From: Chondrosia reniformis
Taxonomy: Eukaryota; Porifera; Demospongiae; Chondrillida; Chondrillidae
Direction: 5' to 3'
DNA length: 64,000 bases
Assembly (NCBI GenBank): GCA_947172415.1
Contig: OX359202.1
Coordinates: forward strand, 5,318,899 to 5,382,898
This document shows, in pieces, positions 1-64,000 of the stretch; positions within the stretch are counted from its first letter, which is position 1, and every line of letters begins with the position of its first letter. The translations under genes were made by a program, and so were the position numbers. The notes beneath the pieces were generated by a model. The model did not search any database, had not been told where the DNA came from, and worked only from the letters and a program-made list of their open reading frames with translations.

Positions 1-422
1 ACAGAAGGATTGAGGGAAATGGATTTAAAATGGATTTCCAACAATTGGGATCATCATAGTTTTTATCTCAATCAAAATAAAAGGTGGTCCATCAGGAAAT
101 TAAAGCTGGTCTTTTTTGTTTAATAATGTGCAATTATATGCTTATGTATGCGTCCTGTAATATATACCACATACACAAGGATTGATAGAAATGCTTTTAT
201 TGTATTTATTTAGGTCATATATACATGGACTTTATGCACTTTTTATATACTAATAGGTTCATTTAGCATCAATTTCTTATACTTCTTTTAATCTGAACTT
301 TTATATCTCTAATTTCACTGTATATAAATACAATTCTTGAAGTTTTTAATACCAAATTACATGTATACATTTCAGGTGAATTTCAGTTTCACAAATATTC
401 ATTTAGGAGAGAACTTCTTCTC

Positions 423-3400
423 TCATTTGCTGGTAAACCAGATCAGCCTGTCATCTCTGATGTGTCCCACAAGATTCTTTGTGAGATCTCTTGGACGACA
501 TGTCACATTAAATGAATAAGTTGTTGCGTTAATTACTGGCACTGATGCACATTCTCCTTTAGCCACAAAGTCTGGTAGATTTGTTAGCTGCCACATTAGA
601 CCAGTGTAGTAACCATTTATAGCAAAGAACTCCTAAGAAATGGAGAAACCAGTACCTCCCTTACAAGTATGTAGGATTAGTAAGTATATAAATGTAGAGC
701 TGCAGTTATATGATACACAAACAGACCAGCTACTGTAGGTACCTTCATGGCATAGTAAGTCTGAACTAGACTGGTGTAGACTGCCCACTGGTCTGCATCG
801 TATTTGAAGCTGGTGCTATTCACTGTATCCTCACTGAACTGAACAAACCCCCACCTGCAGAGATGTACTATATACCAGTACACACAGACACACATAAACA
901 TACACTATTATTGAATTAATTAACTGTTTGACATGAAACAGAAAGCTTAAAATCAGCCATAGTCACTAGGGCGGACATTTAATTCTTGCCATCCCTTAGT
1001 CTTCGGTATACACTCTGACATGACAACAATGCCACATGAATAGGAAGCCATTGTAGAAAAGACTTTAAAAGGTGTACATGCCCCACACAGTGCATGACTA
1101 CCATCTCCAATATTGACATAACATGAATACCACAATATAGCGTTCACAAACACAATCACAAGCTATCATCACATATGTACATATTTATGATACAAATATA
1201 CTGTCTTATTACATTTGTGACACTAAATAGTTCATTGTACATCTGTTAACATACGTATATACATACACGCTGGCAGGGCTCATGTCGTACGTACCTATAA
1301 TCACATTATACCTCTATCCACCTGTTAGGGATCGAATTACTACACCTTCAGTTTATAAATATATGCACATGCCACTAATTAGAAGCATCCATTCCGGCAA
1401 TTATTAACACTAAACAGCGACAAAGCTATAGCCAAAACATTATAGAAGATATGGTAAATTGAATTAATTATAAGCTAAAGTTTAACAAGGTGCAACAGGT
1501 CCTTATGATTACTTATCAGACAATTACGATCTTCAACAAGAACAAAGGTTTGAATTCCATAACTGCATACCATCCAATAACACCAGCTAACAGCTAGTAT
1601 TATATAACCATTAACAACCTTAATTATACATTCAGCAATGTAATGCGACTGGTTACGAAGGAACATATCTTAGGTATAATGAAATGTATAAACAAAATGG
1701 CCTCATAAAATGCTTTTTAAATTAAAGTTTAGAAATTCTTCTTTAAGAATAAAGTGCAGCTCCATGAAGCTATAGATATATATATATAGAGAGACACATT
1801 CATGACAAATGTGATTGTTTTCTACCTTTCAGGTATGTGCATGTTCAGTGCCTCCTGGGAAGACCACACCCAGTTATCTTCGGGCACACCAGGCACCTTC
1901 TCATAGTGTCCATTCACATCTCTCACTCTCCACTCAACTCTACAGACATGCATGGACAAACAGGATGAGAACTTTGGTACTCTAACATTTTTCTAATTTA
2001 GAGTATAGGGGAACTAAACCTAGTAAAAGTTTTGGATGAAGATACAAGAGTTTTCTCATTCTCCCATTCTTCTTCTCCACTGGGCCAGACAGCTGTCTCT
2101 GGGAATTCCACCCTTCATCAGTGACACTGGGAATCTTCGTTTTTTGATGTACATATACATATTAGAGTATTCAAAGTGATAATTATATTCCAAATCTATG
2201 AAAATGCTTTGCAAAACACCTGGTAGGAATTGTCACCAGGTATATAGATGCACCTGGTGTTCTGTTATAGCTGTGACTATGGTATACCTAAAGATTTATT
2301 TTCAACTCGCTTTATGCTAATTTAATAAAGTTCATTAAGAGCAAAATGTGTTATTATAATTAGACACCTTCTATTGTGATATTTAAAGATAAAACATCAA
2401 CAGTAGTTACGTATACTGTGCATAGGACATATGCTATTCCAAAAGCAAATATAGAACTTGCAGACCTGCTAAAATTGATTCTCCAAGTGTCCTTGTCTTT
2501 TGGTGGAGCTGTAGCTTTAAAGGTTCCATGAATGAGATCCTTGAAGGGAAAGGCAAGCTCCACAGTCCAGTACTTATCTACATGTGTGTGACACATACTA
2601 CTCCAACAGACAGTTTTGAGACATCAGCAAGCACACTCACCTGGAACCAAGGGATTGTTGACCGGTCCATCCACATAAATAGCAGATTTCATTGTTGGCA
2701 TTTCCCAGCTGCTGTTTGGCTTTCCTCCATTCATGTAAGGCTACACAATACAGGAGACCCAAACCAGGCATAAACTCTTATTAAGGTCGCCACCAATTAA
2801 ACCTCTTTATGATTATGAACTTGTCATAAAGGTCAAATCAGTACTCTATAAAAACTCTCTCTTTACCCCACTTCCGGTTAGGTACAGGAGGTAGGGGGAG
2901 AATACTGTCTTCAAGATGATATATGAATGTGTGAGATTCTTAATCTTTCCCACCCATTGTTATCAAATTAGGATCTGAACACGCCCATCATACTGCTAGA
3001 CAAAAAAGAGCATCTTTATATGTAATTGGAACAATTAATTACCTTTCAAGAAATTAAATGGAATTAATTGGGTGTCAGCATCAGGCAGCTGGCGATTCAA
3101 GTATTCCAAATGTCACAGTTCAAAGGAGACATCGCACAATTACATGCCTATATTCCTCATTTAATTGGACACACACTGACTAAAACATCACTAACATCGA
3201 ACCATAAAATACATGTACGGAACAAACTTTGTTTAGTTCCAAGTCCCAGGTAGTGTTAATGGCATTAATCTCAAACTCCTTATAGAAGTGAGTACTGCCA
3301 TCTGGATCAGTAAAGACTTCAAAATCATTGTCAAGGAAAACTAAACAAGAAAATTTAATGAATAGAGCATTACTACCAGATGCGTGTACATATGTACAAT

Positions 3401-5144
3401 TGTAGAAAGTGATCATGAATAAGTACACTTTCTATATATAGAGAGATTAATCTAAACTGATAAACCAAATAATACATTTCCCGACATTATTTTTCCTTGT
3501 ATGTATGCAAGGGATATCCCATAGACCACTGATAAGAGACCACAAGTTTGGTTTTCATGTACTTATTAGTCAGTGAAACCACTTCATGATTTATACTGAT
3601 AAATCTGTGCACATATCTGTGGCTCAACCATCTCCCAAGTGACATTAGGAGACCCTAGTTTCCTCAGTGAATCTGTCCCCACCTCATTATCTCATTTGTG
3701 CCCGGGGAATGAGTGGGTAGGGCAATCCAGTGTCATATGAGTTTAATAATATTTGAATAAAAATGACTTTCTAGGAATTGTATACGTATATACTACCTGA
3801 AGACACAAATCTTGCATAAGAGACATACCAGTAAACCTTAATTCTATTTCTCAATCCCATTTTCATTATAGCAGCGTTACTAGGGATAATAACACTTCAA
3901 TAACTGCTGATATGTATAATAGAAATATACAAGATACAAAGACTTGAAAGTTTAGTTGTTAGACAAAAGAATATGGCTTTTAATTAACAACATCAAAATC
4001 AGACTTTGTGTAAGGCTGTCTGGTGTATAGGAAGATGATGCAAGTATACTTGGCACCTCACAGACTGACTAAAAGTTCCTTAAAGGGACTTCATAGCTTT
4101 GTAATCTGAAGTTCATCTCTAGTTGGTTCCAGTGACCAGAACTGAGACTGCCTGTCCCAGACCTTAATTTGGTAAAACATCGGAAGTTCTCACTAGGTTT
4201 AGTTCCCATAAGGTTTTTATTATTAGTTTTTCATATTGGTCTAATGCATTTTTCGATTCGTTTTATGTTTATTTAACGTACGTCAGGATTTTTCAAATGC
4301 TTCTTTATTTGCTTTTAACAATAAAACTACTTTGCTGGTATGTATATAACATGTCTGATATGAGCTACTTTTACTTGTTTTTTTATAATCCAAAATCTTA
4401 ATCAGATATTTATATTTGAATTATTTTTATTCAAGCACATCATGACTTCTATCAAACTAGTATTGTATCAATAAATCAAGCTGTTGAGGTTTATTTTTTG
4501 GACTTTTGATTTTGGTTACAAGTGACTTATTTGTTTAGAAATAGGTATCTGAACTAGCCTGGCTGTCCTATCATAGAATGATACCGATTAATTGCATTAA
4601 ATACTGCTGGGCAGGTGTTAGAATATCCCACCCACGCATTTAATAGGCTATTAGCCCACGCTACTATCCCATACAGATTATAAGGAATGTCGTTTTTCCT
4701 CCAATTATTAATCCTCAATTTTGTGTGTTATTAAAACTCACTGACTGAATCGTGTTTCGTCTGGTTGGCCCACACGTCTCTCTCCTCCAGATAAGCGCCT
4801 ATGTACAGATAGTAGTCATCCCACCTCAGTTTAGCCTTTGTCAGGTAACGCGGCTTTGGAAACTTGAGTCCTTGAATGTCTAATATAAGAGTATGTACAC
4901 TTTCCAATGTGTACCAGAGATGAACATTTAAAGACAGCACGTCTTACAAACCAATGAAAGGGTCGGTCCAGGCCACTCTCTCCCAAGCTGGCTCATCTAG
5001 CTTGCCATCTACATGAATCTTCTCTCCACTTTGCAGATGATAGGCGACATAGCTCTTGGGGAGGGGGAGAGCGCACTTGGGATCGACGGTGTACGCCTCA
5101 ACAAGAGTGAAGACAAGCAAGACACACAGACATGTACTGAACAT
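423..5144 (-). CDS. Secreted CBM9-like (carbohydrate-binding family 9-like) protein, 8 exons
   Basis: Eight exons read on the minus strand: 4952-5144, about 4741-4880, about 3227-3341, about 2647-2745, about 2470-2595, about 1830-1945, about 750-858 and 423-about 625. The chosen start (5144) begins a clear signal peptide (MFSTCLCVLLVFTLVEA); an in-frame upstream ATG at 5291 would bury it. The mature protein opens with a domain of the CBM9-like fold: GKLDEPAW, then WDDYYLYIGAYLEE, then DNDFEVFTDPDG followed by YKEFEINAINTTWDL, then DKYWTVELAFPFKDL, WRINFSR and NWVWSSQ. This motif order matches the family usually annotated as cellulose/xylan-binding CBM9-like proteins. The C-terminal part is family-specific with no catalytic motif seen. 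About 370 residues, several N-glycosylation sequons, probably secreted. Sugar ligand unknown. Confident on family and exon set; some exon edges are approximate. Confidence 0.85.
2005..2150 (+). repeat. SINE-like dispersed repeat
   Basis: Contains the family core GGGGAACTAAACCT, TTTTGGATGAAGATACAAGA, CTTCTCCACTGGGCCAGACA and GGAATTCCACCCTTCATC. Longest clear copy here. Confidence 0.8.
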
Positions 5145-5750
5145 ATTTTTACATATTATTGCGCAATGATTACATTTACGTATATCGAGGGAAGTATCCT
5201 CATTAATATTCCGAACATACATGTAGAGAAGACATATTGCTGTCCAGATCTGACATGTATATGTATTGTGGGGCCTATAAGGTATACACATATATATAGA
5301 TAATTGTTATGCTGAAACTTCACGTGCACTTAGCTCAATGTGGCTATATTTACAGATTGCCAGTGTTTGACAAAAATCAACCATGCACAATGTCGACACA
5401 AAATATAAAATTGAACATTCATTATATTACAAAGCCACTAGCTATAAACACGAATCAAAGGTCAAATACTCTAGTGGCAGAATATCAGCATTCTGCCACT
5501 GTCTTAAGCTTGAGGAGATTCAGGCCACAATCTTAAGAGTGAGAACACCAGCTTCAGGCACAGATGGTACCTTCACCATTCACAGATACTTAATGTACAG
5601 TGCAATGTTGAAGAAAATAATTAATGAGTGTACATAACTATATATTAAAAAATAAAATTAGGAGGTGTATTTATAAATATAGTTGATATTAGCATGAATA
5701 TGTATACTACACTGGAGATGATGACATGTACAAAAGTAAGGAGTTCCAAT

Positions 5751-8700
5751 TCAGCTGAGAATCAGGTACTGCTTAGCATATTCCCAAATGGCTAGAGCTC
5801 CACTAACATGAACATTCAGTGACCTTACAAAGCCACATTGCGGGATCTCAATACACTCATCCAAGTGGTGAATGAGGCCAACTGGTATACCAGTCCTTTC
5901 ACTCCTGTGCACACAAAACAGACATGATCTGACACACGCAAAGATACAGAAAATCCCCTGGTATATTTATGAACATATCCACCGCTAAAAATGGATTTTG
6001 AGCTTTAAAATGGATGATCAAGATGGTGATGTGTTAGCACTGAAGAATAAAGAGTTTAATCATCAGTAACTAAATTCTTTTGTAGTTACTAGATTTTTTG
6101 ATTTATAATTACAAATTTTGCTATCTATCTGATTTACTTTCTGTATATTAAACTGGGACACATGAAAGTAGTCTTCTTTGACTAATGGGTCATCCAGTAT
6201 AAATAAGTAAATAAGTGAAGTGAAGTGATAAGTGTCTTCCTATGCTGGACTAAGCAGCATTTCTAAGAACCCTAACTTCACCAGTGCTGGTTACTCTAAA
6301 GGGTATTTGGTACTCAAAAGCAACCTTCTCAAATGTTTAACTGTCCTACAAACACTTCTCCAGATAAAACACTTACCCTAACACAAGTACAGTATTCTTT
6401 GAGAATTGGTAGCTCAAAAGAGTTTTGCTCTGTGCAGTTTGCTCTACTCCAACAAGAGTAAAACCCTGTCTTTTAAGACAGAGGAGGTAGTCTGGTAGGT
6501 CTGGAGCCCTAACCTGGGAAATCATCAAAAAAATTGCAAAAGAGGAGGAACGGACTGATTGCATAGTTTATCTAAAATACACACACACGCAAAGACATAC
6601 AAGTGGCTTACCTCTGACATGTTCAACCATTTCTCTGAAGTGACACTGAGCTTCTGGAACAGCTCATCCTGTAATATATTGCTATTACTAATGACCATCT
6701 CTGACACACCAAATATTTCACATGTTCTTGATAGACCTAAAGGGAGGAAAGTACAGACAATTTCTTTACTTCTGTAGTTGCTAGGTATGCTTACCACCCA
6801 AATTGGTCGCCTTGGTAACAAGGGAAGCTACTAGTATCAAACCACTAGGGGCTTTCCCTTTCTGGTTATAAATTCCTCTCAAAATCTCTTTAGGAAAGAG
6901 TTCTTCCACATCCGTCCAAGGAGCAACCTTTCTTTGGACGTCTCCTTCGGTACCATACTCTTCCTCACATGCTTCAGTGTCTTCTACAGCAATGTAATTC
7001 TCTACCATTTCATTAAGTTTGCTGTTGTTAGAATTCAGCCGTACAAGATTCTGTTTCCCCCAAAATGGACTCACAGCCAACAGATCATCTAATGACGTAA
7101 CCTCTTGTGGAGACATACCAGTTAAGAGGGGCAAATGATGCAACACACACTACATACAGATAGCAAGTGCGATGAATATATTTCTTGTCAAAAAACCTGT
7201 GTACCTTATTTTATCTATGAATAACTATTTTTGGTATCTTATAGGACATCATACAGTACATATGTAATTCAAATGTGTAGACTTCTACCTCAACATTCCA
7301 GTCAGATTTGGCATTGATTTGACTAAAAAATAGATTGGTCTGGAGTTTCTTCTCAAACTTTCCACACTCACTACAACAAGAGAGAGTAGTCATGGGGAGA
7401 GACGAATAGTCATGGGGAGAGATGAATAGTCATGGGGAGAGATGAATAGAGATGTGTGGAAACACAGAGGGGAGGGTGGAAGGGAGAGGAGAGGGGAGGA
7501 TGGCAAGGAGAGGGGAGGATGTAAGGAGAGGGGAGGATGTAAGGAGAGGGGAGGATGTAAGGAGAGGGGAGGATGTAAGGAGAGGGGAGGATGGCAAGGA
7601 GAGGGGAGGGTGGAAAGGGAGAGGGGAGGATGGCAAGGAGAGGGGAGGATGGCAAGGAGAGGGGAGGGTGGAAAGGGAGAGGGGAGGATGGCAAGGAGAG
7701 GGGAGGATGTAAGGAGAGGGGAGGGTGGAAAGGGAGAGGGGAGGATGGCAAGGAGAGGGGAGGATGGCAAGGAGAGGGGAGGATGGCAAGGAGAGGGGAG
7801 GATGTAAGGAGAGGGGAGGATGTAAGGAGAGGGGAGGATGTAAGGAGAGGGGAGGATGGCAAGGAGAGGGGAGGATGGCAAGGAGAGGGGAGGATGTAAG
7901 GAGAGGGGAGGATGGCAAGGAGAGGGGAGGGTGGAAAGGGAGAGGGGAGGATGGCAAGGAGAGGGGAGGATGGCAAGGAGAGGGGAGGATGGTAAGGAGA
8001 GGGAAGGATGGTAAGGAGAGGGGAGGATGGCAAGGAGAGGGGAGGATGGCAAGGAGAGGGGAGGATGGCAAGGAGAGGGGAGGATGGCAAGGAGAGGGGA
8101 GGATGGTAAGGAGAGGGAAGGATGGTAAGGAGAGGGGAGGATGGCAAGGAGAGGGGAGGATGGTAAGGGAGACAAAGAATGGGAGAGGTGAGGGTAGTTG
8201 GGAAAGGTAAAGGCAAGGAGAGAGCTAGGAAAACGCTTACCCATGCTTCTTCATGAATGGGACAAGCTCATTCAAGATTTCAAAATCTTTGTAACATTCC
8301 CTCATTTCTGAGTTTGTCTTCAGTTCTTCCCAGGTTCTAGCAAGACTGGTTTGTGCATATGTCCTTGCATTAAAATGATGTGACTGAGTCCATTTCAGCC
8401 AACTTCTCATAATTAGGTGGTTAGCAGACACCTAATGCAATATAGACAGTCGAGGTACCTACCTACTATGTCCACACTGTCTGTATATCATTATCCTACA
8501 GTACATCATGCACCAAATAAAAAAATGCTCTAACCATTTTGAGTTGGTTCTGCCAGTGAAAAAAGACATGAAATGATATTGAGATGAACGAGAGGATGCA
8601 GGCAGGTCTAATCATTGCGTCACTTTCAGTCTGTGCAGCAGAACAAATCATTAATGTACAGGTATATATTTCACATATAATAAAAATATAGTTCTTGCAT

Positions 8701-11700
8701 ATAATATCTAGCTCTTACATACATAATCTAGGATTGCCAGTAGTGATGAAACAAGCTTTGGATAATTCAGAATTAATAGAGTTGAGGCCCATTCGATTGT
8801 GTGCTTGACTGATATTTGATTGTCAAATCCTAAGGCTTTAAAAAGCTTTGAAATCAGCCAATTCGCTTGTACCTAGAGAGAAATGATGCAATATTAGACA
8901 GACTATCTCAAAGTGGTCCCAGATAAATAAATCCTCACTTCGGAGACAAAGGGAATTAGAACTAAAATGACTTGCCAAAGACGAAACTTGATTCTGTGGA
9001 AGATTGAGTTGGGAAAATATCTCGCTCGTATGCCACTCACTTCAATATCCTAATAGTAGTAAGAAATGGTTGTGGTTTGAATATCACCACATGACCAAAT
9101 ACACATGAAAAATCTAATATACCATTTTCCTACATGCTATGCCTATTCTGTAAAAAAGCCTATAGGGGAACTAAACCTGAAGAGAGCTTTGGATGAAGAT
9201 ACAGGAGTCTTTACATACATTGTATAAGCTGATAATTAACCTTCTCTATTAGTGTGTCCATTAGTCGAGAGAGGAAAGTCTCCCTGAGCCACAGACAGTG
9301 AGAGTCTTTCCCAAAGGAGAGCAGCTCCATCAGAAAGCTGAGAACAGTGAGTCTCACATGAGTGTCTCCCTCCCTGTACCTAGCCAAAACAGGCACATCT
9401 GATGAACATGACACGGAGCACAGAGAGTGGGTCAACTAAATAGTTTGAAATATTTGGCGCATAACTATTAAGTAATATAAAACCATTTTTCTACATGCTA
9501 CATCCATTCTACAGTAAGGGCCCATAGAGAAATAAACCTAGTGAGAGCTTTGGATGAGGATACAAGAGTCTTCTCTTTATTTTTCTGCACCACTGGGCTA
9601 TGTTCAAGATGGAGAATGTGAAGAAATACATTACTAACTCACATCAACAAATAAATAAGACCAAATATACAATTCGGAGGTTTAATAAAATTATCAATTC
9701 AACAATAAAAATGTCATACTGTCATTGGTGGTCATAACCAGCTGTTCTGGATTCAATTCCCAGCAATTGCTTCTTTTGTATTTTTCCCTCTTTCTGATGT
9801 ATGACTGATTATAATTACTTGTGGTTTGATTATCACTTCAATTATTTATATTTGCGTACGTGTATATGTACACATGTATGATACATACATATAGCAATCA
9901 GTACTACAACCCAAAGAATCAGGTACTACTACAACGAAAATGGATTCCAAAATCAAACCTGAATTTGCCCCCCCCTCCCAGGTTTGATTTTTCCTCCCCT
10001 CCCTAGACATTTGGGCCCCCTAAACTGTTTCAACACCCTCATACCATTGCCCCCCTTAAATTTTGAAAATTTTCATTTTGCCCCCTCTGGCCCCAAGTTC
10101 TGCATGCAGCCCTGAAAATGGTTCAAAACTAGTCTTATATTTGTTATTCAAATTAAGAGTATGAGAGATGTCAGACAATCCTTACATCGCAATTTTTAAT
10201 TAGCTATATATACAGTCTATTTCAGAATCAACATTGCTAATTGACATTGTGGCTGGGCGATAAGTGGAAACATCAAATATATATATATACAAGTACAAGG
10301 TGCCCACACGATGGATTCCTTCTCAACATCCAATTGACTGGGATGCATACTAAATCAATCTTTATTAGGCTAACAGATTCACAAGTACACCCCCTTAACC
10401 CACAGCATCCCACCTCCCTTTCACAACAATACCGCTACAAGAAACTCCCCAGACATAGAAAGGCATAAACACAATACATGATTGACAAATTGCACCACAA
10501 ATTATGATAATTATGAAACCCAAACATCTCAATCTGTCTGGAGTACAGCTGCAGATGATGAGAATTACCACAATATTGGAAATTCTCAAAACAGATGACT
10601 TCGCAAAGTCAAAATAATACACTCCTCGGCATTTTGAGGTAAATTTACTCCCACTACCATTGATACCTACAAGTGAGCTAACGTGTGAGAGTGTTGCCAA
10701 ATCTTGGCAAACGAGAATCACTTAAAATTCTCACTGTGTGATAAATACTGTTATTATTATTGTCAAAAAATAGTTATCAGTGGAATGATTCAGAATGGCT
10801 TCTCCCAGTCATTAAGATATTGGAATGTATGCTTTTACCGAAAACAATGCTATTAGAATTTCATTTGAAAGATAAAGATGAATTACGACACAGTGTCACA
10901 TGATGAAAGGTATCCATTTCTTACTTACGTAAGCTTTAATTCATTAGTAGTAAGGCCACCCAAGCTTGCTACATATTCTTCGACATCATTCTGAGGTCTG
11001 TGTGGATGACGGAATAAGCACAGAATGCACTCCATATACGTACAGTATGTAGTGGCCCTCTTCTTAAGCCTTTTCATCTTTGCTATGATAGCTTACCGGA
11101 TGCTCCTCTTCTGCAACTGGCCAAAGGTGCACCCCTCAACTATGACATTGAAGTAACCAAAAAGACTCTCTTTCAGTTCCAATGTCACACCTCTAGCAGC
11201 TGCAGACAACCACTGCTTACAAATTTGAGACACAAGAATGTTGAAGCATCCGGTGTGAACTTCACCCACATCCAGGACTTCTGTGAACAACTATGTAGAA
11301 AGCAATAAGACTATTTCTAAGTCTTACGAATAAATTTTAACAATACAGTACTTATTATAATCACTTGATTCTGAAATTTAAATTCCAGAGCCAATGGAGT
11401 ATGGTAATCGATAATCAAAGTTTTAAAATAGACTTTAGATCTATCCCCTATACAACTGAGTAATATATTTTTTATTTGAAGAATAGAACAAGAAATGTCA
11501 AATCCAGTCTCATTTTAGCCATTTCAATGGCTACACAGAGTAGAGAAGATGACATATTGGTCCCTCTTCCAAATTGAGACATGCAACATGCAATGCCTTA
11601 TGAGGTTTAAAGGCTACTGTGTTGCCTAGGCAACCCCTCACCTGCTGCAGCACTACCATCACACTGTCTTGCATCTCATGACAGCAAATCAGGAGCTTTG

Positions 11701-14700
11701 GATGAAAGGCAAGTGTCACAAAAGCACTAGTAACTGCATGAAACTGGACATTATCTTTAATCTCCAAAATCAAAGGCCATACGACTTGAATCTTCTCCAA
11801 GAGGAGCTGAGGATTGGTCTTCATGACCTGCAGACCATAAGTAGTAAAAGTGTTGTAACTTTCCTTTACAAAATAAATATTACATGTTTTCTGTCTAAGC
11901 GCATAATCATTTTTCATTGGCTAGATCTAAATTGTATACACACCTATACTGTACCAATAGGCAGCACTGAATGCATACTGTACCAATAGGTAGCACTGAA
12001 TGTATATTTACATACACACGGCCTGCGTCACCATACCTCGGGTACCAACAGTGCAAGACTCTTCAACAGGACTGCAATATCTCTGCCAGAAGCAGTGTCC
12101 AGGCAGTCACTAAGCTCCTTAAACAGCTCAATTGCATCAATGTCTTCATTTCCCTTTCCACCCTCACAACCTCTAGTGAGCAGCGCAAAGTGATAGCCTT
12201 TCCAGATGCACACCAGGGCATGTGCCACCAGAGGTCCAAGAGGATTGACCTGCCTCTGTGCATGTATGCTAGCCCTCATACCATCCACCGCAAGAGATGG
12301 TTCAATACCTATACCTAACTTATTTCTGCTGTCAACCTTCTCAAAAGAAGGTTTAGGGGGAATCCCCAGGGCGAGATTGGAGAGCTGCAGTGCCTGGGTT
12401 CTGGTGAGTCCACCACTCGGCTTCCTAGGGTGCCCCTCCCCCTCCTGCCCCTCCCCCACCTCAGAACAGTTCAGTCCCAGTTCACTGAGCCAGGACACAA
12501 TGGCTAGAGCACCAAGCACTCCACCTGTTAGGAAAGTGGACTGGAAAAGAGAACATTTAACAAAGTATGAACCTATGTACTTGTAATGGGTTGATAAACA
12601 TCACTACCAACCTTGCTCTTGTCACTAAATACTTTTAACTCTTCTGCTGCTCTTGAAATACCAGAATCAATCAGTCTGTGAAGAGACTGTAAAGATGAAG
12701 AGTTTCTAGCTATAAACCAATACATTTTCTGCAAGACATTACAGAAAAATGTCACGTGTTCCAGGTCTGGCTCAGGAGGATTCTATAAAACATGAAAAAA
12801 ATGCAAGTTTTAATTCCATGCACTCAACAAAATTGCAATCTAGATCATCTCCTGTCCATCCAACTCTAGCACATATGTAGGGCAGCTTTAATACATGGAC
12901 TCTATGTGTACCTTTGAACCAGCAAATATCTGATCCATGCAGTATTGCATAACTCCATCAACATGGCCCTCCATTGACCTGTATATCAGAGAATCATCAC
13001 AGTCCCATCCTCTTGGAGGAGAAGCCAAATGTTCGACACTCTTCAGGTTGTCCAAGAAGGCAGAGAGGAACTCAAGGGCATTGTTAACCACAATAGCGGA
13101 GAGGTACACTCTAGTACTGGCTTGTACAATGATGTCCAGGACCGGACATAGCACTGACAGCAACCAGCCTTCACGGCTATCATGACATAAATGACAGAGT
13201 TATGTATGTAATAATGATATATTACCATGTGAATACTGCACGGTGGGATTCCCAGGAACACTGTCTGGCCCAGTGAAGAAGGAGGAGAAACTCTTGTATC
13301 CTTAACCAAAGCTCTCACTAGGTTTAGTTCCCTATAGACCTTATACTCCAAAGTATATACGCATACATACGTAACATGTTGAAAAATAGAGAGCCAAGGA
13401 TTCACAGAAGATCAAGATAAAGAAAAAGACAAAGACTCCCAGGATCACCGATGAAGGGTGGAATTCCCAGAAACAGCTGTCTGACCCAGTGGAGAAGAAG
13501 ATGAAAGAAGATGAAAGAAAGGATAGAAGAAAGAAAAGACTCCTGTATCTTCATCCAAAGCTCTCTTCAGGTTTAGTTCCCCTATAGGCTCTTTTACAGA
13601 ATAGGCATAGGATGTAGGAAAATGGTATATTAGATTTGGCTGTCAGATTATTCATGTACCTTTCTGTTGTCTGATCAGCAGCAGTTGTCTGGTGAACAGA
13701 GAGAAGGGCTAGTCTGGCAAGATGTGAAGCGTACGAGCTGCTTGTTCTAGTGTCTTCTCCTGTTTTCAACAGATGCAGATAAAGCATTTGAAATAATCAA
13801 GATAGCCATACAACAGGTGCTGTTAAACCAAGTAGATTACAAAGTCAAAAATTACAAAAACAAATTATGCTTCAAATGTATTATGTGTAAGTTTACTTTT
13901 GTAATGACTAGACATTAGCTTTTTCACAGCTTCCAAAATGAAATTTCTGATATCAGAACCAAAATTTTGGAATTGAACTTTGGACACTTGATCTATCCAC
14001 TGCTCTGTCTCCCTCCAACACAGAGACTTGTAGGCCAAACACTCTGAAGGCTTTAAAGCACTCAAGAAGAGAGCAATCTCTTGAAAGGTAACTTCTTCTA
14101 CTGATACTAGTCGGATAGCAGCTTGAAGAAGAAAACACTGGATTGATGAGCGTAATAACACTTGGAAGGTTAGTAACTGTGATGATATTGTTCTGCAGAC
14201 ATAAAATGTTAAAAATGCTGACAACTGTTTCTCCATTCTAAATACATTTAGAAACTGACCGCATTATAAGTAGTCCTTCAGCTCCTAGAATTGGTTGTGG
14301 TTGAATGAGAGATAAGGATTGAGTAAAATAACACAAAGCCATGTCTCCTGGAGACTGTTCTTTGCACTCCTTAAGGAACTGAAGCACAAAATTACCTTAA
14401 GAGTAGAGAAGAAAATAAAGACTGCTTATTTAGACTGTAATACACTAAATACAGGTACGTAGGTAGTCGAGTTATTCCAGACACACTGTATTGGTAAATG
14501 GCAAGGTACCATACTTAGAAGATACTGTACCCAGTGGAGAAGAAGATAAAAGAAGAAAAAGAAAGGAAAAGAAGAAAGAAAAGACTCCTGTATCTTCATC
14601 CAAAGCTCTCTTCAGGTTTAGTTCCCCTATAGGCTCTTTTACAGAATAGGCATAGCAAGCATAGGCATATATATGACTCTGGGTTTCCCCCACCCACTCA

Positions 14701-16583
14701 CTTTTCTGGAAGACTATGAATGAATCAATGTACCTTTCTCTGACCGCTGAAGACTCTGAACAAATTTGGGAAGAAACTTCTGAAAGGAGGTGATAACAGT
14801 TGGGCAACTTCCAGAAGGTAGTTCTGAATCTCTATAAACAACATATTAATAATACCTTTTGGTTGCTAAGTAACCACTACCTATTCACCTACAAACCTGC
14901 CAATGACTGTGGACTGACACAAAACACTAAACAGACGTCCCAGAACAAACTAAGAAAAGAGCGCAACTTTGAGGAGTAAGTTCTCAAGAAACACAGGATC
15001 TCTACAAACCTTCCAGTTGCTAGGAAACAGTAGGGGAGATCCCTCTAATTCCATGTTCAAGAAACCTCTGACTCCCCATTTAACTATATTCTTTGCATCA
15101 TGTGCAAATATTCTGCTAAAGACAACAGTCAGCCAGGAGACGTGAAGACATCTGTGGCCTGTTAGTAATATTGTTGAAAGCAAAGCTATCAAAGAACTGT
15201 ATACAATATACTTTACTGTTATCAGAATGCTCATTGCAACGTACGTACTTCTGACATTCTTATGAACTGCTTCAATGAGATTTGACAGTCTTGGTAAAAC
15301 GGGCTTGACAATATGCACCTGAAATACACATCAAGCACAAAAAACAGTTGTGGTTTTATTATCAACTCATTAATGTAACCCACTCCAAAATCACTTCTTT
15401 ATATGAATTTTCAACTTTACACTCCAATACAGTTGGCCTAGTCACATGTAGACTACACTACATACACATCTTGTAGTATTACACTTTAGATATATATAAA
15501 TAAACAATATTTAGGGCTTACATATTTACATACTTGTTTTTCTTCCATTGTCTGTACAAGTAGCAAAAAGTCATCCCAGATGGCCTTCAGCTCTTCTCTG
15601 TGATCTGGATGCCACCAGAAGACTGCACCAGGAGAGCAGAGCTCTGTGTCTACCTCGTCCTGGGCAGTGAGGGTGACACAGTAATGTAAGAGGAAGAGAC
15701 TTCTCTTTCTGTTGAGCGAATCAGTGGCTGTCAGCCCTCTTTGTAGGATCTCCCAAAATGAATTCTCCTTCCTCAGGTCCAAAGAATCGGCTGGCTGTGA
15801 CACTTTAGAAGATGCAGATTTAACAGAGAGAAATTCCACAAGACAACAGAGCAGAGTGTGGACTAAGTTTTCATTTCCACACTCAGCTTCATCTTGAAGT
15901 TCTGTTAACTGGCAGATCAGTCTCCATAGCAACTGTTTCCTAGCTACAGCATGTTCTGGTATGGTCAAAAAATGAGGGAGAATAGTACTGCAGATAAAAT
16001 GGCACAGATTTGATGACGCAACTCTCAGAAGAAACAAGAGAACTTTGAATAATGCATCCAGTGACAACGCTAAGGAAGAAGTGGCTATCTCTGTAGTAAT
16101 CTCCTGTAGGACACTCTTAAGGACAAACAGCAACAAGGAAATATTCACCTTGCCCCCTTCCACTTTATGACCAGAGAGGCTATGCGACTTTTGTACCTGT
16201 TGCTCGCAGTGTAGGCTGACCAGGTCAATAAACACCTCATCTATCAGTCTACACACAAAGGTATCAGGACATTTGGACAGCTTACCACATAAACCTTCCA
16301 AAATCTGAATTATAGTATTGTCTGCATCGATGCACTCCCTAACGAATGGAATCTTTATCAATCGGAGGAGCTCATCGAACTGGCTGAGTATCTCCCCATC
16401 GCTTAGGCGGTCGATGCATTGCTCCAACACGCTCAGGTGGTTTATAAACGCGACTTTTGAGAACTTGGTATCCTTGGTAACGTGCTCCAAACGATCCAAG
16501 GTCTTGTTGAAGATGTCAGAGGATCGTAAGCCCGCCTCCTGTAGAATTTCTAGTAATATTTCATTAGCAGGATCTGCCGCCAT
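5751..16583 (-). CDS. TARBP1: TARBP1-like tRNA (guanosine-2'-O-)methyltransferase, multi-exon
   Basis: The C-terminal exons carry the SpoU/TrmH (SPOUT) domain in the TARBP1/Trm3 arrangement. Motif 1 is [11 protein letters not shown] spliced to [14 protein letters not shown] (exons about 6795-7130 and about 6612-6748). Then come [13 protein letters not shown] and VLVLG (exon 6377-6513), SERTGIP, and motif 3 [20 protein letters not shown] (exon 5751-5904, stop at 5751). Family members 2'-O-methylate G18 of tRNA. Upstream is a long helical, HEAT-like region spread over about 15 exons, including 15534-16583, about 14950-15320, about 13880-14190, about 12890-13175, about 12573-12785, about 12030-12545, about 11640-11850, about 11097-11300 and about 8237-8430. 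The start at 16583 (MAADPANE) is preferred; an in-frame ATG lies at 16619. Introns hold a purine minisatellite and several SINE-like copies. Internal exon borders are only approximate. Confidence 0.88.
7387..8195. repeat. Polypurine minisatellite (about 19-bp unit) in a TARBP1 intron
   Basis: About 730 bp of nearly pure purine on the plus strand, built from a unit close to GAGGATGGCAAGGAGAGGG with GATGTAAGG and GGTGGAAAGG variants. It is preceded at 7387-7449 by three copies of a 20-bp unit (AGTCATGGGGAGAGATGAAT). The lack of T-containing stops leaves long open frames on both strands, which are artefacts of composition. It lies between TARBP1 exons. Confidence 0.95.
9115..9610 (+). repeat. 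Two SINE-like copies flanking a TARBP1 exon
   Basis: Copies at 9115-9225 and 9482-9610 begin with TTTTCCTACATGCTA and continue through the GAACTAAACCT and TTTGGATGA core. Confidence 0.8.
9960..10115 (+). repeat. C-rich repeat fragment
   Basis: A run of GCCCCCC-type blocks (TTGCCCCCC, GGGCCCCCTAAACTG, TTTTGCCCCCTCTGG) resembles 42925-43075 near CNIH4. Likely fragments of one mobile element. Confidence 0.5.
11952..12007. repeat. 29-bp tandem duplication
   Basis: TGTACCAATAGGCAGCACTG and a one-base variant in tandem. Confidence 0.8.
13238..13635 (-). repeat. Two SINE-like copies in tandem orientation
   Basis: Reverse-strand copies at 13238-13345 and 13430-13635, both with CCAAAGCTCTC and AGGTTTAGTTCCC. 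The second runs into the TARBP1 exon near 13640. Confidence 0.8.
14520..14665 (-). repeat. SINE-like copy
   Basis: TCCTGTATCTTCATCCAAAG and CCCCTATAGGCTCTTTTACA, nearly identical to 13540-13620. Confidence 0.85.
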
Positions 16584-16643
16584 TTTATTCTTTATTGTTG
16601 TCACGTGGTTTGTATCCAAGAGTTGAGTTTGACATTGATTGAA
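16584..16643. promoter_or_regulatory. Candidate bidirectional promoter, TARBP1 / glia maturation factor
   Basis: Only 60 bp separate the two divergent start codons, 24 bp if the upstream TARBP1 ATG at 16619 is used. It contains CACGTG (E-box-like) near 16602. No TATA box is obvious. Shared promoter function is inferred from spacing. Confidence 0.5.
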
Positions 16644-19382
16644 ATGGTAAGTCGTCTCGATTAACAGACGGTTTATAGGAACAGACTAGCTATTGTATAT
16701 TGCTCAATGTATTCTATTAACGCAACTAGCAATGCTATTATAATCCATTTAATTTCACTTACTTCCAACTCCAATTCGATAGAAGTGTTTCCGCTTGTTG
16801 TTTAGCTGGTTGTACGTAGCGTAGCCGAATCAACTTTGAAGTGTTGTACAGGTGTTATTAAGTCGTTAGTTGAGAATGTTAGTTGTAAAGTACTGGTCAT
16901 TGTTTATTTGGTTGGTAATTTGAGTAGCTAGATTTTGTAAAAATGCTCAAGAATAGTAAAGGTATCTACTATCAGACACCACAGATACTAGATACTACAG
17001 AGCAACATAACATTAGTTGATCCAGACTGACTACATGATTTGTTTTTTGTTGCCATATTAGGTAAATAATCCATAGTTAGTATTGTTTACTGTCAGTGCC
17101 TATTAATCTGGATTCCTTAATATTCAGTTGTTGTCCTAAACAACAAACATTCACATTTAGCCTAAAAGTCAACTTTTAGTATAAAATTGATCCCAGATCA
17201 ATCAATGGGAATCCACATTTTAGTTAATGGTGCAGGGCAGAGTGTGCCTGTTCTGTTTGTTGTGAAAATATGTTTGTTTGTTTTTATTAAAATAATTTTA
17301 CTTTCAGTCTAGTAATCTAGCAATCTGTTCTGTGTTGCCAGAAGTAAAGGAGAAATTGAAGAAGTTTAGGCTCAGAAAATCCAAGGACAATGCAGCAATA
17401 GTTAGTACGTTTCTTTTACCCATTACAGGCATACATTGCTTATTACGAAATCTGAGTGTTTTATTGCACAACCAGAAAGTATACCATTTTGTCTATACAA
17501 GTTTAAATTTATGTAATATGCTTGAAAATGTATATATCACTGATGGAGGGTAGTATTCCTAGAACACTGTCTGGCCCAGTGGAGCAGAAAGAAGACTTGT
17601 ATCCCCATCCAAAGCTCTCTAGATTTAGTTTCCAAGTTAATCTCATGGACTACTAGTCATATAGTCATAGGTGTAGGGAAATTGTGTTAGATGGCTCGTG
17701 TGTAGTGTTGCAAATTTTAAGATATCAGATAGAAGCATATAGGGGCACCCAAATGACCCACACAATGTCTTTTTAGGAGCTCTGTCTATATTAATCTCCT
17801 ATGGCTCGTACCTGTTGACTTAGGTGTTTTTTATTTTTATGATAGTGAAAATAGACAAAGAAAAGAGAGCAATAATTGAGGATGAAATAGACGAAGATGA
17901 TCTGCCGGATGTAAGTACTGTTTTTTTTTAACTAAACCTAAGCTCAATGAAGCAGAGTTAAAGTGAATGTGCTACCACAGTTGTTTGCTGTACTTAAGGT
18001 TTATGCAGTTTGTCATCTTTACACTTATGCTTACTTTGAACTTTGAACTTGAACTTGCTCTTTGAACTTGCTTAGAATTGTTTTAGAAGTAGTTCCAAAT
18101 GAATTGTGTCAACTGTCTGGTTCAGTGAAGAAGAAGGAGACAAAAACTGTATCCTCATCCTAACGTCTATAATCTGTGTAGCTGGCTTGGGAAATCATAG
18201 TAATCATAATATTTAATTAATGTATTTTAATCAATTCACTATTATTTTTTGAATTCTTTCCTTGTTATATTTTAGGACTACAAACTTGATGACTTGGGAG
18301 CCCAGCTTCCGGAGTATCTTCCTCGATACATTGCATACAGCTATCGCTTGGAACACAAGGATGGACGAGTGTCATATCCGCTTGTCTTCATCTTTGTCTG
18401 TCCAGATGGTAAGTACTGATTTGTGTCTCACCCAGTAGCATCACAGTGAGACCTCTCATAAAAAGTCTATTGACATCAGAAATCTCTACATATCTATATG
18501 GTCCCAACAGCATCTTACATACAAATGAGGAAAACCCCATCATAAAGACAGGCTCTTGGATCTACGTATATACGTACGTATATATCATAGTGGTTTAATA
18601 ATTGAATAATTAATGGGAAAGGCAATTATAAACCAGATGCCATATTCAATGCTTTCAGAATTATTTCCTAGCACCACAAAATCATTCTTGCTTGATGCAT
18701 TAAAACCAAGCTATTTTTAACATGCAAGCAAGGACTACCTGACATAAATTGTACACTTAGATTTACTTATATATACCAATTTTACAATCCAAACTGACCT
18801 GCTTCACTAAATCATATAATACTATTATTTTATGTTATTTTATGTCCATAGGTGCCCCTAATGAACTGATGATGATGTATGCAGGTTCCAAGACTCAGCT
18901 AGTCAAGGATATAGATTTCACTAAGGTATTTGATCTGCTTAGGTGTAACACATGAACATCGCTGTACATCTCTTTTCTGAGACTGTTTAAATTAGCAGTC
19001 ATAGGGTAGCTACATGACCTTGGCTGAGTTAGGTTCAATTTTAACATTGGAACAAACACCCTCATTAAGACAATGACTAATAGCATTTGTTGATCCTCTC
19101 AGTTGAGGATACATGAGAACATCTTATATTGTTTTCTCATGAGCGAGTATAAAAATGTCCTGGTTGTTCCATTCCACATCTTATATACCAAGTACAACCC
19201 TGAATATTTGCCTATGAACTTCTATACATTTTTCTTGTTTTATTCTTGTCATTGTCACCATTAATCTGTGTTTACATTTAGTGGATTAGAACTGCCTTTC
19301 ATTCCTCTTTCTACAGGTTTTTGAGTTAAGGTCTTATGAAGAAATGACTGAAGAATGGCTAGTAAATAAGCTGCTTAAGTAA
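16644..19382 (+). CDS. GMFB: Glia maturation factor (ADF-homology protein)
   Basis: Six exons join cleanly: 16644-16646, 17308-17404, 17846-17910, 18276-18408, 18852-18925 and 19317-19382. The first coding exon is just the ATG, followed at once by a GTAAGT donor. The product is about 145 residues, close to the 142 of vertebrate GMF. Recognisable blocks are [67 protein letters not shown] and [15 protein letters not shown] proteins bind the Arp2/3 complex and debranch actin. A polyadenylation hexamer follows at 19406. The choice between the vertebrate names GMFB and GMFG is arbitrary; this is probably the single pre-duplication orthologue. Confidence 0.95.
17540..17645 (-). repeat. SINE-like copy in a GMF intron
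   Basis: ACACTGTCTGGCCCAGTGGA and CCCCATCCAAAGCTCTCTAG; a shorter relative lies at 18105-18170. Confidence 0.75.
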
Positions 19383-19405
19383 ATCATTTGACTACCAAAT
19401 CCTAT

Positions 19406-19411
19406 AATAAA
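19406..19411 (+). terminator. Poly(A) signal of the GMF gene
   Basis: AATAAA 24 bases after the GMF stop codon. Confidence 0.6.
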
Positions 19412-19689
19412 CCTCAGTGTGCACATGGTGCTATGTACTACATATGTGTGAGTGTGTTAAATCAGAATGAAGTTCAGAGTTAAATGATATATTGGGGATA
19501 TTATACTTTAAGATTGGCAATAGAAATGAAAATTCCAAGTTTTGCTATTACTGTATTAATAACATATTTGAATATTTTCATATAGCATTCTATAGTTCTG
19601 TAGTAATTACAATAATTAATAATTTAAACAAATTACAGTTTAAACTTTATCTGATTTATAGATCAAAACGAAAATCACCATTTCTCGTT

Positions 19690-20290
19690 GAGACTATACA
19701 CTAAAATCCTATGTACGTCGTTGCGTATCTTTCAAGTGCGTTAGGAAAAACATAAAAAAGAGAACCCAAGCGTGTTAGCTTATTAAACGCGTTCCAGACC
19801 CTACTAGGATATTCTGACGATAAGGAAAAAAGAGAAAAAATCCTAAGTGTGTTAGCAAACCCTATTATCGCGATATGTTGACGATAATGGAAAAGAGAAA
19901 ACACCAGTCACGTTAGCCAGCAGAGACTGCTGTTACCGTCGAGCACCACGAGGAGGTGTGACTTGGATTTTGCTCGACACAGGGAGTTCACGTTACTATC
20001 CACAATGCGAGCCGTCCTTCCATCGCTGGTCATCTGGGGCCAGGATCGTTGGTAACGCCTAACTGGTGCAGTTTCGGCAGAACCGGCCTTATCCCTCCCC
20101 GGGTTCCGTTGTATCGATAAATCGATAATTGGTGAGCACATCCCCATGGCACCAACCGATACAGGGCAGCTACGGAACCTAGACACTACCAAGCCAACGA
20201 GTAAGGACTTACTCCCTTACCCGAGGCTCCAAGCTGGCAGGCCTGAATGGTCATGTTAAAATGGGCTATTTATACTCCACTCTGCATGTA
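19690..20290 (-). repeat. GC-richer dispersed repeat, copy 1
   Basis: The segment between GMF and cornichon has a base composition unlike its flanks. Part of it (about 20000-20180) matches the reverse complement of 55305-55600 in order: a GATCG-TGGTAACG block, ATTGGTGAGCAC, then ATGGCACCAACCGAT and ACACTACC. It contains a 94-codon minus ORF with no recognisable domain. Probably an old non-autonomous mobile element; the class is unknown. Confidence 0.55.
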
Positions 20291-20796
20291 TGTATGAATT
20301 GGCCTAAGTGATAACCACTTACAGATTCCCAGATCAGATTGGTTGGTTAGATCTTTTACCTTCGAGGCAAAATTACCCTCAAATATATCAAAAATGGTAA
20401 TGAAATATAGGAAGAGGATTAAACAACACTTTTTAATTTCGGAATACTCTTGATGTTTTGTCCCCCATGTATATCAGCCTTGTGCTGAAGGGATTTACAT
20501 TTATGATATTGATATAATTTTTCATTTTATTTAGTATTGTGATGTGAAGAAAGTTGTATACCATATTATTTCCATGCACTTTACACATCTGTCACAAAGT
20601 TAATACCCATGCCCAAGCCAAGTTTCACATTCAATTGTATAAAATATTAATAATTCATTTTGCAGCTCTGACGATTTGCCACTTGCATTACTTAGAGCAG
20701 TTTGTATTCACTAATTAAGCAAACAATGAATTACAGTATAATAAGACACTCTAATGTAGCTAAGGAGTTCAAGATGTCACTTGGGCAACAGAAAGG

Positions 20797-21886
20797 TTAG
20801 CTTCCTATCAGTGAAGTGATTAATGCAACCAGCATGCTACAGAAAAGAAATCAGATTTCAAATAAAAGATGGACATATACAGTTAGTATATACATCTTCT
20901 GAAGGATCATCTTTCGACTTTTAGAGCATCTACAGATGCAGTTTTGTTGTCTCTCTTGATTGACAGACATGGCAATCAAATGAGACAACAAAACTGCATC
21001 TGTAGACATTCTACAAGTGGAATGATGATCCTTTCAAAAGATAAGTTTGACGTAGTTGGAAGAAATCCTTATTATATTACAGTATATACATATCAATTAC
21101 AACTTCTTATTCCTATTCATATTATAATGCAAAACAAAACCAAAGATTTAATTATAATAATCAGAATGGAATGTCTCATAGATAGGCCAAACTCACTTGT
21201 ACAGATAAAATAGGAAGGACACCACATAAAATCCACACTTGATAAATCCCTCCTTTGTGTACTTGCTCATCTCGTCCTTATTCATGACAACAGTGGGGTC
21301 GTAGATACCTGGCCCGGACATGGCTGGACGCCTGATGTACCTCAACACGTGGTACACCACCAAAGGCAAATTCAGCACAAAAGAAAACCAGCAGCCGCTC
21401 AACAAGAACACCACGGGGAGCGATAGATGAAGTATATACTCGGGCAATATCAACTAGAAGGAATGCGTAGAATTACCTTAGCATAATAGCTCGTCTCTAC
21501 GTCTTTAAACAAGAAAACTTTTCTAAATATTAAGTAGAAAACAAGTACGCTATAATACTTACATTATTAAGTGTTTTGGCAAAGTCCATCGGATTTCTGT
21601 AGTCATTCTTCAATTCATCTACTACGATGAGCTATATAATACACGTGGACAAGGCATTTCATGTGCATTCGTAATATTGCTTTGAAGGTTGAGATATTTA
21701 GACTACTCGATTCAGCTAGTCTTTTGTCAAAAGTATTATATATCGCATGCATATGTCTTGGAACATACTCCAGGTAAATTGTTAACGGGAAGTTCATAGC
21801 TAACTTACGTGCCACACCATCATAAATAAAAGAATCACAGACACAATGATTGCTGCTAAATACAACCAAAAGTCATAGCTTAACAT
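20797..21886 (-). CDS. CNIH1: Cornichon family AMPA receptor auxiliary/ER cargo receptor (CNIH1/2/3 type)
   Basis: Four exons: 21809-21886, 21563-21631, 21197-21453 and 20797-20836, giving about 147 residues against 144 in human CNIH1. Diagnostic blocks are WHLIVVDELKNDYRNPMD, LILPEYILH, LNLPLVVYHVLRYIRRP and MSGPGIYDPT. Three or four membrane segments are visible. The frame appears to stop at FLFYLYK, but a GTGAGT donor there splices to a short last exon (behind TTCTTTTCTGTAG) reading MLVALITSLIGS, which restores the conserved cornichon tail. A palindromic MITE sits in that last intron. Cornichons load membrane cargo into COPII vesicles at the ER. The gene lies 66 bp downstream of the DCAKD stop, on the same strand. 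Confidence 0.92.
20901..21035. mobile_element. Palindromic MITE in the last cornichon intron
   Basis: Long terminal inverted repeats: GAAGGATCATC and CTACAGATGCAGTTTTGTTG on the left are mirrored by CAACAAAACTGCATCTGTAG and GATGATCCTTTC on the right, around a spacer of about 30 bp. The whole unit could fold into one hairpin. Half-copies of the same family occur at about 43720-43790 and about 49697-49742. Confidence 0.85.
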
Positions 21887-21952
21887 CTTCGCTTTCCAAT
21901 AATTATATCTACCACGGTCTTCACTAGTACAGTTCCAAATTTAACTTCAGCT

Positions 21953-23671
21953 TTACAAAATCAGTTTGAAAAAGAGGAAAGTTATTATTAAGATAAACAG
22001 CCATTTGTACAACCCGCACCACCAAGATATTCTTCTCAACTCCTTGTATAAATCTTCCACCTGCATCTTTGTGCTGTCAATGCTACCAGAATTATCAATG
22101 ACATAGTCTGCCTTCCTTCTTTTCTCATGCAATGGCATCTGAGCCTTGATTCTAAGAGAGGCTTCAGAGCGAGATATTTTATTCCTCTTCATAATTCTTT
22201 CCTCTTGTTGTGATAGTTCACTGGAAAATGTCAGCAGTGAGATTAATTATTGAAAACATTAGCTTCATCTAGACAATGACTCAATGCATTTTCCTATAGG
22301 CCTTTACTCTAAAGTAGATGTAGCATGTATGAAAGTGGTGTATTCAAGTGACAGCTGATTGTGATATTTCATGAACCCTAAGTATGAAGTCTTAAAGGTC
22401 AAGGTACATTTATAATAGACAACAATATTGAGCAATCTAAAATGGAGCAACTTTCATGAACCTCAACAACCAATTGGACTAGTGAAAATCTATTATGATA
22501 ATAGATTTTCACTAGTCCAATTGGTGACTACAGAGAGAATGACTCTGGAATTTATATATACATATTATCATATTATGTATATAAATTGTACATTATAATT
22601 TATATACATTATGTATATAAATTCCCGAGTCATTCTCGCTGTAGTTAATTACAATGTACAGCAGTGAAGGAGAAGAGTAGGAGAAAACTCTTGTATCCTC
22701 ATCCAAAGCTTTCACTAGGTTTAGTTCTTTATAGCCCTTTTACTCTAAAGTAGACGTAGCATGAAAGAAAGATGGTGTTTAATTACAATGTACTTACCAT
22801 GACACCACAACTACCTTCTTCATCCAGGAAACAAGATTCCCACTCTCAAACAAGAGAGGAGTATCAAATATAACAAAGGTTTTTCCTATGAAAGAACAAC
22901 AGGCTTTAAAGTACATTTCTTTACTAATCAGAGGGTTCTGTTAGACACTGCATGAGTAGTCTAATACATCATTTTATTACATGCTACATCTACCTACAAG
23001 TAAAGGTCTATAGAGAACTAATCCAAGTGAGAGCTTTGGATGAGGATACAAGAGTTTCTCCTTCTCCACTGGATTATGGACATATAATCATTTTGAAATG
23101 TAAGAATATATGGGCAAATAATGTTGTAAACTACGTAATACACGAGAGAGTTAGGAGGGTAAGGTAGTATAGCAGGCCAGATTAAAGGGTAAAGTTGAAG
23201 TGAGGATTGATTTACAGACCAAAAGATGCTGCATATCAAATTTACTTCCTAGTCCATAGATGTATCAATGTGAGCAGCCACAAATGGGATTCACCTTTTA
23301 GAAAGTACATTAGTGCCTCCTTTATCATCTCCCTTTGAATGTACGGGTGTGTACACTTGTTCAATGACCTTCTCTTGTCAGCATTCTGAAATATCACTTC
23401 CCTCAGAGCAGCTCGATCTAACTCTCCATTCGGTAAGAAAACCTTCTCAAAATGCTTCTTTATCAGCAACCATGCCGGTCTACCCGGTTCAACAACTTAC
23501 AGAAAGGAAAAGCACAAATGGACTCAACCGTCAACACATACGCATTCAAATGGTCCAACCTTTTCTCGCGATTACATCAGCATCTATGATAGGACATCCT
23601 AGACTGGACAGGCGTGTACACACTGTACTCTTTCCACTACCAATGCCTCCAGTCAGGCCTATTAGTAACAT
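21953..23671 (-). CDS. DCAKD: Dephospho-CoA kinase domain-containing protein
   Basis: Four exons: 23560-23671, 23295-23495, 22798-22885 and 21953-22220, for 222 residues (human DCAKD has 231). It begins with a P-loop ([12 protein letters not shown]), then [54 protein letters not shown] and [19 protein letters not shown], all in the dephospho-CoA kinase order. A hydrophobic tail (about residues 200-222, [15 protein letters not shown]) suggests a C-terminal membrane anchor, as in animal DCAKD. The presumed reaction is ATP-dependent phosphorylation of dephospho-CoA, the last CoA step. Upstream it faces an unrecognised ORF on the other strand. Confidence 0.93.
22470..22646. mobile_element. Two adjacent inverted-repeat elements in a DCAKD intron
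   Basis: 22470-22524 is a perfect hairpin: 24-bp arms around a 7-base centre, starting CCAATTGGACTAGTG. Immediately after it, 22526-22646 has imperfect arms (ACTACAG-GAGAATGACTC) around an AT-rich ATATAC/GTATAT core. Probably nested MITEs. Confidence 0.8.
22660..22775 (-). repeat. SINE-like copy in a DCAKD intron
   Basis: CTTGTATCCTCATCCAAAGC, then CACTAGGTTTAGTTC and TACTCTAAAGTAGACGTAGC. A 5'-end fragment lies at 22290-22350. Confidence 0.8.
22965..23085 (+). repeat. SINE-like copy in a DCAKD intron
   Basis: ATTACATGCTACATCTACC, GAGAGCTTTGGATGAGGATA and CTTCTCCACTGGA in sense orientation. Confidence 0.8.
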
Positions 23672-23878
23672 ATAGGAGCAGATTCGTTTTTGGTGCTACA
23701 GAAAATAAAAATGGCCACGTAGACCTAACGGCTGGCTGCTGTTGTCCGGTCCCGCGCCACACAATATTTCGCCGACTGTGTGACGTCATCAAGAATTATT
23801 GAGGCCGAATATTCTGACAACAGCAGAAAATATATAGCGGTCTGGACTACGCGGAACTACCCTGAGTGGATAAGAAGA
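23672..23878. promoter_or_regulatory. Candidate bidirectional promoter, DCAKD / unknown ORF
   Basis: The divergent start codons are 207 bp apart (108 bp if the plus ORF starts at 23780). It is CpG-richer than its surroundings and contains TGACGTCA (a perfect CRE-like site) near 23781. Function inferred from layout. Confidence 0.45.
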
Positions 23879-24256
23879 ATGGCAGCTAAAGAGAAGTTGA
23901 ACAATGACTCAGCATTATGCCACACGTTATCCGGACCCGACGTTTCTCTGGGATCCAAGGAATCGGAAGAAGGAAGAACTCAAAGTGGCAATTCGCTGCT
24001 AAAGTTTGTTGGGACCGCGAGTCCGACTTCGCAGGAGTTGCATGCCACTCGTCCTCCGGACAACACTAACCATCACACTCATCCTTCGGTAGGATCAGTA
24101 AAGCAAAGAGAACCTGTTAAACTGGATAACGGGTGTAAGGGAGATCCAGTACAGTTTCAACCAACCTATCTCCACCGGTACCCTGCTGCAAACGAGGAGT
24201 ACGAGATAATCGTGTCGCCTGTTCAGGTACTATTCAGTGAAGTGTTTTATGTTTAA
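23879..24256 (+). CDS. Unrecognised hydrophilic protein or first exon
   Basis: An open frame runs from 23780; the ATG at 23879 (AAGAATGG context, MAAKEKLNND) is the likelier start. It encodes about 125 hydrophilic residues rich in Ser, His, Pro and Asn with no membrane segment and no domain I recognise. The frame ends at TAA 24256, but a donor-like CAG|GTACT at 24226/24227 (after IIVSPVQ) allows splicing to a further exon. I found no convincing downstream exon before XPO1. Composition and divergence from DCAKD favour a real gene; it could be a short lineage-specific protein or the 5' part of a longer one. Confidence 0.45.
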   Translation: MAAKEKLNNDSALCHTLSGPDVSLGSKESEEGRTQSGNSLLKFVGTASPTSQELHATRPPDNTNHHTHPSVGSVKQREPVKLDNGCKGDPVQFQPTYLHRYPAANEEYEIIVSPVQVLFSEVFYV

Positions 24257-24309
24257 TATTATGTTTATACATCTAAACTTACGTATATGAACAATCAATA
24301 TACGTATAT

Positions 24310-24475
24310 ATATGTGTTAAGTAAAGGCCTAAAGGGAACTAAACCTAGTAAGAACTTTGGATGAGGATACAAGAGTTTTCTTCTTCTCCTTCTCTTCTTC
24401 TCCACGGGCCAGACAGCTGTTTTGGGAATCTTCTTGATCTTTTGTGAGTCCTTGATGTATATCATAACGTTTTGT
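24310..24475 (+). repeat. SINE-like copy
   Basis: GGGAACTAAACCTAGTAAGA, TTTGGATGAGGATACAAGAG, GGGCCAGACAGCTGTTTTGG and a 3' part TTGATCTTTTGTGAGTCCTTG that defines the family's tail. Confidence 0.8.
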
Positions 24476-24949
24476 AGGTGAGTAAAAGAGGTCAAGTCGG
24501 TTCCACTTGTTTCTGTGGGGTTAGGTCTCCATCACAGGTTGACCTATGAAACCAGTCTACAGCAGGTCAAAGGTCGCCATTGTCATTAATTTTTGTAATC
24601 ATTTTTCAATCATTAATCATTTTTGTCAAACCTCTTTTATGCATTCAGCACTGCTACCAGAACATATTTCTAAATCTTTCAATCATAATTAAAAATTAAT
24701 CCCTTCACATACAATTCTCTCTGTTTTATTTTTTGTATGTTTTGTAAAACTTTTGCAAACTCTGTTTTTTTTTCTAATAAATTTTGAAAATCAATAAAAT
24801 GACTTAATACACACTAGATTGAAATAACTAGAGAGATAATAACAATACAAATTGTATTTGCTAAGGACTTGCACCTGATTATGAATAATTAAGAAGGCAA
24901 AAACTCCCAGGAACCAACCAATGAGGGTGGTTAAGATAATTCATAACAT

Positions 24950-25165
24950 GCAATTAATGTCATGGCCATTCTCTTTACCATAATCCTTGGAAGTGGTATA
25001 ATACATTTACTCTATAAAACCATTTATCAGTGGCCATGGACTCTGGATTTACTCCACCCACTCATCCTCCTGAGGAGCACAATGAGCTAATGGGTGGAAC
25101 CAAAATTCACTTAATGGGAACTAGTCTCCCCTTAGCCACTCCAAAAGATGGCTGAGCCAAAAATT
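24950..25165 (+). repeat. Dispersed element with CAATGAGCTAATGGGTGGAA, copy A
   Basis: Matches 33822-34015 over about 200 bp (CCACCCACTCAT, CTGAGGAGCACAATGAGCTA, ACTTAATGGGAACTAG, CTCCCCTTAGCCACTC). A more diverged copy lies in reverse at about 3620-3725. The 5' 22-23 bases also match an XPO1 coding exon (see findings). Confidence 0.75.
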
Positions 25166-26904
25166 CAATAGTATTACTTTTAAATTGGTAAGCAGATGAA
25201 GAATGGCATGTGATTACCTTTTGCAGTGACAAAGATGTGCTTTTTTCAACAATTAAATTTAACTTTCAAGGATCAATGATTGGCTATAAGTCATAAAACT
25301 ATTACAAGACAACTTATTCAAACGATAAGAGCATGCAGTAATATAATTAGCACTGTCAAATGAACAACTTCATGGAAACAATCTGCATATACCATAATAT
25401 TATATAATCTGCATTTCATAAAAGTCCAAGACACAACAGCTCCTCCTAATCCTACAGAATGAAAATACATGAAATATAATGATATCATGTTTTATATCAT
25501 AATTGACTTAACTGAGAAAATAGATCTTGATCTATCTAGATCTAGTCATGTACTTCTCTCAGCACAACTCAAGTAGAGTTGCCCCAGGGCACACCACGAG
25601 GAGGTGAAAGTACATCGTGCCCCACCCCACAGCGTTGACACTAACTATTGTGTAACAGAAGCTGTAACTGCGCAGTAATCTGCACTCATGGAGTTACTAG
25701 CCATGACATAGGAATCGATCAGCGTTAGCCTCACTTTCAGCCTATGCCAAGTCCGACCCTCCCGAACCGCAAACTGCCCCGATGAGAATCAGTGTGTTGC
25801 CACACCTTTAACTCCTCAGGATCGGATGACGTCCTTGAAGTGGGGACTGGCGAAACAACTGCCCAAATCAGGTGTCGACAACCGACTTCAACTTACATAG
25901 TTACGTGATCACCTCAATCTCCGTGCCGTCAGACCCCAGCCGAAGCCAGAGCTAGTGAGGACCAATCCCAAGCACCAACCCTCCCACTGAGTTCCTGATC
26001 AGATTGCATATCCAACGTGACACCAGGCCGCATTCTCAGCTCGCTGACGGAGCCGAGGGGAATCCTGGGTCTACTTGTCTAGCGCTCCGAACAGGACTAC
26101 TCGGGATAAGGAAAGACCACCGTCAGGCACAGAAACTTTAGCAATCTCACGCGTCAAGTAAGCCACTGGGGGTAAACTGAATTTTTTCACACCTCGCCAT
26201 CTTTTATATGGCTGCATTCAATGTTTCCCGCGCAAACTCCTTATTAGGAATTTCCGGTCACGTGTTTTGATGACGTCAGCCTTAATTATAAAGCTTCATA
26301 TCAACTTTTGCAAGAGATACAAAATAGTTGATGAAGTGTTACAAAATTTGAAGAGGCGCGAGATCATCGCAGTCCTTGGTGAATTTGAGAACATTACAAA
26401 TTTGTGATGCCTAAAGAAGTCGTCTGTCGAATCTCGCCGAAGTTTTTCTTAATCTCACGCTGACCAGCAGTTAAACGTTATTAAATCTGTAAAACGCTTA
26501 AACCGATATGAAGCGGAGGTTTGTGAATTGTGCTCAAAGAACTCTGTGACAATTTATAGCAGTAATAAGATAGGTATGTGGGAAGAACTACAGTTTCAGA
26601 CCAAAACTAGATGTCATCAGAATAGGACTTCTGGTGTGAGGACTAGACCTCTTCTTGAACTTTCGAGTGGTGTCAGCATCTTCTCTTCAATGTCTTTGTT
26701 CTTCTCTTTTTAGGTTTATTATATAATTTTGCACTTAATAATGTTTTTGTAATGCATTTGTTGTTATTTTGTACTTATTATAATGGATCAGAATTATATA
26801 CATTTTTTCAGCTGACTGTGCATACATTCTAATTATATGGATTCAGGAAAGTGATTAATCATAATAATTATAGATTCATGTATATGAATGATTATATACA
26901 AATA

Positions 26905-26985
26905 TTTAACTTTATAAGACACTTTTAAGTATGGACAACATCATTCAACTTTATAAGACACTTTTAAGTATGGACAACATTAACA
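26905..26985. repeat. 41-42 bp tandem duplication
   Basis: Two direct copies of a block containing TATAAGACACTTTTAAGTAT and GGACAACAT. Confidence 0.85.
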
Positions 26986-27794
26986 TATGATATCACTAAG
27001 TCATGATATCGATTTATTGACTTTACATTTAAGTGTTCTATGTACGCATATAATTTCCAACTAAATGGAAATAAACTAGTATAAAGTATAGTATACTAGT
27101 GGTTGTCCCAGTATAAATAAGATAACATAAATTGGTGACATTATTTCATAATCTCAACTTCGTGCCCATGCATGCACTAGCCATTCCCAGGAGAATTCAA
27201 GAGACCACCCGACTTTAGCATGGATATATACCGGGTACACACATATTCAAATACACTATTAAGATACAGTAGTCCAAATAGAGTAGCTCTGTTGTACATG
27301 CACTGTTAAGTTGTACTTGAAACATTTTGCAACATACTAAACTGTCTACAATAGATAAATATGTAATATATGGTTTTGAAATACAAAATATCCATACACA
27401 AAAACAGTCTTGATTTATACAGGTACATAGTTCTATGATTTCATAAAAATCAATACATGTAAATTAGGACTCATCAGTATGGCATACAACTTGGGTGGGT
27501 TAAAATCACTGCAGAATTATATCAAAACTTTAGGATTGGCTTTAGAGATCTTAAAGTCTACTATAATTTTTAAACAAAAAAACATCAGTCATAAGAATTT
27601 CTGAAACTCTAAATGAATTAATATAACATTAGGACTGATACATTTAGATTTAGCCAACTAAACACTTACATTCATATAGAGAAACTGTTGCATATACGTA
27701 TGATAGACACTCAGAAATAAACAAAATACATAAAAGAGCATTTCAAGTCAGGACATTGAACAAGATGTTAAAAATTCAGACACAAGTTTATTTG

Positions 27795-30700
27795 CTACTC
27801 TTGTTGCATATCATCATGTCTGTCATGAGGATTAATGATGCCAGGAATGGCTAATTGTGCCTGCCTCTTCAGCGTAGCTGCATCCTTTAGCTGTTCCTCC
27901 CTCTCCTCCAAATAGAGATCACTTGTATCACCTCCTGTGTCTTCCTACAGACAACAAAGAAAAGTGCACATCAAATTTTCAGTAGACACTGTAGGCACCC
28001 AAAATCCCTCCAAATACATCTCCTCAAAGATGGGTAAAACCCCACTGTAATATTCATTTATTCTCCTCCATACCCTTATTTGAACTAAGAAATCTCTCAA
28101 ATGTTCTTTGAATTCTGGGAGGCTATTATTCAAATCAAAAAGACCAGCAACAAACACTCGCACTTGAGCCCTAGAGATAGGATAAGATGAATAATAACCA
28201 CAAGTGTTTAATCAGTGACGAAATTCTACACATGCAATGACTCGCACAGGATAAGTAGCACTCACAACACAATATAAATAATAACAATAAAAATATAACC
28301 CAGAAGGATGGAATAATCATTGAAACTGAAAAACACTTTAACACCACAGCTCCTGCAGATTCACAGGTCTACGATGATGATACAGTTGCTCACACCATAT
28401 GTGAGCATTGTCATGAATAATATAATTAAATGTATCACATACATACATACATACGTATGTCCCATAAACCAAAACCTGGTACTGTGAAAGACAGTGCATA
28501 AAGTAGGCGTTAGCATAAGAAAGCAAGTCAAGTCATGTAGGTGTATTGGATCAAAATGGCTCACTCCTGTAAATGAGGGAATGCCCTCATAAGTAGAAGG
28601 GCTAGGTGATTCTTAATGTAAATGGCATTCTTCTGGGGTATGCCTTCCCGGGAGGGATCAGTTGTGTCAAGAGATACGGTGATTCTACCGTCTTCCACAA
28701 GAGAAAACATAAATGATAAAATAGTAGCGTGCATAGTCAGACCTATACGTGGGATAAAAAGGAGGATGATGCAATCAAAATATGGCCGAACACAGCTGAC
28801 TATAGGGTAATACTGAAGCCTGGACCTACGTATACTGGGATAAAAAAGAGGATGATGCAATCAAAATATGGCCGAACACAGCTGACTATAGGGTAATACT
28901 GAAGCCTGGACCTACGTATACTGGGATAAAAAAGAGGATGATGCAATCAAAATATGGCCGAACACGGCTGACTATAGGGTAATACTGAAGCCTGGACCTA
29001 TGTATACATGGGATAAAAAAGAGGATGATGCAATCAAAATATGGCCAACCACGGCTGACTATAAGGTAATACTGAAGCCTGGGAGTTGGGGAAAAATCTT
29101 GGCATTAAATACAATGTGCATGCTAATGCTTGTGAGAGAAAATTTTCACGAAATGCTGGCTGAACAAAAATTTGCATTCTTCTATTCGCAAAAAGGTGCT
29201 TGCTTATACACATATGATGGGAAATGTTTGTGAAATAACTATAAATGTTCATGAATGTAATGTCATTCATGAAATTTTGAAATTTACAAAATTTCATCTT
29301 GCCAACACTACCACAGGCATGGTAGTAACCTTGACAATTTGGCATGAAAGGCACACAATCTCAATGTACACACTACAATGTCTTTTCTACTTACTGGAAG
29401 TGTGAGATGCTTCTGAAACCACTGCAAATACTTCTTCCACAATCGGTAAGAAGTAGAGTTGAAAGAAGCCTTGACAGACATTTGAATAATCCAAAATATT
29501 CTTTACAATAGTTAAGACTATACTCAGCCCTATGAATTATATATAAATGCCAGAAACTGGTGATAACATGTGCTATTTAATTCAATCATAAGAACTGAAA
29601 TCACTTACCTATTTCAGCAACATCTCGCATTTGGTGCTTAAGAGCCCAAACAATTGAATCCAATATCAGCTTAAACTGTGCATTAGATAATACTGTTAAG
29701 GCTGCATAAGGACGAGAGTAGTCAGATAATCACCAACTGAATTAACGTGGTGGAAGAATGGGTGGATGGATGGATGGATGGATGGATGGATGGATAGATA
29801 TATGGATGGATGGGTTAATGGATGGGTGGGTTAATGGATGGGTGGGTTAATGGATGGGTGGGTTAATGGATGGGTGGGTTAATGGATGGGTGGGTTAATG
29901 GATGGGTGGGTTAATGGATGGATGGGTTAATGGATGGATGGGTTAAAGGATGGATTGATGGATGGGTTAATGGATGGATGTACGATGAGTAAACAGACCA
30001 GTAGCACTCACCTTTAAAACAGTGTGTAGTGATGGCATAAACCATTCTAAAGAAGTTGATTCGGTGCTCAGGGTATATCTCTAATTCTTTGTTTATCATG
30101 TGCAGTGTGCATTCAAAAAGGGCCTCAAAAATCTGAGGAATATCTTCGACAACATTGTGCTACGTACATTGGGAAGACATCACGTTGTTAACAACAAGTC
30201 AAACCTTCTCATACCATGCCAAGAATGAAGAATTACACTTAATTGTATGTCATTTTTACGATATACTAGCAGAAAAGCCCGCCTTTGCTGCCCCAATGCC
30301 CATTGACTGCTGCCTGCACAGAAAACCATATACTGCCTGCTATAGATCCAAAATGGCAGACAGTCATTTAAGAAATTTCACTGCATATTCCTTGGGATCG
30401 GAGCCTGTTCAAGTACTAGCCCACCTCTTCTTAGGACACGTGATAGTGGACAGTTCAAGCTCTGGGTAAGCTTGGTAGCAATGTGAGGAGTTCACAGACA
30501 TACGCATGTTTTGAACTTCTCTTTATATACGTATGTATGTACATACGTAGATATATTTATAGATCTATACCCTTTGATAAGGATGTCGGTTCTATTATAC
30601 CTTCAGTTTTTCAATAATGGTGGTAGTGGTACTTAGGACCTCAGGCTCTCTGGCATCTGGAACATTCCTTGTGTAATCAGCCAAGATGGCATTCCACAGC

Positions 30701-31985
30701 GGTGGCATGAACTGCTCCCTCACCAGAGAATGGTCCCTGGACTGACCAATCCAACATGAGATGTACTTCAGGGTCTCCTTCTTCACAGTTCTCATAGCAG
30801 CAATGTGAGGTTGCTTCATTACCAGGTCACCTATGAGGATGAGGTGACTGGGAGGATGAGGCGACTGGGAGGATGAGGCAACTGGGAGGATGAGGCGACT
30901 GGGAGGATGAGGCGACTGGGAGGATGAGGCAACTGGGAGGATGAGGCGACTGGGAGGATGAGGCGACTGGGAGGATGAGGCAACTGGGAGGATGAGGCGA
31001 CTGGGAGGATGAGGTGACTGGGAGGATGAGGCGACTGGGAGGATGAGGTGACTGGGAGGATGAGGTGAATGGGAGAATGAGGCGACTGGGAGGATGAGGC
31101 GATTGGGAGGATGAGGTGAATGGGAGAATGAGGCGACTGGGAGGATGAGGCGATTGGGAGGATGAGGTATTATAGTGAGTTACACTAAGGAAGGTCTCCT
31201 AAGGAATATCTCAATGTCCCTTACCACTGAGTGCCACTGCTTGTGAGATGTTCTCACTGAGACACTTGTACAAATTTAGCATGTCCATGTATATCCTGCC
31301 GAGCTGCAATATGGACGTTACAATATACACAGTAATATATGTGGTTACTAAGCAAAACAATTGAATTGTGTCAACAAAAAGAATGCATTTAAGCAGAAAG
31401 AGTGTTTTTAAGAACCATTATAAAAAAGTACATGCTGTAGCTACGTACGTAAATGTGCACGGTTGATACACTAAGAAACTTTCCATCAATTACAAACAGG
31501 TGTACTCTAAGTCAATATTACAACATCTTTACAGAGTTAGATGATAGAGAGTTATTCTAACTACACCAAAATTATCTTTGAGATGGTTCATCTATAGTCT
31601 TTAGAAGCATTAAGAGAAGCAGTTTGTTTCTTGAGACTCAATTAGTTGCTGAAGAAGACCCACATGTCAAAAACTCTCAAGATCCAAATTGCAACAATAG
31701 AGGCTCAAAAGACGAACCATCTCAAGGATCTTCACAAAACTACATAAGAAAATTGACAAACCTGTGCCACAAACGGATGTCCAGTGGATGTGCAACTTCT
31801 GACGTTTATCTTGAGAATGTGTCCCAGCTGCTTAATGATGTCAATATCCTGCAAGACTTGCTGGTTCTCTGCAGCCCTGTTGATAATACTGTCCCAGATC
31901 TGGTTGGGAACTGCCATCATCTTCTCAAGCAGCTTCACCTGTTGGTTGGGGTCCTGTGGAAGATTTGTGGGCATCTACAAGTGCA

Positions 31986-32020
<35 letters not shown>

Positions 32021-35000
32021 TACGTACCATCTGTGCTGAGACCATGTGTCCAATTGCTTCATATATTATGTGAACCTACAGAAAGGGGAGGGGCAGCATT
32101 AAAAAGGTGTGTCCTCTTATTTGTCCCACACAAGCATGCACCCTTACATGATGAGGTTGAAGATCACAAATTATTCCAGTGATATTCATTAAAATCTGGT
32201 CCACAAAAGGTTGGATTTCACCAGTTTGGATCTAGTGAGGTGGTGGACAATAACAACATTATTTCAGGCAACTGATAATATCGACAGCTTATCAGTCCGG
32301 ACCAAGATCTCACCACAACAAAGTGCCTCTTGCATTTCTGTGCAATCTTAATAAATGTGTCACAGGCCATGTCTTGCACACCATCATGTGTTTCTATGGC
32401 AACCACAGGAGAACAGAAAGCAGAAGTTACAAAATAGATCATGCCTACTAAATGCAAACATGAAAAATCTAAGATACCATTTTCCTACATGCTATGCCTA
32501 TTCTGTAAAAGAGCCTATAGGGGACATGCAAACATGTGGGACACGTTGGTTCCGCCTCCACATGTGGCAAGCTTACCATGCATAAATTCAAATAGCTTGT
32601 TGACAACCGTCATGAGAAACTTCCAGTGTGCTCTGTTACCATGGAAACAGAAATAACTTTAAATATATACACAACACCAGAGGGTATCAGTCACCTTAGA
32701 AACCTAGGATATTGCCCAACTATATACATAATGTCCGATGCGACGATAGCTTTGTTGTCTTTGCCTTTCTTCATCTCACACAGTGCTAGCAGTTCCTATC
32801 AGATATGCACATAACCACAAGTGTTTATTATACTTTAGACACATTGTTGGACAACATTCAAAACAGGTAGAATATCATTTTCCCTCACTTTAATAACTGT
32901 AACTAAGAACTTCTTCTCATCTTCTTCATTCATTGCTCCACTGATGGACCCAATGGCCCAGCATAGCTATCACACAACAGAAAACTTTTACCTTTATACA
33001 ACTCTACATACATACCTATGTACTTATAAGTATCCTAATTTATTGAGACTCAGCAACAATTGTATTTAAACAAAATGAATGATTCGACCCGGAGGTCTTC
33101 ATCAGCATAATGAGGAAAAGGGAATTACAAGCCCTTTAAATAGAAAAATTGAGACATGAGTTGAGTGATAATGTAATGTAAAAAGGCGGTGAATAATTAA
33201 TGAGGATAAAAATAAATTCAATGAACATGTGTACATATGTAGGCCGACCACAATACTCACGGTGTTTAGGTTCTTCCAAGACCATTCTGACCCATCAACC
33301 TGCCTCATCAATCTGTCTGTCATTATCTCTTCTGTGTTCTCATAATCCAAGTGCGTCAGATAGACTACACACAAAGGTCAACAGGTCAAATCAATGAGGA
33401 GAGAAGACCACAATTTTGGTATTTTAAAATTAATTTGCTTCGTGTAGAGCACTTTCAAACTTAAGGTAGCCTATTCCCTAGTTTTTGTCATTGAATAGAC
33501 TGAAGACACGAATATAATGGAAAATCGAATCATTGTTGATTTATTAGGTGTTAATTGATAATACATTGAATAGGGCGGCCATGTTTTTTCAGCCAACCTA
33601 CGTATTTAGAAAGTACTACCATATTCTCTGATAATAATAAAACTAGAAATACAGCAATAGGCAGTTGCCAAAGAAAATGTTATTCAGTCAAGACTTGTTA
33701 CCAACCAAACTAACCAAGTGTCTCTCTCATGGATTTGTACAAGTTCATTGCATCAGTGTCCTTGATGACCTCCCTTACAGCCTCACCCTGTTCATTCTCA
33801 ACTACAATTACCTCTTCTGGCTTGGCCATCCTCTTTACCATAATCTTCCTCAGCTACATAAGTGGTATTTATCACTATTTTAATCATTTGATTCTGGATT
33901 TTACCCCGCCCACTCATGTCCCCTGAGGAGCACAATGAGCTAATGGGTGGAATGAAGTTCACTTAATGGGAACTAGAGTCTCCCCTTAGCCACTCAAAGA
34001 GATGGTTGAGCCATAGACAGCTGTTTCATCCTTATTAGGACTCACCATCCATAAAAATAACACTGCTAAATGCCATAAGTCATATTGTGCACAAATTACA
34101 TAGTTAATAAAAAATGTAATATTTTTCATGTGAATAAAACTCAATTCCCATGAATACACATGAATAAAACATAAACTTCTTGTTACACCATAGGATATTA
34201 AATACGTACATATGTACATACCTACATACACATCCAGTTCTAACCTCCTGTAATATTTCCTTGTACATGTCTCTTCTTAGTGGCTGTCCATTCTCGTAGG
34301 CGAGGATGGGCCGGCTGGCCCAGGGAATCGGGTTCTCCTTGTAAAGATCAGCTGCTAAGATGTTCCAGTATTCGAGGCAAATCTTGAAAATCTCCTTCTC
34401 AGGAACATGTGATACTTGAATGAGATACATCATGGCCTGTGTAAGTGATAAGAGAGAAATATACCAATACTGTGTTGACCAAAAGTTTTAAACCTAAACT
34501 GTGTTGTTAGAAGCTCAAAGAATCAAATGATGTACCATCCAAAAGATAAGTTAGAAGGAATCCTTATTAAGATATACACATACGTACATATTTCAGCATA
34601 AACATATATGCACACAAAAAAACGTAGAAGGTTTGGTAAACATTTGAAGAATTAAACCAAATATTTATAAATCTGTCAAAGCACTGAATACTGAGTGCAA
34701 TTCTTGCTATGAGGTGCTGTGGAATGGAGAACCTTAAACATTGCCTAGCAACTCACATTATTAAGAGCTTCTTGATTAACCTATCAGAAGAGAAGACAAT
34801 AAAATGACAGTGTAATTATAATAATATATTGTGAATGAACTTTACATAGAATACAGATAGGTATATATATATTAAGCAAAGATGTATGCGTAAGCCGAGT
34901 ACATTTTATAAGAGGATACTGTGCAATGTAGACTATGAAAGACATACGTAGGTAAGATAATATCCTGAAGTTGTAATAATATTTAGAAAATCTACACTGA

Positions 35001-38000
35001 AAAACCATTTCATGTACCGTGTTAAACACACAAACTCACATCAGCTTCCACAAGTGAAATGTGCTCCTTTAGAAAGGTACAGAGGAACAGTGCCAAGTGA
35101 TGGATGAAGGCCTGTTCATCCTGAGAGCCCCTTTGATAGCAGAGGCTGAGGTAGAACACTCCTTGCTCTCCTTCAACCAGGGGGTTATCAGGCAAAGGCA
35201 ACATCAGCTTCAACTGGGCCATCGTCCAGGTGAACATTAACATGTAGGCCTCATTGTATTTACCACTAGGATCTCTAGAAATACCAGCTGCAAACAAGGA
35301 CACACAGAAGTACATTATATCAATGGTCAAACAGCTAAAGCAATTACATTTACCGTATAGCGGGAAAATTTCACAAGGTTTAATGTTTGCAATTTGACCA
35401 AATTTGCGAAATTTTCATTTCGTGAGGTAAGCAATATGTGGGTATAGGAATTGCGAAATGTTTCAAATTGCAAATTTTTCCTGCTATACAGTAGTGAAAT
35501 AACTCATGGGACCGCCTCCCTCCCTCCCTGCATTCAAATTACTTGGCCACTTTACTGTTCTTATACGTACGTATGTAGTTGTAATCTTAATGATTCTGAA
35601 TGCTTAAGTGTCCTCAACATTATAAAGAACAATAGAAAAGCTTAGTTAATTTCAAAACCATCCTCATAATTCATGTCACAAGTATTACTATCAATTGATT
35701 GTATACATATGTACATACGTATGTAAGTCTGCAAGATTAACCAGTAAAGCAATAGCAGTGAAACCTACCAATTTCTGTTTGACACTGCAAAGTGATATTT
35801 CTAAAGGATGGCACGTGAAGAAACTGCAAAAGATCGACAATCATTAAACATATGTTCACGATTATAAAAAGATAGCCAAGATAAGATATAGAGAACTGCC
35901 AAGTTCTATTGAACTTACATAAACTATCTCTCATATATTAAACCTCAACTAATATACAAATATTCTAAATCAACAATTTCCTAAGTACGTACATGGAAAG
36001 TATATATGGATACTACAATATATACCTTGGATACTACAATATATATCTTGGATACTACAATATATACCTTGGATACTACAATATATATCTTGGATACTAC
36101 AATATATACCTTGGATACTACAATATATATCTTGGATACTACAATATATATCTTGGATACTACAATATATACCTTGGATACTACAATATATATCTTGGAT
36201 ACTACAATATGTATGTACATACTTTGTATACTAGAGTACTGATCAATTTGGTCTCAAAGATGTAGCCAAGTGGGACCCAAGTCAGAAACCTTAGCAGTGT
36301 CTAAACAATAGAATGTACAACAATACAATGTACAAGCTATTCATCAGCCATGTACGACACCTTCCAATACAATACTCCATTATTTCATATGCAGTGTATG
36401 TGCAACTGTAGTTACCTCTAAAGTGGCCGAAACCAGCGGAACACTCTGTGAATTTTCCTTTAGGTGGAAGAAGAATACAAAGAAATGACATTACATTTGC
36501 AATGAGTGGATTTATCAAGCTAAATGTTCATTGAAACAATTTCTATGAAACAAATGTACGTAATTTGTCTTATTATTTAATCAAAAGACTGCAATTGTAT
36601 ACAGAATTGTAACCCCTGCCTTTGATATAGGCACACTAAATTAAAGAATGTTCATACTCCATCTTGGTAGAGTGCCTAATAGTCAGGTTTACTTGTCACC
36701 TAATTTTCTGCAAAAATATGCAGATTACATGGCAACTGTATGCATGTTTTTTTCCTAAAACTCTGTGATGCCTGGTACGGCTGGGACTTTAAAAGACAAT
36801 GGTATTCAGTAGGAAATATCTTAGTCTTTAACACTACGTACATTGATTTAGTGCCTGGTGTGGTATTAAGGAACAGGTTTCCAATGGTTGAGGAATTACA
36901 TACGTACGTACATACACACTGGCATGAGACACCCTATCATTTTTGAGTGACTGACGAAGACCCCCAGGGTCAAACGTCCAATTCTAAAGAAACAAACTGA
37001 ATCTTTAGACACTCAAAAGACTGAAGATGAACCATCTCAAAGATAAGTTTGGCAAAGTTAGAAGAAATCCCTATCATCTAATGCATCTTTATATACTCTA
37101 ATTGGCTGAAAGATGAAGCAACTCCTCCAACATATGCTAAGTGCAGGTAGAATAAATCTCTCAATTTACCATCACATATAGACAGAGCTCAAATATGGGA
37201 GTGAACTCGTTACACATGCTTTCTTTCAAGTGTTTGGCTTTTATCTGCGTCATCTGCCCGGAAGAGAAGTCGAAAACCTCCTCACTGAACAAAAGAATGC
37301 ATATACAGTTAAATCATTTAATACAGACACCCTTTGTGAATACATATTAAAAAAAGTAAAAAATGAATACTCACATACGTACTCAATATATACTAAATTT
37401 CACAGTGGAGGACGTATACAATTAGATTAATATGGCATATTACCAATGTCAAGGCAAACAGATAACCAGACAACGTCTGACTCATTGTCTTTGTGACAAC
37501 GTACACATATGTACAGTACCAGACAGAATAAACTGAACATTTTGCGAGAAACGTATGGGTCTGCGAACGGGTTCGCTACGGGTTTTCGAACGTATTTGAA
37601 CCGTACGCAATGTTGCACCTACGGACGCCTTCTTCGATTGCCGTTGTAATAACTGTAACACCACACATATAAATTTCCTTCTATTAACACCCTAGAAGCG
37701 CTTACGTATGGGTATGACCGTTGAAATTACGTAAATACGGGTTCTAGGTAAGGGTTTGCGTACGGGGTATAAACGGGTATTGATACATACATGTACGGTT
37801 CAATTTTTTCTGTCTGGTACCATATGTATATATGTACTCTGGAGGTATTGGTAGGAGACATCTTCATGACCTAACTGAAGCTTTCTGGGTATACAAGACA
37901 CAAACATAAGTACACAAACAACATTGAATTGCTACGTACGTAAGTAAAACTTCCATAAATAAATCAAATTCCAAGAAAACACAAAGTATGAATTGTGTGG

Positions 38001-39690
38001 GTGGCAGTTAAAAGAGAAATTAAATATTTTACACTCAATATAGTGTATGCTTCCCATTCAGATGGAGGCGAGTACTTTGAATGGGTCAATTTGATTGGCT
38101 CACCTCAGAAGTTTGAAAATGGTCATCACATTCCTGCAAACTGATTCACCAGATGTACAAGCACCAACAAGGTCACGAATAAATGTTGGCCAATTTCTTG
38201 GCCATTCCTGCTTCACAATCTACAGAGACATCAAACTTGTTAAAACTACATTCAGATGTGATTAGCAAAAATATCTTTTTAATACAATTACCCTTCAACA
38301 ATTCACATGGAAAAAACTTCTTAACCACAATTAAAAATGTCTTTTGCGGAGGGGGGGGGATTAAGAAAGTCAAATTGCCAATTTTAACATAGGTTACATT
38401 GTTCAAAATTCTACTTGGGTTATTTTCAAGAAATTAGTCAGCTATCTAATGCAGCCATATAAACGAGATCCTATATATGTGACCAGATTAGACAGATTCC
38501 GCTGAACAAGCTCATTCCATTGCATACCAACAAAACAGGCCTGCAACTTTAAACAGCTAACATGAGAAGGATTCACAGAAGAATAGGCATAGCATGTAGG
38601 AAAATGGTATCTTAGATTTTTCATGACGTACACAATGTTACATGTACATAACAGAAACCTCTCACAATTTACCTGTACTAATGTGAGATTCAATTTGGCC
38701 AAATACACTTTCTGAGTGTCCAAAATATCCACATTTGAGGACAATTTGATAGTCAATCCTACAATATATCCTCGAATTCCTATAAAAATAAATAAAGAAA
38801 TAAAGACATGAATAATCAAATTGACCATCAAATCACATGTGGTCAAATATCACAAAGAGGGAAAGTACAATTGAACAATGTCCACTAGACACATGACACG
38901 ACCTCCAACAGACAAATCTACATATGCACATATGTACATACCTTCACGCTGCTCTTTTGGTAAAGTCTTCCATCGTTTATTGATCACTTCTTCAAGGATT
39001 TGTAACCCAAAGTACTATAACAGTGTATATGTATACGTACATCCTTTAATTGTTAAAATGAAACATCTCAATCTAAGGTAATATAGGAATTTATTTAGGT
39101 AAATTTTTATTTTTAACAGGAAAACGACACTTCAGCAATCAATAGCTAGTCTTCCAGAGGGGTCCTGTTTAAGGATTACAACATGCATGTGTATAATGAA
39201 TCTGTCATTGATAAATGGTACACAGAGGTTTACTTAAAAACATAAAAACTTGTACATTAACAAGGAGCTATATATACCTTGGTCTCCAGAGAATTTGAAT
39301 ACTCCAAAATAACATCAACTTTGGTCCATGCATCTTGATGTGTTTTGAATTGTCCTAAAACCTTTTGCGCAATTTTCAGCTAAAATGGTAAAAAGCACGT
39401 AATTTCACAAGTTAGGTAGCTATAACATAAACTGCAACAAAGATATCGTTACCAAAAGCTACTAGCAATGTTTTTAATTAACAGAGAAATCGGCTAAACC
39501 CATAAAATTGTTATGAAAAGTGTTTAGAGATATTCACGTGAGAGGTATTACATTTAGCGGGACTTACCTCCTCGCCAGTGCTATTGTACATGCAGTTAAC
39601 AACACTGTCGAGAATATTGATGTCTAGCTTGCTGTCAAAGTTTAGTAGCTGTTCCGCCTGCTGCAGTACTAGCTGTCCGTTCATCGTCAT
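27795..39690 (-). CDS. XPO1: Exportin-1 (CRM1), multi-exon
   Basis: About 24 exons were recognised along the minus strand, in the order of CRM1. Start at 39690 (exon 39568-39690: [21 protein letters not shown]), then [19 protein letters not shown] (about 38941-39013), [30 protein letters not shown] (38104-38219), [20 protein letters not shown] (about 37169-37287), [51 protein letters not shown] (about 35028-35290), [11 protein letters not shown] (about 34242-34436), [103 protein letters not shown], and the last exon to 27795 ([19 protein letters not shown]). CRM1 carries leucine-rich NES cargo out of the nucleus with RanGTP. Introns are packed with tandem repeats and MITEs. Confidence 0.95.
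28735..29088. repeat. 86-bp tandem repeat, four copies, in XPO1
   Basis: GATGATGCAATCAAAATATG recurs at 28765, 28851, 28937 and 29024, spacing 86, 86 and 87. Copies are nearly identical, so amplification is recent. The array overlaps the 5' edge of the XPO1 exon that reads [11 protein letters not shown] (28561-about 28750). Confidence 0.92.
29758..29985. repeat. GGATGGAT / GGATGGGTGGGTTAAT minisatellite in an XPO1 intron
   Basis: A pure (GGAT)n start passes into repeated GGGTTAATGGATGGGTG units, then decays into GGATGGAT variants. Confidence 0.95.
30834..31168. repeat. 17-bp minisatellite in an XPO1 intron
   Basis: About 20 copies of GAGGATGAGGCGACTGG with GTGACTGG, CAACTGG and GTGAATGG variants. 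It directly abuts the exon that ends near 30830. Confidence 0.95.
31540..31740. mobile_element. Inverted-repeat element of the GATGGTTCATC family
   Basis: Left arm CTTTGAGATGGTTCATC is mirrored on the right by GACGAACCATCTCAAGG, with TTCTAACTA at the outer left end. A one-arm relative at 36985-37075 has GATGAACCATCTCAAAGATA and AGTTAGAAGAAATCC. Interrupted by SNP-level differences; probably a MITE. Confidence 0.6.
31985..32020. repeat. (CA)n(GA)n microsatellite
   Basis: Compound dinucleotide run inside an XPO1 intron. Confidence 0.95.
32458..32526 (+). repeat. SINE-like fragment (5' end)
   Basis: CATTTTCCTACATGCTATGC and AAAGAGCCTATAGGGG, truncated; a similar reverse fragment is at 38574-38625. 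Both in XPO1 introns. Confidence 0.75.
33822..34015 (+). repeat. Dispersed element with CAATGAGCTAATGGGTGGAA, copy B
   Basis: Sits in the XPO1 intron directly upstream (gene sense) of the exon that reads [14 protein letters not shown]; see copy A at 24950. Confidence 0.75.
35351..35493. mobile_element. MITE with TACYGTATAGCRGGAAAA termini
   Basis: TACCGTATAGCGGGAAAATTT at the left end is inverted at the right end as a TTTTTCCTGCTATACAGTA block, 143 bp in all. The interior has GCGAAATTT-type subrepeats. XPO1 intron. Confidence 0.8.
36005..36213. repeat. 21-bp minisatellite, about 10 copies
   Basis: The unit GGATACTACAATATATACCTT alternates with a one-base variant ending ATCTT. As 21 is a multiple of three, long open frames appear on both strands; these are not genes. 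Confidence 0.95.
37516..37820. mobile_element. 305-bp terminal-inverted-repeat element in XPO1
   Basis: GTACCAGACAGAATAAACTG at the left end is matched in reverse by a CAATTTTTTCTGTCTGGTAC block at the right. If the outer GTAC is a target duplication, the TIR begins CAGACAG. The interior is unusually CpG-rich, with repeated ACGTATGGGT / GTACGGG motifs. No coding capacity: non-autonomous DNA transposon. Confidence 0.8.
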
Positions 39691-40037
39691 ATCAACGGGA
39701 GGCTATAAAGAGCAATGCCAAAAGTGCAAGCTTATGACCAATTTAGGAAAAGTTGACCAGAATGATATTTTTGCTTTGGGAAAGAAATCTTGTGTTACTT
39801 AACCGAATACACACTTCTGAGAGCTTTGTTCGTATTGATCACATGTAAATAATCCAAGAAAGGGACCTTCAGAGTTACGGCGTATATTTTGCATCCAATC
39901 AGAGCCAAGCCGGTATTCCCCTTGAGGGCGGTTACTACTGGTTACGACCGGTTTTGTCCGCTAACGAGCACATGCTAATCACGTTTTGTTGGTGGGTAAC
40001 AGAAATCTAGTAAAGCAATACACACATTAAAAAAATA

Positions 40038-42238
40038 CTAGACAGGTTTGCGTGTTTTAGAAAGTAGTTCCTCAATCTGTTTCTCATTCATACCAGCTCT
40101 CCTAAGGGCAGCCAGGTACTTTCCTTCTGCAGACCTCACAGCATTGACTTGGGAAGCTCTCTCAAAGAGAAGTGGTCTGTTCTCCACTCTCTTCTTCATT
40201 TCTTCCAACTGTTGATTATAACTTGTTTCCTTTTCCTGATCAAGTACTCTAGCAATAGAAATATGTGCCATGTCAGGTTTGATCGACTTCACCTATGTAC
40301 TTCAAAGGTCTTGTACAAGTACGTACATAAGTAGCATGTATACTGTTAATGCAATATGTACTCTCTCACTCGTGGATTACCCCAGATACAGTTACTACCT
40401 AGCTAAAACAGTGAGTAGAGATGACAGAATGGGTGACTTCCAGTGGGAAAAGGGTGTTTCAATTATTTATTGCAGGTCTAAACTTACTTGAAAGCCGTGT
40501 ATTTTTCATCTAGCATTTTCTGTCTCTTCTGTTCACCTACGTTGTAATCATGTACCCTGTCAGCCAAATCCTTTTTTATTTTAGCTTCTCTCTTCTTCTT
40601 CATAGTCTGGTCTTCCTCGGCCATCTTCTCTTGAGCTGCAATTGCCATCAGTTTCTCTTTAGTAACTGTCTCTCTCAAGGCTGCAGTGTGCGTTTTCTGA
40701 ATGCTGTATGATGGCGTAGATTGCTTCTTGTGCAGAACAGAGTAAACCTTTCTTCTCGGTGCTACAAAAGGCCACCTAGTCTCGGGTAAAATGACATCAT
40801 CTGTCATCATATCATGTTTGATTTTATCCTTTTTAGATGGAATTAGTTCTGTTCTTAGGAAGAATGGCTCTTGGACAGTTGCATGCTGCTTATCTTTTGA
40901 ATGTCTCAGCTTCTTCTGCAAGGACACATGGGACTGAGTAAAGTTGGGAACAGAGCCATTGATGTCAGGTTGAAATTGAATTGCTGTTTGATCAGATTTA
41001 GACATCTGGTGATGTGATTTGCTAGCCTGCCTCCTTTCCTGCATTGTACCAGGTAGTTTGGATTGACTCATCAACTCCTCTGCACGCATCTGTATTCTAA
41101 TCTTTCTGTACACTTCCTCTTCCAGTATCTTCTCATTAATGCTGCCGTCATAGACAGATTTGGGGATAGGTTTTGCTTTAAAGTGACTCTGAGGACCAGC
41201 ATTTAGATTTCCTTCCTTCAGTTTCTTCTCAAGGTCCACCTGTTTCCTTTTCTTCTTCTCATTCTCCCGTTTAACAAAACTAAAGGGTTTTTCCTGAGAT
41301 TTTAAAATAGCTTTGCTGTAATCCCTCACTTGTCTCCTCCTCTGCTCATTTCGAGCCATAATAATCTCATAAAGAGGAAGACAGGTCGAAGGAGGCATGG
41401 GATTGGCTTGAAATTGCTTGGAACACTCCAGTTCTTCCTCAAGCTCACGTAAGTGCCTTTCCTCTACTGCTCTCTCTAGTACCCTGCTCTTCTTGCTCAC
41501 TTTCTCCTGGTCCCTGATAGTCATAGAAAAGGGCTCAGGAATAGTGGTTCGTGGCCTCCATTCCCTGTTGGGAGTTTTAGCCATTGATCTCTCAGGGCTG
41601 GTGCCACCGAATGTGTAGGTCTCCACAGAAAAGTCGTCCCACATCGATTTGATCATCTCCACTGCAGGAGATTGGAAAGCACTGCTATCTTCTTCTTCTT
41701 CTGAGTCTAAACCTTCCAGTTGAACATTTTCACTGTCAGACAATGTGGTTGTGGACGATGACGTAGACGTAGCTACTGTATCTGATATTATATTATCAAT
41801 ACTTAGAGGAGGAGTTATGTGTTTATGACTTACACCATCTTCTTCATCGTCATCTGAAAACTTTTCCAATTCTGTCCACACAATTGGAGGGTCGTATTTC
41901 GATTGGTTGGCAGGCTGATCTGTGTCTGAGCTTGTCTTCTCTTTGCACAGTCTCTGAAGAACTGATTGTAATTCTTTTTGCTGTCCTTTCAGCTTAACAA
42001 TCTCTTGGTGTAAGAATTCGTTCATGTTAACGTGAGGTTGGTAATCACCTTGTTTGCTATAATCTGCTGTAGATTCGCTAATTTCTTCAATGTCTGATGT
42101 AGCGGAATCATTGTCCGTTTTCGGTTGGATAAGACTTTCGGCCACTATAGGTCGTGGACTAGTCGGTAAGCGTGTACCAGGATCACGAGGTACGGTAATA
42201 CAAGAATCTACAAAAGCGCTCGTGAGAGTGGACGCCAT
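40038..42238 (-). CDS. FAM161A: FAM161 family centrosome/cilium protein
   Basis: Two exons: 40488-42238 and 40038-40248. The apparent stop after KYTAFK is bypassed by a GTAAGT donor joining to an acceptor after TTTCTATTGCTAG, giving KVLDQEKETSYNQ. Total about 654 residues. The FAM161 (UPF0564) signature is clear: WRPRTTIPEPFSMTIRDQE, QFQANPMPPSTCLPLYE, LKSQEKPFSFVKRE, HFKAKPIPKSVYDGSINEKI, EEVYRKIRIQMRAEEL, ETRWPFVAPRRK and ENRPLLFERASQ. The N-terminal third is acidic, low-complexity and Ser-rich; the rest is coiled coil. Vertebrate FAM161A/B localise to the connecting cilium, basal body and microtubules. The animal A/B split may postdate this lineage, so the symbol is approximate. Confidence 0.9.
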
Positions 42239-42315
42239 TTTGATTTAAATTTGTTGTTGTTGCTATGGACGACCATTAGTGATTGATAATTAGGGATTTT
42301 ACCTTTGAAGTAAAA
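42239..42315. promoter_or_regulatory. Candidate bidirectional promoter, FAM161 / CNIH4
   Basis: 77 bp separate the divergent start codons. No TATA box seen. Shared promoter inferred. Confidence 0.5.
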
Positions 42316-43533
42316 ATGTCGGACGTTTTAATTCTGTTTCTTTGTTTAGTTTTATCCATCACCTTGTCGTTTCTGACGATGTATATTGTATCCTTGCAAC
42401 TATTACAGCATATAATTTCTGTACGATCTGTTAGATGTAATATTCTAATGAGTTACGGAGTTCTTCTGAATTTCGTCATTTGACTTGACTTGATTGCTCC
42501 ATAGCTGCTCCTAATAGGAGATATTGAATGTGACTATTCAAATACCAAAACAGGATGCGGCAGATTAAATTATGTATGTTGACTGGCTCAAATGTATGAA
42601 AATGTCATTACATATAATCAGCAGATGAGATGTAAATCATTCAAACATCTCTCATAAAGACCTTGTTGATGAGATGTGTAGTATGTTTCTGTATGTATGT
42701 ATTTCAGTGGGTGCTTCCTGAGATGGTACTATGTGTGATACTGTCTTTACTGCTGGTCTTCACATATCACTGGATATTGTTCCTCTTCACCTTACCAACG
42801 GCTGCCTATGTTGCATACAAGTGAGTTACTCAGCTAACAAATGGGTACACTTCTCACCCTTAAGTACTCTTGACGGTATAGAGACACGCATATAATTTAT
42901 GTATATACGTACATACGTATGCAGGGTTTCTTTCAGGGGAGGGGTAATTTGCCCCCCTTGAAAAAATTGTGCCCCCCTTAGATGATTCCACACTATATAT
43001 GTGCCAGAATGAACATTGGTGCACTATGCCCCCTTCTTTTCTATTATCATCGTTTTGCCCTCCCTTGCTAAATACTCTAAAACACTGGTTTGTAAATGTG
43101 AAAATGTGACAGTAAAAACAGGAAATTAAAAAACATTAAAGATATTACTTTTGTATAGCATATAGATACCAAAATGATAGTGCAAATGTTTTTGATATAA
43201 GGACAAGCACATCTATCTTAATTTATACATATATATACATATATGTGTATAAACTTTGCTATCATGTAGATATTTCACTATTCCACCTGGTAATATTGGG
43301 TTATATGATCCGACAATAATAAGGAATAGAGGTATGATAAGCACGTATCAACGGGAGGCCTTTGTTAAAATTGGCTATCATATTATAGCAAGTTTGGTGA
43401 TATTATACAGGTAGGTATGTGTACCTATGTACATATGTGTAGTATTGCATGTGTATACATTATAATACTGATTGAATATGTCTCTATACTTTTACTTCTT
43501 CTCTGTAGTTTTATTGCAGCAATTATATTCTAA
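42316..43533 (+). CDS. CNIH4: Cornichon family protein, CNIH4 type
   Basis: Five exons join in frame: 42316-42387, 42505-42573, 42708-42820, 43270-43410 and 43509-43533. The product is 139 residues, the same length as human CNIH4. Key blocks are MSDVLILFLC, the second-exon GDIECDYSNT, LNYWVLPEM, FLFTLPTAAYVAYKYF and the CNIH4-type PPGNIGLYDPT-II-NRG, then REAFVKIGYHII and a short last exon SFIAAIIF. The IPPGNIGLYDPT block (not MSGPG as in CNIH1-3) assigns it to the CNIH4 branch. Role: ER-to-Golgi cargo receptor, reported for GPCR export in vertebrates. Exons 4-5 are duplicated at 49240-49503. Confidence 0.95.
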
Positions 43534-43674
43534 TACATCAGTGTTAGGGAGATTTATCATTTGCATCTGTTCCAAATGTAATAATGTTCTATATATATTC
43601 TTTGGATTTTCAACAACACTTGATTCGTGTAGTCATTCTTTAAGAATAACCATATACAATTACATATTCTGTTA

Positions 43675-43795
43675 AATCACTGAAGATGATGATCCTTGGG
43701 GTCAAAATATCTAACAACCAAGAAGAGACAACAAAACTGCATCTTTAGACTAGACGTTCTAAAAGTCGAAAGATGATCCTTTCAATAGATATATA
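43675..43795 (+). mobile_element. Partial MITE of the GATGCAGTTTTGTTG family
   Basis: GAGACAACAAAACTGCATCT and AAAGATGATCCTTTC are the right arm of the palindromic element at 20901-21035. A shortened copy is at 49660-49742 in the duplicate. Confidence 0.75.
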
Positions 43796-44141
43796 AACTG
43801 AGGGAGTTAATTGTGCTAAAGCCTCTGCACAAAGGCTATGATGAAGTGAATAATTAATCATCGGAAGACATTACTTGCATAGTTTGGAGGGGCTATATAT
43901 ATACAGCCCCCCGCTTCCTATGTACACCAGGGCAATATATTTAATCCTGCATGCATGATCATGAATCATTTATACACATTGCATGCATGGAAGTCTGCAT
44001 GAGTTGCATGCATAAATATACGTATATCTTATTACCGAGCGGTATAAAGCGAGGTTAATTGTTTCCGTCGCTTAGGGGAGTCGGATCGAGGTTGCCCACG
44101 CACATAATTGCTTAAAGGTGTGGCAAAGAAAGTTTTCCCGT

Positions 44142-44491
44142 TTATTTAGGGCCATATCTAAATTTTGTGTCAAGTGTAGCTAAAGTTACAAACGAGCTAG
44201 AAAACCATCTTACTCTACAGCCTAAAGGGCCAACAGTGAGGCATCGAACGACGGCTGACATTTCAATGTAGACAACTTACTCGATGCGTAAAAGTGGCTT
44301 GAATATTTTCCTTGGTCAAGCGCCCCGAGACCGAGGTTGGGCCTTAGGATAACGTCCATCGTCTCAAAATTACAACAAGAACGAATTTAAACTTTCCTGT
44401 GGAAAACATTTTTCGATTCACTTACAGGAAAAGCGGGGACTACTAATTTCTCTTCGGGACACTCAAAACGAACAGCCATATTGACTTCCAT
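44142..44491 (-). CDS. Possible three-exon mini-gene or gene fragment, copy 1 only
   Basis: Three short open segments join in frame through consensus splice sites: 44426-44491 (MEVNMAVRFECPEEKL..., donor GTAAGT), 44281-44362 (MDVILRPNLGLGALDQGKYS, donor GTAAGT) and 44142-44212, ending with TAA. Introns would be 63 and 68 bp and the product 72 residues. A pair of good donors with matching phases is more than expected by chance in 350 bp, but the acceptors are only moderate and I recognise no family. It could be the 5' end of a gene captured or inserted here. The segment is missing from the paralogous spacer near 49925-50000. Confidence 0.4.
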
Positions 44492-44704
44492 ATTTTTAAT
44501 TTAACGATATATCATGTTACATTTCAAAATGGATGGCAGAGAGGTCTGAACTGCGTTCACGCTAGTTATATATAGAAATCAGTATTACAGTGTACATGTA
44601 GGATGCAAATTATATAAAGGTCTTTAAGTCACTAGCCTTAACATTAACATAAACACTATCCATTGCAGCTGATCCAGCCATTTCATCACATGCATATGCA
44701 TCTA

Positions 44705-47700
44705 TCATTCCCTATTTATTTCTTCTCTTTCAAGTTGTGCAGGCTGCTCAAACGGTTGCACATGCAGCTCCTCATAACTTCCTATACATGCCTTCATTCT
44801 AATGTAAATCTTCTTTACAATATAGTTATAGCTCACATAGCAGATAAGTATAAAAGCCGGTAACAAGATTAATGCAATATAGAAGTACAAGAAGACGTTG
44901 TCGGTGTGAACACTTGCGATAAACTGCAACTTAGAAAAAATCAAAATACCTTTCAAAGCATTAATGAGGACAAGAAGTAAAAGGTTAAGCGTTTCAATTT
45001 GATTATGTCTTGGTTCCTCAAAGGGATGAACCATGCAGTGGAGACCTAAAATTATAGACAAAAAGAATTGAAGGAAAGCCATTCTCTGGATAGAAGGAAA
45101 AAGTGCAAATATTGCCCATGCAATGGTACGATAGAGAAGATAAAAAGCTGAAAAGAAGTAACGATTATCTTTGTATCCTTTGTATAGTGAATCAAGTAAA
45201 GGTCGCCGTTGACATCCGATGTAACATTTACCCACCATTGGAAACTTCTTTGCTCCCATGGGTAAGAGAGAGTGATAGAGGAGAAACAATGGCAGCATTC
45301 CTGAGACAACAATGAGCAATAATGCCACAATAAAATATACATCATAGCTATTCCATGAGACATTCCCTTGACCAGAGGCTACATACATGTTTCCATCAAT
45401 ACCAGAAATTGTTAAAGAAGTAATTAAGGATCCATTAGATACCTGAATGGATCCCTTTGATAGCAATTTAAATGAAACCTCAGTAATCTTTGCATATGAC
45501 AGAATTACCAGTGTAGCAAAGCCATCTGCCAATCGACCATTACTGGCATATTTTCTGCTCAAATTTCTCACCTTATTCCTGCATTGTGCCCAAATAATAT
45601 TCAGAACTGAACAGCAACGTGGAAATTCACTTTGTGCAACAGCTCCCTTTGCCATCAGCATTAACACAATCACTACTAAAATCTTGTTTCCTTCTAACAG
45701 CACCGTTGTCAGTGGGGTGGTGTACCATAACATGCACACGTAGGTCTTTATAACAGCAAAAAACTTGAAGTGCCACACATCATAGATTGTGCCAAGTGGT
45801 GGATATTTCAAAACTTTATAATCAGTCTCGTACATCAGGATAGTTGGAAGAATACTGCTAAAGAAGACAAGCGAGTGCATACCACCCTGAGTGATGCTCA
45901 GGCCTAGAAACAGGATCAAACTGCAAAAGAGAACTAGCACTCCATTTTCTAGTACAAAGTACATTACTCCACCAGCTATATTCTGAGTCTCATTGTTGGA
46001 GATAGTACAGCGAGTACACTCGACCTGTCCCATTGACACAAGCTGAGGCATGTACCCCTCTTCGCACTGTCCACATAGCAAACCTCTTCGCCCTGGGACA
46101 CAGTTTGTGGTCACTGATCCTTCAAGTAAGGGCAGGTAGGTCATTGTAGTATTGCAGTAACCATCGGGACATGAACCAATTGCAAAATATTTTGTAGATT
46201 TATTGCCCGTCATCTCAATACAATGACCAGCCCAGTAATATGCATCTACAGTAATAGCACTGTCTGAACAAGATTCCAATCCAGTCAAAGGAGGATCACT
46301 ACCTCTAGTGTCTGGAACATCTCCACAAACACAGGAGGAATCCCGAGGAACATACCCATCAGGACAGGTGAGGACTTCATACCTAATGTCGGATATTTTA
46401 AATGTACTGTACATTGTTGAAAATGAGATGTCATACAATTCCTTTGTAGAGGTAGTAGTGGAATTTGATTTGAACTGGATAGTGCCATCAGTGTGTGTAA
46501 TCCACTCTGCCAGAGAGATGTCTGGATCCACTGAATCCTGTATCTGTGCTACCAGGGCAACATCTGATTGACGGCCTAGTTCATCTTTACTTGTCACAGG
46601 AACCTCAATGATTTTCCCAGGAAAGGCAAAAAGAGTTGAAATATTAGCGTAAATAATACCATCAGTTGCAATACTGTTGTTCTTACTCGAAAAGCTAAAC
46701 ACGTCTGACCAGCTGCTAAAGACTTGGTGGACAGCGTCACTGACATTCAGTGTTTGTCCCACATTCACATAAGGATAGATGCATGGAAGGAGAGAGGTGG
46801 AGTAGATGTCATTACCATAATGCTTGGCTCTATTATTGACAAAACTAACTCTAAACCCCCAATCTCTTGGATTAGTATAATAATTCTCTGGTCTAATGAA
46901 ACAACTCGCATAATACACTGCAAAGGCTTTTCCTACGTATTCTGCATATATTGCTCCTCCTCTTATTTTAGCAGTATTATTTTCAAAATGAACATGTGCA
47001 CCTTCCAGCATCTTCAAATAGGCATAGCCGCTTAATGAGATGGCTCCACCAAAGTCTGCCTCATTTTCCATAAAAGTTACAGTTGCATTCCTATTTACAG
47101 TGATACTTGATGCAATAGCTACAAGGGCAGAGCGGTTGTTATGTAAAAACTGTGAACTTCCTGTAAACGAGACTGGAATGTGATCAACGTATAGAGCCCC
47201 AAATCCCTGTTGATTACTAAAGGTTCCAATAAGACCCATTATATTTTTCTGAAATGTTCCATTTTCAAATTCAACAGTAGATAGAACTCCAATATCAGAA
47301 CCTTGCCACAGATGAAGATTAACAGCAAAGCCAAACATACCATAATTTTTCTCCCACATACAGTTTCTAAAAATCATCTTATTAGTGGAAACAGGGCTTA
47401 TCTCTTTGGTAGTGTAAAAGGATGCCCCACCTCCATTCATACATATGTTGTTAGTAAAGTTACAACTGATCACTTCAATTAAGTTGTTCTGAATAGAGTT
47501 CTCTCCAATGATCACAAACCCAAGTCGAGCCCCGCCTCCGGCTAAACCACTATTTTCATGTCCTGTCTCTTGATAGAAACAGGAATTTAAGTAAAACCAA
47601 CTGTAAGATAAGTAAACTGAATTATTGTGAGTGTCATCATGAAACTCAACAAACACTCCGCCTCCCCATTGTGCACTATTATCATAAAATGTGCAATTTT

Positions 47701-48556
47701 CAATAGATATGTCAATATTATTAGCATTTCGCTTAAAGAATATGGACAAACCACCTCCTCTTGAGAAGGCAACATGATCCACTTGGTGTGGGACTATGAA
47801 AGTAGTCTTGCTCTGATTCACCATCACAGCAATGTTGTTTTTGAAGTGACTATGACGAATAAAGTAGTTAGTAAAGCTATTGACAGGAGCTGTACAATTT
47901 TCACTTGTACTTTCAATATCTTCACAGTAGGTGAATTCAATGTATAATCCCCCACCTCCTGGATGATCATTCCTACTGTCTGGGTTGAGGTAGTTATAGG
48001 AAAAAGTGCAATCTTGAACTAACACATGACTACCATTCACATTGTACATTGTAACTCCAACAGCACGATTGTCATTCATCATTACATTTAAGAGGTAAAG
48101 GTTTTCAATCTTCTCAAAATACAAGGCTGACCAGAATTTGAATGTAGCATTGTGTGTGATTTCCTCCACATGGCTGGTACTGTTGCGCAATGTAGCACAA
48201 CCAGTAAATGTGATATTTCTGATTGTAACATTGTTACCCGTAATGCCCAAACCTGCTTCCTTTTGACATGTAACAACTGTTGCATTGTTGCCTTGACCTG
48301 TGATAATAACTTGGCTATACACCAAGTTTAGTCCTCCGTAGGTTGAAGGTTCCCTCTCCAGTGTAAAGTGTCCACTACTGATATTAAGACATACGGATTG
48401 AGTGGATGTCTTCAGTACCTCATTGAGGGGTTTACTGGTTGTGTTGTAGTTGACTACACTGGCTGCAGAAGAGCAGTCAGGCACTGGAATGTCTTGGCTG
48501 GCAGACAGGTGGACTGCACTTGTGAAGATAAATAGTAGTAGCAGTGTGGACATCAT
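44705..48556 (-). CDS. Beta-helix ectodomain, multi-pass membrane protein, copy 1
   Basis: Intronless frame of 1283 codons. Signal peptide about 1-20. Residues about 55-600 are a right-handed beta-helix of the polymorphic-membrane-protein type, with FxxN-type turns followed by GG[AGLV] coils: GGGGLYIEF (200), SRGGGLSIFF (266), QWGGGVFVEF (297), NGGGASFYT (375), DFGGAISLSG (501), RGGAIYAEY (532). Many N-glycosylation sequons. A Cys-rich segment (731-850; CVPGRRGLLCGQCEEGY) resembles ephrin-receptor/EGF-like juxtamembrane modules. About ten hydrophobic segments follow (864-889, 892-908, 928-946, 957-974, 1013-1030, 1072-1097, 1133-1155, 1158-1176, 1187-1207, 1220-1245), then an acidic cytoplasmic tail. 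An acceptor-like CTCTCTACAG 17 bases before the ATG suggests a 5'UTR intron. Function unknown; a surface receptor or channel-like protein is inferred. Confidence 0.88.
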   Translation of the reverse strand: MMSTLLLLFIFTSAVHLSASQDIPVPDCSSAASVVNYNTTSKPLNEVLKTSTQSVCLNISSGHFTLEREPSTYGGLNLVYSQVIITGQGNNATVVTCQKEAGLGITGNNVTIRNITFTGCATLRNSTSHVEEITHNATFKFWSALYFEKIENLYLLNVMMNDNRAVGVTMYNVNGSHVLVQDCTFSYNYLNPDSRNDHPGGGGLYIEFTYCEDIESTSENCTAPVNSFTNYFIRHSHFKNNIAVMVNQSKTTFIVPHQVDHVAFSRGGGLSIFFKRNANNIDISIENCTFYDNSAQWGGGVFVEFHDDTHNNSVYLSYSWFYLNSCFYQETGHENSGLAGGGARLGFVIIGENSIQNNLIEVISCNFTNNICMNGGGASFYTTKEISPVSTNKMIFRNCMWEKNYGMFGFAVNLHLWQGSDIGVLSTVEFENGTFQKNIMGLIGTFSNQQGFGALYVDHIPVSFTGSSQFLHNNRSALVAIASSITVNRNATVTFMENEADFGGAISLSGYAYLKMLEGAHVHFENNTAKIRGGAIYAEYVGKAFAVYYASCFIRPENYYTNPRDWGFRVSFVNNRAKHYGNDIYSTSLLPCIYPYVNVGQTLNVSDAVHQVFSSWSDVFSFSSKNNSIATDGIIYANISTLFAFPGKIIEVPVTSKDELGRQSDVALVAQIQDSVDPDISLAEWITHTDGTIQFKSNSTTTSTKELYDISFSTMYSTFKISDIRYEVLTCPDGYVPRDSSCVCGDVPDTRGSDPPLTGLESCSDSAITVDAYYWAGHCIEMTGNKSTKYFAIGSCPDGYCNTTMTYLPLLEGSVTTNCVPGRRGLLCGQCEEGYMPQLVSMGQVECTRCTISNNETQNIAGGVMYFVLENGVLVLFCSLILFLGLSITQGGMHSLVFFSSILPTILMYETDYKVLKYPPLGTIYDVWHFKFFAVIKTYVCMLWYTTPLTTVLLEGNKILVVIVLMLMAKGAVAQSEFPRCCSVLNIIWAQCRNKVRNLSRKYASNGRLADGFATLVILSYAKITEVSFKLLSKGSIQVSNGSLITSLTISGIDGNMYVASGQGNVSWNSYDVYFIVALLLIVVSGMLPLFLLYHSLLPMGAKKFPMVGKCYIGCQRRPLLDSLYKGYKDNRYFFSAFYLLYRTIAWAIFALFPSIQRMAFLQFFLSIILGLHCMVHPFEEPRHNQIETLNLLLLVLINALKGILIFSKLQFIASVHTDNVFLYFYIALILLPAFILICYVSYNYIVKKIYIRMKACIGSYEELHVQPFEQPAQLEREEINRE

Positions 48557-49239
48557 GGTTGCCTCACTCCTGTAGAGAGGAACAACAGATAAAACACATG
48601 GCTAACTATAGCTATATAACTTATGTAGCTGCACATATATATTGATTTGTGTATGAGGTTAAAGTTGTGATATATTAATTGTAATTCAAATTCACTATCT
48701 AACAAGTCTAGCCCATAGTCTCGCGTAGGCAGACTGCATGCTTCCCCCCTGAAAGCGGTCTGGCTACGCGAGACTACTACTTCTTCGTACTCCGGTATTT
48801 ATTGGGCTTCGCTCGAGCACATTTGATAAAGTCATGTGACATGCCGCGTACGCATACAGGCAAAATGTAATATCATTATTCCGATCATTAAAGATTTATA
48901 ACTGCTTATAATTTAGAAACTATCAAGGAAATGATTTTATGAGTTCAAAGAACTCCTACAACTGACAGCCAAATAATAAACATTAGACATTACCATTACT
49001 TACGTTGTAACTCCTAGCTACGTAAGTGACCATTTTGTTAAAATGGCGCATAACAGGTAGATATAGATGAAGATGAAAGCGATTTGGAGTTCTCTAATTG
49101 TGAGGGTAAGAAATAGTATATAGATATCAAAATGATAGTGCAAATGTTTTTGATATAAGGACAAGCATATCTATCTTAATTTTGTAATTTATACATATGT
49201 ATACGTATAATTATGTGTATAAACTTTGCTATCATGTAG
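48557..49239. other. Spacer between duplicated units
   Basis: Holds the likely 5'UTR of copy 1, a small hairpin at 48717-48774, and about 180 bp of sequence (48936-49116) not shared with the other junction. No supported gene. Confidence 0.6.
48717..48774. repeat. AGTCTCGCG hairpin element
   Basis: AGTCTCGCGTAGGCAGACTG faces an imperfect inverted copy (CGGTCTGGCTACGCGAGACT) across a short loop. Also present in the second unit at 54171-54228. Confidence 0.8.
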
Positions 49240-49503
49240 ATATTTCACTATTCCACCTGGTAATATTGGGTTATATGATCCGACAATAATAAGGAATAGA
49301 GGTATGATAAGCACGTATCAACGGGAGGCCTTTGTTAAAATTGGCTATCATATTATAGCAAGTTTGGTGATATTATACAGGTAGGTATGTGTACCTATGT
49401 ACATATGTGTAGTATTGCATGTGTATACATTATAATACTGATTGAATATGTCTCTATACTATTACTTCTTCTCTGTAGTTTTATTGCGTCAATTATATTC
49501 TAA
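49240..49503 (+). pseudogene. CNIH4 3' fragment (exons 4 and 5 only)
   Basis: Exon 4 (49240-49380) is identical in sequence to the parent exon and keeps its splice sites. Exon 5 (49479-49503) differs so that SFIAAIIF becomes SFIASIIF. Exons 1-3 and the promoter are absent, so it is a duplicated remnant rather than a working gene, unless transcribed from elsewhere. Confidence 0.9.
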
Positions 49504-50154
49504 TACATCAGTGTTAGGGAGATTAATCGTTTGCATCTGTTCCAACTGTAATAATGTTCTATATATAATATTCTTTAGATTTCCAACAACACTTGATTCG
49601 TGTAGTCATTAATTCTTTAAGAATAACCATATACAATTACATATTCTGTTAAATCACTCAAGATGATCCTTGGGGTCAAAATATCTAAACCAAGAAGAGA
49701 CAACAAAACTGCATCTTTAGATGTTCTAAAAGTCAAAAGATGAGAATAATTAATCATCGGAAGACATTACTTGCATAGTTTGGAGGGGCTACATATACAG
49801 CCCCCCGCTTCCTAGCTACATACGCCAGTACAATATATTAAATCCTGCAGCTGCATGCATGATCATGAATCACTATATACATTGCATGCATGGAAGTCTG
49901 CATGAGTTGCATGATCTTATATATATATAGCCAGTGGATTTACATGATATGTATATATAGAAACGCATGCATGACATCAGAATATAAATATTAATAGAAA
50001 TCAGTATTACAGTACTAGTGTAGGATGCAAATTATATATATATATATATAAGCTTAAGTACAAATTAAAGGTCTTTAAGTCACTATAGCTTTAATATTAA
50101 CATAAACACTATCCATTGTAGCTGATTCAGCCATTTCATCACATGCATATGCAT

Positions 50155-53100
50155 CTATCGTTCCCCATTTATTTCTTCTCTTTCAAGCTGTGCAGACTGC
50201 TCTAACGGTTGCACATGCAGCTCCTCATAATTTCCTATACATGCCTTCATTCTAATGTAAATATTCTTTACAATATAGTTATAGCTCACATAGCAGATAA
50301 GTATAAAAGCCGGTAACAAGATTAATGCAATATAGAAGTACAAGAAGACGTTGACGTTGTCGGTGTGAACACTTGCGATAAACTGCAACTTAGAAAAAAT
50401 CAAAATACCTTTCAAAACATTAATGAGGACAAGAAGTAAAAGGTTAAGCGTTTCAATTTGATTATGTCTTGGTTCCTCAAAGGGATGAACCATGCAGTGG
50501 AGACCTAAAATTATAGACAAAAAGAACTGAAGGAAAGCCATTCTCTGGATAGAAGGAAAAAATGCAAATATTGCCCATGCAATGGTACGATAGAGAAGAT
50601 AAAGAGCTGAAAAGAAGTAACGATTATCTTTGTATCCTTTGTATAGTGAATCAAGTAAAGGTCGCCGTTGACATCCGATGTAACATTTGCCCACCATTGG
50701 AAACTTCTTTGCTCCCATGGGTAAGAGAGAGTGATAGAGGAGAAACAATGGCAGCATTCCTGAGACAACAATGAGCAATAATGCCACAATAAAATATACA
50801 TCATAGCTATTCCATGAGACATTCCCTTGACCAGAGGCTACATACATGTTTCCATCAATACCAGAAATTGTTAAAGAGGTAATTGAGGATCCATTAGATA
50901 CCTGAATGGATCCCTTTGATAGCAATTTAAATGAAACCTCAGTAATCTTTGCATATGACAGAATTACCAGTGTGGCAAAGCCATCTGCCAATCGACCATT
51001 ACTGGCATATTTTCTGTTCAAATTTCTCACCTTATTTCTGCATTTTGCCCAAATATTATTCAGAACTGAATAGCAACGTGGAAATTCACTTTGTGCAACA
51101 GCTCCCTTTGCCATCAGCATTAACACAATCACTACTAAAATCTTGTTTCCTTCTAACAGCACCGTTGTCAGTGGGGTGGTGTACCATAACATGCACACAT
51201 AGGTCTTTATAACAGCAAAAAACTTGAAGTGCCACACATCATAGATTGTGCCAAGTGGTGGATATTTCAAAACTTTATAATCAGTCTCGTACATCAGGAT
51301 AGTTGGAAGAATACTGCTATAGAAGACAAGCGAGTGCATACCACCCTGAGTGATGCTCAGGCCTAGAAACAGGATCAAACTGCAAAAGAGAACTAGCACT
51401 CCATTTTCTAGTACAAAGTACATTACTCCACCAGCTATATTCTGAGTCTCATTGTTGGAGATAGTACAGCGAGTACACTCGACCTGTCCCATTGACACAA
51501 GCTGAGGCATGTACCCCTCTTCGCACTGTCCACATAGCAAACCTCTTCGCCCTGGGACACAGTTTGTGGTCACTGATCCTTCTAGTAAGGGCAGGTAGGT
51601 CATTGTAGTATTGCAGTAACCATCGGGACATGAACCAATTGCAAAATATTTTGTAGATTTATTGCCCGTCATCTCAATATGATGACCAGCCCAATAATAT
51701 GCATCTACAGTAATAGCACTGTCTGAACAAGATTCCAATCCAGTCAAAGGAGGATCACTACCTCTAGTGTCTGGAACATCTCCACAAACACAGGAGGAAT
51801 CCCGAGGAACATATCCATCAGGACAGGTGAGTACTTCATATCTAATGTCGGATTTTTTAAATGTACTGTACATTGTTGAAAATGAGATATGTAATTCCTT
51901 TGTAGAGGTAGTAGTGGAATTTGATTTGAACTGAATAGTGCCATCAGTGTGTGTGATCCACTCTGCCAGAGAGATGTCTGGATCCACTGAATCCTGTATC
52001 TGTGCTACCAGGGCAACATCTGATTGACGGCCTAGTTCATCTCTACTTGTCACAGGAACCTCGATAATTTTCCCAGGAAAGGCAGAAAGAGTTGAATCAT
52101 TATAATTAGTGTAAATAATGCCATCAGTTGCAATACTGTTGTTTTTACTAGAAAAGTTAAACACGTGTGACCAGCTGCTAAAGACTTGGTGGACAGCGTC
52201 ACTGACATTCAGTGTTTGTCCCACATTCACATAAGGATAGATACATGGAAGGAGAGAGGTGGAGTAGATGTCATTACCATAATGCTTGGCTCTATTATTG
52301 ACAAAACTAACTCTAAAACCCCAATCTCTTGGATTAGTATAATAATTCTCTGGTCTAATGAAACAACTCGCATAATACACTGCAAAGGCCTTTCCTACGT
52401 ATTCTGCATATATTGCTCCACCTCTTATTTTAGCAGTATTATTTTCAAAATGAACACATGCACCTTCCAGCATCTTCAAATAGGCATAGCCGCTTAACAA
52501 GATGGCTCCACCAAAGTCTGCCTCATTTTCCATAAATGTTACAGTTGCATTCCTATTTACAGTGATACTTGATGCAATAGCTACAAGAGCAGAGCGGTTG
52601 TTATGTAAAAACCATGAACTTCCTGTAAGTGAGACTGGAATGTGATCAACGTATAGAGCCCCAAATCCCTGTTGATTACTAAAGGTTCCAATAAGACCCA
52701 TTATATTTTCCTGGAATGTTCCATTTTCAAATTCAACAGTAGATAGAACTCCAATATCAGAACCTTGCCACAGATGAAGATTAACAGCAGAGCCAAACAT
52801 ACCATAATTTTTCTCCCACATACAGTTTCTAAAAATCATCTTATTAGTGGAAACAGGGCTTATCTCTTTTGTAGTGTAAAAGGATGCCCCGCCTCCATTC
52901 ATACATATATTGTTAGTAAAGTTACAACTGATCACTTCAATTAAGTTGTTCTGAATAGAGTTCTCTCCAATGATCACAAACCCAAGTCGAGCCCCGCCTC
53001 CGGCTAAACCACTATTTTCGTGCTCTCTCTCTTGATAGAAACAGAAATTCAAGTAAAACCAACTGTAAGATAAGTAAACTGAATTATTGTGAGTGTCATC

Positions 53101-54015
53101 ATGAAACTCAACAAACACTCCGCCTCCCCATTGTGCACTATTATCATAAAATGTGCAATTTTCAATAAATATGTTAATATTATTAGCATTTCGCTTAAAG
53201 AATATGGACAAACCACCTCCTCTTGAGAAGGCAACATGATCCACTTGGTGTGGGACTATGAAAGTAGTCTTGTTATGATTCACCATCACAGCAGTGTTGC
53301 TTCTGAAGTCACTATGACGAATAAAGTAGTTTGTAAAGCTATTGACAGGAGCTGTACAATTTTCACTTGTACTTTCAATATCTTCACAGTAGGTGAATTC
53401 AATGTATAATCCCCCACCTCCTGGATGATCATTCCTGTTTACTGAGTTAAGGTAGTTATAAGAAAGAGTGCAACCTTGAACTAACACACGGCTACCAATC
53501 ACATTGTACATTGTAACTCCAACAGCACGATTGTCATTTATGGTTACATTTAAGAGGTAAAGGTTTTCAATCTTCTCAAAATACAAGGCTGACCAGAATT
53601 TGAATGTAGCATTGTGTGTGATCTGCTCCACATGGCTGGTACTGTTGCACAATGTAGCACAACCAGTAAATGTGATATTTCTGATTGTAACATTGTTCCC
53701 CGTAATGCCCAAACCTGCTTCCTTCTCACACGTAACAACTGTTGCATTGCTGCCTTGACCTGTGATAATAACTTGGCTATACACCAAGTTTAGTCCTCCG
53801 TAGGTTGAAGGTTCCCTCTCCAGTGTAAAGTGTCCACTACTGATATTAAGACATACGGATTGATTGGATGTCTTCAGTGCCTCATTGAGGGGTTTACTGG
53901 TTGTGTTATAGTTGACTACACTGGCTGCAGAAGAGCAGTCAGGCACTGGAATGTCTTGGCCGGCAGACAGGTGGACTGCACTTGTGAAGATAAATAGTAG
54001 TAGCAGTGTTGACAT
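50155..54015 (-). CDS. Beta-helix ectodomain, multi-pass membrane protein, copy 2
   Basis: Intronless, 1286 codons, about 95-96% identical to the neighbour at 44705-48556 with the same layout: signal peptide, GGA/FxxN beta-helix, Cys-rich juxtamembrane part, about ten membrane segments and an acidic tail. By eye about 40 substitutions fall in the first 850 residues and about 14 in the last 430. Clusters occur at about 165-250 (CTLSYNYLNSVNRNDHP; DFRSNTAVMVNHNK) and in short indels (NYNDSTLSAF; NVNVFLYF). It lacks the first Met of the MMST pair. The reading frame is fully open, so both copies look functional. The CTCTCTACAG acceptor-like site before the start is conserved. Confidence 0.88.
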   Translation of the reverse strand: MSTLLLLFIFTSAVHLSAGQDIPVPDCSSAASVVNYNTTSKPLNEALKTSNQSVCLNISSGHFTLEREPSTYGGLNLVYSQVIITGQGSNATVVTCEKEAGLGITGNNVTIRNITFTGCATLCNSTSHVEQITHNATFKFWSALYFEKIENLYLLNVTINDNRAVGVTMYNVIGSRVLVQGCTLSYNYLNSVNRNDHPGGGGLYIEFTYCEDIESTSENCTAPVNSFTNYFIRHSDFRSNTAVMVNHNKTTFIVPHQVDHVAFSRGGGLSIFFKRNANNINIFIENCTFYDNSAQWGGGVFVEFHDDTHNNSVYLSYSWFYLNFCFYQEREHENSGLAGGGARLGFVIIGENSIQNNLIEVISCNFTNNICMNGGGASFYTTKEISPVSTNKMIFRNCMWEKNYGMFGSAVNLHLWQGSDIGVLSTVEFENGTFQENIMGLIGTFSNQQGFGALYVDHIPVSLTGSSWFLHNNRSALVAIASSITVNRNATVTFMENEADFGGAILLSGYAYLKMLEGACVHFENNTAKIRGGAIYAEYVGKAFAVYYASCFIRPENYYTNPRDWGFRVSFVNNRAKHYGNDIYSTSLLPCIYPYVNVGQTLNVSDAVHQVFSSWSHVFNFSSKNNSIATDGIIYTNYNDSTLSAFPGKIIEVPVTSRDELGRQSDVALVAQIQDSVDPDISLAEWITHTDGTIQFKSNSTTTSTKELHISFSTMYSTFKKSDIRYEVLTCPDGYVPRDSSCVCGDVPDTRGSDPPLTGLESCSDSAITVDAYYWAGHHIEMTGNKSTKYFAIGSCPDGYCNTTMTYLPLLEGSVTTNCVPGRRGLLCGQCEEGYMPQLVSMGQVECTRCTISNNETQNIAGGVMYFVLENGVLVLFCSLILFLGLSITQGGMHSLVFYSSILPTILMYETDYKVLKYPPLGTIYDVWHFKFFAVIKTYVCMLWYTTPLTTVLLEGNKILVVIVLMLMAKGAVAQSEFPRCYSVLNNIWAKCRNKVRNLNRKYASNGRLADGFATLVILSYAKITEVSFKLLSKGSIQVSNGSSITSLTISGIDGNMYVASGQGNVSWNSYDVYFIVALLLIVVSGMLPLFLLYHSLLPMGAKKFPMVGKCYIGCQRRPLLDSLYKGYKDNRYFFSALYLLYRTIAWAIFAFFPSIQRMAFLQFFLSIILGLHCMVHPFEEPRHNQIETLNLLLLVLINVLKGILIFSKLQFIASVHTDNVNVFLYFYIALILLPAFILICYVSYNYIVKNIYIRMKACIGNYEELHVQPLEQSAQLEREEINGER

Positions 54016-54170
54016 TATGTTTGCCTCACTCCTGTAGAGAGGAACAACAGATAAAACACATGGCTAACTATAGCTATAAAACTTATGTAGCTGCTATTAT
54101 ATTGATTTGTGTATGAGGTTGAAGTTGTGGTATATTAATTGTAATTCACTATTTAACAAGTCTAGCCCAT

Positions 54171-54228
54171 AATCTCGCGCGTAGGCAGACTGCGTCCCCT
54201 CTGAAAGCGGTCTGGCTACGCGAGACTA
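54171..54228. repeat. AGTCTCGCG-type hairpin, second copy
   Basis: Same inverted repeat as 48717-48774, with small differences (TCTCGCGCGTAGGCAGACTG on the left). Confidence 0.75.
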
Positions 54229-54350
54229 TCTACTATCCACACCTGAACGCATATAGGCAAAATGTAATATCATTATTCCGATCATTAAAGATTTATAACA
54301 GCTTATAATTTAGAAACTATATATGTTTACAAAACTCGATCAAGGAAAGC

Positions 54351-55880
54351 ATCTCTTTAAATGGGGGCCATTTAACGAATAATAAAGTAACTACAGCTGT
54401 ATCTAGAACATAGCAAATGAAGACTGCATACCGTTCTGGGTCGATGCCGTTTCTTTTGTGATTGATGTATACCAAATCAGTCTACAAGAGAGAAGTAGAT
54501 CTATTGGGGAAAGTCAATTTACCAACAACTAATGGGGTCGGATATCGATATGCGAATCGATCTCGGCTCAAGTCCGGAAAACCACGTACAGTAGGAAGTC
54601 GATTATCCGACCGGAGGTTAGAAAGCGTCCGTTCTACCGAAAAATGATACATTTATTATTTTCCAATTTCGACTCAATCTTGAATGTGATCCCTTATCTC
54701 TCACAATACATTAACTTTGTATACCAGAATTTAATATACATTGAGGGCTGTCACTCTATCAAATGGAGAGATATGAAGCTAAATCTTTGTGTCAGCATTC
54801 ACAGACATCTAATAAAACCGGCCTAGTTGAAATATCGATCATTGACATTAATATCGTACAGGCGATAAATATCGGACCTCTCACTATATCTAGTTTTCTG
54901 TATCATGAAAAGTCGCTCTCCTCCCTCCACCTAGACACATACAGGCTTTTATCCTTTTGCCACAGTTTTGAGATGTATTGGAAATACTGCGTATGTGTGT
55001 AAAATTGCTTGGAACGATTCACTGGTCTGGAATTAAAGTGGAATAAATTGACGATTTCTCGAAAATAGTTGGGATCAGAAAAGTCGTTCTCCTCGGTCCA
55101 TTAAGACACTTACAGGATTTTTTTCGCTTTTTCCAGTTTTCAGGTGAACCACTAATACTGCCTATGTCTTTAAACTTGCTTGAAACAATTCACTGATCTG
55201 GAAATAACGAGAAATATATTAAAAAAGGTCCCAACCACAACCGTTTTCTTTGGACAAAACTTCATATAAATAGAAGCGAAAAACCTTATATAATAGGCCT
55301 ACCTGGACACATCTCTATGGTGGTTGCGGTTCCCATAGAGGTTGGTAGCGCTTAGACTCTGAAGCTGTCTCCTAATCGGTTGGTGCCATAGAGACGTGCT
55401 CACCAATAATCCGGATTTCGGGGGGGTTCCACGTAATGTGGGATTGGCATCTGATATCTAAGGATTCATATGAGTCGGCCATATCGAGAAGAACTGGTTC
55501 TTCTCACGCAAGTGACACCCAAAGTTCAACTCATAATGAACGTTACCACCGATCCCGGCCTCTGAGCGTCGTGGATGGTAGCGTTCGGTATGGTCCAACT
55601 TTTTTCCTTTGGAGTTTCGTTGGCTGTCGATTGGCGAAATTTTACTTTAACGACATCCATATAATATATATGGGTAGATACTACTTCAGCAAAAATCAAG
55701 CACTACACAGTGCATATCCACGTGTATGAGAAATCTTTGAAAGCGTTCTAGTTTTTACGATTCACAATAGTAAGCAAAATTTGTCTACCACTCAAGGTCG
55801 GCCATTTACAGTATTGCGCAATTATGCGTCAATGAACCATATATCAACTATGTAGTTATAGGTCTGACTCAGACACTATG
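54351..55880. other. Transition zone between duplication and satellite
   Basis: Contains a lone satellite monomer (about 54690-54820), two degenerate units about 170 bp apart (about 54905 and about 55080, sharing GTCGYTCTCCTC, ACAGG and GCTTGRAACRATTCACTG), and the repeat copy at 55300-55610. Small ORFs here (for example 54462-54647) have no recognisable content. Confidence 0.6.
55300..55610 (+). repeat. GC-richer dispersed repeat, copy 2
   Basis: Matches the reverse complement of about 20000-20180: ATCGGTTGGTGCCAT, GTGCTCACCAAT, and ACGTTACCACCGATC. Confidence 0.6.
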
Positions 55881-58800
55881 TACCTGTATAATGGAAAGCT
55901 ATGAAGCCAATACTTGGTATCCCGCATTCACAGACATCTATAAAGCATGTCCAATGAGTTTTTGAAATTTTGAAGTAAGTCAATATTTGCCCTATATATA
56001 TTATATCTCTCACCATAAATTAAGTTTGTATACCAGAATTTAATGTACATTTAGGGCTGTAACTCTGTAAAGATATGAAGCCAATACTTTGTGTGAGCAT
56101 TCACAGACATCTATAAAGCATGCCCAATGAGTTTTTGAAATTTTGAAGTAAGTCAATATTTGCCCTATCTCTCGCCATACATTAAGTTGGTATACCAAAA
56201 TTTAATGTACATTTAGGGCTGTAACTCTGTCAAATGGAAAGATATTAAGCTATCTCTTTGTGTAAGCATTCACAGACATCTATAGAACATGTCCAATGGG
56301 TTTTTGAAATTTTGATGAAACTTAAAATTTGCCCTATCTCTCACCATACATTAACTTTGTATACCAGAATTTAATGTACATTGAGGGCTGTCACTCTATC
56401 AAATGGAGAGATATTAAGATATCTCTTTGTGTAAGCATTCACAGACATCTATAGAACATGTCCAATGGGTTTTTGAAATTTTGATGAAAGTTAAAATTTG
56501 CCCTATCTCTCACCATACATTAACTTTGTATACCAGAATTAAATGTACATTGAGGGCTGTCACTCTATCAAATGGAGAGATATTAAACTAAATCTTTGTG
56601 TAGGTATTCACAGACATCTATAGAACATGTCCAATGGGTTTTTGAAATTTTGATGAAACTTATATAAAATTTGCCCTATCTCTCACAATATATTAACTTA
56701 GTATACCAGAATTTAATATACATTGAGGGCTGTCACTCCATCAAATGGAGAGATATTAAGTTAAATCTTTGTGTAGGCATTCACAGACATCTGTAGAACA
56801 TGTCCAATGGGTGTTTGAAATTTTGATGAAACTTATATAAAATTTGCTCTATCTCTCACAATACATTAACTTTGTATACCAGAATTTAATGTACATTGAG
56901 GGCTGTCACTCTATCAAATGGAGAGATATTAAGCTATCTCTTTGTGTAAGCATTCACAGACATCTATAGAACATGTCCAATGAGTTTTTGAAATTTTGAT
57001 GAAACTTAAAATTTGCCCTATCTCTCACTGTACATTAACATTTTATACCAGAATTTAATGTACATTGAGGGCTGTCACTCTATCAAATGGAGAGATATTA
57101 AGCTATCTCTTTGTGTGAGCATTCACAGACATCTATAAAGCATGCCCAATGAGTTTTTGAAATTTTGAAGTAAGTCAATATTTGCCCTATCTCTCACCAT
57201 ACATTAAGTTGGTATACCAGAATTTAATGTACATTTAGGGCTGTAACTCTGTCAAATGGAAAGATATTCAGCCAATACTTGGTGTGAGCATTCACAGACA
57301 TCTATAAAGCATGCCCAATGAGTTTTTGAAATTTTGAAGTAAGTCAATATTTGCCCTATCTCTCACCATACATTAAGTTGGTATACCAAAATTTAATGTA
57401 CATTTAGGGCTGTAACTCTATCAAATGGAGAGATATTAAGCTATCTCTTTGTGTGAGCATTCACAGACATCTATAAAGCATGCCCAATGAGTTTTTGAAA
57501 TTTTGAAGTAAGTCAATATTTGCCCTATCTCTCACCATACATTAAGTTGGTATACCAGAATTTAATGTACATTTAGGGCTGTAACTCTGTCAAATGGAAA
57601 GATATGAAGCCAATACTTGGTGTGAGCATTCACAGACATCTATAAAGCATGCACAATGAGTTTTTGAAATTTTGAAGTAAGTCAATATTTGCCCTATCTC
57701 TCGCCATACATTAAGTTGGTATACCAAAATTTAATGTACATTGAGGGCTGTAACTCTGTCAAATGGAAAGATATTAAGCTATCTCTTTGTGTAAGCATTC
57801 ACAGACATCTATAGAACATGTCCAATGGGTTTTTGAAATTTTGATGAAACTTATATAAAATTTGCTCTATCTCTCACCATACATTAACTTTGTATACCAG
57901 AATTTAATGTACATTGAGGGCTGTCACTCTATCAAATGGAGAGATATTAAACTAAATCTTTGTGTAGGTATTCACAGACATCTATAGAACATGTCCAATG
58001 GGTTTTTGAAATTTTGATGAAACTTATATAAAATTTGCTCTATCTCTCACCATACATTAACTTTGTATACCAGAATTTAATATACATTGAGGGCTGTCAC
58101 TCCATCAAATGGAGTGATATTAAGCTAAATCTTTGTGTAGGCATTCACAGACATCTATAAAGCATGCCCAATGTGTTTTTGAAATTTTGAAGTAAGTCAA
58201 TATTTGCCCTATCTCTCACCATACTTTAAGTTGGTATACCAGAATTTAATGTACATTTAGGGTTGTCACTCTATCAAATGGAGAGATATATATTAAGCTA
58301 AATCTTTGTGTAGGCATTCACAGACATCTATAGAACATGTCCAATGGGTGTTTGAAATTTTGATGAAACTTAAAATTTGCCCTATCTCTCACCATACATT
58401 AACTTAGTATACCAGAATTTAATGTACATTTAGGGCTGTAACTCTGTCAAATAGAAAGATATGAAGCCAATACTTGGTGTGAGCATTCATAGACATCTAT
58501 AAAGCATGCCCAATGAATTTTTGAAATTTTGAAGTAAGTCAATATTAATATTTGCCCTATATCTCACCATTCATTAAGTTGGTATACCAAAATTTAATGT
58601 ACATTTAGGGCTGTAACTATATCAAATGGAGAGATATGAAGCTAAATCTTTGTGTAAACATTCACAGACATCTAGAGAACATGTCCAATGGGTTTTTGAA
58701 ATTTTGATGAAACTTATATAAAATTTGCTCTATCTCTCACCATACATTAACTTTGTAAACCAGAATTTAATATACATTGAGGGCTGTCATTCTATCAAAT

Positions 58801-61800
58801 GGAGAGATATGAAGCTAAATCTTTGTGTAGGCATTCACAGACATCTATAGAACATGTCCAATGGGTGTTTGAAATTTTGATGAAAGTTAAAATTTGCCCT
58901 ATCTATCACCATACATTAACTTTGTATACCAGAATTTAATATACATTGCGGGCTGTCACTCCATCAAATGGAGAGATATTAAGCTATCTCTTTGTGTAAG
59001 CATTCACAGACATCTATAGAACATGTCCAATGGGTTTTTGAAATTTTGATGAAACTTAAAATTTGCCCTATCTCTCACCATACATTAACTTTGTATACCA
59101 GAATTTAATATACATTGAGGGCTGTCACTCTATCAAATGGATGGATATTAAGCTAAATCTTTGTGTAAGCATTCACAGACATCTATAGAACATGTCCAAT
59201 GGGTTTTTGAAATTTTTACGAAACTTAAAATTTGCCCTATCTCTCACCATACATTAACTTTGTATACCAGAATTTAATGTACATTTAGGGCTGTCACTCT
59301 ATCAAATGGATGGATATTAAGCTAAATCTTTGTGTAAGCATTCACAGACATCTATAGAACATGTCCAATGGGTTTTTGAAATTTTTACGAAACTTAAAAT
59401 TTGCCCTATCTCTCACCATACATTAACTTTGTATACCAGAATTTAATGTACATTTAGGGCTGTCACTCTATCAAATGGATGGATATTAAGCTAAATCTTT
59501 GTGTAAGCATTCACAGACATCTATAGAACATGTCCAATGGGTTTTTGAAATTTTGATGAAAGTTAAAATTTGCCCTATCTCTCACCATACATTAAGTTGG
59601 TATACCAGAATTTAATGTACATTGAGGGCTGTCACTCTATCAAATGGATGGATATTAAGCTAAATCTTTGTGTAAGCATTCACAGACATCTATAGAACAT
59701 GTCCAATGGGTTTTTGAAATTTTGATGAAAGTTAAAATTTGCCCTATCTCTCGCCATACATTAAGTTGGTATACCAAAATTTAATGTACATTGAGGGCTG
59801 TAACTCTGTCAAATGGAAAGATATTAAGCTATCTCTTTGTGTAAGCATTCACAGACATCTATAGAACATGTCCAATGGGTTTTTGAAATTTTGATGAAAC
59901 TTATATAAAATTTGCTCTATCTCTCACCATACATTAACTTTGTATACCAGAATTTAATGTACATTGAGGGCTGTCACTCTATCAAATGGAGAGATATTAA
60001 ACTAAATCTTTGTGTAGGTATTCACAGACATCTCTAGAACATGTCCAATGGGTTTTTGAAATTTTGATGAAACTTATATAAAATTTGCTCTATCTCTCAC
60101 CATACATTAACTTTGTATACCAGAATTTAATATACATTGAGGGCTGTCACTCCATCAAATGGAGTGATATTAAGCTAAATCTTTGTGTAGGCATTCACAG
60201 ACATCTATAAAGCATGCCCAATGTGTTTTTGAAATTTTGAAGTAAGTCAATATTTGCCCTATCTCTCACCATACTTTAAGTTGGTATACCAGAATTTAAT
60301 GTACATTTAGGGTTGTCACTCTATCAAATGGAGAGATATATATTAAGCTAAATCTTTGTGTAGGCATTCACAGACATCTATAGAACATGTCCAATGGGTG
60401 TTTGAAATTTTGATGAAACTTAAAATTTGCTCTATCTCTCACCATACATTAACTTTGTATACCAGAATTTAATATACATTGAGGGCTGTCACTCCATCAA
60501 ATGGAGTGATATTAAGCTAAATCTTTGTGTAAGCATTCACAGACATCTATAAAGCATGCCCAATGTGTTTTTGAAATTTTGAAGTAAGTCAATATTTGCC
60601 CTATCTCTCACCATACTTTAAGTTGGTATACCAGAATTTAATGTACATTTAGGGTTGTCACTCTATCAAATGGAGAGATATATATTAAGCTAAATCTTTG
60701 TGTAAGCATTCACAGACATCTATATATAGAACATGTCCAATGGGTTTTTGAAATTTTGATGAAAGTTAAAATTTGCCCTATCTCTCACCATACATTAAGT
60801 TGGTATACCAGAATTTAATGTACATTGAGGGCTGTCACTCTATCAAATTGATTGATATTAAGCTAAATCTTTGTGTAAGCATTCACAGACATCTATAGAA
60901 CATGTCCAATGGGTTTTTGAAATTTTGATGAAAGTTAAAATTTGCCCTATCAAATTGATTGATATTAAGCTAAATCCCATCCATACATTAAGTTGGTATA
61001 CCAGAATTTAATGTACATTTAGGGCTGTAACTCTGTCAAATGGAAAGATATGAAGCCAATACTTGGTGTGAGCATTCACCGACATCTATAAAGCATGCAC
61101 AATGAGTTTTTGAAATTTTGAAGTAAGTCAATATTTGCCCTATCTCTCGCCATACATTAAGTTGGTATACCAAAATTTAATGTACATTGAGGGCTGTAAC
61201 TCTGTCAAATGGAAAGATATTAAGCTATCTCTTTGTGTAAGCATTCACAGACATCTATAGAACATGTCCAATGGGTTTTTGAAATTTTGATGAAACTTAT
61301 ATAAAATTTGCTCTATCTCTCACCATACATTAACTTTGTATACCAGAATTTAATGTACATTGAGGGCTGTCACTCTATCAAATGGAGAGATATTAAACTA
61401 AATCTTTGTGTAGGTATTCACAGACATCTATAGAACATGTCCAATGGGTTTTTGAAATTTTGATGAAAGTTAAAATTTGCCCTATCTCTCACCATACATT
61501 AAGTTGGTATACCAGAATTTAATGTACATTGAGGGCTGTCACTCTATCAAATGGATGGATATTAAGCTAAATCTTTGTGTAAGCATTCACAGACATCTAT
61601 AGAACATGTCCAATGGGTTTTTGAAATTTTGATGAAAGTTAAAATTTGCCCTATCTCTCACCATACATTAAGTTGGTATACCAGAATTTAATGTACATTT
61701 AGGGCTGTAACTCTGTCAAATGGAAAGATATGAAGCCAATACTTGGTGTGAGCATTCACCGACATCTATAAAGCATGCACAATGAGTTTTTGAAATTTTG

Positions 61801-64000
61801 AAGTAAGTCAATATTTGCCCTATCTCTCGCCATACATTAAGTTGGTATACCAAAATTTAATGTACATTGAGGGCTGTAACTCTGTCAAATGGAAAGATAT
61901 TAAGCTATCTCTTTGTGTAAGCATTCACAGACATCTATAGAACATGTCCAATGGGTTTTTGAAATTTTGATGAAAGTTAAAATTTGCCCTATCTCTCACC
62001 ATACATTAAGTTGGTATACCAGAATTTAATGTACATTTAGGGCTGTAACTCTGTCAAATGGAAAGATATGAAGCCAATACTTGGTGTGAGCATTCACCGA
62101 CATCTATAAAGCATGCCTAATGAGTTTTTGAAATTTTGAAGTAAATCAATATTTGCCCTATCTCTCACCATACATTAAGTTGGTATACCAGAATTTAATG
62201 TACATTTAGGGCTGTAACTCTGTCAAATGGAAAGATATGAAGCTACTACTTGGTGGGAGTATTCATAGACATCTATAAAGCATGCCCAATAAATTTTTGA
62301 AATTTTGAAGTAAGTCAATATTAATATTTGCCCTATATCTCACCATTCATTAAGTTGGTATACCAGAATTTAATGTACATTTAGGGCTGTAACTCTATCA
62401 AATGGAGAGATATGAAGCTAAATCTTTGTGTAAACATTCACAGACATCTAGAGAACATGTCCAATGGGTGTTTGAAATTTTGATGAAACTTATATAAAAT
62501 TTGCTCTATCTCTCACCATACATTAACTTTGTATACCAGAATTTAATGTACATTGAGGGCTGTCACTCTATCAAATGGAGAGATATGAAGCTAAATCTTT
62601 GTGTAAACATTCACAGACATCTATAGAACATGTCCAATGGGTTTTTGAAATTTTGATGAAAGTTAAAATTTGCCCTATCTCTCACCATACATTAAGTTGG
62701 TATACCAGAATTTAATGTACATTTAGGGCTGTAACTCTGTCAAATGGAAAGATATGAAGCCAATACTTGGTGTGAGCATTCACCGACATCTATAAAGCAT
62801 GCCCAATGAGTTTTTGAAATTTTGAAGTAAATCAATATTTGCCCTATCTCTCACCATACATTAAGTTGGTATACCAGAATTTAATGTACATTTAGGGCTG
62901 TAACTCTATCAAATGGAGAGATATGAAGCTAAATCTTTGTGTAAACATTCACAGACATCTAGAAAACATGTCCAATGGGTTTTTGAAATTTTGATGAAAC
63001 TTATATAAAATTTGCTCTATCTCTCACCATACATTAACTTTGTATACCAGAATTTAATGTACATTGAGGGCTGTCACTCTATCAAATGGAGAGATATGAA
63101 GCTAAATCTTTGTGTAAACATTCACAGACATCTATAGAACATGTCCAATGGGTTTTTGAAATTTTGATGAAACTTATATATAATTTGCCCTATCTCTCAC
63201 AATACATTAACTTTGTATACCAGAATTTAATATACATTGGGGCTAGGGTTGTCACTCTATCAAATGGAGAGATATGAAGCTATCTCTTTATATAAGCATT
63301 CACAGACATCTATAGAACATGTCCAATGGGTGTTTGAAATTTTGATGAAGCTTAAAATTTGCCCTATCTCTCACAATACATTAACTTTGTATACCAGAAT
63401 TTAATGTACATTGAGGGCTGTCACTCTATCAAATGGAGAGATATTAAACTAAATCTTTGTGTAGGTATTCACAGACATCTATAGAACATGTCCAATGGGT
63501 TTTTGAAATTTTGATGAAACTTATATAAAATTTGCCCTATCTCTCACAATACATTAACTTAGTATACCAGAATTTAATATACATTGAGGGTTGTCACTCT
63601 ATCAAATGGAGAGATATGAAGCTATCTCTTTGTGTAAGCATTCACAGACATCTATAGAACATGTCCAATGGGTTTTTGAAATTTTGACGAAACTTAAAAT
63701 TTGCCCTATCTCTCACCATACATTAACTTTGTATACCAGAATTTAATATACATTGAGGGCTGTCACTCCATCAAATGGAGAGATATTAAGCTATCTCTTT
63801 GTGTAAGCATTCACAGACATCTATAGAACATGTCCAATGGGTTTTTGAAATTTTGACGAAACTTAAAATTTGCCCTATCTCTCACCATACATTAACTTTG
63901 TATACCAGAATTTAATGTACATTGAGGGCTGTCACTCTATCAAATGGATGGATATTAAGCTAAATCTTTGTGTAAGCATTCACAGACATCTATAGAACAT
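55881..64000. repeat. Satellite array, about 169-173 bp monomers, higher-order structure
   Basis: About 48 head-to-tail monomers run to the window edge. Markers repeat in every unit: GCCCTATCTCTCACCATACA, GTATACCAGAATTTAATGTA, GGGCTGT[CA]ACTCT, ATTCACAGACATCTATA and TTTTTGAAATTTTGA. Spacings such as 59234, 59403, 59572 give 169 bp; a four-base ATAT insertion gives about 173. Two main subfamilies alternate: one with AGAACATGTCCAATGGG and TTTGTATACC, one with AAAGCATGCCCAATGAG and TTGGTATACC plus GAAGTAAGTCAATATT. The first unit (about 55890) is degenerate, as expected at an array edge. No coding content. Confidence 0.97.

What the first reader, a model, noticed from the sequence alone, without database searches (positions are those of the whole stretch)
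44705..54015. Twin intronless receptors: beta-helix ectodomain fused to a ten-pass membrane module
Two adjacent genes of about 1285 codons combine a bacterial-Pmp-like GGA/FxxN beta-helix, a Cys-rich juxtamembrane motif (GRRGLLCGQCEEGY) and about ten membrane segments with a conserved HPFEEPRHNQIETLNLLLL region. I cannot match the membrane part to a named channel or GPCR family. Intronless genes among intron-rich neighbours suggest retroposition or a distinct origin. This is my leading candidate for an undescribed surface recognition or channel system.
Basis: partly seen in the sequence, partly recalled or inferred. Interest (0 to 1): 0.75.

Follow-up and report, generated by a model that had tools for sequence, protein, structure and literature searches.

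The report
Expanded family of nine-pass surface proteins
Two nearly identical neighbouring genes in an animal genome (probably a sponge) encode large surface-type proteins with a bacterial-adhesin-like outer part and a nine-pass membrane part to which the searches made here gave no family name, and they belong to a family of about sixty related places in that genome.

Summary
Two minus-strand ORFs (1283 and 1286 aa) carry a probable signal peptide, GGA/FxxN beta-helix repeats, a Cys-rich membrane-proximal head and a multi-pass membrane module. Three points of the reading change. (1) The module most likely has nine passes, not ten: ten puts 25 of 29 loop K/R outside; two nine-pass models put 25 of 29 or 22 of 30 inside. 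(2) The twins arose by tandem DNA duplication, not retroposition: the unit includes flanks and 3' exons of a neighbouring cornichon gene. (3) They are not alone: the 117 Mb assembly holds about 60 related places with different ectodomains on one kind of membrane module. The Cys head resembles Pfam DUF7630 below cut-off, and a membrane-only HMM finds 10 of 12 loci chosen by DUF7630 alone. The module has no Pfam match above cut-off in 20 members scanned, and no PDB match by sequence. One probable eukaryotic contaminant contig (L069) may carry the same module; that wider homology is suggestive only. Structure prediction was never available. Most likely role: a surface sensing or recognition receptor family; transduction unknown, channel activity untested.

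The parts
44705..48556 (-). Gene A, CDS of 1283 aa, uninterrupted
50155..54015 (-). Gene B, CDS of 1286 aa, 1225 of 1281 aligned residues identical to A
46757..48319 (-). A: beta-helix region with GGA/FxxN repeats (about residues 80-600; limits approximate, no structure model)
45992..46369 (-). A: Cys-rich head and juxtamembrane motif (residues 730-855), DUF7630-like at 818-850, below cut-off
44837..45961 (-). A: membrane module, probably nine passes (residues 866-1240)
44984..45025 (-). A: conserved loop motif PFEEPRHNQIETLN (P1178 in 33 of 33, F1179 and N1185 in 28 of 33 family rows)
51451..51828 (-). B: Cys-rich head and juxtamembrane motif
50290..51420 (-). B: membrane module
   Evidence: alignment to A
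48570..48589 (-). 3' splice-site-like sequence before A's ATG (possible 5'-UTR intron)
   Evidence: inference
54032..54051 (-). the same sequence before B's ATG
   Evidence: inference
43155..48781 (.). Duplicated segment, copy with gene A and 3' exons of an apparently fuller cornichon gene
49113..54234 (.). Duplicated segment, copy with gene B and a cornichon fragment of 3' exons only

Best explanation
A and B are recent tandem duplicates in a family of about 60 places that encode surface-type receptors. Shown: one related multi-pass module carried behind different extracellular parts. Inferred from hydropathy and charge: N-out, nine passes, C-in. In A/B a Pmp-like beta-helix stands on a Cys-rich head. 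Inferred mechanism: the beta-helix makes an elongated binding or adhesion surface for microbes, neighbouring cells or matrix; binding or pull is passed through the Cys-rich collar to the membrane module, whose cytoplasmic PF-x5-N loop contacts the transducing partner or gate. I consider a sensory receptor, possibly itself a cation channel, most likely. A/B-type copies multiply by tandem DNA duplication.
For: Anatomy. Nine passes: loop K/R 25 in and 4 out, or 22 in and 8 out, against 4 in and 25 out for ten; both NxS/T sites of loop 1028-1072 fall outside. Family: A has 34 matches in its own genome, five of them full length at 95-100% including A and B; the union of four searches is 60 clusters on 11 of 15 contigs. 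Different extracellular parts on one module. Independent link: an HMM of the membrane part alone (24 rows, Cys part cut off) matches 10 of 12 loci that were chosen through the 45-residue DUF7630 model, E 5e-15 to 4e-6 for a set of 24 frames (12 of 13 DUF7630 places were fetched). DNA duplication. dN 0.021, dS 0.058 with both frames intact fits purifying selection.
Against: No expression, localisation, ligand or current was or could be tested. No structure model: structure prediction was busy at all 25 attempts. No pore, selectivity or G-protein motif was identified. The second helix is uncertain (892-910 or 932-950), and the family average shows only eight clear segments. One NxS/T site (998) falls inside in the nine-pass models. 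Two of the 12 DUF7630 loci (L161, L162) did not match the HMM.
Confidence: 0.5

Rival explanations
1. The membrane module is a TRP/Flc-like cation channel (Pfam PF06011 type: signal peptide, luminal domain, about nine passes; recalled) gated by ligand or force on the beta-helix.
For: The nine-pass N-out layout resembles what I recall of fungal Flc proteins.
Against: PF06011 did not appear in hmmscan of A, B, L069 or 18 paralogs and gave nothing in the own genome; that last test is weak because none of the 14 control genomes rang either.
Confidence: 0.25
2. It is a 7TM-GPCR-like receptor with extra helices, signalling through G proteins.
For: Large ectodomain with a Cys-rich neck; Ephrin_rec-like domains are reported in choanoflagellate Glutamate receptors (PMC12716839, passages seen).
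Against: No 7tm Pfam match in 20 members scanned; nine passes likelier; no GPCR motif noticed, though none was searched for by a dedicated tool.
Confidence: 0.12
3. Pure adhesion or allorecognition protein: the beta-helix binds and the membrane module is only an anchor.
For: Tandem copies, Pmp-type repeats (chlamydial Pmps are described as having a role in adhesion: PMC11166332, search listing with start of abstract only), many NxS/T sites (A: 23 against a shuffle mean of 12.8, reached by 2 of 1000).
Against: A membrane module kept across highly diverged paralogs with near-invariant loop residues, and paralogs with little extracellular part, argue that the membrane part does something itself.
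Confidence: 0.2
4. Retroposed or laterally acquired bacterial-like genes.
For: Uninterrupted CDS here and in many relatives; Pmp repeats.
Against: The pair is a segmental duplication with flanks and exons of another gene; the family lies on 11 contigs; a splice-site-like sequence stands before the ATG in 5 of 5 tandem copies. An ancient retroposition or acquisition of the ancestor is not excluded.
Confidence: 0.06

Closest known systems
Pfam PF24633 DUF7630 proteins
   Same: Cys-rich juxtamembrane domain in front of a related multi-pass module: 13 places above cut-off in this genome, in frames of 286-1344 aa; 10 of 12 fetched loci match the membrane-only HMM
   Different: A and B score below the DUF7630 cut-off (17.5 bits whole, 18.9 excised, against 27); the long frames of that subfamily printed have 0-3 GG[AGS] against 10 in A; function unknown
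Chlamydial Pmp autotransporters (PF02415, TIGR01376)
   Same: GGA/FxxN repeats above curated cut-off
   Different: C-terminal part is hydrophobic helices with no autotransporter match; eukaryotic gene context
L069 protein (JAIYCK010000376.1, filed under a Flavobacteriales pond MAG; I take it for a eukaryotic contaminant, untested)
   Same: Cys motif, nine hydrophobic segments after it, PFxxxxxNxxETL loop
   Different: Extracellular part is TIG plus Ephrin_rec_like; similarity of the membrane part marginal
Fungal Flc/TRP (PF06011)
   Same: About nine passes, N-out (recalled)
   Different: No profile match found

Membership tests
Chlam_PMP / POMP repeat | GGA[ILV] and FxxN repeat above curated score | tested here: met
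   26.4 and 21.8 bits against 20.6; 31.9 and 33.1 against 15; shuffles
Chlamydial Pmp autotransporter | C-terminal autotransporter beta-barrel | tested here: not met
   no autotransporter match at E up to 1 in Pfam or NCBIfam; C-terminal part is hydrophobic helices
DUF7630 (PF24633) | score over the curated cut-off of 27 bits | tested here: not met
   17.5 bits whole protein, 18.9 bits excised
DUF7630-type multi-pass proteins | homologous multi-pass module behind the Cys domain | tested here: met
   membrane-only HMM of A, B and 22 paralogs matches 10 of 12 DUF7630-selected loci, E 5e-15 to 4e-6 for 24 frames; L161 and L162 missed
TRP/Flc channels (PF06011) | profile match over cut-off | tested here: inconclusive
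   no match; controls did not ring either
TRP/Flc channels (PF06011) | channel fold and ion conduction | not testable with these tools
   Structure prediction busy at every attempt (last)
GPCR | 7tm profile match | tested here: not met
   none in 20 members scanned
Wider eukaryotic Cys-head/nine-pass family (L069) | significant similarity over the membrane module | tested here: inconclusive
   pairwise E 0.002; 43, 26 and 6 of 1000 shuffles (by 10s, by 20s, whole) reach the score, and 2 of 66 other multi-pass ORFs score higher; combined HMM: L069 with its Cys part first of 2327 (E 0.018), membrane part alone third (E 0.093) by whole score and sixth row by domain score; DUF7630-type HMM: membrane part 33rd; L069 against the own genome: nothing

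The most novel reading that the evidence does not exclude
An undescribed nine-pass membrane-protein superfamily, shared by animals and protists, has been expanded in this probable sponge into about 60 surface receptors with swappable extracellular parts (Pmp-like beta-helix, Cys-rich head only, or nearly bare), multiplied by tandem DNA duplication, and serves as an innate recognition or self/non-self repertoire that signals through its own membrane channel.
Probability: 0.2. Interest if true: 0.8.

Novelty: new variant of a known kind. Interest (0 to 1): 0.5.

Why it matters
About sixty related places in a 117 Mb genome is a large investment in one membrane-protein design that has no functional annotation in the libraries searched. 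If it is a sensory or recognition repertoire, it would bear on how an early-branching animal senses microbes and neighbours without vertebrate-type immune receptors, and the membrane module would be a new transduction unit to test directly.

Tried and rejected
Close relatives of A in viral contigs: no pattern match. A1 in genome contigs: 11 pattern matches, none confirmed. L069 in viral contigs: no pattern match; mixed alignments A2 and A3: 51 and 53 pattern matches, none confirmed.

PDB by sequence and by profile: nothing meaningful (the two hits have E 2.4 and 6.9). PF06011: nothing, with uninformative controls.

Retroposition of the pair: rejected. Ten passes: disfavoured. CitMHS, DUF7318, SecE, DUF2834 and similar sub-cut-off Pfam hits on the membrane part: regarded as chance on hydrophobic sequence; not tested further.

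Literature: ten searches listed no paper that I recognised as describing this architecture; the library holds only open-licence PubMed Central papers. One paper was looked into by passages.

Withdrawn: an earlier count said L069 is top of 2327 by domain score; that call showed only the 12 best by whole score. It also says all relatives are single ORFs; several are split (see the full report). The cluster count used all places (34; 13; 49), but only 11 of the 41, those that looked new; by eye the rest lie in clusters already counted.
Full report
Observation. The two ORFs exist as described: A 44705..48556 and B 50155..54015, minus strand, 1283 and 1286 aa, 1225 of 1281 aligned residues identical. 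The ectodomain carries Pmp-type repeats above curated cut-offs and far above composition shuffles. The Cys motif and the HPFEEPRHN motif are in both. The N-terminus looks like a signal peptide by hydropathy; no dedicated predictor was run.

Topology. Ten hydrophobic candidates lie after residue 870, plus a weak one at 1037-1055. Counting K/R in the loops beyond the N-domain, the ten-pass model puts 4 inside and 25 outside; the two nine-pass models put 25 inside and 4 outside, or 22 and 8, and place both NxS/T sites of loop 1028-1072 outside, while one site (998) falls inside. Averaged over 33 family rows eight segments are clear and the second is not. Nine passes, N-out and C-in, is therefore the likeliest model, not a demonstrated one. 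The helix limits used for L069 were chosen by eye.

Origin of the pair. The duplicated DNA covers 44615-48781 against 50066-54234 (96.3%) and further blocks 43155-43776 against 49113-49743 (93%) and 43848-44020 against 49744-49925 (86%). The unit starts within a plus-strand cornichon gene: exons at 42708-42821 and 43271-43411 match Pfam Cornichon positions 45-82 and 87-122, and the copy at 49241-49381 repeats only the latter (E 4e-6 and 1.3e-4, below the curated cut-off for these short exons). So B's side carries a headless cornichon fragment, and B is most simply the daughter copy. dN/dS is about 0.36 (0.0206/0.0579, NG86). A pyrimidine-rich AG 13-16 nt before the ATG is identical in all five tandem copies; of 18 family genes looked at, 8 have such a site with at least 80% pyrimidine within 120 nt (the five, L136, L141 and L164) and 10 do not, with no shuffle control. 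A 5'-UTR intron in A and B is inferred, not shown. FAM161A next door has a 584-codon exon and probably a further C-terminal exon (by eye), so long exons are not unique here.

Family in the genome. The window is G000:C14:5318899-5382898 of a 117.4 Mb, 15-contig assembly. A has 34 matches: five full-length genes within about 57 kb at 95-100% (A and B among them), one copy at 94% over residues 1-992 followed in another frame by a 64% C-terminal piece, one 61% full-length gene, several long relatives at 23-30%, and many shorter genes that match mainly the C-terminal half. Searches with two paralogs and with DUF7630 bring the union to 60 clusters on 11 contigs. By my own count from those tables, 54 of the 60 hold an open frame of at least 480 aa; the count merges some close neighbours and may include fragments, and the tool says its lists are lower bounds. 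Extracellular parts differ: long forms with beta-helix repeats, 570-770 aa forms with a Cys-rich head, and 480-540 aa forms with little outside. Not all are one intact frame: L138, L147, L154 and L163 are split and some C9 copies hold stops.

The membrane module. Twenty members were scanned with Pfam (A and B; seven; four; seven): none had a match over cut-off on the membrane module. Of the family only A and B were scanned with NCBIfam. Over 33 aligned rows P1178 is kept in 33, G891 in 32, R1143 and D1122 in 31, F1179 and N1185 in 28. The HMM still contained the Cys part, so I rebuilt it from the membrane part alone: it matches 10 of the 12 loci that had been fetched only through the 45-residue DUF7630 model, E 5e-15 to 4e-6 for a set of 24 frames, and misses L161 and L162. 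This ties A to the DUF7630 proteins through an independent region. It also matches all 12 loci L167-L178, but these had been chosen by a membrane-part search.

Beyond this genome. A DNA pattern for the Cys motif brought in L069, a 3048-base contig filed under a Flavobacteriales MAG but encoding TIG, Ephrin_rec_like and a nine-segment membrane part; I take it for a eukaryotic contaminant, untested. Against A it gives pairwise E 0.002 in the PF-N region. Against shuffles within 10- or 20-residue windows 43 and 26 of 1000 reach the score, and two of 66 other multi-pass ORFs score higher. The HMM of 24 rows gives its membrane part a collinear domain of 9.8 bits but whole-sequence E 10. With the combined HMM L069 including its Cys part, by which it was found, ranks first of 2327 targets (E 0.018) in a collinear alignment over the whole module; its membrane part alone ranks third (E 0.093), and with the DUF7630-type HMM 33rd. 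Searching the genome with L069 finds nothing. Homology is likely in my judgement but not proven; that such modules are common in algae and other protists is recalled, not tested.

Organism. Exportin-1 in the window scores 93 bits against one group of exportin-1 chains and 57 against another, which I recall as animal and fungal.

Function. No tool result tells function. The commitment is to a surface sensing or recognition receptor family (shown: anatomy, copy number, different extracellular parts; inferred: surface location, ligand binding, transduction). A TRP/Flc-like channel is the leading specific hypothesis for the membrane part, but it has no sequence support and structure prediction was never available.

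Noticed in passing
window 19906-19978 (-): HDV-like ribozyme match (RF02682, 47 bits against gathering 44, E 1.5e-5), possibly part of a retrotransposon (guess).
   Followed up: no
window 56004-64000: Satellite array of a 169-bp unit, about 47 copies, 88% matches, running to the window end; three more tandem copies of the gene lie beyond the window.
   Followed up: partly
window about 48717-48775 and 54172-54232: Inverted repeat AGTCTCGCGTAG...CTACGCGAGACT (slightly altered in the second) upstream of both genes, MITE-like, inside the duplicated unit.
   Followed up: no
window 42318-43534 (+) and 21220-21387 (-): Two different cornichon-like genes in one window; the outer limits of the first are by eye.
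   Followed up: partly
window 7390-8244: Overlapping long ORFs over a repetitive stretch, whose plus-strand frame reads [17 protein letters not shown] repeats; no Pfam match for the minus-strand ORF.
   Followed up: no
genes A and B: Synonymous divergence is lower in the membrane half (dS 0.025) than in the ectodomain half (0.075), which may hint at local gene conversion.
   Followed up: no
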